48,168 nucleotides of DNA from Donghicola tyrosinivorans (GTDB taxonomy: Bacteria > Pseudomonadota > Alphaproteobacteria > Rhodobacterales > Rhodobacteraceae), in NCBI RefSeq assembly GCF_003003355.1, contig NZ_PVTQ01000022.1, forward strand, positions 1 to 48,168, read 5' to 3'. The notes below the pieces were generated by a model. It made no database searches. It saw only the letters and a program-made list of their open reading frames with translations, and had not been told where the DNA came from. The translations under genes were made by a program, and so were the position numbers. This document shows positions 1 to 48,168 of this stretch, one piece after another. Within the stretch, counting starts at the first letter, position 1; each line of letters starts with the position of its first letter.

Positions 1-48
1 TGGGAAACGATAGCCTTTCAGGCGCGGCATCTCAGCTGGTATCATCAT
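1..48 (-). CDS. IS6-family transposase, N-terminus only (runs off the left edge)
   Basis: Sixteen codons are visible, reading MMIPAEMPRLKGYRFP. The RLKGYRFP stretch matches the RLKGFRFP start of the adjacent IS6 transposase, where it is followed by the zinc-finger-like N-terminal region. The rest, including the DDE catalytic core, lies outside the window, so it is not possible to say whether this copy is intact. The start could be either of two consecutive ATG codons. Confidence 0.65.
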   Translation of the reverse strand, partial: MMIPAEMPRLKGYRFP

Positions 49-95
49 GCCAAAACGCTAGACGCCCTCAGGTGCTTCAGCAAGTTGGCAATGCC
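1..95 (-). mobile_element. IS6-family element, terminal part, cut by window edge
   Basis: Only one end of this element lies in the window. The terminal inverted repeat, read on the minus strand, begins GGCATTGCCAACTTGC at position 95. It resembles the end of the neighbouring IS6 copy (GGCATTGTCAGGTTGTT). A transposase start lies 47 bases inside. The element is separated from the copy at 174-983 by 78 bases, and the two transposase genes point away from each other. Assignment rests on the terminal repeat plus the transposase N-terminus. Confidence 0.7.
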
Positions 96-173
96 GGTCG
101 GTTCCTTCAAAGTCAGACAATGTCAGCAGCGGCGCAAACTGAGGTGGACTGAGAGGCCCTCGTGACCTGCAGC

Positions 174-983
174 GGCATTGTCAGGTTGTTGCCAGCGACT
201 TGTCGTTGTAGCGCGATGCCATGTTGAATCTGTCTGATCTTTCGCGCCTGAAAGGTTTCCGTTTCCCGCGCTCGGTCATTGGCTACGCGGTTTGGGCGTA
301 CCATCGCTTTGCACTCAGTTTGCGTGATGTTGAGGATCTGTTGGCCTCTCGCGGGATCACTGTTTCCTATGAAACTGTGCGTGATTGGGTGGCGCGTTTT
401 GGCACCCAGTTTGCCGCGAAGGTGCGCCGGGATAGACCTCGCCCGGCCGACAAATGGCATCTCGACGAGGTCGTGGTGCCGATCAAGGACCGCAAGCATT
501 GGCTTTGGCGAGCTGTTGATGCCAATGGTGACGTTCTGGACATTTTGGTCCAAACCCGCCGAAACAAGGCGGCGGCGCTGCGCTTCTTCAGAAAACTGTT
601 CAAGGTTTGGGGTCAACCGCGCGTGATCATCACCGACAAGCTGCGGTCATACGCGCGGCGAAGGCGGACCTGGCTCCTGGCATCAAACATCACCAACACA
701 AAGGGCTGAACAATCGTGTCGAGGCTTCACACAGACACACGCGGCGGCGGGAGAAAATCATGGGCCGGTTCAGGTCGCCCGGTCAGGCACAACGGTTCTT
801 GTCGGTCCACGATCAAACCGCCGCCCTGTTTCGCCCTAAACGGCACCGACTTTCAGCCCGTTCCTACCGCCACGCCAGAGCCGATGCCTTCGAAATTTGG
901 GCTGAGTATGCACGCGAGTTGATCGCTTGAAATTTACGCGCAGCCCCGTTCTTGAGTGCCATCAATAACAACCTGACAATGCC
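174..983 (+). mobile_element. IS6-family insertion sequence, 810 bp
   Basis: The element is bounded by perfect 17-bp inverted repeats: GGCATTGTCAGGTTGTT at 174-190 and its complement ending at 983. The length of about 810 bp is typical of IS6 elements, which move by replicative cointegrate formation. The 8 bases on either side (CCTGCAGC and GTCGTAGT) are not a target duplication. This is consistent with IS6-mediated deletion or with recombination between copies. The single transposase gene inside is frameshifted. Confidence 0.88.
221..930 (+). pseudogene. IS6-family transposase, frameshifted
   Basis: The reading frame starts at ATG 221 (MLNLSDLSRLKGFRFP) and matches IS6 transposases up to about position 652 (LRSY). 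It then continues in another frame (AAKADLAPGIKHHQHKGLNNR) to a stop at 928-930. Restoring one G near 653 would give one continuous protein of about 236 residues, so a single-base deletion explains the break. The catalytic triad is still readable: Asp in WHLDEVV, Asp in IITDKL, and Glu in the VEASHRHTRR segment of the second frame. The break separates the Glu from the two Asp residues, so this copy should be inactive unless it is a sequencing error. Confidence 0.85.
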
Positions 984-1075
984 GTCGTAGTCTGTGTCGA
1001 AAGATCAGCCGTGTCTGGCGAGGCGCCTTCGGCATTCTTGGCGTTGGCTGTTGTCTGATCATCCTTCGCGGCCAC
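984..1075 (-). pseudogene. 5' remnant of an unknown gene, cut by the IS6 element
   Basis: A GTG start at 1075 is preceded on the minus strand by AAAGGGAGA, a plausible ribosome binding site. It opens about 31 codons beginning VAAKDDQTTANAKN and runs to the IS6 border at 983. Codon composition looks coding, rich in Ala, Asp and Thr, and the gene is divergent from the DUF736 gene. Too little remains to assign a family. The rest of the interval to 1296 holds no other gene I can support and presumably contains the promoters of both divergent genes. Confidence 0.35.
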
Positions 1076-1296
1076 CGTGCTTCTCCCTTTTTCTGAGTTG
1101 CATGACCTGCTGGTCGCTGCTGTCGTCCCGTCCACAAAGGTTGTCGCCGATCTTTTTCCCCTGGCCCTTCGGGCCATTCCTCGCGAGGCAAAAACACCGG
1201 CGCCTGCCCCTCTCCGCTACGCTCCGCCTTTGGTGTGGCCGAGCCTTGGCCCGCTGCAAGCTGACCATCATTGCAACGCAAACAAGGAGAAGAGCA

Positions 1297-1635
1297 ATGA
1301 CCACGAACTGCATCAAATTCACCAGCGCCGACATCGAAACCGCCAAGGGCGGCGGCTCCATCTCGACCCTGACCTTCGACCTCGACATCACGGTTGATCC
1401 TGTCGCGAGCGCGAACCCGATGGCCCCCACGCACCGCGTCCTCGGTCGCTCCCCGCGCGGCAAGCTGGTCGAGTGCGGCGTCATCTGGAAGAAGCAGAAC
1501 AAGGCGAACGGCGCCTATTACTACACGCTGACCATCCGCGACCACGGCTTCAACGGCAACCTGGGCAAGGCCGCCAAGCAGGACGATCTGTCCTTGCAGG
1601 CCGTCATCCCTTGGGGTCCGAGAGACGCCGCCTAA
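1297..1635 (+). CDS. DUF736 family plasmid protein
   Basis: A 112-residue protein starting at ATG 1297 behind AAGGAGA at 1284-1290. The body carries the DUF736 pattern: a Gly-rich start, STLTFDLDITVDPV, then a charged stretch ending in GVIWKKQN and a C-terminal YYTLTIRDHGF segment. DUF736 proteins are common on alphaproteobacterial plasmids and integrative elements near replication or transfer genes, and their biochemical role is not known. The longer frame upstream (from 994) lacks coding character and a ribosome binding site, so the internal ATG was chosen. Here the gene sits alone, just upstream of repABC, followed by a hairpin. Confidence 0.8.
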   Translation: MTTNCIKFTSADIETAKGGGSISTLTFDLDITVDPVASANPMAPTHRVLGRSPRGKLVECGVIWKKQNKANGAYYYTLTIRDHGFNGNLGKAAKQDDLSLQAVIPWGPRDAA

Positions 1636-1641
1636 GGCAGA

Positions 1642-1669
1642 GGCTGGCAGAGGTTTTCCCCTGCCAGCC
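1642..1669 (+). terminator. Hairpin downstream of the DUF736 gene
   Basis: GGCTGGCAG (1642-1650) and CTGCCAGCC (1661-1669) form a perfect 9-bp stem with a 10-base loop, 6 bases after the stop codon. There is no U-tract after it, so it may terminate poorly or mainly stabilise the transcript end. It ends directly before the first parS-like palindrome. Confidence 0.5.
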
Positions 1670-1670
1670 C

Positions 1671-1686
1671 GTTTACAGCTGTAAAT
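1671..1686. promoter_or_regulatory. parS-like palindrome 1 (upstream of repA)
   Basis: The core TTTACAGCTGTAAA is a perfect 14-bp palindrome. The same core occurs at 3210-3225 and, with one change, at 3957-3972. RepABC replicons carry short palindromic centromeres bound by RepB, in or next to the operon. The three copies around and inside this operon, and nowhere else that I noticed, fit that role. The assignment is by position and symmetry, not by a known binding experiment. Confidence 0.65.
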
Positions 1687-1834
1687 TCTGAAGCAAGCGC
1701 CGTCCGCGCATATAGTCTCTTCCCGCCTCAATAGGCACTATATAGAGGAAAAATCTTGACTTAGCGCTGTGAATCACGGCTTTTACCCCCAAGTGGCGCG
1801 AAAAGGGCCATATTTTCGATTTTGGGGCAACTAG

Positions 1835-3019
1835 ATGATTCCTGTGACACCACTGGCAAACGAGAAGCCTTCAGCGCTCGCGACAGATATTTCCGAGCGG
1901 TTGAATGCTGCCATCCGGGAGCATCTTCTTTCAGCTTTTGCCCCAGATAGCACAAAAACGCTACGGTCTTTTTCCGCACCTGAGGCCGCAGAACTCCTCG
2001 GGGTCTCCGGTCAGTTTATGCGAAAGCTGCACTCAGAAGGAACCATCCCAGAGCCCGAAGATGTTCGTGGAGGGCGGCGCTTTTACACGGCGCAAGAGGT
2101 ATGGGATGCGCGCGAGATTCTAGAGAGGTCGTCACGGAAGAAAGGGCGCTATCTGCCTCGACGGTCTGGTGACGAGAAACTGCAAGTTTGGCAGTTGATG
2201 AACTTCAAAGGCGGGTCGAGCAAGAGCACTACGAGTATTCATCTTGCGCATTATTTTGCGCTTCGCGGCTACCGTGTGTTGGTCGTTGATCTGGATCCCC
2301 AGGGGTCTCTCACATCCATGTGCGGCATCAGCCCTGAAATCGAGTTTGATGGGCTGACTGTCTATGACGCGATCCGTTACGACGGTCCAGTAAGCATGGC
2401 CGATGTCGTCGTTCCCACCTACTTCCCCGGGCTTTCGATTGCTCCGTCGCGCCTCATGTTGTCAGAATTCGAAACTGAATCTGCCGTCCATTCGAACCCC
2501 GATCAGCCGTTCTTTACGCGCATCCGAAACGCATTGTCCCAGGTCGAAGGTGATTTCGATCTCGTCCTGATGGACAGCCCACCTCAGCTGGGCTTTTTGA
2601 CCATTGCTGGAATGGCCGCGGCAAGTTCGCTGATCGTCCCGTTGACGCCTTCGATGTTGGATGTTTCCTCGACCGCACAGTTCCTCGAACTTGCCGGTGC
2701 CTACATGGGGGTGATCGAGGACGCCGGCGCGACTCTACAGTATGATCACTTCAAGTTCCTGATCACGCGGGACGAGCCAACGGATGTGCCGTCACAACAG
2801 CTGACCTCGTTTATGCGTGCGCTGTTCCAGGATCGCGTCATGTCGGCGACCGCTCTCAAGAGCACAGCAATCAGTGATGCGACCATGCTCAAACAATCCA
2901 TCTATGAAGTCGTGCGCTCTGAGATGACACGCGCGACGTACGATCGCGCAAAAGGTTCAATGGATGCCGTTGGCCACGAAGTGGAAGTCATGATCCACCA
3001 GTCATGGGGACGTAAGTAA
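1835..3019 (+). CDS. repA: RepA, ParA-type partition ATPase of repABC
   Basis: A 394-residue protein. The N-terminal ~100 residues hold a MerR-like helix-turn-helix (SAPEAAELLGVSGQFMRKLH) that in this family mediates operator binding and repression of the operon. A deviant Walker A motif, KGGSSKST, lies at residues 125-132. A Walker A' motif follows (VLVVDLDPQGS), and a Walker B-like region reads DLVLMDSPPQLG. RepA drives plasmid segregation with RepB and autoregulates repABC. A possible -35 element (TTGACT, 1755-1760) lies upstream with a weak -10. The stop codon overlaps the repB start by one base (TAATG), so the two are translationally coupled. Confidence 0.95.
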   Translation: MIPVTPLANEKPSALATDISERLNAAIREHLLSAFAPDSTKTLRSFSAPEAAELLGVSGQFMRKLHSEGTIPEPEDVRGGRRFYTAQEVWDAREILERSSRKKGRYLPRRSGDEKLQVWQLMNFKGGSSKSTTSIHLAHYFALRGYRVLVVDLDPQGSLTSMCGISPEIEFDGLTVYDAIRYDGPVSMADVVVPTYFPGLSIAPSRLMLSEFETESAVHSNPDQPFFTRIRNALSQVEGDFDLVLMDSPPQLGFLTIAGMAAASSLIVPLTPSMLDVSSTAQFLELAGAYMGVIEDAGATLQYDHFKFLITRDEPTDVPSQQLTSFMRALFQDRVMSATALKSTAISDATMLKQSIYEVVRSEMTRATYDRAKGSMDAVGHEVEVMIHQSWGRK

Positions 3020-3990
3020 TGGCAAGGAAGTCACTTCGAGATATGTCGGGGATCGCGAACACCATCGCGCGTTCCAGCAGCACTTCGACTGAGAAGACTC
3101 CCAAGACAAGTGCACCAGCATTTGGAGCTCTTCAGGGGTCACTGGCGTCTATTCGTGAGATTGATCCCGGTCTGATCGATGATTGGGGGCCGAAGGATCG
3201 ATTGGATGAATTTACAGCTGTAAACGCCGAGGATGACGATGAGGGTTTCGAGGCGCTCAAGAATAGCATCCGCGATGGCGGTCAGCAGGTCCCAATCCTC
3301 GTTCGGCGCTCCAAGGCTGAAGACGGGCGCTTCGAAGCGATCTATGGCCGCCGCCGTCTGAAGGCGTGCCGGGAGCTCGGCATCAAGGTGCGTGCAAACG
3401 TTCAGGATGTCGATGATGCAACGGCCTTGTTGGCCAAAGGGCTGGAAAATGCGGCACGCCGCAACCTTTCGTTCTATGAGAAGGCGCGCTTTGCAGAAGC
3501 GATCCAAGCTGCGGGTCACGAAAGTACGACAGTGCGCCAGGTTTTGAATCTTTCAGCCTCAGGGCATTCGCACCTTACGAAGGTAACGCAGAATGTCCCG
3601 CCCCGAGTGGGCGACCTGATAGGTGCAGCACCCAAATCCGGCAGGCCGAGGTGGACAGACCTTGCCGAGCTATTCCTCGAACGGAAGCTCACCGAGAAAG
3701 TCGCACTCGACCTGCTGACCAAGATCAGCGCCTCATCGACGTCTGATGAGCGGTTGGAAGCGCTGATCAAGCATGCAAGCAAGCGCGGAACGAAAGCGTC
3801 CAGCGGTCCTCGTGAGATTACGCCGATAGACGGTGTCGTCATCAAAGCAGGCCGAGGGAGCGTATCTCTTTCGGTGAAGAAGTCCGGCACAAGTGCTGAG
3901 TTCGCAAACTGGCTTGAGAGCAATCTCGCGGACATCATCAAGAGATCCTACGCCGAATTTACAGATGTAAACTCGGAGGATGACAAGTGA
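3019..3990 (+). CDS. repB: RepB, ParB-type centromere-binding protein of repABC
   Basis: A 323-residue protein. The ParB N-terminal CTP-binding region spans roughly residues 85-160 and includes QVPILVRR, the arginine box YGRRRLKACRELG, and ENAARRNLSFYEKA. A helix-turn-helix segment follows (TVRQVLNLSASGHSHLTKV). RepB binds parS and, with RepA, partitions the plasmid. Two parS-like palindromes lie inside this gene, near codons 65 and 314, where they encode the similar peptides EFTAVNAEDD and EFTDVNSEDD. The gene therefore carries its own probable binding sites at both ends. Confidence 0.93.
   Translation: MARKSLRDMSGIANTIARSSSTSTEKTPKTSAPAFGALQGSLASIREIDPGLIDDWGPKDRLDEFTAVNAEDDDEGFEALKNSIRDGGQQVPILVRRSKAEDGRFEAIYGRRRLKACRELGIKVRANVQDVDDATALLAKGLENAARRNLSFYEKARFAEAIQAAGHESTTVRQVLNLSASGHSHLTKVTQNVPPRVGDLIGAAPKSGRPRWTDLAELFLERKLTEKVALDLLTKISASSTSDERLEALIKHASKRGTKASSGPREITPIDGVVIKAGRGSVSLSVKKSGTSAEFANWLESNLADIIKRSYAEFTDVNSEDDK
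3210..3225. promoter_or_regulatory. parS-like palindrome 2 (inside repB, 5' part)
   Basis: ATTTACAGCTGTAAAC contains the same 14-bp perfect palindrome core as the copy at 1671-1686. It is embedded in coding sequence (EFTAVN). A RepB-bound centromere is the likely function, inferred from the conserved repetition. Confidence 0.65.
3957..3972. promoter_or_regulatory. parS-like palindrome 3 (inside repB, 3' end)
   Basis: ATTTACAGATGTAAAC differs by one base from copy 2 and lies in the last codons of repB, about 50 bases upstream of the counter-transcribed RNA region. Its position between repB and repC is a common location for RepABC centromeres. Confidence 0.6.
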
Positions 3991-4012
3991 GGACGAGCAG
4001 AAAGGAGGAAAG

Positions 4013-4082
4013 GTAAACAAAGAAAGCCCCCGAAACCGAAGCTTCGAGGGCTGCTGCGCAGAGCGCAATTCTTAGATTAGAC
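4013..4082 (-). ncRNA. Counter-transcribed RNA (incompatibility RNA) between repB and repC
   Basis: The repB-repC gap holds a complete minus-strand RNA gene. A promoter (see 4089-4117) is followed by about 70 nt ending in a textbook intrinsic terminator. Read on the minus strand, AGCCC pairs with GGGCT and CGAA with TTCG, and a T-rich tract (TTTCTTTGTTT) follows. In repABC plasmids such an antisense RNA controls copy number and incompatibility by folding the repC leader into a form that blocks RepC synthesis. The transcript ends are estimated to within about 5 nt. The plus strand also holds competing stems (GGCTGC 4050-4055 with GCAGCC 4095-4100) that could form the alternative leader fold. 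Confidence 0.8.
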
Positions 4083-4088
4083 ACCTAG

Positions 4089-4117
4089 AATCTAGCAGCC
4101 ACCGAATCGCCACACAA
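4089..4117 (-). promoter_or_regulatory. Promoter of the counter-transcribed RNA
   Basis: On the minus strand, TTGTGT (4117-4112) and TAGATT (4094-4089) are separated by exactly 17 bp. They lie 7 bases upstream of the estimated RNA start. Spacing and placement match a sigma-70 type promoter. Confidence 0.65.
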
Positions 4118-4165
4118 GAGAAAACGCTTCCGAGCGAACGGGATTTCTTTGTCTGCTGATAAAAC

Positions 4166-5524
4166 ATGGAAAAATTCAGTGATGCTCCGTCTGGAGTGAC
4201 TGAAGCAGGTATGCCTCAGCACGAGAGAGATATGCCCATCGTGTGGCAGCCCTCAGGCTGGCGCAAGCCGACACCGGGTCTTGGCATTGCAGAGCAGCTT
4301 GCCCAAGCCGGTGAACGGGTAGATGTACCTAAATCACGAGCCTTCGTGGCGGTGAAGCGGGTGGGGGCCTACATTGGCCTCAAGGCCGGAGACATGATGC
4401 TTCTCGACACGCTCGGGGCCTTTACCCAGGCTCAGGACTGGGAGGAGGGGCAGCGCCCGATCGTCTGGGCCTCGAACGCCTATCTGATGGAACAGACGGG
4501 GTTCTCGCTTTCCGCGCTCAAGCGACACGCCCGGCGTCTGGCCGAGGCCGGGGTGATTTCCTTTCAGGACAGCCCGAACGGCAAGCGGTGGGGCCGTCGG
4601 GACGCCGAGGGACGCATCGTCGAGGCCTATGGCTTCGATCTGTCGCCGCTTTCAGCCCGTGTCGATGAGTTCGAGGAGCTTCATACCGATTTGCAGGCCG
4701 AGCGCGAGCTCTGCCAACGCCTGAAGCGTCAGATCACGGTGGCACGCCGTATGATCCGCGCGCGGATCGAGGCGGCCGTCAGCAACGCGCTGCGCGGGCC
4801 ATGGACGCAATTCACAGGCCTTTTCGAGGAGCTTCTGGACCGACTTCCTCGCCGCCACGAAGCCTCAGACCAGCTTGTGCGGCTGCTAACTTGGTTCAAG
4901 GAGCTTCAGGAGCGCGTTGAGAAGGCCTACCTCAAGGCAATCGAGGTCTTTCAATCCGTGGAAAACACGCCGGAAACCAAGGAGCAAGTTACTAAGAAGA
5001 CTCAAGAAATGAACCCCAGGGAGGTCATTTCTGAACCTCATATACTAATTACAAACCAACTTAATCCTGTAACTCGTAATTCCTCAGAAAGTGAGGAAGT
5101 CGCGGCCGTGGTGCCCAATGCTCAACCCGAAGATCAGGTTGATAGGGAGCTTGAAGAGTGGGTTGCCGAGGTGCGCAAGAAGCGCGCTGCGCTGGATCTG
5201 CCCACCGTCATGCAGGCTTGTCCCGAATTCGCATCCTGGGCGCGCAATATGGGCGGGTTCCTGAAGGATTGGGGCGATCTGCACCGGGTTGCAGGGCAGC
5301 TCAGGCCGATGATCGGGGTGTCCGAGCATGCCTGGAACGTGGCGCAGGAGCGTTTGGGCAAACAGGTGGCGACAGCAGCGCTGGCCCTTGTCTTCGAGAA
5401 ACATTGCGCAGGCGAAGTGTCCTCGCCGGGCGGCTATCTGCGCGGCATGGTCGAGAAGGCCGGGGCAGGGGAGCTGCATCTCGAGCGCAGTTTCTATGGC
5501 AGGCTCAGTGGGCAGGCGGCGTGA
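4166..5524 (+). CDS. repC: RepC, replication initiator of repABC
   Basis: A 452-residue protein. The N-terminal half carries the RepC signature region GWRKPTPGL, an invariant-looking AQDWEEGQRPIVWASN stretch, a winged-helix segment (MEQTGFSLSALKRHARRLAEAGVI), and DSPNGKRWGRRD followed by EAYGFDLSPL. A coiled-coil-like helical part follows (about residues 160-260), then a low-complexity linker and a C-terminal domain. RepC starts replication, and in this family the origin lies within the gene itself. No strong ribosome binding site is seen at ATG 4166, which fits control of translation by leader folding. The gene converges on the recombinase gene 12 bases downstream. Confidence 0.94.
   Translation: MEKFSDAPSGVTEAGMPQHERDMPIVWQPSGWRKPTPGLGIAEQLAQAGERVDVPKSRAFVAVKRVGAYIGLKAGDMMLLDTLGAFTQAQDWEEGQRPIVWASNAYLMEQTGFSLSALKRHARRLAEAGVISFQDSPNGKRWGRRDAEGRIVEAYGFDLSPLSARVDEFEELHTDLQAERELCQRLKRQITVARRMIRARIEAAVSNALRGPWTQFTGLFEELLDRLPRRHEASDQLVRLLTWFKELQERVEKAYLKAIEVFQSVENTPETKEQVTKKTQEMNPREVISEPHILITNQLNPVTRNSSESEEVAAVVPNAQPEDQVDRELEEWVAEVRKKRAALDLPTVMQACPEFASWARNMGGFLKDWGDLHRVAGQLRPMIGVSEHAWNVAQERLGKQVATAALALVFEKHCAGEVSSPGGYLRGMVEKAGAGELHLERSFYGRLSGQAA
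4975..5100. other. Candidate replication origin: AT-rich segment inside repC
   Basis: Within an otherwise GC-rich gene, this stretch is clearly AT-rich. It encodes a poorly structured linker (around TNQLNPVTRNSSES). RepABC origins have been mapped inside repC to an AT-rich part of the gene. Location and composition fit, but no iteron or DnaA box was identified. Confidence 0.5.
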
Positions 5525-5536
5525 TCGGGCAGGGGG

Positions 5537-6652
5537 TCAGAGACCGGCGGCTTTGGTCAGGTTTACCCGGAACCGGTCGCGCCGGCGCTGGTAACGGCGG
5601 GTCATTTCGGCCGAGGCATGTCCGAGATGTTTCTGGACGTAGCGTTCGTCGACTTCCGCCGAACTGGCGAGGCCGGCACGCAGCGAGTGTCCAGAGAACA
5701 GAGCCAGTCGTTCTTTCTCGGGCAGGTCGGATCTAATGCCGGCGTCCAGGACGGTGCGCTTGATCAGCCGGGCGACATGCTTGTTGTTGAGCCGCGTTTC
5801 GGATGCCCTTTTGCCATCGCGCGAAGTGCCGACGAAGACCGGACCGAAGTCGATCTTCGCGAAGTGCAGCCACTGCTCCAGCGCATGCACGGGGCAGGTC
5901 TGATCCTTGGAGCCGCGGCCGATCTCGACTTCACGCCAACCGGTCTTTGCATTGAGCGTCAGGAGGGCGCCTTTGTCGAAAATCTCGATCCAGCCGCCCG
6001 AATCTGGCGTATCGTCCTTGTGCACGTCCAAGCTCACAATCTCGGACCGGCGCAGACCCCCGGCGTAGCCGAGCAGCAGGATTGCCCGATCCCGCAACCC
6101 GCGCAGATCATAGGGCAAAGTGGCCACCATCGCGAGGATGTCTTCCGCCAGGATCGCTTCCTTCTGAACCGGCGGTCGTGCATGCTTTCGCTTGATCCCC
6201 GAAAGGATGGAGGCAATGTGGCGGTCTTTGCGATCCAGTGTGAACCCCCGCTGGGTGTAGTTCCAAGCGAGGCCAGAGAGGCGGCGATCGATGGTTGAGA
6301 CGGAGAGGGGTCGGGACGCCGACTGCGAAGGGGAGGGGCCCGACCCGGACGCCAGGTCCGCGAGATAGAGTCCGATCATCTCGGGTGAAGGTGGCAGAGG
6401 CTCAGCACCCTTTATCCGGCACCATCGTGCAAAATGCGCCCAATCCTTGGTATAGGCCTTCAACGTGTTGTCAGAGGCAGCTGCACGCGCATAGTCGCGT
6501 GCAGTGTCGATCAAGCGATCGAGTGTGCCGGACCCCGCGACATGAGAGGGCAGGGCGATGTCATCGCTTTTCTCTTGATCTTTCTCGCCCGCGCGAGCAT
6601 CAACCAGCTCATCAGAGGGCGCTGACGTTGATTTCTCGGTCTCTGAGGGCAT
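5537..6652 (-). CDS. Tyrosine recombinase (XerC/D-like, plasmid type)
   Basis: A 371-residue protein with an N-terminal SAM-like core-binding domain (about residues 45-160) and a catalytic domain. The catalytic residues are visible: Arg201 in GGLRRSE, His322 and Arg325 in GHSLRAG, His345 in LGHAS, and the nucleophile Tyr354 in MTRRYQRR. It would cut and rejoin DNA at a core site with inverted arms. A 33-bp site of that form lies at 10471-10503, and before the transposon inserted it would have been right next to this gene's start. Plasmid dimer resolution or cassette integration are both possible. The gene is convergent with repC and divergent from tniA. Confidence 0.9.
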   Translation of the reverse strand: MPSETEKSTSAPSDELVDARAGEKDQEKSDDIALPSHVAGSGTLDRLIDTARDYARAAASDNTLKAYTKDWAHFARWCRIKGAEPLPPSPEMIGLYLADLASGSGPSPSQSASRPLSVSTIDRRLSGLAWNYTQRGFTLDRKDRHIASILSGIKRKHARPPVQKEAILAEDILAMVATLPYDLRGLRDRAILLLGYAGGLRRSEIVSLDVHKDDTPDSGGWIEIFDKGALLTLNAKTGWREVEIGRGSKDQTCPVHALEQWLHFAKIDFGPVFVGTSRDGKRASETRLNNKHVARLIKRTVLDAGIRSDLPEKERLALFSGHSLRAGLASSAEVDERYVQKHLGHASAEMTRRYQRRRDRFRVNLTKAAGL

Positions 6653-6801
6653 TTTCCACTAAATCCTGCGATGAAATAAATGTCGTTCTTGTTCCATGAG
6701 TGGACACTAACGTATTGATATCATTACGTTCATGTTCTTGTTTCATTCCCGGATTATAGTTTCATTATCGGACATAAGACACCTATTTTCCGGGTTTGGC
6801 C

Positions 6802-8448
6802 ATGGTGGATCGAGCAGATATCAACGTCGTCGACGATGCTGCGTGGGAACAGGCGGTTGCGCGGGAAGCTGTGATCCGCCGCCTTGCAAGCAAGGCGCCA
6901 CCTAATCGTGCCGAATTCCTAAAGGCCTGCCGCGATCTTGGTCTCAAGCGCTCTCGCCTGTACGAATTGATCTCAGCGTACAAGGCGCGCCCGGTCGCCA
7001 GTTCGTTGCTGGCGGCTCAGGTTGGGACACCGACGGGTCGCCGTCGGCTGCCTGACGAGATTGAAGCGGTGATTTCGGGGGCGATCGAGGAGTTCTACAA
7101 GTCCCTCCAGAAGCCGAGCATCAACGCCCTGCAAAAGGAGGTGCGCAGGCGGTGCAGTCAGAGGGGTTTGCGTCCCCCGTGCTGGACCACGCTGCGGGAC
7201 CGTGTGGCGGCGATAGATCCGGCGGAACTCATGGCGGCGCGTGAGGGCGCTAAAGCCTCTCGCCAGCGCCATCACCCGGTGTCAGGCAGCTATCATGTCG
7301 AACGGGCCTATGAGGTGGTTCAGATCGACCACACGTTGGTGGATGTCATCGTCGTGGACCGGGTTCATCGGAAGCCTTTGCAACGGCCCTGGCTGACCCT
7401 TGCTATCGACGTCGCCAGCCGCATGGTGGCAGGGTTCTATCTGACGCTGGAGCCGCCATCAGCCTTGTCGGTTGCACTGGCCATTCAGCACTTGGTGCAG
7501 CCCAAATTCGACTGGCTGGAGAGCTTGGGGATCGACGCAGACTGGCCCGCCGAGGGATTGCCGGAGACCATTCACGTCGACAATGCCAAGGAGTTCCGCT
7601 CAAAAGCGATGAAGCGGGGCGCCGAGGAGCACGGGATTTCGTTGCAGTATCGGCCGATAGGGGCGCCACATTACGGCGGTCACATCGAGCGGCTGATCGG
7701 CACGATGATGGGGGCGGTCCACCTGCTGCCGGGATCGACCTTCAGCAGCATCAAGGACCGCGGCGACTATGATTCCGTGGGCAAGTCGGCGATGACGCTC
7801 GACGAGCTGGAGCACTGGTTGGCGCTGGAAATCACCCGTTATCATGCCGAACGGCACCGCTCGCTCGGCATTCCGCCAGTCGCGGCCTGGAACGAGGCCT
7901 ATAGGCGGCGCGAGGCACCATTGCGCCGGCCTTACGATCCCGAGGGGTTCCGGATCGACTTCCTGCCGAGCACGGAACGCATGGTACGCCGCGATGGCAT
8001 CCATCTCTTCGGCCTGCGGTATTGGGACGATGTCCTGAGCCTCTGGGCTGGTAGGCAGGACCGGCAATTGCGCGTTTCCTACGATCCTCGCGACCTCTCC
8101 ACGGTCTTTGTCCGGAGCCCTCAGGGTCAGCGCTATGCTGTGCGGTTTGCGGACCTTCGCCATCCGTCGATCACCCTTGCGGAGCATCGTCGTGCGCAGG
8201 CGATCTTGCGCGAGCGTGGGCGCGCGCTCGAGGACGAAGACCTCATATTCGCGGTGATCGAGGAACAGCGCGCCCTTGTTGATGCGGCCAGCTTAAGGAC
8301 ACGGGAAGCCAGGCGGTTTTCCGAGCGACGGGACCGAGCGCTTGATGGGGTAGGAGCCTACGAGACTGAGGATGCCGACCCCGAGCCTAAGGAAAGCGAG
8401 AATGTGCTCCGGGACCACCCGGGGTTCGAAGTTGAGGAATGGTCGTGA
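6802..8448 (+). CDS. tniA: TniA/TnsB-type DDE transposase
   Basis: A 548-residue protein of the Mu/Tn7 TnsB retroviral-integrase-fold group. Helix-turn-helix regions lie near residues 35-60 and 85-130. The catalytic triad is Asp176 (VQIDHT), Asp260 (HVDNAKEF) and Glu296 (HIERLIG), with the 35-residue spacing expected of this group. A C-terminal Mu-type beta-barrel region follows (residues ~380-470). It catalyses strand transfer together with the TniB ATPase and the TniQ targeting factor. ATG 6802 was preferred over the TTG two codons upstream. The coding end overlaps tniB by 10 bases. Confidence 0.93.
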   Translation: MVDRADINVVDDAAWEQAVAREAVIRRLASKAPPNRAEFLKACRDLGLKRSRLYELISAYKARPVASSLLAAQVGTPTGRRRLPDEIEAVISGAIEEFYKSLQKPSINALQKEVRRRCSQRGLRPPCWTTLRDRVAAIDPAELMAAREGAKASRQRHHPVSGSYHVERAYEVVQIDHTLVDVIVVDRVHRKPLQRPWLTLAIDVASRMVAGFYLTLEPPSALSVALAIQHLVQPKFDWLESLGIDADWPAEGLPETIHVDNAKEFRSKAMKRGAEEHGISLQYRPIGAPHYGGHIERLIGTMMGAVHLLPGSTFSSIKDRGDYDSVGKSAMTLDELEHWLALEITRYHAERHRSLGIPPVAAWNEAYRRREAPLRRPYDPEGFRIDFLPSTERMVRRDGIHLFGLRYWDDVLSLWAGRQDRQLRVSYDPRDLSTVFVRSPQGQRYAVRFADLRHPSITLAEHRRAQAILRERGRALEDEDLIFAVIEEQRALVDAASLRTREARRFSERRDRALDGVGAYETEDADPEPKESENVLRDHPGFEVEEWS

Positions 8449-9377
8449 CTGTGGACAGCGCATTTGCACATGTCGATCAGGCCTACCGCCGGTTCGCGGC
8501 GCTGCCTGATGATGAGCGCATCGCCTGGATCCGCGCTGACCGCTGGATCGGTTTCGATCAGTCAGGGGCCGCTCTGGCACGTCTGGAGAACCTGCTGACC
8601 TATCCACCGCGTGACCGGATGCCATGCCTGCTGATCTACGGTGACACCGGCATGGGTAAAACCAAGATTGTCCGCAAGTTTGAACGTGACCACCCGCCGA
8701 AGTTCAGCCAGATCACCGGCGTTGACCACCGCCCGGTAGTTGTCGCGCAGGTGCCATCCGAACCCATCGAGCGCGATCTTTACCGCGAACTTCTGGCCAG
8801 CATGGGCGCACCGGCGATGACAGGCGGCACGCTCGCCCGTGAGAAGGATATCTGCCGGTCGCTGCTGCGAACCGTGGGGGCGAAGATGATCATTCTTGAC
8901 GAGGTGAACGGCATGCTGGCCGGCACCTTCCGGCAACAGCGGATTTTTCTCAATGCGATCCGGTTTTTGGCCAATGACCTTCGAATTCCACTGGTGTGTG
9001 CCGGCACGGATCTGGCACGGCAGGCACTGCTGACCGATGCACAACTGGCCGAGCGCTTCGAGGCGCTCCATCTCAAGCCCTGGCAGAACGATGTCGCCTT
9101 CGCGGGGCTCCTGAAAAGCTTCGAACGCATCCTGCCCTTGCGCGAGCCCTCCGATCTGATCAGCGGAGAGGCCCGAGAGCGGATTCACAAGCTGACCTCC
9201 GGCGTGACGGCGCGCATCTTCCGCCTGATCGAGACGGCGGCGGAAGATGCGGTCCGGTCGGGCAAGGAGCGCCTCGACGCGGAAAGTTTCGGCGACAATC
9301 TGGTGCTGCCGCTGGTTTCGATGACCCAGACTGCTCGGCGGCGGGGCAAGCCCGTGCAACAACGGGTCGGGGCATGA
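8439..9377 (+). CDS. tniB: TniB/TnsC-type AAA+ ATPase of the transposon
   Basis: A 312-residue ATPase. Walker A reads GDTGMGKTK at about residues 67-75 and Walker B IILDEVNGML at about residues 150-159. A sensor-like segment follows (VCAGTDLARQALL). TniB selects targets and activates the transposase in Tn5053-like elements. It overlaps tniA at its start and tniQ at its end (ATGA), indicating one translationally coupled operon. Confidence 0.93.
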   Translation: MVVTVDSAFAHVDQAYRRFAALPDDERIAWIRADRWIGFDQSGAALARLENLLTYPPRDRMPCLLIYGDTGMGKTKIVRKFERDHPPKFSQITGVDHRPVVVAQVPSEPIERDLYRELLASMGAPAMTGGTLAREKDICRSLLRTVGAKMIILDEVNGMLAGTFRQQRIFLNAIRFLANDLRIPLVCAGTDLARQALLTDAQLAERFEALHLKPWQNDVAFAGLLKSFERILPLREPSDLISGEARERIHKLTSGVTARIFRLIETAAEDAVRSGKERLDAESFGDNLVLPLVSMTQTARRRGKPVQQRVGA

Positions 9378-10432
9378 TGGTTTCGGCCCGACTGCCCGTC
9401 GCGCCGCGTCCGTTCCGGGACGAACTGCTCTCGTCCTGGATGGCGCGGGTTGCCGCGCGCTACGGGGCGGAGCCCCTTGAGCTGATGGTGTACCTGGCGG
9501 GGCAGGGGGGTAGGGACGCAGGCGCGCGGCAGGTTGACGATGTGGCGCCGGATATGGGGCTGCTCATGCTTTGGACGAAGGCCTGCAGGATCGATCCGGA
9601 ACGGCTTCGTCGCAGGTCGCTGGCGTCCCGATATCCTGCTCAGCCGCGGGATTGGTGTCTGACCGAGACTGTGCCGGTCTGCCTTGCCTGCTTCGATGCG
9701 GATGTTGCTGCCGGTCGCGATGCCTATCTGCGAGGGCATTGGCGATTGACGGAGCAGGTGGTTTGCCCGGTACACCGAACCATGCTCCTGGATCGCTGCC
9801 CCACTTGTCGCGGTCACCTGAGGCTTTCCCTTCGCATGTTGAATGGCCTGCTGCGTCCCTTCTGCCGCAAGTGCGACGCCGTTCTGACTGGTGGGGGAGG
9901 GGAGGCAGAGGACCCTTTGAAGTTGGATTTTGCCGCAGGTGTCCTCGATCTCCAACGCCAGATCAGCGAAATCGTCAGAGGGGACACCGGCCATCTCGAT
10001 CGACTCGAGTATGCAATTCGCACTCTGTGGGCGCCGCTCGACCGCGACGGGGCGGCCCGGCCCGTCCTCGCGCTCTGGTACGACGAACCGGGTTGGAATT
10101 GTCCCTACGAGGCCCGTGCGGCCGTCGGTCGGTCCGCACCTCTTCAGCACCTATCAGTGCGCTGGCGGGCTCTGACGCTGGTGATACTGCATGATCTCTT
10201 TGGAGCAGATCTGGTGCCCGGTGCGGTCCTGCCGGAGGCTGCCCTCGTCCTGTTCCGGCGTGCCGCCCCATTGCCGTGGCTCACGGATGGGCAGGATCTA
10301 AGGAAAGGCAAAGGAAAGCGCACGATTGACGCTGGAGCGGAACGAGTCCACAGATTGAGCAAGAGGCCCGTCCACCGGTCAAATGGAAATTTCCTCGACG
10401 AGAGAGGCGATTTCGGCCGAATCCACCCATGA
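9374..10432 (+). CDS. tniQ: TniQ/TnsD-type targeting protein
   Basis: A 352-residue protein with the TniQ N-terminal pattern (PRPFRDELLSSWMARVAARYG) and two zinc-binding clusters: CLACF with a downstream CPVH, and CPTCRG with FCRKC. TniQ proteins direct target choice. The start ATG 9374 overlaps the tniB stop by four bases. The C-terminal coding end runs into the transposon's right inverted repeat, whose tip lies 13 bases beyond the stop codon. It belongs to the tniABQ set and is not linked to the Cas operon. Confidence 0.9.
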   Translation: MMVSARLPVAPRPFRDELLSSWMARVAARYGAEPLELMVYLAGQGGRDAGARQVDDVAPDMGLLMLWTKACRIDPERLRRRSLASRYPAQPRDWCLTETVPVCLACFDADVAAGRDAYLRGHWRLTEQVVCPVHRTMLLDRCPTCRGHLRLSLRMLNGLLRPFCRKCDAVLTGGGGEAEDPLKLDFAAGVLDLQRQISEIVRGDTGHLDRLEYAIRTLWAPLDRDGAARPVLALWYDEPGWNCPYEARAAVGRSAPLQHLSVRWRALTLVILHDLFGADLVPGAVLPEAALVLFRRAAPLPWLTDGQDLRKGKGKRTIDAGAERVHRLSKRPVHRSNGNFLDERGDFGRIHP

Positions 10433-10470
10433 AACTAAAACGACACTGCCCCCTCCGGCATCAGACCCCA

Positions 10471-10503
10471 TTATGTCCGATAATGCAAACTTATTGGACA
10501 TAA
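10471..10503. promoter_or_regulatory. Xer/dif-like recombination core site
   Basis: Two 13-bp inverted arms, TTATGTCCGATAA and TTATTGGACATAA (one mismatch), flank a 7-bp spacer TGCAAAC. This is the geometry of a tyrosine-recombinase core site, with inner arm ends ATAA and TTAT as in dif sites. It lies outside the transposon's right end, about 57 bases before the DUF1403 gene. A related half, GTTTCATTATCGGACATAA, lies at 6759-6777. It could equally be an operator for the divergent genes, as no cleavage data exist here. Confidence 0.5.
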
Positions 10504-10559
10504 ACGATCTTTGCAAGAAGGGGCGCTTATCGTCTATATTTCTAGTATAAAGCGCCGCC

Positions 10560-11462
10560 ATGAGTTACGGTTTATCTATGCCTTACCCTCGCTCTGATCT
10601 TCTCAGTGACCCAGATTTGCTCCCCAGACTGCCGACCTGGGTGATCTCTGCGCGTGCGGAAACCCTTGAAGATGCGGCATTTCTTTCCGGCGCCGCGTTG
10701 AGTCACTTACAGCGTGCGCTGGGACGCGCTGACGTGCCCCAAGCTCTCTTGGGGGATCGTCTGGCTTTGCGCGCGGCGGAGGCCTGTGTGGTCTTTTCCG
10801 GACGTCCGGAGCGGGCAGGAGATTTGCGCGATGCGATCCATCTTATACGGCCAGGAGATTTGCCAGGACCCGCGGGTGAAACCTACCTTGCCTGGCGCCG
10901 CGCGGTGGAGCGGCCCGTATCGGTCAAAGCCTTGAAACGGGCTTTGACAGCAACAGACCCAGACCAGATCGCCCCGTGGCTGGATGCGGGACAGGGCGCA
11001 CCGGTGACACGGGCTGCGATGGTGCTGGAGGCCGTACTAACAGACGCGCCGCGGGCTGAGGTGCCAGCGCTGATCCTCGCCGATGCGGCCCTGTCGCAGG
11101 CCCTTGGCTGGGGTCATCTCGTGCCCCTGCTTGCTTCCGGCCTGAAACGCGCCGATCTGAGGAAGCAAGGTGAGGACCTGCGCCTGGCCTGTCATCGCGC
11201 GGTGGTGGCGTCGACCATAGAGGCCGTCTGGCTGGCTGGGGAGGTCATGCGACGGGCCACGCACCTAAAATCCGTTGCCCCGAAACTCAGGGCTAAAGCA
11301 GCGGGGGAGGCGGTTGAGATGTTTCTGACCCGCGATGCGGTGGCACCGGCCAATTTGCCGATGCCGGATCGCGCCGCGCGGCGGCTGTGTGACCGGTTGG
11401 TCGATCTTGGTGCTATTCGGGAACTCACCGGCCGTGAGACCTTCCGACTCTACGGGGTGTAA
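10560..11462 (+). CDS. DUF1403 family protein
   Basis: A 300-residue, mostly helical, Ala/Leu/Arg-rich protein without signal peptide or membrane segments. It starts at ATG 10560, with an alternative ATG at 10578. I recognise it as DUF1403, a family seen on alphaproteobacterial plasmids beside a tyrosine recombinase and an ScpB-like gene. Biochemical function is unknown. The gene pairs with scpB, whose start codon lies one base after its stop, so both are probably co-transcribed from a promoter close to the dif-like site. The neighbourhood suggests a role in plasmid maintenance or segregation, which is inference. Confidence 0.75.
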   Translation: MSYGLSMPYPRSDLLSDPDLLPRLPTWVISARAETLEDAAFLSGAALSHLQRALGRADVPQALLGDRLALRAAEACVVFSGRPERAGDLRDAIHLIRPGDLPGPAGETYLAWRRAVERPVSVKALKRALTATDPDQIAPWLDAGQGAPVTRAAMVLEAVLTDAPRAEVPALILADAALSQALGWGHLVPLLASGLKRADLRKQGEDLRLACHRAVVASTIEAVWLAGEVMRRATHLKSVAPKLRAKAAGEAVEMFLTRDAVAPANLPMPDRAARRLCDRLVDLGAIRELTGRETFRLYGV

Positions 11463-11463
11463 C

Positions 11464-12066
11464 ATGACGAAGAGCAAACCTGAGGAGCCGTTGGATCGCG
11501 AGCTTTCTGAACTGCCGCCCGATTTGCGCTGGCGGGAATGGATGCGCCGAATTGAGGCGGTGCTCTTTGCCTCTGCTTCGCCAGTGCCGCGCGAGGATCT
11601 TGCCCGGATTGTGGGGCAGGGGGCTTCAGTCGACCTGCTGGTCGAGGACCTCAGGGCCGATCTGGAGGGGCGGGCGTTTGAAGTTGCGCAGGTCGCCGGC
11701 GGTTGGATGTTTCGGACGCGGCCGGTCTATGCGCCTGCCATTCGCGCTGCAGCGGATGTTGGCGTGCAGGTTTTGGATCTGAGTGAATTCGAAGTCGCGG
11801 TTCTCGGGGCGATCGCCTACCATCAACCAATCACCCGTGACGGGCTCAAAGATATCTTCGGCAAGGAAATCAGCCGGGACCTGATTGGCCGGCTGCACGC
11901 GCAGAACCTGATCGGGACGGGGCCACGGTCCCCGCGTCGCGGTGCGCCATACACCTATGTAACCACGGAGAAGTTCCTCGCGGTGTTCGATTTGGAGACA
12001 TTGCAAGATTTGCCCGATCGGGAGCAGCTGATGGATGCTGGTTTTGATGGCGGGGCATTGGGATAG
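11464..12066 (+). CDS. scpB: ScpB-like winged-helix protein (SMC-ScpAB family)
   Basis: A 200-residue protein beginning at ATG 11464. It shows the ScpB pattern of two winged-helix domains: RRIEAVLFASASPVPREDLARIVG near the N-terminus, then FEVAQVAGGWMFRTRP, and LSEFEVAVLGAIAYHQPITR followed by GRLHAQNLIGTGPRSPRRGAPYTYVTTEKFL. Chromosomal ScpB works with ScpA and SMC in condensation. No smc or scpA is seen here, so this plasmid copy may act alone, recruit host SMC, or serve as a regulator. It is coupled to DUF1403. Confidence 0.85.
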   Translation: MTKSKPEEPLDRELSELPPDLRWREWMRRIEAVLFASASPVPREDLARIVGQGASVDLLVEDLRADLEGRAFEVAQVAGGWMFRTRPVYAPAIRAAADVGVQVLDLSEFEVAVLGAIAYHQPITRDGLKDIFGKEISRDLIGRLHAQNLIGTGPRSPRRGAPYTYVTTEKFLAVFDLETLQDLPDREQLMDAGFDGGALG

Positions 12067-12606
12067 CGGGCGAATAGTGAGGGCTGCCGAAACCTTGAGA
12101 TCCTGAAAATGTACTATGCCGTGGGCAAGCACTGCCACGTGCTTGTGACCAAGTGAAGGCTCGGCCAAGACAACAAAGCTGTGCTAAGTTTTCGCATTGT
12201 GCCTTTAATTGTAGTATTGCACCCTTAGTTGCCAGACAGGTCGAACCTGTGGGCAAGACGCTCCACATTTGTCGCTCTTCTATGAAGTTTGCCTTTATTC
12301 GAGGCGTGTAATGTTGAGTGACCGCCAGCGAAGCAGTATTTGGAAATACTGTAATTAAGGGTGTAAAATTGTCCTTAAACGCGATAAATCCGCAGAGTCT
12401 GATTGATTAGGGAACGGTCGAGGCCGCGCGCGGACAGTTTAAGCTCGAGGCGCTCAAGCGGGAAGCAGCCGTGCCGAAGGAATGGGACGCAGCGCTCGAA
12501 CAGCAGGAGGATTTCATTGCGGATTTGTTGGGTGGGCAATGACGTGACGGTCCTTTTAACCTACAATGGTTCGGGTATATCTTTTGGGTCTGGAAGGTAG
12601 TTTGTT
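12067..12606. other. Intergenic region with a C-terminal gene remnant
   Basis: No complete gene is visible in 540 bases. Positions 12411-12542 on the plus strand encode 43 residues ending in EQQEDFIADLLGGQ, with coding-like composition but an in-frame TAG directly in front and no start. It is probably the tail of a lost gene, not assignable to a family. The preceding part (about 12180-12400) is AT-richer and without evident structure. Confidence 0.4.
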
Positions 12607-14007
12607 TTGAGAGTTGAGGCCGCGGAAAATCCAAAGCATGATCCGATCGAAGGTGTCTCTTTGGACGACGCTCGCTCGGTTCTTCGGTCCGCGACGCCTG
12701 GTGGTGGAATTGGTCTGGAAGAAGTCATTCGCACGTTCGACTGCGACGCGCTTCATGCTGATGAGATTCTACGGGCGTTGGCCGTGGCTGGCTACATCGA
12801 ACCATCGGATGTCCGAGGACAGCTCCTATCCTGGACACTTACGCCAAATGGCAATCGGCTGGCCTTGGAAAAGAAGCGAAAACGTATCGATCCTGAAAAG
12901 GTCAATGCTACTGTCTTAGAGCTGATTAGGCGTGCGAAGATCATCAATTCGGACCCTGATCGTCTGCAACGTATCACCTTGAAGTTATTTGGCAGCGCCT
13001 TGGAGGAGCGGGACGACTACGGTGATGTCGATGTTTCCATCAACTTTCACCGACGCCAATTGCCAGTGGAAGAACGTGAGCGCATAGAAGCTGGGTTACG
13101 GACACGCCAAAGCGACCATGATCGCCAGACGGTGATGGGACTGGTCATGGGGGCTGAGCTGCAGGACACTCGCGAGATCCGGGCCGTGCTCAAGAAAGGT
13201 TTGCCGTACCTATCGCTGATGCGTGATGATCCTATGGAGCTTGGGATTCCGTTCCGCTGGCTGGTTGATCACGATATCGACATGGACGCAGCGCGCGACG
13301 TTGCTGAGACCACCTTCAGGCCCAACGCGCCATCTCTCTTCGAGCAGACCACACGAGAGCTTCCGCCGGTTAGCCTCATGAAAGCGCGCTATCGGGAGAT
13401 GGCCCCTATGACGAAGGTCTCTGTGGAAGGCCTCCACATCGGCATGGAGGATGCCCCTCGGCTCGAAGAGGCTTTGTGGTCTCCTTGGGTGACAGACGAA
13501 GGTGACCTAGTTCCGAACGATGCGAGAGACGATCCATGTGTTCGGTTCGCGGGGTTTCAGCACCTTTGCCCAATCTGGAAGGAGCAGATTGGCGGTGTAC
13601 TGATGCTGAAACGAGCCCTGGAGTGGTGCGATCAGAACAAGGTTTGGCTGCGTGATCTCGTACCGATGGTCTCGATTTCACGAGGGAACAGGTGCAACGT
13701 TATCCGTCTCGGGGTGGTTGGCCAACTGATCTATTTCGAAGTCGGACCTACTGTTCAAAAGGGTAGTTTGATGCCGATTAACCGAACCCGTGTTTCCAAA
13801 ATCGACTTGGCAGGTGCCTATGCCGTGGCACGCGCACTATCCAAAATGTACTTTGAGGCGAGATGCGCGAAGTTGGCAGCCTGTTCCGCGACAGTATTCC
13901 TGCCCTCGGTTGAACTGGAACGGCTGCCAGATTTTCCAAGTCTGGCTAGAACTGGTAATTTCAAGGAGGGCGGATTTGCCGGGCTTGTGAGGGCGGAGTT
14001 GAGATAG
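12607..14007 (+). CDS. Winged-helix/nucleotidyltransferase-fold protein of unknown function
   Basis: A 466-residue protein. An N-terminal winged-helix-like region (about residues 15-85) is followed by a minimal nucleotidyltransferase motif, LKLFGSALEERDDYGDVDVSI (about residues 125-145). This is the GS...DxD signature of Pol-beta-type enzymes. The remaining ~300 residues show no family I recognise. The only start possible after an in-frame TAG at 12598-12600 is TTG 12607, behind GGAAGG. The stop overlaps the remains of a tniB gene, which suggests it was once part of a mobile element. A defence or regulatory role is possible but not shown. Confidence 0.6.
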   Translation: MRVEAAENPKHDPIEGVSLDDARSVLRSATPGGGIGLEEVIRTFDCDALHADEILRALAVAGYIEPSDVRGQLLSWTLTPNGNRLALEKKRKRIDPEKVNATVLELIRRAKIINSDPDRLQRITLKLFGSALEERDDYGDVDVSINFHRRQLPVEERERIEAGLRTRQSDHDRQTVMGLVMGAELQDTREIRAVLKKGLPYLSLMRDDPMELGIPFRWLVDHDIDMDAARDVAETTFRPNAPSLFEQTTRELPPVSLMKARYREMAPMTKVSVEGLHIGMEDAPRLEEALWSPWVTDEGDLVPNDARDDPCVRFAGFQHLCPIWKEQIGGVLMLKRALEWCDQNKVWLRDLVPMVSISRGNRCNVIRLGVVGQLIYFEVGPTVQKGSLMPINRTRVSKIDLAGAYAVARALSKMYFEARCAKLAACSATVFLPSVELERLPDFPSLARTGNFKEGGFAGLVRAELR

Positions 14008-14516
14008 ATGGCGCGCTTCCGGTATAGGCAAGACAATGATCGCCAAGCGCATGGCGAGCAAATATCCGGCACAGTACAATGCTGAACTGGGTGCCACGAA
14101 GACACCCATACTGCCGGTTCAGGCTCCGCCCGCTCCGGATGAAAGCCGGTTCTATCAGCACATCTTGGCAACGATCGGGGCGCTGATGTGGGGCCGTCAT
14201 GCCGTATCCGAACTCGAGGTGCGCGCGCTCAGTCATCTTCGGGACATGGACCTTAGGATGTTGATGATCGACGAGGTGCACAATCTGCTTGCTGGCAGCT
14301 ATCGGGAGCAACGCCGCTTTCTGATCATGCTCCGGTTCCTCGCCAACGATCTCTGTGTCTCACTCGTCGTCTTTGGTGTGAACGAAGCCCTAGATGCGGT
14401 TCGAGGAGATGACCATTTGGCCCGACGTCTGGACGAACACTATCTTCCGCTTTGGGAGGATGATGTGGAGTTCTCCCGGCTAATCCAGACACTGATTGCC
14501 GCGATGGCGCTCGAAC
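14003..14516 (+). pseudogene. Truncated second tniB (AAA+ ATPase) gene
   Basis: The frame begins right after a stop at 14000-14002 and at once reads the end of a Walker A motif (SGIGKTMIAKR). Next come a Walker B (MLMIDEVHNLLAG), RFLIMLRFLANDL and VVFGVNEALDAV, all typical of TniB/TnsC. The N-terminal ~60 residues are missing, and the 3' end is cut by the IS6 copy at 14517. It is not a duplicate of the intact tniB at 8439, since the sequence differs clearly, so it comes from another transposon. Confidence 0.8.
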
Positions 14517-15325
14517 GGCTTTGTCAGTTTGCCTGGCCTTGGGTGCTACGATCTGCCAACACGGTTTTCAGGCGACCAGATCTGCGGCGTAGTCGGCCCA
14601 AAGGCTGAACGCGTCGGACCTCGCATGGCGGTATGACCGGGCGGAGAGGCGATGGCGTTTCGGGCGGAACAAAGTGGCGATCTGGTTGTGGGCTGAGAGG
14701 ATTCGCTGCACCTGACCCCGGGGACTTGAAGCGTCCCATGATCTTCTCTCGTCAACGGGTGTGCCGATGCGAAGCTTCGCTCGATTGTTCAACCCCTTGT
14801 GCTGGCGATGTTCGATCCCGGGAGCGATCTCGGCTTTGGCCGCCGCGTAGGAGCCGAGCTTGTCCGTGACCAGCCCGCGCGGCTGGCCCCAGCACCTGAA
14901 CAGCTTTCGAAAGAAGCGTTTGGCTGCGCTCGTGTGCCGACGCGACTGAACCAGGATATCCAGCACATCGCCATTGGCGTCGACCGCCCTCCGGAGCCAG
15001 TGCTTCTTGCCCTTGAACTAGATGACGATTTCGTTGAGATGCCATTTGTCCGCCGGAGCGGGGCGCTCGCGACGGATCCGAGCAGCGATCTGCCCGCCAA
15101 AGCGCGCGACCTAGTCCCGCACGATCTCGTAGGAAACCCGGATCCCACGTGAGGCAAGCAGATCTTCGACGTCCCGGAGGCTGAGAGCAAACCGATGATA
15201 GGCCCAGACGGCGTAGCCGATCACGGAGCGCGGAAATCGTAAGCCCTTGATACAGGACAGGTCGGATAGATTCAGCATGGCCCTTCGCCATCCGGCGATC
15301 GGGCTGTCTGCAACCTGACACAGCC
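14517..15325 (-). mobile_element. Decayed IS6-family element, 809 bp
   Basis: The ends are GGCTTTGTCAGTTTGC at 14517 and, read on the minus strand from 15325, GGCTGTGTCAGGTTGC (14 of 16 match). The length equals that of the IS6 copy at 174-983. No 8-bp target duplication is seen (GCTCGAAC and CCTTCGCC). The transposase inside is heavily damaged. The insertion cut the tniB remnant. Confidence 0.8.
14568..15278 (-). pseudogene. IS6-family transposase, multiply disabled
   Basis: From ATG 15278 the frame reads MLNLSDLSCIKGLRFPRSV and follows IS6 transposases. Two amber codons interrupt it: one at 15111-15113, replacing Trp of RDWVARFG, and one at 15018-15020. The first catalytic Asp (WHLDE in relatives) is Asn here (codon 15033-15035). 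Around the catalytic Glu the frame shifts and then returns near the C-terminus (FRPKRHRLSARSYRHAR). At least four independent lesions mark this as an old copy compared with the one at 221-930. Confidence 0.85.
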
Positions 15326-15645
15326 CCTTCGCCGCACCCTACATAAACGCGGTTGTTTGCAACGAAGCGGTCATGTGGCATGCTGAGTCTGCAGACGGAA
15401 TCTTTTAGCTTACAAGCGGGTTATCGGAGCACTTCGTGGACCGTGTGTCGTGTTAGCTACCTCCTGATATCCTGTTCAGCTTGGAGACCGAGCAGAAGCA
15501 GCAAGGAGCCATCCGGGCGCACAGCCACGCCGAGCGAAGGCGGAAGTCTACAAAAAACGTGATTTTCATTTCGGTTCACACTATGTTCCATTGCATAGGA
15601 GACGTAAATATGTCCTTCGTGAGCTAAAGATTAGGGGTGGACGAA
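15326..15645. other. Intergenic region upstream of darG
   Basis: I see no gene in these 320 bases. Near the end, AGGAGA at 15597-15602 precedes ATG 15610, which opens only five codons (MSFVS) before TAA. This could be a leader peptide or chance. The darG promoter should lie here, but no clear -35/-10 pair stands out. Confidence 0.4.
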
Positions 15646-16545
15646 ATGCTGACGTACAAGAGAACCAGCCTTTTCGAAGCCAATACGCAGACTTTGGTTA
15701 ATACCGTAAACTGCGTCGGGGTCATGGGAAAAGGCATAGCGAAAGCTTTCAAGCAACGTGAACCGAGCATGTTCACAGCATACAAAGATATATGTGATCG
15801 AAAATTGCTGGAGCCAGGAAAGCTTTGGCTCTGGCGCGGTTCTGAGCAGTGGATACTAAATTTTCCCACAAAAAATCACTGGCGCAGTCCGTCGCGGATA
15901 GATTGGATCGAATCCGGGCTGCAAAAATTTGTATCGACTTATAAAGACCAAGGGGTGACTGATATCTCCTTTCCAAAACTTGGTTGTGGAAATGGCAACT
16001 TGGAGTGGTCAAATGTGAAGCCACTTATGGAGTACTACCTTTCGGAATTGCCGATACCGGTATTTATTCACGATTTCACAGTGGATGTTGGGCTTCCTGA
16101 ACATCTCGAGCACTTGGCAAGTCAAGTCCGAACTTCGATAGAGAACTTGTCGTTTCCAAACTTCATGACTGCATTGGAAAAAATAACGGAAGTGGCTCCA
16201 ACGTTACGCATCGACGAAACTAAAGAGTTTGAACTAAAATTCAACGATGGCGTGCTTGAAATACAATCGAGAAGCCATGACTGGGTATTTGAAGAGGATG
16301 ATCTAAGAGGTATATGGCTTAGCCTCTTGAATGGCCTTGTGACCAAGGAGAAAGCCGGATGGACTGCAAGGGATGCGGCTGAACCCATATTGGTGATGAT
16401 GCAGTTCTTGCCTAATGTACGAGCGGTACAAATCCATCGGCACGGCCGGCCAGAACCGGAAGTGGCAGTTGAGCTGCGACCAGAAGCGGAAGCTTCCTAC
16501 GAGACAAAAAGTTCAAGTGCCCAGGCTGAACTCCCATGGCATTGA
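15646..16545 (+). CDS. darG: DarG-like macrodomain antitoxin (ADP-ribosyl glycohydrolase)
   Basis: A protein of about 299 residues. The first ~150 residues form a macrodomain of the DarG/TARG1 type: LVNTVNCVGVMGKGIAKAFK binds ADP-ribose, WILNFPTKNHWR follows, and then PKLGCGNGNLEW. The C-terminal half (residues ~160-299) is of unknown fold and is where DarG proteins contact DarT. DarG removes ADP-ribose from thymidine in single-stranded DNA and neutralises DarT. ATG 15646 is preceded by GGTGGA, and GTG 15637 is an alternative start. The gene overlaps darT by 10 bases. The antitoxin comes first here, the reverse of the usual darT-darG order. Confidence 0.85.
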   Translation: MLTYKRTSLFEANTQTLVNTVNCVGVMGKGIAKAFKQREPSMFTAYKDICDRKLLEPGKLWLWRGSEQWILNFPTKNHWRSPSRIDWIESGLQKFVSTYKDQGVTDISFPKLGCGNGNLEWSNVKPLMEYYLSELPIPVFIHDFTVDVGLPEHLEHLASQVRTSIENLSFPNFMTALEKITEVAPTLRIDETKEFELKFNDGVLEIQSRSHDWVFEEDDLRGIWLSLLNGLVTKEKAGWTARDAAEPILVMMQFLPNVRAVQIHRHGRPEPEVAVELRPEAEASYETKSSSAQAELPWH

Positions 16546-17519
16546 ATGAAGGATTTGTGGATCGGCACATTACTCATTGGAGTGAGAAACTCGGTTCTAG
16601 CTACTACTCTTATCGCAAGCATTGGCCAGCGAGGCTTTTTCATCACGCACCTCTCGAAACCGCATTGGCCATCATTGCCGATGGGCACTTGAGGTCTAGA
16701 AACGACCCTCAACGCCAACAATTGCGGGACGTGGCTGCTGGCGGCGTGATTGACAATCGTCAGGACGCGCATGAGCGTGTGCGGCTCTACTTTCGGCCGC
16801 GCAACCCGACGCAATTCCACATCGAAGGCATCAGGAAAGATGCTGATTGCCAATATGGGCCCAATGTTCATGCGCCGATCTTGGTAATGTTCGTACTAGA
16901 CGCCAAACGTGTTCTTACCCAACATGATGTTGCCTTTTCAGACCGGAATATGCAGAGGCATAATGCGCAATCTGGAAACGATGAAGCTTTTTTTGAAAGC
17001 ATACCGTTCGCGTCAGTTTTTCACGAAGGCGGCATAGGCGGTGACTATTCAATTATCGAGCACCGATGTGCTGAGGTTCTACCTATCTCACCGCTTCCCT
17101 TGCAAGATGTACTGTCGGGAATTTGGTTTCGATCCGAACCCGAACGAGACACATTTCTTTACAAACTCGGACCAGAAGCTAGCCAGTGGCGTGATTTTTG
17201 CTCAGTGTCTGAAGAACTTAAGGTTTTTGATAAGCGCTTTACTTTCGTCGCGGATATAGCTCTATCTACGGAAGGTGTCATTTTTCGTCTCAATCATCGG
17301 CATGATTTAGGGGTAGTCGCTGTAGCCATCCAGATCATCGATTCTCAAAATACGATATGCGTAGACTTTAGAAATAATGCGCATGCGACTTTCAATAATT
17401 CGCAAGGGCGATGGATATATAAATCTAAATTGGAGCCGGGCACATACTTGGTGAAAGTTCAACTCGAGAACCACGAAGCTTACGAAGCAACGATGCGCTT
17501 GGATGATAGCTTATTCTAG
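16536..17519 (+). CDS. darT: DarT-like DNA ADP-ribosyltransferase toxin with C-terminal extension
   Basis: A 327-residue protein. The N-terminal ~210 residues carry DarT features: LFHHAPLETALAIIADGHL (NAD-binding His36/37), VRLYFRPRNPTQF, and the catalytic Glu180 in RCAEVLPISPLPL. DarT modifies thymidines in single-stranded DNA using NAD. It acts as a toxin and, in several systems, as an anti-phage effector. Canonical DarT is about 200-230 residues long. The extra ~100 residues (230-327) look beta-rich and match nothing I know. Translation is coupled to darG by the 10-base overlap. Codon use is more AT-rich than the flanking plasmid genes, suggesting acquisition. Confidence 0.8.
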   Translation: MALNEGFVDRHITHWSEKLGSSYYSYRKHWPARLFHHAPLETALAIIADGHLRSRNDPQRQQLRDVAAGGVIDNRQDAHERVRLYFRPRNPTQFHIEGIRKDADCQYGPNVHAPILVMFVLDAKRVLTQHDVAFSDRNMQRHNAQSGNDEAFFESIPFASVFHEGGIGGDYSIIEHRCAEVLPISPLPLQDVLSGIWFRSEPERDTFLYKLGPEASQWRDFCSVSEELKVFDKRFTFVADIALSTEGVIFRLNHRHDLGVVAVAIQIIDSQNTICVDFRNNAHATFNNSQGRWIYKSKLEPGTYLVKVQLENHEAYEATMRLDDSLF

Positions 17520-17547
17520 GTACCATCCTCCCGAACTGCGGGTTGCG

Positions 17548-17570
17548 ATTTTTACGTGAAGCGTAAAAAT
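17548..17570 (+). terminator. Hairpin after darT
   Basis: ATTTTTACG and CGTAAAAAT form a 9-bp stem with a 5-base loop, 28 bases after the darT stop. The A/T-rich arms could act as a weak bidirectional terminator. The remaining 240 bases up to the next gene hold nothing recognisable. Confidence 0.4.
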
Positions 17571-17809
17571 TGGAACGCTTGGCCCTCTGCCCTAAGGAGA
17601 TCCATCTCGCCTTCGGCTCGACACAGGAAGGGTGAGGTGTCTTTTTGAGATGAACGTCCATATTGGGCAGGGACGATCATCTGCTGCGTCTAGCATGGAG
17701 GTCGACTCTGGGCCGAAAGCACCGATGCTGTGAAAGGTAGTTCTTAAAGGCAACGATCCTGTCGTGTGTTTGAACGCTTTAGTTCACACGCAATGTGCGT
17801 GGCGTAGTG

Positions 17810-18040
17810 TTACTTCTGGGCTTTGAGCGCTTCGATCTCGCGCTCCAATGCCGCAATCTTTTCACTCTGAGCGTTTTCGTGGGAATTCAATCGAAATCTC
17901 CAGACAGCGATTAGCGTGCCTAGAAATGCAATTGCACCAATGATTAGGCCGATGATCGTCTCAACTTCAGAAGGGGAGCCTACGAGAGATATGAACCCGA
18001 TAAAGGCTCCGATGCCGACAAAGGTCGCAATAATATACAT
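17810..18040 (-). CDS. Small membrane protein with C-terminal coiled coil
   Basis: A 76-residue protein from ATG 18040, preceded on the minus strand by AAAGGA six bases upstream. A longer form from 18085 has no such site. Two hydrophobic segments (YIIATFVGIGAFIGFISLV and a second about residues 28-48, IIGLIIGAIAFLGTLIAV) are followed by a basic turn (WRFRLN) and a charged heptad-like tail (SEKIAALEREIEALKAQK). It would sit in the inner membrane with the coil in the cytoplasm. No family is recognised. It is divergent from cas3, between the DarTG pair and the CRISPR-Cas operon. Confidence 0.65.
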   Translation of the reverse strand: MYIIATFVGIGAFIGFISLVGSPSEVETIIGLIIGAIAFLGTLIAVWRFRLNSHENAQSEKIAALEREIEALKAQK

Positions 18041-18467
18041 TGAAATCCTTTGTTTTGACAAAGGAGTTTCACTTTGTTTCACCATAGCGTGAGTGTCAAT
18101 CTCGTCGCTGTTACTTCTGCCAAGATCTTGCCAATTTGCTTGATGAAATACCGCGCCTGAGTGAGTTGACGGGAAAATTCATCTCACTGAAGTTTGGTGT
18201 CTGGCGTTATCATTTTTCATTTGGCTGCGGACATTTGCTGCCATGAAGACTTTTGAGACAGATCTGGCGCTTCGAGTTTGTGGAATGACGATGCGAATTC
18301 TCTGTGTGAAGGAGAAAAGAGAGTTTAAGTTATCGCTCAGGCGCAGTTAATTCGGCAGTTTTACCGCGTAGAGTGTTTCCACGTGTGCGAATGGGGTGCA
18401 AGCAAGCTTGAGCCTTTTGTTTCTTTGTCGCTAGAGTGCCTCCATATTTCATTTCAAAGAGAGCAAT
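18041..18467. promoter_or_regulatory. Intergenic region upstream of cas3, probable cas promoter region
   Basis: No gene is visible in 427 bases. The last part is AT-richer, and AAAGAGAG precedes the GTG start of cas3. The promoters of the membrane protein gene and of cas3 should both lie here. I could not single out a convincing -35/-10 pair or a known operator. Confidence 0.4.
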
Positions 18468-20933
18468 GTGTTAAACACAGAGATTATCGCGCGCTGGCCT
18501 GGGAAAAGTGCCAATGATGTGGGGCCGGAGCATCCCGCAATTTATCACATGCTCGATGTCGCGGCAGTTGCGGAGCGCTTATTGAGCGATGTGGACTTGC
18601 TTCCTGCCGAAAAGCAAGCGCTGGTCTTTCTAACGGCCGTTCATGATTTGGGAAAATTATCTGACAGTTTTCGGGATATGCTGAGAGATGGGCAAAGACA
18701 GGCATACCGGCACTGGGAGTTAACTGAGATCCATTTGGATGCGAACGAAGGTTCTTTGAATGAGATTTTGAAACCTTATCGCCCCGGTCGGTTGCTTCCC
18801 CTCTTTGGGGCCTCGGCGGGGCATCATGGGCGTCCGTCGAAATTAACAAGTGACCAGCGTGCGCGTGCAGGGACCTTAATGGGTCCGCAGGCAAAAGATG
18901 ATGCGCGTTTGGTGATAGAGGCCTTTGCCGAACTTTGGCCAGATGCGTCTCTCGTTCATCTGAAAGATCGCGATCTCAAGCGCCTTTCCTGGTGGCTTTC
19001 TGGTCTTGTTACGACTGCGGATTGGATCGGGTCGAATACCCATTGGTTCGAACCTATGACTGCAGGGCCCTCAGTTTCTGACTATATGCAGATTGCACGC
19101 GAAAAGGCTCAACGCGCGGTGAAGGAGGCGGGCTTAATGGTACCCGCACTCTCGGGTGTTTCGGTCTTTGATTGGCCGGAGTTGCGACCGATGCAGGCCG
19201 CTTGTCAGTCGGTTGCTCTGCAGGAGGGGCCCGTTCTCGCATTGATTGAGGATGAAACTGGGGCAGGCAAAACAGAGGCAGCCCTTATGCTCGCGCAGCG
19301 CATGCTCGAAGCTCAGAAGGGGGCGGGGCTCTTTTTTGCATTGCCGACCATGGCGACTGCGGATGCGATGTTCACTAGGGTGTCGAATTCAATCGGTCGC
19401 ATTTTCAGCTCAGAGCCCACGATAACTTTGGCTCATGGCCGCGCATCGTTGTCGGCTGACTATCGTGATATTGTGCTTGGGGCTCCAAATGCGCCGGAAG
19501 ATGTCGGGTGTACAGAGTGGCTCAACGACAGTCGGCGCAGGGCGCTCCTGGCGACTGTGGGGGTTGGAACAATTGATCAGGCGCTGCTGTCTGTTCTTCC
19601 CGTTAAATTCCAGACATTGCGTCACTATGGTTTGTCTTCGAAAATCCTGATTGTGGATGAGGTCCACGAGATGGGTGAGGCATATGTTGCTGAGACGCTT
19701 GTGCAATTGTTGACAGCCCATCGGGCGGCAGGCGGTTCTGCCATTCTGTTGACCGCAACGTTGCCATTACACCTGCGTCGCAAATTGCTGGCTACGTACA
19801 ATGGAGTGGACGACGGCAATCCGGCCTATCCTGCGCTGACAATAGCTGCGGGCGCTGAGTGTCGTGCCTTTCCGCAGGATACGAGCTCCAAAGGGCCAGT
19901 GCGTGTGGAACGTTTGGCAACAGCGGAGGCTGCACTCGATTTGATCGCAAAGTCTGCACAGGACGGTGCGGCCTGTGTCTGGGTGCGAAACGCTGTTGAT
20001 GATGCTATCGCCGCTGTGGAGGCGTTGCGTGCTCGGGGGGTAAGTGCAGACCTGCTTCACGCGCGTTACGCTCTTGGGGATCGCAAGCGGATCGAGGCAG
20101 ACATTCGCAAACGATTTGGCAAGACCGGAGAAGGCCGTGCCGGCGGGGTGTTGGTTGGCACGCAGGTACTGGAATCCTCGTTGGATCTCGATTTCGATGT
20201 GATGGTATCGGATCTCGCGCCGATGGCGGGGCTTGTTCAGAGAGTGGGGCGCCTGTGGCGTCACATGGACTTGCGGCCTGCCGCAGGGCGACCTGTTGCT
20301 GAACCGGTTCTCTATGTGGTTTCCCCTGATCCTGATGAGGTGCGATCAGACCGTTGGTTGCATGATGTGCTTGATCGAGGGGCTTGGGTCTATTCCGCTG
20401 ACATCATGTGGCGCACGGCACGGCATTTGTTCCAAGTTGGGCAGATCGTTGCTCCATCAGGTATTCGGGCGCTGATCGAAGCGAGCGAGGACGAAGCGAT
20501 TGCGGTTCCTGCGGTGTTAGAAAAATTTGAGCTAGAGCGGCTTGGTAAAAGCGCTAGTCATGCCTCCTTGGCTTGGCAAAATGTTGTGGACTTGAAAGCA
20601 GGCTATCGATCTGGCGGGCAAGCGAATGACGATGCGTCTTACCCGACTCGATTAGGTCCCGAGCAGGTGACGCTGGTATTGTGTAAGGCTCAGGGCAATA
20701 GACTGGTGCCGCTATTTGATGGCCCAGATGGTTGGGCCATGTCAGAGGTGAGCGTTTCGCGCTCTCGTGTTGAGAAAATTGAACTTACAAATAATCCTGA
20801 AACTTTGGAAGCAGCGGGACTCAGTGATTGGCCTCAATGGAAGCAAAGCAGCCATATTTTATGTCCACTTTCCGAAGGTAAGGTCGCTGATGGGCTGGGA
20901 TATGAAGCTTCTTCTGGATTGATGTTCTATTAA
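18468..20933 (+). CDS. cas3: Cas3, type I-E nuclease-helicase
   Basis: An 821-residue protein (E. coli Cas3 has 888). The N-terminal HD nuclease domain shows YHMLDVAAVAERLL, VHDLGKLSDSF and ASAGHHGRPSK. The SF2 helicase follows, with Walker A EDETGAGKTEAALM, DEVHEMG, LLTATLP, and motif VI-type LVQRVGRLWRH after GTQVLESSLDLDFD. Cas3 is recruited by Cascade to a recognised target and degrades it. All catalytic motifs are present. The start is GTG 18468, since the ATG two bases earlier leads to a stop after two codons. The 114-base gap to cas8e is the only break in the operon. Confidence 0.96.
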   Translation: MLNTEIIARWPGKSANDVGPEHPAIYHMLDVAAVAERLLSDVDLLPAEKQALVFLTAVHDLGKLSDSFRDMLRDGQRQAYRHWELTEIHLDANEGSLNEILKPYRPGRLLPLFGASAGHHGRPSKLTSDQRARAGTLMGPQAKDDARLVIEAFAELWPDASLVHLKDRDLKRLSWWLSGLVTTADWIGSNTHWFEPMTAGPSVSDYMQIAREKAQRAVKEAGLMVPALSGVSVFDWPELRPMQAACQSVALQEGPVLALIEDETGAGKTEAALMLAQRMLEAQKGAGLFFALPTMATADAMFTRVSNSIGRIFSSEPTITLAHGRASLSADYRDIVLGAPNAPEDVGCTEWLNDSRRRALLATVGVGTIDQALLSVLPVKFQTLRHYGLSSKILIVDEVHEMGEAYVAETLVQLLTAHRAAGGSAILLTATLPLHLRRKLLATYNGVDDGNPAYPALTIAAGAECRAFPQDTSSKGPVRVERLATAEAALDLIAKSAQDGAACVWVRNAVDDAIAAVEALRARGVSADLLHARYALGDRKRIEADIRKRFGKTGEGRAGGVLVGTQVLESSLDLDFDVMVSDLAPMAGLVQRVGRLWRHMDLRPAAGRPVAEPVLYVVSPDPDEVRSDRWLHDVLDRGAWVYSADIMWRTARHLFQVGQIVAPSGIRALIEASEDEAIAVPAVLEKFELERLGKSASHASLAWQNVVDLKAGYRSGGQANDDASYPTRLGPEQVTLVLCKAQGNRLVPLFDGPDGWAMSEVSVSRSRVEKIELTNNPETLEAAGLSDWPQWKQSSHILCPLSEGKVADGLGYEASSGLMFY

Positions 20934-21047
20934 CAAGTCTTAGTTTGGGGTGGGTACGGTTTTCCGCAGGTTTGCGTAAAGTCCTTGCGGGCAAATTAAA
21001 ATTGGGTTGTTCTCACGATCATAAATAAAATTTGAGAATATTTCGAC

Positions 21048-22531
21048 GTGCCTTTAAACCTCATTGAAGATGAATGGATTCCTATCGTCGATTTCGACGG
21101 AACCCGTCGCATTATTGCGCCGTGGCAAATGGCTGACAGAAATATTTTGCGCCCCGATTGGCCTCGGGCTGATCTAAATATCGCTTGTCTTGAATTTCTG
21201 ATTGGTTTGATGTTTCTGGCCGATCCGCCGGAAGACATTGATGATTGGGAAGATCGGCAAGAGCCTGATCCGGAGCGTCTGCGCGGTCAGCTTCAGAGTT
21301 TTGCCCCTGCGTTTAATCTGATTGGGGATGGACCTCTGTTCCTCCAGGATTTTGAAGATCTGGGCAGCGACGCGAAATCGCCCGATATGCTGTTTATTGA
21401 TAGTTCCGGCGGAAATACGGCGAAGAACAATGCCGATCTGATGGTCCACAGGGATCGGTATCATGGATTGGACCTTTCGCTCGCTGCGATGGCTCTATTC
21501 ACTTTCCAAGCGCATGCTCCTGCCGGAGGGGCGGGGAACCGAACCTCGATGCGCGGTGGCGGCCCTATGGTGACACTTATTGATCCTAAAGACGGATTGT
21601 GGTCGCTGGTTTGGGCGAACGTGCCCTGCGGAGAGCTTGGCAAGCTAAATGATCTGCCTTGGATGAAGCCCACTCGTGTTTCTGATCACCCAAGCAAAAC
21701 GGTAGAGCCGCCGCAGGGTGCCAAGTTCGATGTAGAGGCCTTCTTCGGGATGCCGCGTCGTCTGCGGTTGGTGTGTGAAGCTGGCATGATCACCGGTGTC
21801 GTTCAGAAGAAGAATGGCAACAACTATGGGATCTGGATGCATCCCCTAAGTCCATATTATCGGGTGAAAGCTGGTGAGCAAGCTTTGCCGGTCCACCCCC
21901 GCGCTGGGTCTTTTGGTTATCGGCAGTTTTTAGGAATTGTAGCGCAATCGAAAGACTCGGAACTCGCGATGTTGGCTGCATGTGTCGCTGACTGGGAAGA
22001 GCGCGGATTCAGTCAGGGCAAAAAGGCAGACGTGATTGTTGCTGGTTGGTCCATGGACAATATGAAGCCCCGGGATTTCATTCACTCGGTGCACCCTTTC
22101 TTGAAGTTGTCAGAAAATGGGGCGCTTATCCTCTCTGGCATGGTGGAGGCTGCGGATAAGGTCGCGGTGGCGCTTAGAAGTTCTTTGGCGACCTTATTGT
22201 CGGAAGGCGAGGCTCGGGAGGCAGAACGAGAAGTGTTCTTCCGCGAAACCGAGCCTGCATTTCTGGAACTGGTTCAGAAAATGACCGATGGCGCGGATGC
22301 GGAGGTCGGGCCTGAATGGATGAAGGTCTTGCGCGCGCAGGCATTAGGCCAATTCGACCAGCATGCCTTGCCTGGAATGGATCAGCGTAATGCTCAGGAC
22401 ATTCAAGCCATCGTCGGGGCGCGAAAACAGCTGGGGCTGACGCTCGCTGGCTATGGGAAAATGGGGGCAGATGTTTTCACCGCTTTGGGTATGGCACCGC
22501 CTGCCAGTTCCAAGAAACAAGGAAAAGCCGC

Positions 22532-22535
<4 letters not shown>
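21048..22535 (+). CDS. cas8e: Cas8e (Cse1/CasA), large subunit of Cascade
   Basis: A 495-residue protein (E. coli 502) starting at GTG 21048 with the family opening NLIEDEWIPIVDFDGT. Further family features are the WPRADLNIACLEFLIGL and GPLFLQDFEDLG regions. Cas8e recognises the PAM and recruits Cas3. The Thr/Asn-rich segment GGNTAKNNADLMVHRD corresponds to the L1-loop area. The stop overlaps cse2 by four bases (ATGA). The gap before it could hold a second promoter, giving separate control of Cascade and cas3. Confidence 0.94.
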
Positions 22536-24766
<2,231 letters not shown>

Positions 24767-24767
<1 letters not shown>

Positions 24768-25425
24768 TGTACTTAACCAAAGCCTCTTTGTCGCGGGCGC
24801 CATCCGTCAAGGCGTTGGATAAACTCCTAATGCCGTCTGAGGCAGGAAACCGCACCGACGCCCATCACCGTCTGCTATGGACATTATTTGCGGATCGGGA
24901 AGACCGGGCGCGGGATTTCCTGTGGCGGGAAGAGGGCAAAGGGTCCTTTCTGATTTTGTCTGAACGTCCTCCGGCCCCGTCGGAACTGTTTGCCAGTGTG
25001 GACAGTAAGCCCTTTGACCCGGATCTGGGGCAGGGAGATAGGCTGCGTTTTGCACTTCGGGCGAATGCGACGCGCTCCAAGGATAAGAAACGCGTCGATG
25101 TTGTTATGGACGCTCTCTATGCCCTACCGGCAGCAGAGCGAGCGGAGCGGCGCATGGATGTCGCGACAAGTGAAGGTTACGCGTGGATGCAGCGGCAGGG
25201 TGCACAGCATGGGTTCAGCGTCCTTGCTTGTGTCGCCAGCGACTATTCCGTGCATGCCTTGCCGGCATATCGCGGTCCTCGTGACAAGCAGCCTCAGTTC
25301 GGCATCCTAGATCTTGAGGGAGAACTTCAGATCACAGATCCAGCCGCATTTGTCTCGGCAGTTGGCAAGGGGTTTGGCCGAGCCAAGGCCTTTGGCTGCG
25401 GCTTGATGCTGCTTCGACGGGCGTC

Positions 25426-25429
<4 letters not shown>
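24767..25429 (+). CDS. cas6e: Cas6e (CasE), crRNA-processing endoribonuclease
   Basis: A 220-residue protein (E. coli 199). DAHHRLLWTLFAD holds the catalytic His region, and the C-terminal Gly-rich loop GKGFGRAKAFGCGLMLLRRA binds the repeat hairpin. It cuts pre-crRNA at the base of that hairpin. ATG 24767, six bases after AGGAGG (24755-24760), is the better start. GTG 24764 lies too close to it. Confidence 0.94.
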
Positions 25430-26639
<1,210 letters not shown>

Positions 26640-26753
26640 GGTCAGCTCAGGCCCGCAGATTTTCTGGGTTTTTGCGTACTCCTAATTGCCGGATTGTTCG
26701 GTACGTTCTTTGACAATTGAAAAATTATTGTAGATCAGTCATCTACAGGAAGT
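26640..26753 (+). promoter_or_regulatory. CRISPR leader
   Basis: The 114 bases between cas2 and the first repeat are AT-rich towards the array. They contain a TTGACA (26710-26715) followed by AT-rich sequence, a plausible array promoter although a clean -10 is not obvious (TAGATC 26731-26736 is 15 bases away). A perfect inverted repeat TGTAGAT/ATCTACA (26729-26747) ends six bases before repeat 1. The leader directs array transcription and marks where new spacers are inserted. Confidence 0.75.
26652..26673 (+). terminator. Possible intrinsic terminator after cas2
   Basis: CAGA (26656-26659) pairs with TCTG (26663-26666), with further C/G pairs across a one-base bulge, followed by five T (26669-26673). 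The stem is short, so termination may be partial. It would separate cas operon and array transcription. Confidence 0.35.
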
Positions 26754-29700
26754 CTGTTCCCCGCATGCGCGGGGATGAACCGGATAGCGGGTTGACATTT
26801 GACGAAATGGTTGACTGTTCCCCGCATGCGCGGGGATGAACCGGCGCTTCTTCTGGTATTAACACATTCCCGCTCCTGTTCCCCGCATGCGCGGGGATGA
26901 ACCGTATTGGCAGGTCGTACGGCGTAACTGGGCAATCTGTTCCCCGCATGCGCGGGGATGAACCGCATGCTAAGCCCGAATGAAATAGCTGAATACACTG
27001 TTCCCCGCATGCGCGGGGATGAACCGCGGTGCAATCTGTTGACGTGCGATTGTCTCTGCTGTTCCCCGCATGCGCGGGGATGAACCGCGCGGGACGCCTA
27101 CCAAGCACATATTGACGCACTGTTCCCCGCATGCGCGGGGATGAACCGCCCTGATCGAGGAGCTCGCGGCGCAGGTTGCCCTGTTCCCCGCATGCGCGGG
27201 GATGAACCGGTGGCGCGGCTTGGCTACAATATCAGCGGATACTGTTCCCCGCATGCGCGGGGATGAACCGCCGGTCAAACTCAGGCCCTACGCCGCGCGT
27301 ACCTGTTCCCCGCATGCGCGGGGATGAACCGTTCTACGCATGGGTAGAACCGCGCATTGGTGCCTGTTCCCCGCATGCGCGGGGATGAACCGGCGGATGT
27401 GATCGGGCTCGGTGCCGAGCTCGACTGTTCCCCGCATGCGCGGGGATGAACCGGGTAGTAGTGCTCCGTCCGCCCGTTCGTTCGGCTGTTCCCCGCATGC
27501 GCGGGGATGAACCGAACGCAGGAAAATCAGCAACCGAAGTTGCTTGCTGTTCCCCGCATGCGCGGGGATGAACCGCCTGAGCAGGGAGGATGGACGTGTA
27601 ACCCGACCTGTTCCCCGCATGCGCGGGGATGAACCGCCCATTTCCCGCCATGATTTGATGATCGGGGCCTGTTCCCCGCATGCGCGGGGATGAACCGGTC
27701 CGCAATCATATTCAGGAAGTCGGACGCCACTGTTCCCCGCATGCGCGGGGATGAACCGCGCACGCTGGTTGGGACCCTGAGAACCATGGACTGTTCCCCG
27801 CATGCGCGGGGATGAACCGCGCGCGCTGGTTGGGGCCTTGAGAACCATGGACTGTTCCCCGCATGCGCGGGGATGAACCGTTGCATCCGGCGTTTGGTCG
27901 GGTATCCAGACCCTGTTCCCCGCATGCGCGGGGATGAACCGTTACAGAAAGCTGGTTTGAACGGTCGATATTCCTGTTCCCCGCATGCGCGGGGATGAAC
28001 CGAGCCTTTCCGGCAAGCTGGACCCCAAGCACGTCTGTTCCCCGCATGCGCGGGGATGAACCGCGGTACAGGGTAAGGGGACGCTCCGAGCCTTTCTGTT
28101 CCCCGCATGCGCGGGGATGAACCGATCGCCTAGCTGAACTTGACGACTGGGCGGCGCTGTTCCCCGCATGCGCGGGGATGAACCGAAACGCGATGCAGAC
28201 CCTGAGTTCCAAATTAACTGTTCCCCGCATGCGCGGGGATGAACCGATCGAGGAATACACCCCGCCCGTTACCACCGTCTGTTCCCCGCATGCGCGGGGA
28301 TGAACCGGTCGGCCTTTTGGTCTGGTGTCACCTTGAATACTGTTCCCCGCATGCGCGGGGATGAACCGGTGCCCGATGGACGAGAACAGCCTAATCACCC
28401 CTGTTCCCCGCATGCGCGGGGATGAACCGCGGACCGTATATCATTTTCTGAGGCTAATACACTGTTCCCCGCATGCGCGGGGATGAACCGTTCGACCACG
28501 ACCGAGCCATGTTTATGGAACACTGTTCCCCGCATGCGCGGGGATGAACCGAATAAAGACCAGTTCGAGAATGCCAAGGCGCACTGTTCCCCGCATGCGC
28601 GGGGATGAACCGACAGAGGCCCATGACATCATGACATCACTAACCTGTTCCCCGCATGCGCGGGGATGAACCGATGGACAGGGTAGGTCGGACGCTAAAA
28701 AACGTCTGTTCCCCGCATGCGCGGGGATGAACCGGACCGCCTGAACGCGGACTTCGCGGCTGCGCGCTGTTCCCCGCATGCGCGGGGATGAACCGGGCGT
28801 AGACGGTGACAGTCCATCTTTAAACTACTGTTCCCCGCATGCGCGGGGATGAACCGACAAGTTACGCCGCAACCATGCTGGCCCCTGACTGTTCCCCGCA
28901 TGCGCGGGGATGAACCGTAGCGTCACGCTGGCATTCCCGCGATCAGAACCTGTTCCCCGCATGCGCGGGGATGAACCGCCTAAAATGTACATGTACGTTG
29001 AGAGTGCCGTCTGTTCCCCGCATGCGCGGGGATGAACCGGATGCGTGGGCGTTCGTCAAGGCGCAGGCTGTCTGTTCCCCGCATGCGCGGGGATGAACCG
29101 GAACTGTCGATTAACGTTAGCGGCAACACGAGCTGTTCCCCGCATGCGCGGGGATGAACCGTGCAGATCCTGCTGCTCCGTATTGCTGAAAGTCTGTTCC
29201 CCGCATGCGCGGGGATGAACCGTTGATCGGTTAGAGAAGGCCCTAATTGACGTTCTGTTCCCCGCATGCGCGGGGATGAACCGCCGCAGTCGGATATCCA
29301 GCTTGAACTGGTTTCCTGTTCCCCGCATGCGCGGGGATGAACCGGCGCTAGCAGACCGGGCTACAGATACCGCCACCTGTTCCCCGCATGCGCGGGGATG
29401 AACCGAGGTCGATCAGGTTTACGACGTGACCCCTGCACTGTTCCCCGCATGCGCGGGGATGAACCGTTTTTTCGAGACGATAGAACGCTCGAAATTGACT
29501 GTTCCCCGCATGCGCGGGGATGAACCGCAGGTTCTGCACCGCCGTCTTGCCATACCCTGCTGTTCCCCGCATGCGCGGGGATGAACCGGAGAAACCAATG
29601 ACACACACATACAAATCAGACTGTTCCCCGCATGCGCGGGGATGAACCGGCCGAAGGTTTCCCCTCAGCCCGTCAGACGCACTGTTCCCCGCATGCGCGG

Positions 29701-29954
29701 GGATGAACCGCCACGGCGGCGGAGGACTTCGGCAAATGCGGCCTGTTCCCCGCATGCGCGGGGATGAACCGCAGTTGACCGAGTACATGGACCAGATGCA
29801 GCGCTGTTCCCCGCATGCGCGGGGATGAACCGGCCAGACGCGCCGCGCCATAGCTTCCGGTCACCTGTTCCCCGCATGCGCGGGGATGAACCGACCGCAG
29901 ACGGGTATCTAGTGGCCGAGGCTTACTGTTCCCCGCATGCGCGGGGATGAACCG
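26754..29954 (+). CRISPR. Type I-E CRISPR array, 53 repeats and 52 spacers
   Basis: The 29-bp repeat starts CTGTTCCCCG and ends GGGGATGAACCG. Its core CCCCGC-ATGC-GCGGGG gives a 6-bp stem with a 4-nt loop, the type I-E Cas6e hairpin. Repeat starts follow an exact 61-bp period from 26754 to 29926, so every spacer is 32 bp. All repeats look identical, including the last one, so there is no degenerate trailer repeat at this end. After 29954, 19 bases of a further spacer are cut by the IS30 element. Direction is plus, away from the cas operon. Spacers 17 and 18 (27759-27790 and 27820-27851) are near-identical. No spacer was seen to match elsewhere in the window. Confidence 0.99.
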
Positions 29955-29973
29955 TGTCGCTGCAACTGCGTGC

Positions 29974-31191
29974 GGTGGGTTCAACCGGTCAACGCAACAT
30001 CTTTGATATGAGATAGTGTGAAAGGACTGAGCATGGCGCAATCTGCACGTATTGGATTTTCGCAAGAACAGAAGGCGGAACTCTGGCAACGCTGGAAGAA
30101 TGGCGACACACTGAGCGAGATTGGTCGCGCCCTGGGTAAACACGCGGCCTCTGTCTTTGCTATCCTCGTTGCGCGTGGTGGCTTCGCGCCTGTGGCGCGC
30201 AGGCGTAAGGTGGGAGCGCTTACCTTTGCAGAGCGAGAGGAAATTTCGCGCTCCCTGAGTTCGGGGCGGTCTGTGCGGCAAATCGGTCGTGATCTTGGAC
30301 GAGCCCCCTCCACGATTAGCCGTGAGGTTTCGCGAAACGGGGGACGTTTAGTATATCGAGCATCTCGGGCCGACGATCAGGCGTGGGCGCGCGCCCGTAG
30401 ACCCAAGCCATGCGCATTGGCGCGCAACCCCGAACTCTGCGCCTTGGTTGCTGCCAAACTGTCTGAGCAATGGTCCCCGCAGCAGATTGCGGGATGGTTG
30501 AAAGCGGAAGGTCACGCTGCGACCATATCCCATGAGACAATCTACAAAAGCCTTTTCATTCAATCACGTGGCGTGCTGGATAAGGCAGTTCTATCACATT
30601 TGCGCAGCCGCAGGATCATGCGTAGAGGGCGTACCGCGACAACTGCAGGCCAAACGCGTGGCCAGATTATCGACGCGGTCTCGATCCACGATAGACCTGC
30701 CGAGATCGAGGATCGGACACAGCCCAGGCACTGGGAAGGGGATCTGTTAAACGGCTCGAAAAACAGTCATATCGCGACACTGGTCGAACGTAGTTCCCGT
30801 TTTGTGATGCTCGTCAAGTTGAGGGGAAAAGACAGCAACAGCGTCATCCGCGCCCTGAAGGCGCGCGTGCGTCGCCTGCCCAAAGGCATGATGGCATCTT
30901 TGACGTGGGATCGCGGCACCGAACTCGCGTATCATGCCAAATTCACGGCAGCGACTTCGGTTAACGTCTATTTCTGTGATCCTCAAAGCCCTTGGCAGCG
31001 TGGGAGTAACGAAAACACCAATGGGTTGCTGCGCCAGTATTTCCCGAAAGGGACTGATCTGTCTGCATATTCACAGCGAGACTTAGATGAAGTGGCGCAC
31101 CGCTTGAACACGAGGCCACGCAAAAGCCTTGGCTACCAAACTCCTGAGGATACCATGAAGCGAAACGTTGCGCTGACCGGTTGAACCCACC
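29974..31191 (+). mobile_element. IS30-family insertion sequence, about 1.2 kb
   Basis: The ends are GGTGGGTTCAACCGGTCAAC at 29974 and its complement, with one change in the first 25 bases, ending at 31191. The exact tip may be one or two bases inside. One transposase gene lies between them, with its stop codon inside the right repeat. No 2-3 bp target duplication is evident. The CRISPR spacer on the left does not continue on the right, so the right flank has been changed since insertion. Confidence 0.85.
30033..31184 (+). CDS. IS30-family transposase
   Basis: A 383-residue protein from ATG 30033, behind AAAGGA (30021-30026). An N-terminal helix-turn-helix (TLSEIGRALGKHAASVF) and a second (SVRQIGRDLGRAPSTISREV) are followed by QWSPQQIAGWL and the DDE core: Asp in HWEGDLL, Asp in LTWDRGTELA, and Glu in NENTNGLLRQYFPKGTDL, 33 residues after the second Asp. 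The motif and length are those of an intact IS30 transposase. Confidence 0.95.
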   Translation: MAQSARIGFSQEQKAELWQRWKNGDTLSEIGRALGKHAASVFAILVARGGFAPVARRRKVGALTFAEREEISRSLSSGRSVRQIGRDLGRAPSTISREVSRNGGRLVYRASRADDQAWARARRPKPCALARNPELCALVAAKLSEQWSPQQIAGWLKAEGHAATISHETIYKSLFIQSRGVLDKAVLSHLRSRRIMRRGRTATTAGQTRGQIIDAVSIHDRPAEIEDRTQPRHWEGDLLNGSKNSHIATLVERSSRFVMLVKLRGKDSNSVIRALKARVRRLPKGMMASLTWDRGTELAYHAKFTAATSVNVYFCDPQSPWQRGSNENTNGLLRQYFPKGTDLSAYSQRDLDEVAHRLNTRPRKSLGYQTPEDTMKRNVALTG

Positions 31192-31832
31192 CCGTCTTCC
31201 TTATGCGACCAAGGGGCAAGGGGCGTTGCCGGATTTCGCAGGAAGTGGGTCTTTCTTTTGGCTTATTGCGGTAGGGGTACTGTCAAATCGTTGCTTCAGC
31301 TATCAATTCATGCCGGTTCTGATTGCGGATTGGTTGCACGGTCCGCGTCCGGATATGGGCCCGACTGCTTGAGCATCATTGATACGGGAAAAGGAATTGG
31401 ATCCGTCGCGGGAATCTTTCTTCAATTAAGAATGGCTTAAATCATTTGCGTTTCAATTCTTGATTGCATGGGAGATCTGGCGGACTTCGGGCGCGAGAAG
31501 ATTTTTTCAGTTCGCACTAACCCGAGCGCGCCATCCGTTCTGCCTTAAGGTGGCGCGGCATATCGCATCTGAAATTACACAACTTTCCCAAGAAATCTAG
31601 TAAGTTACGCGAATCCATGGCGTATTTCGGAGAGCTGCCCATGAATTTTAAGCCAATCTATCCATTTGGATTTGGCGCATATTTGCAACCTTCAATTTTG
31701 GTTAATATTTTTCAAATCGTCACCATTTAATTTCCGTACATGTTCTATTGCGAATACGTCTTGAGAGGGGGCTAATTGTTGCAATCCATTGGCAATTGCC
31801 ACGCAAAAATCAATTATAGGACTTAGCCAGCT
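31192..31832. other. Intergenic region between the IS30 element and the giant repeat gene
   Basis: No gene can be supported in 641 bases. Its second half (from about 31440) is markedly AT-rich compared with the GC-rich gene that follows, typical of a promoter region. AGGA at 31816-31819 is 13 bases from the ATG, a poor ribosome binding site. No operator or riboswitch was recognised. Confidence 0.5.
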
Positions 31833-34800
31833 ATGACGCTCGCCACGCATACCGACTTTTCCCGAAATCTTGATACGATAGCTGATACAACGAATGTACC
31901 GGCGGGCGTGTCGCGGACCGGCACCGGTCTGGACGGGCTTTTGTCGCTGGTGGCGCAGGATCAGGCGCTGAACCTTTTTGTCACCCCTTTCGATATCCAG
32001 ACTGCCCTATCCGCAATGGCCGAACTTAATGCCATCATTGTGCAAGCGATCCATGAGACGGGGATTGCGGCGGACGGAGAGATATCGACCCCTGATCTGT
32101 TCCAGCTGTCTACCCATATCACCGCCAACTATGCGGACGCGTGGGCGCTGGCCCACGGGGATGATGAGGCAGGCGAGGAGACCGGCTTTCATCTGGTGCA
32201 GAATGACGGGGCCAACACCCAGCTTTTCGGAAGCAATGCGATCAATACGGTGATTGATGGCCTCTATCATCTGGGGTTTGGCTACACTGGAAACCATCTG
32301 ATCAATGAAGACGGTAACCGAAATGTGCAGGTGGATGATGCGGCGTTCTGGCTGAACGCCCTTCTGGCGCGGGATATCGCGGCGGGGGTTTTTGCAGGGG
32401 ACACCGCGCCCGCGCCGATTGCCACTACTGGCACGGGGCTGGACGCGCTGGTTGCTATGGTCCTGACCGATGAGGGCTTGAACCAGCGCCTGCCGCTGGA
32501 AGAGCTGCGCGCCGGTGCCGAAGCGGCCAACACCATGAACACCATCATCATAGAGGGCATCAAGGCGCTGGGTCTGGCCAATGATGGCACCTTTGATCCG
32601 GCGAATGTGACGGCTTTGGCCGACTGGATCCGCGCGAACCACTTTGACGCCTTTGTCGCGGCCCACGGGGATGATGAGGGCAGCGAAGAGACCGGTTTCC
32701 ATCTGGTGCAAAACGACGGGGCCAACACGCGGCTTTTCGGTGAGAATGGCGTTAATACCGTGGCCGATGGCATCTACCATCTGGTCTTTGGCTATACCGG
32801 CACCAATCTGATCAACGAGGACGGCAACCGCAACGCCAACACCGAGGATGTGGCCGACTGGCTAAACCGTCTGCTGGCCGATGATATGGCCGCTTTGGCC
32901 AACGGGGATGTGGCCGAGTATGTCGAGGGCACCACATCCACCGGTCTTGATCGCCTGATCTCGCTGATCGCTCATGACGAAGGACTGCGCACCCGCGCCT
33001 CGGACGCGGATATCCGTGACGGGGCCGAGGCCGCCAACACCATGAACGCCATCATCATCGAAGGGATCGAGGCTTTGGGCCTAGGCGATGACGGTACCTT
33101 GTCGCGTGGGGACGTGATGTCTTTGTCGGACTGGATCGCCGCAAACCGTTATGAAGCCTTTGTCGCCGCCCACGGGGATGACGAAGGGGCGGAAGAGACC
33201 GGTTTTCATCTGGTGCAGAACGACGGGTCCACTGGCCGCATCTTCAACCAGAACGCGGTGAATACGGTGGCCGATGGCATCTATCACCTTGTCTTCGGCT
33301 ACAGCCGCGGCCGCCTTGTGAATGAGGACGGCAACCTGAATGTCTCGATCGGGCAGGTGTCCTACTGGCTGAACGCCCTGCTGGCCGAGGATCTTAGCGA
33401 TTGGCGTGCGGCGGCGGGCAATGGCGAAACCGTGCTGGGAACCGGCCTTGATCGACTGGTGGCAATCATCGGTGCGGACCCGATCTTGGCTCAACGCATC
33501 CCCCTGACCGAAGTGCTTGACGGCATGGCCACCGCCCAAGGCATGAACGACATCATCATCGAGGCGATCAAGGCCACAGGCGTGGCGGCGAACGGCGAAA
33601 TCTCGGTCGCGGATGTGCGCGAGATTTCCGACTGGATCAACGCTAACCGCTATGAGGACTGGCTGCGCCTGCATGGAGACGATGAGGCGGGCGAAGAGAC
33701 CGGCTTCCATCTGGTCCAGAACGATGGGGCAAATACCCGTCTTTATGGGGATAATGCCGTGAATACGGTGGCCGATGGCATCTATCATCTGGGCTTCGGT
33801 TATGATCGCAATCGTCTGATCAATGAGGATGGCAACGCCAACGTCACATTGACCGATGTGTCTTACTGGTTGAACGATCTGCTGGCCGATGATCTGGCCG
33901 ATGGCTCGCTGGTTGGGGCGGTAGACCCCTATGACGTGGCGACCACCGGCACCGGTCTGGATGTGATCACGCAGGCGCTGTTCTCGGACGATGTTCTGAC
34001 CCGCAAGTTCACCACCTCGGAACTGGCGCAAGCGGCGACGGCGGCGGATGGGTTGAACGATATTCTGTTGCAGGCCATCCACCAGACCGGCGCTGCCAAT
34101 GACGGCGTTTTTGATGAAAACGACGTGCGCCTGATCAGCGCCTGGATTGCAGACAACGCGCTGGATCAGTGGGATGCGCTGTGGGGTGCCGACAGCACAG
34201 ACAGCGACGGTTTCGGCAAGGTGCAATATGAAGGGGCGACCTCTTCGTTCGACGGGGACAACCTGATCGACCGCATGGCGCGGACCCTTTACGGGCTTGG
34301 GCATGACATCCGCTACGATGTGGCGCTGTACGATCAAACCAACCGCTATGTGGGACGGGTCGAGGACGCGGCCACCTATCTGAACCAGTTGCTGGCCGAT
34401 GATCTGGACAGCGGCGCGCTGGTGAACAGCGATATCGTGGCCGCCGCCGAAGGCAGCTTTGACGATGCGCTGATCGCCGAAATGACCACACCGCTGGTGC
34501 TGGGGGATGGGCAGCAGGCGGTGCAGATCGCCCATGACGCCGCCCAAGAGGTGGACCAAGGCGCGATTGCCATCACCTTTACCTCCGACACGACCGAGGG
34601 CTGGGACCGGCGTACGCTGCTGTCCAAGGACTACCGCTCTTACGGGGATGGCGGTCATCTGACCATCACTGTCCGCGGGGGCCGGATCGAGGCGACGATG
34701 CAGTCCGGTGACACTACCTATACGCTTTCCTCACCCAAGGATGTTCTGGTGACGGGGGCGGCGACCGATCTGGTGCTGAACTTCGGCACGGACGGGGCGC

Positions 34801-37800
34801 AGATGTATGTGGATGGTGCTTTGGTGGCGGAAAACGCTGACGCCGCAATCACTTGGGCGCTGAACGACAGCCCTATCGCAATTGGTGAAAGCCGCCAGTG
34901 GGCCCGCAATGACAGTCTGACCAATTACGGTCTCTTTGACGGTGAGATCAGCGTCGTGCGGATCTATAACCGCAACCTGACCGCCCAAGAGGTTCTTACG
35001 CTGGACACCCAGCCGGAACAGGCCACGCCGCAGGCCGTTGCCCTGCCTTCGGGCAGTGTGCAGACCGTGGGTGCGGAGCTTTCGGCGGCGATCTTTGATG
35101 TCGCAGGCAGCTTTGTAACCATTGATCAACTGATCAACGGTGTGGCTGACGGTAGCTTGACCGCGACCCACGCGGCCTCTGTTGATACCCTTGCCTTCCA
35201 AGGCCACGGCACCCAAAGCCTGTCGGATTTCCTTGGCGATGCGGGGGCTGTGACCGACGGCGACGGCTCGGTCGCGATGACCACCATGGGCATGCATTTC
35301 ACCGGCTATATCTGGCTGGATGCGGGGGCGCATAGCTTTACCGTCCGCTCGGACGACGGGTTTGCCCTGTTCGTGGGCGAGGCAGAGATGATGCGCTATT
35401 CCACCCCGCGCCCGCAGGCGGCGACCTCTGCCAGCGCGGATTTCGCGGCGGGTCTCTATCAGATTGACGTTTACTACTATGAGAACGGCGGCTCGCAGGC
35501 ACTGGAATTGACACTGGATGGCGCGGCGCTGAAGCCTTCGCAGCTTTATACCAGCATTCAGTCCTATCAGGAGGCCGTGGCCTATGATCCGGCCATGGAT
35601 ACGATTGCTCTGACCGGCACCGGACTGGATCAGATCGTAGACTGGATCGCCAGCGATGGCGGGTTGGAGTTGCGCACCCTTGCCACCGATCAGGCCGAGG
35701 CGATCGAGGCCGCAAAAGGCATGAACCAGATCATCGTTGAGGCGATCAAAGCCATCGGCGCCGCCGATGACGGCACCCTCAGCGTGGCCGAGGTCTATGA
35801 CTTGGCCGACTGGATCAACCAGAACCGCTATGACGATTGGGTGCTGTATCACGGGGATGATGAAAACGGCGAAGAGACCGGTTTCCATCTGGCCCAGAAC
35901 GACGGTGCAACCACCATCATCTATGGCGAGAATGCCATCAACACGGTGGCTGACGGCCTCTATCACCTAGGCTTTGGCTATAACGGCAACCGCCGCCTGA
36001 TCAATGAAGACGGCGCCCAGAACGTGCGTGTCGAAGAGGTGGCCGATTGGCTGAACCACATCCTTGCCGATGATCTGGCCGCAGGCTCTTTGACCTCGGG
36101 GAATGACGTGGCGGTCACGGCCACGACTGGCACGGGGCTGGATCACTTGACGCAGGTTCTGGCGACCGATCAGGATCTGAACCTTTTCAACTCGGAATCC
36201 CGCCTTGTTCAGGCGGCGCAGGCCATGAACGTGATGAACAGCCTGATCCTTGAGGGTATCCACACCCTTGGCTATGCCAACGACGGTGTCATCTCTGCCG
36301 CAGAGATCGCGGGGCTGTCCGATTGGGTGCAGGCGGATGCCGCGCGTCTTGCGACATTCATCGAGGCCCATGGCGATGAGGAAGGCGGCGTGCGGACCGG
36401 TTTCCACATTGTGCAAGGCACGGTGGCCGATGCTGTCATGTTCGATGCCAACACCATCAACACCGTGGCTGACGGGCTGTATCATATGCCCTTCGGCTAC
36501 ACCGGCGGTCGCCTGCTGAATGAGGACGGCAACCAGAACGCCGCGCTTAGCACTGTGGCCGATAACCTGACCCAACTGCTGGCCAATGATCTGGCCGATC
36601 TGGTCAACCCTGATGCAGAGGTGGTGCAGGGCACTACGGGCACCGGTCTTGATCTGCTGGTGGATCGAATTTGGGCCGATAGCGGATTGCAGGCCCGTAT
36701 CTCGATGGCAGAGATTGCCACGGGCGCTGAGGCTGCCGACCAGATGAACCACATCATCGTGCAGTCGATCCAGACCCTTGGCTATGCCAATGACGGCACC
36801 CTTGCCGAAAGCGAGGTGCGCGGACTGGCCGAATACATCGCCGCAAACTACGCCGTTGGCGCGGACAGCCCGTGGCTGGTTTATCACGGGGATGATGAAA
36901 ACGATGAAGAGACCGGCTTCCATCTGGTTCAGAACGACGGCGCGACCTCTCGGATTTTCAACGAAAATCTTGTGAACACCGTGGCTGATGGCATCTACCA
37001 TCTGGGCTTTGGCTATCGCGGCAACCGTCTGATCAACGAGGACGGCAACAACAACCAGACCATCACGGATATCGCCGATTGGCTGAACACCTTGCTGGCC
37101 GATGACATGGCCTCGCTGGTGAACAGTGATGTGCAAACCTTTACGGGCACCACCGGAACAGGGCTGGATCAGTGGGTGACGCTGATCATGGAAGACATTG
37201 GCCTGAACCAGAACGTCTCGATCACCGATATTACCCAAGGGGCCTATTACGCCGATCAGATCAACACCATGATCGTGGACGGGGTGATCGCCACGGGTAT
37301 CGCCCGCAATGGCAGCTTTAGTGCCGCCGATATTCGCACCCTGTCGGACTATATCGCGGCGAATTACTATGGCGGTGACGCGACCTCGGCCTTTGCGATT
37401 GCCCATGGCGATGATGAAAACAACGAAGAAACCGGTTTCCATCTGGTCCAGAATGACGGTGCCAGCGCCCGCATGTACGGGGAAAATCTGGTCAACGCCG
37501 TTCTGGACGGGGTCTATCATCTGGGCTTTGGCTACAACAGCCGTGGCCGTCTGATCAATGAGGATGGGGCCCAGAACCAGACGCTAGTGGATGTGGCCTA
37601 CTGGCTAGAGGCTGCCCTTGCGGTGGAATTGACCAGCGGCGCATTGGTGACTGAGGCATCAAGCAATCCCTATGTAACAGGGACCACCGGCACCGGTCTT
37701 GATGCGTTGGTGGATCTGATCGTCGATGATCAGCGCCTGCATGACACGCTGACCGTCACCCAGATCGCCGAGGCCGCCAGCGCCGCCGATGCCCTGAACA

Positions 37801-39266
37801 CCCTGCTGCTTGAGGCGATCACGGCCACCGATGTGGCCCGCGATGGCGCTTTCACAGCGTCGGACCTCAAGGACATCTCGGTCTGGCTTGGTCAGAACTA
37901 CGCCGAGGAATGGGCGGCCCTGAACGGTGACAGCAGCAGTGGCTTCTCGTTGGCGATGGATGCCCGAACAGCGCTTTATGGCGAACGGGCCGTGAGCGGT
38001 GTGATGGATGCCTTCTACAATCTGGGCTTTGGCTACAAATACGATTACGTCATGACCGAGACCGGTGGCTATGACGTCAAGTTGCATGAGGCGGCCCTGT
38101 GGCTGTCTGATCTGCTTGAGGCAGAACTGGCAGACGGTTCTTTGGTTGGCGTGTTGCCCTCGGTCGAGGAAACGCCGGTCATGACCCGCACCGGTCTGAC
38201 CGTTGACGGGAACAGCACGGCAGAACTGCGCTATGTGGATGCGACGGCTGAAGGGTCGATCCTGACCACTTTCACGCTTGACACCATGAACACCAACACG
38301 CGCTATACCCTGTTTGAACGGGCGGCCAATGGGGATGCCGAAGGGTATTTCCGCGTCTATGTGGTCAATGGTGATCTGCGGCTGGACCTGCGGCAAGGGT
38401 CTGCGTCCTATTACGCCAAGGGCGATGCGCCGGAACTGGAGGCAGGGACCGAGTACTCTGTCGCGATGACCTTTGATGATGACACCGTCAGCGTCTATCT
38501 GAACGGCACCAAAGTGCTGGCCTTCTTGAACCCCGGTGTCGACTTTGCCGCGATGGATGCGGAACTGATGCTTGGGGGCTCGTTCAGCATGGGCTCGGCC
38601 GGTCAGGTCTATCCGTGGCATGTGTTTGACGGGCAGATCGCCTCGGTCGCGGTCTATGACACTGCGCTGGAAAACGGGCAGATCGCGGCACTGGACAACT
38701 CTGGCGGGCTGGATCTGCGGGTGCAGGCGGGCGCTGTGGCGCTGGCGGCAGAGACCGCAGGCGTGGGCGATGGTCTGAATGGTGCGCTGTTTGATGTGGA
38801 CGGCACTATAGGCTCGATCGGGTCCTATCGGGCGCAAACCGATGGCGTTGCGGCGGACATGACCTTCACCACGGATGTGCTGCAGTTCAAATCGGCCAGC
38901 TCTGGCACGCAAGAGGCCTTTGTTGCCAGCGGCGCCGCCAGCTACATCGGCGATGGCAGCGCGAAAGCCGATACCTTTGGTCTGAGCCTTGACGGGTTCA
39001 TCTTTGCCGAGGCGGGCAGTCACACCTTTGACATCGAGAGCGACGACGGTTTCTCGTTAAGCATTGGCGGTGTGGTCGTGTCCGAATTCGCAGGTCTGCG
39101 CGGAACGGCGACCACCCGTGCCGAGGTAATGTTCGCCGAGACCGGCTATTACGCCATCGACATCGATTACTTCGAGAATGGCGGCGCGCAGGTGCTGAAG
39201 GTCGAGATGGACAACGGGGTTCTGGACGACACTTTCCTGTTCACTGAACTGCCTGATCTGGTCTAA
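31833..39266 (+). CDS. Giant acidic repeat protein with LamG- and PA14-like domains (2,477 aa)
   Basis: The protein consists of two copies of one super-module. Residues about 29-865 hold five repeats of ~170 residues, each starting near GTGLDxLV and containing HGDDE, EETGFHLVQNDGA, NTVADGIYHLGFGY, LINEDGN and YWLNxLLADDLA. A concanavalin/LamG-like domain (about 906-1058) and a PA14-like domain (about 1077-1243, FTGYIWLDAGAHSFTVRSDDGF) follow. Residues 1261-2477 repeat the same order. In both halves the fifth repeat is degenerate and lacks the HGDDE/FHLVQND segment. Helix-DGxxS-helix stretches resemble half EF-hands. There is no N-terminal signal peptide, no hydrophobic span and no RTX nonapeptides. 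A cell-surface or secreted adhesive role is likely by domain type only. Confidence 0.85.
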   Translation: MTLATHTDFSRNLDTIADTTNVPAGVSRTGTGLDGLLSLVAQDQALNLFVTPFDIQTALSAMAELNAIIVQAIHETGIAADGEISTPDLFQLSTHITANYADAWALAHGDDEAGEETGFHLVQNDGANTQLFGSNAINTVIDGLYHLGFGYTGNHLINEDGNRNVQVDDAAFWLNALLARDIAAGVFAGDTAPAPIATTGTGLDALVAMVLTDEGLNQRLPLEELRAGAEAANTMNTIIIEGIKALGLANDGTFDPANVTALADWIRANHFDAFVAAHGDDEGSEETGFHLVQNDGANTRLFGENGVNTVADGIYHLVFGYTGTNLINEDGNRNANTEDVADWLNRLLADDMAALANGDVAEYVEGTTSTGLDRLISLIAHDEGLRTRASDADIRDGAEAANTMNAIIIEGIEALGLGDDGTLSRGDVMSLSDWIAANRYEAFVAAHGDDEGAEETGFHLVQNDGSTGRIFNQNAVNTVADGIYHLVFGYSRGRLVNEDGNLNVSIGQVSYWLNALLAEDLSDWRAAAGNGETVLGTGLDRLVAIIGADPILAQRIPLTEVLDGMATAQGMNDIIIEAIKATGVAANGEISVADVREISDWINANRYEDWLRLHGDDEAGEETGFHLVQNDGANTRLYGDNAVNTVADGIYHLGFGYDRNRLINEDGNANVTLTDVSYWLNDLLADDLADGSLVGAVDPYDVATTGTGLDVITQALFSDDVLTRKFTTSELAQAATAADGLNDILLQAIHQTGAANDGVFDENDVRLISAWIADNALDQWDALWGADSTDSDGFGKVQYEGATSSFDGDNLIDRMARTLYGLGHDIRYDVALYDQTNRYVGRVEDAATYLNQLLADDLDSGALVNSDIVAAAEGSFDDALIAEMTTPLVLGDGQQAVQIAHDAAQEVDQGAIAITFTSDTTEGWDRRTLLSKDYRSYGDGGHLTITVRGGRIEATMQSGDTTYTLSSPKDVLVTGAATDLVLNFGTDGAQMYVDGALVAENADAAITWALNDSPIAIGESRQWARNDSLTNYGLFDGEISVVRIYNRNLTAQEVLTLDTQPEQATPQAVALPSGSVQTVGAELSAAIFDVAGSFVTIDQLINGVADGSLTATHAASVDTLAFQGHGTQSLSDFLGDAGAVTDGDGSVAMTTMGMHFTGYIWLDAGAHSFTVRSDDGFALFVGEAEMMRYSTPRPQAATSASADFAAGLYQIDVYYYENGGSQALELTLDGAALKPSQLYTSIQSYQEAVAYDPAMDTIALTGTGLDQIVDWIASDGGLELRTLATDQAEAIEAAKGMNQIIVEAIKAIGAADDGTLSVAEVYDLADWINQNRYDDWVLYHGDDENGEETGFHLAQNDGATTIIYGENAINTVADGLYHLGFGYNGNRRLINEDGAQNVRVEEVADWLNHILADDLAAGSLTSGNDVAVTATTGTGLDHLTQVLATDQDLNLFNSESRLVQAAQAMNVMNSLILEGIHTLGYANDGVISAAEIAGLSDWVQADAARLATFIEAHGDEEGGVRTGFHIVQGTVADAVMFDANTINTVADGLYHMPFGYTGGRLLNEDGNQNAALSTVADNLTQLLANDLADLVNPDAEVVQGTTGTGLDLLVDRIWADSGLQARISMAEIATGAEAADQMNHIIVQSIQTLGYANDGTLAESEVRGLAEYIAANYAVGADSPWLVYHGDDENDEETGFHLVQNDGATSRIFNENLVNTVADGIYHLGFGYRGNRLINEDGNNNQTITDIADWLNTLLADDMASLVNSDVQTFTGTTGTGLDQWVTLIMEDIGLNQNVSITDITQGAYYADQINTMIVDGVIATGIARNGSFSAADIRTLSDYIAANYYGGDATSAFAIAHGDDENNEETGFHLVQNDGASARMYGENLVNAVLDGVYHLGFGYNSRGRLINEDGAQNQTLVDVAYWLEAALAVELTSGALVTEASSNPYVTGTTGTGLDALVDLIVDDQRLHDTLTVTQIAEAASAADALNTLLLEAITATDVARDGAFTASDLKDISVWLGQNYAEEWAALNGDSSSGFSLAMDARTALYGERAVSGVMDAFYNLGFGYKYDYVMTETGGYDVKLHEAALWLSDLLEAELADGSLVGVLPSVEETPVMTRTGLTVDGNSTAELRYVDATAEGSILTTFTLDTMNTNTRYTLFERAANGDAEGYFRVYVVNGDLRLDLRQGSASYYAKGDAPELEAGTEYSVAMTFDDDTVSVYLNGTKVLAFLNPGVDFAAMDAELMLGGSFSMGSAGQVYPWHVFDGQIASVAVYDTALENGQIAALDNSGGLDLRVQAGAVALAAETAGVGDGLNGALFDVDGTIGSIGSYRAQTDGVAADMTFTTDVLQFKSASSGTQEAFVASGAASYIGDGSAKADTFGLSLDGFIFAEAGSHTFDIESDDGFSLSIGGVVVSEFAGLRGTATTRAEVMFAETGYYAIDIDYFENGGAQVLKVEMDNGVLDDTFLFTELPDLV

Positions 39267-39356
39267 GGCTCTTGGCTCTTTCTGTTCTGTTTGCGGAAGG
39301 GGCCGTCTACGTGGCAGGCGTTGTGTTTTAGGTATTTTTGCCAAGATGAAATCAGG

Positions 39357-39393
39357 GCCGCTCGGCGAGGGATTGCCGGGCGGTTTTGTTTTT
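39357..39393 (+). terminator. Intrinsic terminator of the giant repeat gene
   Basis: CCGCTCGGC (39358-39366) and GCCGGGCGG (39375-39383) form a 9-bp stem with one mismatch, followed by TTTTGTTTTT. It lies about 90 bases after the stop codon, a strong rho-independent terminator. Confidence 0.8.
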
Positions 39394-39594
39394 CTGGATG
39401 TTCTTATTTTGTTCTGATAGGGTGGGGCGTTTATTCTAGCGGAGGTCTTTGGTCAGATGAAATTCAGATATGGTGGGTTCATGTGAACCAGCATGCAATT
39501 TTGACCCTGTAGCGGGGTGATCGGCATCCAAATATGACCCCCCTTACGCTGATGTTCATCATGCCCCCGAGGTTATCGGGGAGCACAGTGTGGG

Positions 39595-41163
39595 ATGTTG
39601 GTTGTGGAGACGATTGCGAAGATCCGGCGGGCATATTTTCAGGATAAGAAGAAGATCAAAGAGATCTGTCGCGAGTTCCGGGTCTCGCGGAACACTGTGC
39701 GTAAGGTGATTAGGTCCGGGGCCACCGAACTTACCTACGAGCGCACTGTCCAGCCGTTGCCGAAGATCGGGCCTTGGACCGATGAACTAGACGAGATGCT
39801 CGCGGCGAACGCCCGAAAGGGGAAGCGAGAGCGGTTGACCCTGATCAGGATTTTCGAAGAGTTGCGTGTCCGCGGCTATAGCGGTGGGTATGACGCCGTC
39901 CGGCGATATGCGGCATCATGGAGCAAGGAAGAACGATCTGCTTCAGTCGCGGCGTACGTCCCGTTGACCTTCGATCCAGGTGAGGCCTACCAGTTCGATT
40001 GGAGCCATGAGATCGTTCTCATTGACGGGGTCACGACGACCGTGAAGGTAGCTCACGTTCGCCTCTGTCACAGCCGGATGCTGTTCGTCCGCGCCTACCC
40101 TCGCGAGACACAAGAGATGGTCTTCGACGCGCACGACAAGGCTTTCGCCTTTTTTGGCGGCACCTGCACGCGGGGTATCTACGACAATATGAAGACGGCG
40201 GTGGACACGATCTTCGTCGGACGTGACCGAGCCTACAATCGGCGCTTCCAGCAGATGTGCGGGCACTATCTTGTAGATCCGGTCGCCTGTACGCCCGCTT
40301 CGGGCTGGGAGAAGGGGCAGGTCGAGAACCAGGTCGGCGTCGTGCGGCGGAGGTTCTTTGTGCCGCGGCCCAGATTCAAAAGTTACGCCGAACTCAATGC
40401 GTGGCTCGAGGACCGCTGCGTGGCGTGGGCCAAGGCCAATCCCCATCCAGAACGCAAGGATCGAACGACTTGGGACGTGTTCCAAGCGGAGCGCGAGAGC
40501 CTTGTTCCGTATGTCGGATCTTTTGACGGCTTCCATGCGGTGCCTGCTTCTGTGTCTAAGACGTGCCTCGTGCGGTTCGACAACAACCGGTATTCGGTAG
40601 ATGCCCGCGCCGTCGGGCGCCCGGTCGAGATCCGTGCCTATGCCGCGCGCATCGAGTTTTGGCAGGACGGTAAGGTCGTGGGGCAGCACGATCGCGCTTT
40701 CGGGCGCAACAGGGAGATCTATGACCCGCTGCACTATATCCCTGTTCTGGCTCGTAAACCTGGCGCCCTGCGTAATGGTGCCCCCTTCAAGGACTGGGAG
40801 TTGCCGGTTGCCATCAAACGCGTGCAGCGCAAGTTGGGGAAGGTGCCGAACGGCGACCGCCAGATGGTTCAGATCCTGAGCATGATCCCGACAGACGGAC
40901 TGGATGCCGTGGAAGCTGCGTGTGCCGAGGCATTGAAAGAAGGCGCACCTGCAGCGGCCGTCGTTCTGAACATTCTAGCCCGACACCGCGAACCTCCACC
41001 GCCACTCACGATTGCCACACCCGATGCCTTGCGACTGACCTGCGAGCCAGTGGCCGATTGCAAACGCTATGACACCCTGAGGAGACCCGATCATGGAAAG
41101 ATCACAGGTGCTGGACGCGATGGGCCAGCTAAAGCTCTACGGAATGAAGGCCGCATACGATGA
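39595..41163 (+). CDS. istA: IstA transposase of the IS21 element
   Basis: A 522-residue DDE transposase. An N-terminal helix-turn-helix ([23 protein letters not shown]) is followed by the catalytic core: Asp in YQFDWSHE, Asp in GIYDNMKTA and Glu in [14 protein letters not shown]-terminal beta-barrel region contains [24 protein letters not shown]. It acts with IstB. It starts at ATG 39595, and its 3' end overlaps istB by 71 bases, as usual in IS21. Confidence 0.94.
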
Positions 41164-41821
41164 GATCATCGCCACAGCTGTGAAGCGGCAGCACGAACCA
41201 CAGCAGATTGTTGGTGACCTTTTGAACGCCGAGATAAGCGAGAAGCAGGCGCGTTCAATCAAGTATCAACTGACCATCGCCCGCCTTCCGCTGGCCAAGG
41301 AGGTCGACGAGTTTACCTTCGAGGACACGCCGGTGAACGAGACGCTGGTCCGCGATCTGGCACTCGGCGACTTCCTCGACCAGCAGCGCAATGTCGTGCT
41401 GATCGGCGGTACCGGAACTGGCAAGTCGCATCTCGCGGTAAGTATCGCACGATCCTGCATCAGACGGGGTAAGCGGGGTCGGTTCTTCAACGTGGTTGAC
41501 CTCGTGAACAAGCTTGATGCCGAAGCCCGCGCTGACCGCCAAGGCCGTACCGCCGATCTGTTATGCCGCCTCGACTTCCTGATCCTCGACGAACTAGCCT
41601 ATCTGCCGTTCGCGCAAACTGGCGGCCAGCTTCTGTTCCATCTCATCAGCCGTCTTTACGAACGGACTTCGATCATCGTCACAACCAACCTCGACTTTGG
41701 TGAGTGGCCCTCCGTCTTCGGCGATGCAAAGATGACCACAGCACTTCTGGACCGTCTCACGCACCACTGTGACATCGTAGAAACCGGAAACGAGAGCTGG
41801 CGCTTCAAGACCCGCGAATAG
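41093..41821 (+). CDS. istB: IstB helper ATPase of the IS21 element
   Basis: A 242-residue AAA+ protein with Walker [12 protein letters not shown] and Walker [14 protein letters not shown], followed by [22 protein letters not shown], the IstB family signature. It assembles on target DNA and stimulates IstA. GAGGAG lies ahead of ATG 41093 inside istA. Confidence 0.95.
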
Positions 41822-41958
41822 TCAAAACGCAGCTGGCCCGACGCGGCTACGCTATATGGAGGCTACACCGCATCGGGCCAGCTGCCGTCGAGCATCAGGG
41901 GGTCACTTTTGAATGCCGATTGGGGGGTTAAAATTCGATGCCGATTGACACAGGTGGT

Positions 41959-42109
41959 CTGTTCCCCGCATGCGCGGGGATGAACCGGGCGGATATGGTG
42001 CGTTCCGGGCGCGGCGCGCCTGTTCCTCGCATGCGCGGGGACAACCGCTGACCGTGCGGAGCGCGGACCCGCTTTTCTGTCTGCGCCCTGCATGCACCGA
42101 GGTGAACTG
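41959..42109 (+). CRISPR. CRISPR array remnant (3 repeats, increasingly degenerate)
   Basis: Repeat 1 (41959-41987) is identical to the main array consensus. A 32-bp spacer follows, then repeat 2 (42020-42047), 28 bases long with one base lost and two changed. A 33-bp spacer precedes repeat 3 (42081-42109), which keeps CTG, CCC, GCATGC and TGAAC but has about seven changes. Repeat starts stay on the 61-bp period (41959, 42020, 42081), and the orientation equals that of the main array. Progressive decay is typical of the trailer (oldest) end. Only six bases of the preceding spacer remain before the IS21 tip. Confidence 0.9.
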
Positions 42110-42172
42110 ACAAACAAGGACGCTTTGAAAGGACCGCGCCCCGGCTCACGATTGTAGTCCATCAGGCAAAAG

Positions 42173-42261
42173 CGGTACAAGGTGGTACAGACGCGTACCG
42201 CTTCTTGTACCGCGTAACCTATTGTCAGGAATGGAAAAAATGCAAGCGGTACAGCGGTACA
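42173..42261. repeat. Cluster of six GGTACA motifs
   Basis: CGGTACA at 42173, 42247 and 42255, TGGTACA at 42183, and inverted TACCG copies at 42194-42200 and 42206-42212, all within 89 bases. The first four are spaced 10-12 bases apart, about one helical turn. This looks like a multi-site protein-binding region. No factor is recognised. It lies downstream of the DUF927 gene and just past the CRISPR remnant. Confidence 0.55.
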
Positions 42262-42394
42262 GGTTTTCCCGGAAATATGTGTGTAAGTGCGTGTGCGCAC
42301 GAATATTTTCTCCTAGAAATAAAGATATTTTGGACATTATCTATTAAATTATTGATTTATATAGATATTATCTATCTTTATCCTTGGAAACAAA

Positions 42395-42452
42395 TCGGAC
42401 ATAAGTTGGACAGACCTTGGACGAGATCGGACATTCTGCGATATTTGTCCAA
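42395..42452. repeat. Phased TNGGACA repeats beside an AT-rich stretch
   Basis: Direct copies TCGGACAT (42395), TTGGACAG (42406), TTGGACGA (42417) and TCGGACAT (42427) start 11, 11 and 10 bases apart. An inverted copy TTGTCCAA lies at 42445, and an isolated TTGGACAT at 42330. The intervening 42300-42385 is very AT-rich (TATTAAATTATTGATTTATA). Repeats next to an AT-rich segment suggest an origin or operator for the mobilization module. No gene is visible from 42110 to 42547. Confidence 0.5.
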
Positions 42453-42547
42453 GGACCGGCTTGCCACGGGACGGCAACATGCGGTTGGTGCCGCTTTTAA
42501 ATGTGATGAGCGGTTTCATGTCGGTTGGTAACGCATCTCTGCGCAGC

Positions 42548-44245
42548 CTATCGATCTATGGCACTCCGAGACATGCGATAGACCCAATTACGGGGACCGA
42601 AACTCAGCCGGTTTTGGAGGCTGCCGCTTTTCGCCCGGATCAAGATGTTTTGGCTATCCAGGAATTTTGCCCACTCGACGGCGCTGCCGTTACTCACTTC
42701 ATTTAAAGCGTCTTTCGTGAAGTCATATACTTTATCTGTGTACCAGACCTTCACCACTTCGGGTTTGAGGTGGTCCTTGCCAGCTTTGTGTGAACATTTC
42801 TGTTCAGGGGAAAGTCGGCTGAGATATTTCGAGATCTCGTCAAGGTGGATGCGCAGTGTTGCGGAGATCGACCGATCCTGGGCGTCGTACCATTGTCGCG
42901 CGACATGCTTCACGGCTTCGAGGGCGTCTCCTGACTGCCACCCGGTGATCCCCATGGAAGAGGCGTGCTCGCCCGCAAGAACGATAAGGGCAAATTGGCG
43001 GATGATCCGGGGGATCTCTCCCTGGAGGGCCTCACTGATATTCAGGGCTTGGTTCAACTTCAGGAAATAGCCGTCAAGTTCGGCCTCGAATCCTGCCCGA
43101 AGAAAAGGGTCATTCATAAGGCGTTCTACAAATGCTGGCCCAACCTTGCCGAACTCTTCGTTTGACTGCTGCGATAGAGCATCCACAAAACTGCGTCCAT
43201 GGTCCGCCCCATGCAAGACGTGGAACACCCCGTGGGGGGCGCTGACGGGAATATCGAGCCAGCGCACTTCCTGACCGCCACTGTTCTTCTCACCGCTGGC
43301 TTTGAGCATTTGCGCGCCGCTGAGTTCGCCTGCGGAAAGCAAGATGACTTGCCAGTTGTTGGTTGTCTTTGTCGTCCCGTCCTTATCCGCGCGGCCCTTT
43401 CCTTTTTCATTCCCGAACATGTAAATGTCGTCCGCAAAGGCCCGTTTGGCTTGCTCTTTCGGCAACTCGTCAACGCACAGAACAGTGTTGTTGGCTTTGA
43501 CCAGCCATCCCTCCAGTGCATTCCCCGTGGCACGCCACGTTTTAAGATTGGGGTTTTCAGGGCGGGGCCAGAGGCCTTCGGCGACGCGCAGAAGCGTTGA
43601 TTTGCCGGTACTGGTGTGGTGGTAAAAATGGACAGCGAAGCTTTTCACAGTCGGGGCAAACGGCAAGAGGGGCCCCGTCAGGGCGGCCGAGCAGGCGAAC
43701 ATGAGATAGGGATTTCCCCGCGCTTTCTGTCCTATTTTCCTGCGCCAGCCTTCCAAGGTTCCTTTTGTTTTGTTGGTCGTTTGAGGTTCTATGACGACCT
43801 CTGAGGTAAATCCCGGCGCTTTCAGAACCTGCCCATTGGTGAGGGCAAAATAGTCTTCATTGTTCCAACCCAGGGTCGTGGCAATCTTGTGATGCTCTTT
43901 TACCGGCCAGAGGGAGATTAACTCGGCAACAACTTTTTTCTCTCCGAAGACTATCCACCCCCTATTGCCCATCACTCCGAGCGCTTTCGGGGGAGCGCTG
44001 ATCAACAGATCGTTGCGGACCAGAACCTCGACGATGTGACCATCAGTCGTCAGAACCTCGATGAGGAACGACATGTTCGCACGATTACGATCGTAGGCGC
44101 GCGCCTTCACGCGAAACGGGGTGCAAAGCTTGACTCCAAATGCAAGAATACATTGCTCTTTTAGCTCGTATTTGGTCCGATTTTTCGAGTTTATTTCTTT
44201 TAACTCGCTTTCGATTTCTTTGAGAAATGAATCGATATGGGCCAT
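42548..44245 (-). CDS. DUF927-domain ATPase
   Basis: A 565-residue protein. The DUF927 region spans about residues 110-420. It includes LISLWPVKEHHKIATTLGW, the Walker A HHTSTGKSTLLRVAEGLW (near residue 240), a Walker B-like VLCVDELPKEQAKRAFADDIYMFGNEKGKGRADKDG, and VILLSAGELSG. DUF927 proteins are helicase-like P-loop ATPases on plasmids, integrative elements and phages, often next to primase functions. Here it follows the relaxase-primase gene on the same strand, so a role in replication or transfer of the module is likely. Its codon use is less GC-rich than that of the relaxase. No ribosome binding site is evident. Confidence 0.8.
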   Translation of the reverse strand: MAHIDSFLKEIESELKEINSKNRTKYELKEQCILAFGVKLCTPFRVKARAYDRNRANMSFLIEVLTTDGHIVEVLVRNDLLISAPPKALGVMGNRGWIVFGEKKVVAELISLWPVKEHHKIATTLGWNNEDYFALTNGQVLKAPGFTSEVVIEPQTTNKTKGTLEGWRRKIGQKARGNPYLMFACSAALTGPLLPFAPTVKSFAVHFYHHTSTGKSTLLRVAEGLWPRPENPNLKTWRATGNALEGWLVKANNTVLCVDELPKEQAKRAFADDIYMFGNEKGKGRADKDGTTKTTNNWQVILLSAGELSGAQMLKASGEKNSGGQEVRWLDIPVSAPHGVFHVLHGADHGRSFVDALSQQSNEEFGKVGPAFVERLMNDPFLRAGFEAELDGYFLKLNQALNISEALQGEIPRIIRQFALIVLAGEHASSMGITGWQSGDALEAVKHVARQWYDAQDRSISATLRIHLDEISKYLSRLSPEQKCSHKAGKDHLKPEVVKVWYTDKVYDFTKDALNEVSNGSAVEWAKFLDSQNILIRAKSGSLQNRLSFGPRNWVYRMSRSAIDR

Positions 44246-44432
44246 GATTGTCGCATCATAAGTGGAGTTGATTGAAAAATATTGAAACGATCAATGCACA
44301 TTTCGCTGCCAGGGTGCTCTCCGGAATATTGGCATGAGCTCATAGGATACAGCGCTGGAATTTTGCGGACTGGTAATTTGCAATTTAAGTCAGGTCCAGA
44401 CAGAACTTCTGAATTTTTGGCGGAGGTTTCGG

Positions 44433-44654
44433 TCACGCTGATGGCCAGAGAACCGCGTTGCCCCAACGCGGATTGAGTTCGGAGTGCACGCGGTCCTGAA
44501 CATCGCGGTTCTTGGAAGTGTCGCGACACGCCAGTGGCTTTTGCCGTTGAGGAGCGCCGAGAGGATCTCTGCTGTATGTTCCAATGCACGCAGGACGGCG
44601 GCATGCCATTCCTCCTGTGCGACAAGCTCCGATCCCCACCAGCCCCCCTTTCAC
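44433..44654 (-). pseudogene. Small gene downstream of the relaxase with two compensating frame disturbances
   Basis: A GTG at 44654 overlaps the relaxase stop and opens a 77-codon-class frame ending at 44433. Read straight through, the middle is an unlikely Cys/Arg-rich sequence. The other frame in that middle reads SELVAQEEWHAAVLRALEHT and then LLNGKSHWRVATLP, which looks like real protein. The 3' part reads KNRDVQDRVHSELNPRWG in the first frame. One extra G in the GGGGGG run near 44646 and one missing C near 44505 would explain both shifts. Family not recognised. Either a damaged gene or sequence errors. The remaining bases to 44246 hold nothing recognisable. Confidence 0.45.
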
Positions 44655-47305
44655 GGAGTGGCCCATTCCTCTGGTGGCGCATCCACATCGCAGGCTGGTT
44701 TCACCTTACCTCGCTCTGCCATGGCATTGAGGACATCGAGCCAGTCCTTGCAGGGGCGGGTGGCCCCTTCGATGCGTTTGTGCGGCGCGTGGCGTTCAAC
44801 GATGGGAAGTAATTGCTTCAGCTGCGCGTGCAGAGCCTCTCCAGCGCGGTCGTTGTCAAAGCCCGAGCATACCTGACGACCTATCGCCAAGGTTTTCAGG
44901 GCCAGCTCTGTCCTCTGACCGAAGCCGCCGCCGGTGCTGACGTAGATCGTATCAAACCGCGCCTCTAGCTCTGCAAGGGCCAAGGCGTCGAGCCCGCCTT
45001 CAAACACCACCATCCGCGTGGCGGTCTTGGGGTCGCCAAGAACCGAGACGGTCTTCACCCCGTCTTTGGCAAAGCGCGCGGTGTTGCGGGTGCCATGTTT
45101 TTCCCACGCCTGCTCAAACCCCAAGATATCGCCGGTCTCGGGATGCCTATGCGCAAAGTAGATGCCGCCGTAAACGCCCGCACGGACGCTTTTGCGGAAC
45201 CGCTGCAGGGTTGCCTTTGCAATGCCCCGGTCTTCTGCGTAGGTGCGGCGATCCTCGATATAGGGGGCCTCTTCCCAGCGTCTGCGGGCTTGGGTGTGAT
45301 CCCGTGGCGCCTCATAGGACCCGTCGCGGGCTGGCAGGGGCGCGGGCACTTCAGTCCCCATGATCTGGCGGAATGCCTTGCGGGCATCACCCAGTGTACT
45401 GCCGGGGTTATCTGCCTGCCACAGATCGATCACCGAGCCGCTCTTCCCCGTCTTGTTGTTCGTCCAGACCCAGTAGGGGCCTTTGCGGGTTGCCTTGATG
45501 GTCTCGGCCCCCCGCGTATAGGTGCGCAGCTTGTGCCCGCTGGGGTCATTGTGCCCGTCTTTGTGGCGCGGCGTGAAGGTCCAGCCGCAAAGGCTGGCGA
45601 TCGCATCGATGGATACTTCCTTCATGCGGGCCAATTCGGTCTCGTCATGATCAAGGAATGTCCGCACGATCCGTCGTCCCTTGGCAGAGCCTGCCAGTTT
45701 TTCAGTGTCTCTCGGAGGAAGGGCGCGTGTGCGGTCACGTTCATTGCGAAAGGCCGCGGTGATACTGCGCTTCTCATCTCGCGCAACGCGCTTTATGGCC
45801 CGTGAGACAGGGTCTTTGTCGGGCTTCAGGGCGTGGAGAACGTCTTCTACCTCTTTGAGGTTTGTGGCCTTCTCAGCGTCTCGCGCAGCCCGTGCCTGAG
45901 CGCTCTTAGCGCGCGCTGCATCATGGTCTGCGACTGCCTCTAGCGCCGCGAGTTGAACCCCTTCGGCGATGTCCTCGATGCTGGTTTCCTGCGCCCTCAG
46001 ACGCGCAAGGATGGCATCACACTTGGCTTGAAGGTCTTCGGGGACGCCAAAGACAGGCAGTCCGGCCTGCGCCGCTTCAAGCGATGCGGCACGGACAAAA
46101 TCCGGTGGACCTCTGAACCGTACAGAAGACCAGCCCTTGGCCTTTGCCATCGCAATCATGATGGCCCGCGCCTCTTTGGTATCGCCAGAGGTCGTGACCT
46201 TCTCCCCATGATCCAGAATGGTTGTCGTGTCCCGCAGAGTGATCCGAGGGGGCACTTCGGCAAAGCCGACGAACTTGATCGCCTCTGCAACAAGGGGATC
46301 AACATGGATCCCGCAGTAGATGCGGCGCAGGAGCGTTAGCTTGAACGAGGAGGCAGAGGTGTATTTGCGATCCTTCTCCGCAATGAGGCCGGACATGCCC
46401 GCGATGGGGGCAGGGGGCGTGGGCAACGGGGCCTCCTGCACTGGGGGCGGCGCCTCATAAGGGCCAAAGCGCTTTTGCAGCTTCGAGATCGAGAACTTTG
46501 CCCCGAAGGCCGAGGCTTTCAGATGCTCTCCGCTGCCCAAAAGTAAGACCCGCGCGCCCGAGCCGTGCTTGTCATAGCGCAGACCCATTGCCAAAAGCGC
46601 ATTGTGCAGGCTCGGCCAATCCGGACTTGTCGCCACAGCCGCGGCAAAGCGATCTCGCAGGGCATCTGTCAGGGAATGCTCGAAGGTCTCAAAGCCGGTG
46701 GATTTCTCAAACTTGCGATCACCGCTGGTTTTGGGGCGTCTTCCCTTTGCCCGTGCCGCTTTCTTCCGCTCATAGGCATCAGGGGATGGTTTCAGGCGCA
46801 CCGAGCCGTCGGGGGTGATGTCAAAGTCGAACTGGCCGCGATCATGGCTCCACCCTTGCAGGACCTCAATCTCGCGGCAGGCCTTCTCGACCCGCATATG
46901 GTCGTTGGATTTGGACCAGACCTTCCCTGTGACGGGATGAACCGTGTTCACAACAATATGGAAATGCGCCTGCGCCTTGTCCCGATGAAGGGCAATGACG
47001 GCCTGATGGTCCTCAAGTCCTAGGGCCTTAATTAGATGCGCGGCCGCTGCCATTTGGTGTGCGTCTGTCGGCTGCTCTTGTGCGTGCCAGCTGGCGGCCA
47101 AATGGTAATAGGGCTTTTGCACGCGGCTGTTCAGTTCCGAGACAAGCCGCATTTCTGTGGCGGCCCCGCGCCATTCGGTGGCGGCGAGGTTGCGGGTCTC
47201 CACATGGGCAGCCTTTTGCCAGATATAACGGACCCCGGGCAGAAACGCCTCTGCCGTGCCACCTGACCCCTTTTCACCGGGTTTTCTGATGATCTCGACA
47301 ATCAT
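44651..47305 (-). CDS. Relaxase-primase fusion (MobQ/VirD2-type relaxase with Toprim domain)
   Basis: An 884-residue protein. Residues 1-170 form the relaxase: GVRYIWQKAAHVE, YYHLAASWHAQEQP, and the metal-binding histidine motif HRDKAQAHFHIVVNTVHP. A long helical linker follows. Then comes a DUF3991-like region (about 590-660, SLCGWTFTPRHKDGHNDPSGHKL and SGSVIDLWQ) and a Toprim domain (about 780-860, VFEGGLDALALAELE and SGFDNDRAGEAL). The relaxase nicks oriT and stays bound to the 5' end. The Toprim part would prime synthesis on the transferred strand. The start ATG 47305 overlaps the mobC stop (ATGA). Confidence 0.9.
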   Translation of the reverse strand: MIVEIIRKPGEKGSGGTAEAFLPGVRYIWQKAAHVETRNLAATEWRGAATEMRLVSELNSRVQKPYYHLAASWHAQEQPTDAHQMAAAAHLIKALGLEDHQAVIALHRDKAQAHFHIVVNTVHPVTGKVWSKSNDHMRVEKACREIEVLQGWSHDRGQFDFDITPDGSVRLKPSPDAYERKKAARAKGRRPKTSGDRKFEKSTGFETFEHSLTDALRDRFAAAVATSPDWPSLHNALLAMGLRYDKHGSGARVLLLGSGEHLKASAFGAKFSISKLQKRFGPYEAPPPVQEAPLPTPPAPIAGMSGLIAEKDRKYTSASSFKLTLLRRIYCGIHVDPLVAEAIKFVGFAEVPPRITLRDTTTILDHGEKVTTSGDTKEARAIMIAMAKAKGWSSVRFRGPPDFVRAASLEAAQAGLPVFGVPEDLQAKCDAILARLRAQETSIEDIAEGVQLAALEAVADHDAARAKSAQARAARDAEKATNLKEVEDVLHALKPDKDPVSRAIKRVARDEKRSITAAFRNERDRTRALPPRDTEKLAGSAKGRRIVRTFLDHDETELARMKEVSIDAIASLCGWTFTPRHKDGHNDPSGHKLRTYTRGAETIKATRKGPYWVWTNNKTGKSGSVIDLWQADNPGSTLGDARKAFRQIMGTEVPAPLPARDGSYEAPRDHTQARRRWEEAPYIEDRRTYAEDRGIAKATLQRFRKSVRAGVYGGIYFAHRHPETGDILGFEQAWEKHGTRNTARFAKDGVKTVSVLGDPKTATRMVVFEGGLDALALAELEARFDTIYVSTGGGFGQRTELALKTLAIGRQVCSGFDNDRAGEALHAQLKQLLPIVERHAPHKRIEGATRPCKDWLDVLNAMAERGKVKPACDVDAPPEEWATP

Positions 47306-47670
47306 GACAGCGCTTTTCCCAGCCGCTTGATCAGCGCCCCATGGAGCGCTTGGGTGGTTTCAAAAACCTCCATGTCCGGTTGCGAGAGCTGCGCAACACG
47401 CCCTGTGTTGATGGCACGGGCGATCTGGTTGAGGTTGGACCCTTGCTTTGACAACTCGGCAAAGAGCTTGAGTTGATCCCGCCGTTCGCGGCGCCTGATG
47501 GCGACGTTGCCCAAGACGAAGGCCTCCAGATAGTCCTTCGGTGTTTCATAACCTGCCGCCGCAGCACGTTGCGCAAAGGCCGCGTGCTGTGCCTCGGTGA
47601 CACGTTTCTGAACGATTTTGGCGGCGCGCCGCCGTTCTGATCTGGGCTTTTTATCCCCTGCTTTTGCCAT
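47302..47670 (-). CDS. mobC: MobC-like relaxosome accessory protein
   Basis: A 122-residue basic protein from ATG 47670 (MAKAGDKKPRSERRRAAK), behind AAGGAAG. ATG 47688 and a longer frame exist but lack a binding site. The MobC pattern is visible: RVTEAQHAAFAQRAAAAGYETPKDYLEAFVLG, then LFAELSKQGSNLNQIARAINTG. It helps open oriT for the relaxase. It is coupled to the relaxase gene by a four-base overlap. Confidence 0.88.
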   Translation of the reverse strand: MAKAGDKKPRSERRRAAKIVQKRVTEAQHAAFAQRAAAAGYETPKDYLEAFVLGNVAIRRRERRDQLKLFAELSKQGSNLNQIARAINTGRVAQLSQPDMEVFETTQALHGALIKRLGKALS

Positions 47671-47770
47671 CTTCTCTGCTTCCTTCATGTCCGGAGGATC
47701 CGCCTTTCTCGGGCCGCTCCCTTCTGTCTTCTTCTCCCCTATGGCCCATCTCCGCCGCCCGCCGAGGCCA

Positions 47771-48168
47771 TCAGGCCGAGAAGGGCAAGCGCTTCGCCTC
47801 GCAAAGAGGCGCGCCACTTAGAGCGCTATTGATTGGGGGTTTTTCGCAAATTCCGTTCAGGGCCATAACGCTGTAGGTCACGGCTACGGTAAGACCGATC
47901 AGGCAGACCATCAGCGCCCCACCCATAAAGGCCGCGCGCCGCATGGCGCGTTTACTGATCGCATCCGCCCGGCTCTGGATTGCGGCTTCGGAGATCGCAG
48001 CGATTTTCTCGGCGCTTTCAGAGATGGCCTCAGCCACAGCCCTGCGGGCCTGCGTGTCAGCAAGTGCCGATGCTTTCCTCAAGGTCTGCTCGAACTTACT
48101 GAATTCGCTGCTAACCTCTTTGACAACGTAGTCGCCTGCGTACTCGAAAGTCTGGGAGTATTTGTCGA
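47771..48168 (-). CDS. Membrane-anchored mobilization-region protein, partial (runs off the right edge)
   Basis: The frame is open from the right window edge to a stop at 47771, giving 131 residues. The visible part starts DKYSQTFEYAGDYVVKEV, continues with an amphipathic, Ala/Glu-rich helical stretch (SESAEKIAAISEAAIQSRAD), has one transmembrane segment (RAAFMGGALMVCLIGLTVAVTYSVM), and ends LCEAKRLPFSA. A start is not in the window. The position upstream of mobC suggests a transfer-associated protein. Family not recognised. Its last codons coincide with an oriT-like sequence. Confidence 0.65.
   Translation of the reverse strand, partial: DKYSQTFEYAGDYVVKEVSSEFSKFEQTLRKASALADTQARRAVAEAISESAEKIAAISEAAIQSRADAISKRAMRRAAFMGGALMVCLIGLTVAVTYSVMALNGICEKPPINSALSGAPLCEAKRLPFSA
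47781..47815 (-). other. Candidate oriT
   Basis: An inverted repeat CGCCTC/GAGGCG (47795-47800 and 47806-47811) is followed, on the minus strand, by AAGCGCTTGCCCTT. This resembles the layout of IncQ/MobQ origins, where a hairpin precedes a conserved nick region ending in GCCCT. It lies just upstream of mobC and the relaxase, the usual place. The support is similarity of layout only, and the nick site is not known. Confidence 0.4.

Follow-up and report, generated by a model that had tools for sequence, protein, structure and literature searches.

The 48,168-base stretch of DNA analysed here (the window) is a complete contig (C22) of the draft Donghicola tyrosinivorans genome, which comprises 61 contigs and 4.68 Mb. 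It carries repABC-type plasmid partition and replication genes (ParA-like, RepB and RP-C). Adjoining repABC and an integrase are TniA-, TniB- and TniQ-like genes (6796–10432), which we take to form a Tn5053/Tn7-like element, and a Macro-domain and DarT-like gene pair, presumably resembling a DarTG toxin–antitoxin, lies upstream of cas3 (15637–17519). The type I-E cas operon follows at 18468–26639 (forward strand, as are all features below to which a strand is assigned) and encodes cas3, cse1 (cas8e), cse2 (cas11), cas7, cas5, cas6, cas1 and cas2. Membership in type I-E is borne out both by this full gene set, with Pfam matches for 8 of 8 ORFs, and by the architecture of the array, with 29-nt hairpin repeats, 32-nt spacers and a 61-bp period. 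Cse1 is single in the genome. The leader region, whose extent we take to be the DNA between cas2 and the first repeat (26640–26753), ends in CATCTACAGGAAGT; it likewise occurs in a single copy in the genome, and its terminal motif also precedes the CRISPR array of Donghicola mangrovi.

A repeat scan places the main CRISPR array at 26754–29954. It contains 53 repeats of 29 nt, all with zero mismatches, and 52 complete spacers; every spacer is 32 nt long (52/52) and every start-to-start step is 61 bp (52/52). Two neighbouring spacers (27759–27790 and 27820–27851) are identical at 29 of 32 positions, as if acquired from one site in two related invaders. The last repeat (29926–29954) is perfect and is followed by just 19 nt (29955–29973), read as a truncated spacer, before the 25-bp inverted repeat of an IS30 element begins at 29974. 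The preliminary description, which had the array stopping in mid-spacer at an IS30 tip behind a perfect last repeat, was right on this point. Formally, neither the cas genes nor the 52 spacers on the leader side are damaged and, because both leader and cas genes have been kept, the main array is probably usable.

The IS30-family element (29974–31191) has 25-bp terminal inverted repeats and a transposase ORF (30018–31184) with Pfam HTH_38 and rve domains. Its left tip lies within 1 nt of the tip in a 93% identical partial copy on a Thioclava plasmid; among 120 relatives searched, 11 hold partial, weaker matches, and no further copy was found in the assembly of this genome. From the IS30 element to a second IS30 tip extends a passenger segment (31192–39471) with homology to contig C8 at both ends. 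At its distal end, positions 39287–39472 align at ∼77% identity with a C8 intergenic region of the AraC/glyoxalase family. The homology stops exactly where the first codons of a glyoxalase-family gene (39457–39472 by alignment; the C8 homologue has a Pfam Glyoxalase domain) are cut by the second tip. At the proximal end, 31191–31231 weakly matches another site on C8. The second tip itself consists of 10 nt (39472–39481) equal to the IS30 tip GGTGGGTTCA and compatible with either orientation. Apart from 39472–39481, the window contains this string at the two IS30 tips and nowhere else, and its probability at one fixed place is ∼1e-6. These 10 nt would be where another copy of IS30 began; with one full copy and one 10-nt tip around the passenger, the arrangement may derive from a composite transposon.

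Most of the passenger is a giant gene (31833–39266) encoding 2477 aa, with ∼170-aa repeats and LamG-like and PA14 domains in Pfam; its product is likely a secreted or surface protein. Full-length homologues exist on contig C18 of the same genome (5245–12756) and in D. mangrovi. In a family sample of 394 genomes, 78 gave some match, mostly short, and full length was reached only by these two. The window gene is 69% identical in nucleotides to the C18 homologue and 71% to that of D. mangrovi, whereas those two are 79% identical to each other. The gene therefore looks like an outsider, and on these identities we rejected a native origin, a weak argument in that old paralogy is possible.

Immediately beyond the 10 nt is an IS21-family, ISPkr1-like element (39482–41950) with istA at 39595–41163 and istB at 41093–41821, identified from Pfam matches, a partial copy on contig C6 and the tips found by megablast. 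Among the first 10 matches listed, five begin and end exactly at 39482 and 41950 and the other five within 1 to 15 nt of these positions. The flanks of five of those 10 relatives, three of which represent separate insertions in the plasmids of a single strain, were examined for target duplications; a perfect 6–7-bp duplication is present in four and absent from one (for one relative the tip was placed one base over in this comparison). The window copy lacks a target duplication, with GGGTTCA on one flank and CAGGTGG on the other, a lack that is not peculiar to it in view of the one relative, and on its left it directly adjoins the 10-nt IS30 tip sequence. No second full copy was found in the assembly; 40 of 45 candidates were scored, and they yielded only a 76-bp piece on C6. 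Within the right end of the element, between istB and the repeats described next, an inverted repeat forms a hairpin (41829–41885), and the segment 41824–41890 has a folding energy of −40 kcal/mol (z −6.3).

Array repeats on the same strand as the main array reappear beyond the IS21 element, so that repeats of one orientation stand on both sides of the insertion sequences. An 8-nt stub, CAGGTGGT (41951–41958), which we read preferably as the end of a spacer and less likely as the end of a leader, separates the tip from a perfect first repeat (41959–41987). A 32-nt spacer with no convincing protospacer follows (41988–42019), and then a degenerate second repeat (42020–42047) with a C-to-T change at position 8; it has six mismatches when compared without gaps as 42020–42048 and is 28 nt long once a short indel is allowed. 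The second spacer (42048–42080) leads to a strongly decayed terminal repeat (42081–42109) with eight mismatches. The three repeats follow each other in 61-bp steps with 0, 6 and 8 mismatches, just as the preliminary description had reported for their sequence, orientation, period and growing degeneracy; its coordinates are correct, and its placement of them directly after the IS21 element needs only the amendment that the first starts 8 nt past the tip. In a chance control covering both strands of the window outside the arrays, none of 89,402 other placements had nine or fewer mismatches and three had 10. On this control, and because it is in register and identical to the array repeat at 21 of 29 positions, we rejected the possibility that the third repeat is ordinary backbone.

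Folding follows the decay. Remnant repeat 1 folds at −14.3 kcal/mol, like the main repeats, repeat 2 slightly more weakly at −12.1 kcal/mol, and repeat 3 no better than shuffled sequences. A scan of 41700–42250 for sigma-70-like promoters, the one class of site that it covered, gave 0 matches against 0.2 expected by chance, a result of little weight. About 12 kb now lie between the leader and the remnant spacers; no crRNA is expected from them, and the remnant is probably silent.

To the right of the terminal repeat is a mobilisable-plasmid backbone (42110–48168, no strand assigned) encoding a DUF927 protein, a MobA/VirD2-type relaxase and a NikA/MobC-like protein, recognised by Pfam and by homology to C18. 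Window positions 42083–42757 are 87% identical to C18 59712–60390, and 44638–48168 are 92% identical to C18 60375–63904. Both contigs end at homologous relaxase-region positions (48168 in the window, 63904 on C18), which suggests an identical common continuation that broke the assembly. Outside the window contig, the genome repeats with three or fewer mismatches comprise a single case, a relic on C18 (54582–54663). Its penultimate repeat has the C-to-T change at position 8 seen in the window, and its last spacer and decayed terminal repeat are also those of the window, except that 9 nt are absent across the boundary between these two; the relic runs on into backbone homologous to the relaxase-plasmid DNA of the window. 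Because repeat mutation, last spacer, terminal repeat and backbone are all shared, the trailer must have adjoined this backbone before the two copies diverged. C18 gave no match to the cas genes of the window, and the relic is preceded there by a pseudouridine-synthase gene and not by a leader.

C18 also holds direct repeats of the trailer/backbone segment (54583–54992, partial, and 59712–60390), which flank ∼4.7 kb that carry SMP-30 and DctM-type transporter genes. These cargo-flanking repeats, together with the mobile DNA that stands in the window in place of the rest of the array, allow the conjecture that the segment from the terminal repeats to about 42757 serves time and again as a site of recombination through which replicons exchange cargo. 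We give this idea very little credence; if it were true, CRISPR trailers would be junctions for inter-replicon exchange.

A close relative of the locus is the type I-E locus of D. mangrovi (NZ_JABCJE010000002.1). Among 101 genomes, the repeat with two or fewer mismatches is present in just two, the source genome and D. mangrovi. There the repeat is identical, and cas genes, leader and array start are ∼80% identical to the window in one alignment (18458–28248). The D. mangrovi locus differs in its flanks and trailer, and its array, with 25 repeats of which 23 are perfect, is uninterrupted. Since an array with the identical repeat exists with other flanks, identity of the repeats on the two sides of the insertion sequences is by itself no proof that they once formed one array.

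Nor is a perfect last repeat alone diagnostic of truncation. We compared flanks and terminal repeats in 20 genome-contig stretches with the exact repeat (some of them neighbours on one contig) and in two viral-contig stretches. Five of the 20 genome stretches hold arrays that run past the fetched DNA. The array end is visible in the other 15; eight end in a degenerate repeat, and in seven no degenerate repeat with 10 or fewer mismatches stands where the spacing would put it, although two of these seven look more decayed by eye. The seven ends are what deprives a perfect terminal repeat of diagnostic value. In Paracoccus shandongensis, the last perfect repeat of the array is succeeded by two repeat-like units so heavily decayed that, by eye, they resemble the remnant.

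The preliminary description had proposed looking in related plasmids for an uninterrupted array that ends in the remnant spacers; none was found among the genome contigs, the family sample and the plasmid collection searched. In the 394-genome family sample, trailer and backbone gave nothing longer than short matches in any other genome; this was a weak search, in which two candidates were scored per genome and even the relic on C18 (54583) was missed. Megablast with the array and with 42020–48168 gave no match in the plasmid collection, and there a distant search with 41951–44650 returned eight records, each matching ∼80–100 nt around the first repeats. Viral contigs gave no exact match to the 19-nt stub or to pieces of the two remnant spacers (24 nt of spacer 1, 26 nt of spacer 2). 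Searches of phage records (E limit 10) returned 12 records for the main array and 16 for the remnant; the best main-array match (E 1e-5), to an unannotated record, spans several array pieces and is taken to be repeat-driven. Remnant spacer 1 also has a 34-bp match in another genome (G109), which was rejected as a protospacer, as it lies within an ORF, presumably that of an antiporter subunit, and looks like a GC-rich chance match.

The two stubs constrain how the array was divided. With 19 nt on one side and 8 nt on the other, at least 5 nt of a 32-nt spacer are missing even if both come from one spacer, so the flanks do not rejoin into one intact spacer, and the IS21 element has no target duplication. 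Single insertion of IS21 into a spacer was rejected on these two grounds. The stub lengths, the missing IS21 duplication and the IS30 tip abutting IS21 indicate that array sequence was lost at the junction. They equally contradict the simple interruption by one block of IS30, giant gene and IS21 that the preliminary description had envisaged.

We hold, with moderate confidence, that one ancestral type I-E plasmid array lost its continuity in at least two steps, an IS30-bounded insertion followed by an IS21-associated deletion. An IS30-bounded, composite-transposon-like segment with the giant gene and the start of the glyoxalase gene would first have entered a spacer. IS21 would then have inserted into the second IS30 copy and into the array, and the two IS21 copies would have recombined, removing the DNA between them; alternatively, a single IS21 may have made an adjacent deletion. 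Either event would have cost the array at least 5 nt and possibly many units, along with most of IS30 copy 2. No intermediate of the IS21 step survives, and the assembly, in which no second full IS30 or IS21 copy was found, shows none of those proposed. The three repeats beyond IS21 are, judging from the sequence comparisons, most likely the old trailer end of the main array. That the remnant is the missing trailer of a split array, as first proposed, is thus upheld in so far as it is trailer-like, decays distally and has a homologue on C18; no relative found in the searches bridges the two sides as one array.

It is less likely, yet conceivable, that two different arrays were joined instead, with cas genes and main array coming from one replicon and trailer and relaxase backbone from another through IS-mediated or homologous recombination. 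Such an origin would account for the presence of trailer and backbone on a second contig that gives no match to the window cas genes. Moreover, the D. mangrovi cas locus, ∼80% identical and accompanied by an identical repeat in other flanks, indicates that the cassette moves between contexts, and no sequence bridges the gap in the window. However, an extra array is then needed in a genome with a single Cse1, a single leader and one outside repeat within three mismatches, and the strand and order of the repeats fit one array.

The suggestion in the preliminary description that the remnant belongs to a second array with a lost leader fares worse. The start of a small array beside the main one, its leader cut off by IS21, would fit the 8 nt before the first remnant repeat, which match the leader end at 6 of 8 positions. 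However, 2 of the 52 ordinary 8-mers that precede repeats in the main array match equally well, and the leader is single-copy. Decay would also have to grow away from the supposed leader across just three repeats, and the C18 homologue has the pseudouridine-synthase gene where a leader would be expected; we regard this origin as quite improbable. An assembly artefact is the least probable explanation of all: the genome is a draft, the window makes up an entire contig, and it breaks off on the right at a position homologous to the right end of C18, but a mis-join via repeated copies is unlikely because the assembly yielded no second full IS30 or IS21.

The two-step loss of one array has partial counterparts in known systems. 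A close precedent is the CRISPR (DR) locus of the Mycobacterium tuberculosis complex, where IS6110 insertions split the array and two reports connect the loss of repeat-spacer blocks with recombination of IS6110 copies (PMC7708916, PMC5310062). As in the window, an IS lies inside the array with spacers on either side, and IS-flanked units are lost (PMC7708916, PMC5310062). Unlike the window, with its type I-E system, two IS families and 8-kb passenger, that locus is type III-A and involves one IS family (PMC5310062); moreover, isolates with an intermediate have been reported there, whereas none was found for the locus described here. Transposition into Sulfolobales arrays is described as very rare in a review, which mentions one IS that entered a spacer under selection (PMC4390879). 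That insertion, of ISC1359 in a Sulfolobus array, resembles ours in lying in a spacer, which it inactivates, and differs in having arisen within a selection experiment (PMC4390879).

For IS30, transposition is described as yielding insertions, deletions, inversions and cointegrates (PMC9333248). The ISApl1-mcr-1-ISApl1 transposon (Tn6330) offers a parallel in which the passenger is enclosed by IS copies of the IS30 family and forms with a single such end are also reported (PMC5821093, PMC6349718); in the window, by comparison, just 10 nt of the second IS30 copy are left, and the transposition is a proposed one. Another report was rejected as a precedent, the IS in the case it describes lying within an LPS gene (PMC7344871). 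A limited literature survey on interrupted arrays and on Donghicola and CRISPR yielded no report recognised as this locus, and a similarly limited one on IS21 target duplications and adjacent deletions found nothing useful.

The locus is a well-preserved example of an already known kind of decay. Because IS-linked loss of array units has been described before, it leaves the general picture of CRISPR biology as it was. Judging by the relic on C18, array ends may survive as fossils where cas genes are no longer present. The window illustrates how the oldest memory of a plasmid type I-E array may be lost, through IS-associated truncation and separation of the trailer, in an order of events that we infer from the junctions.
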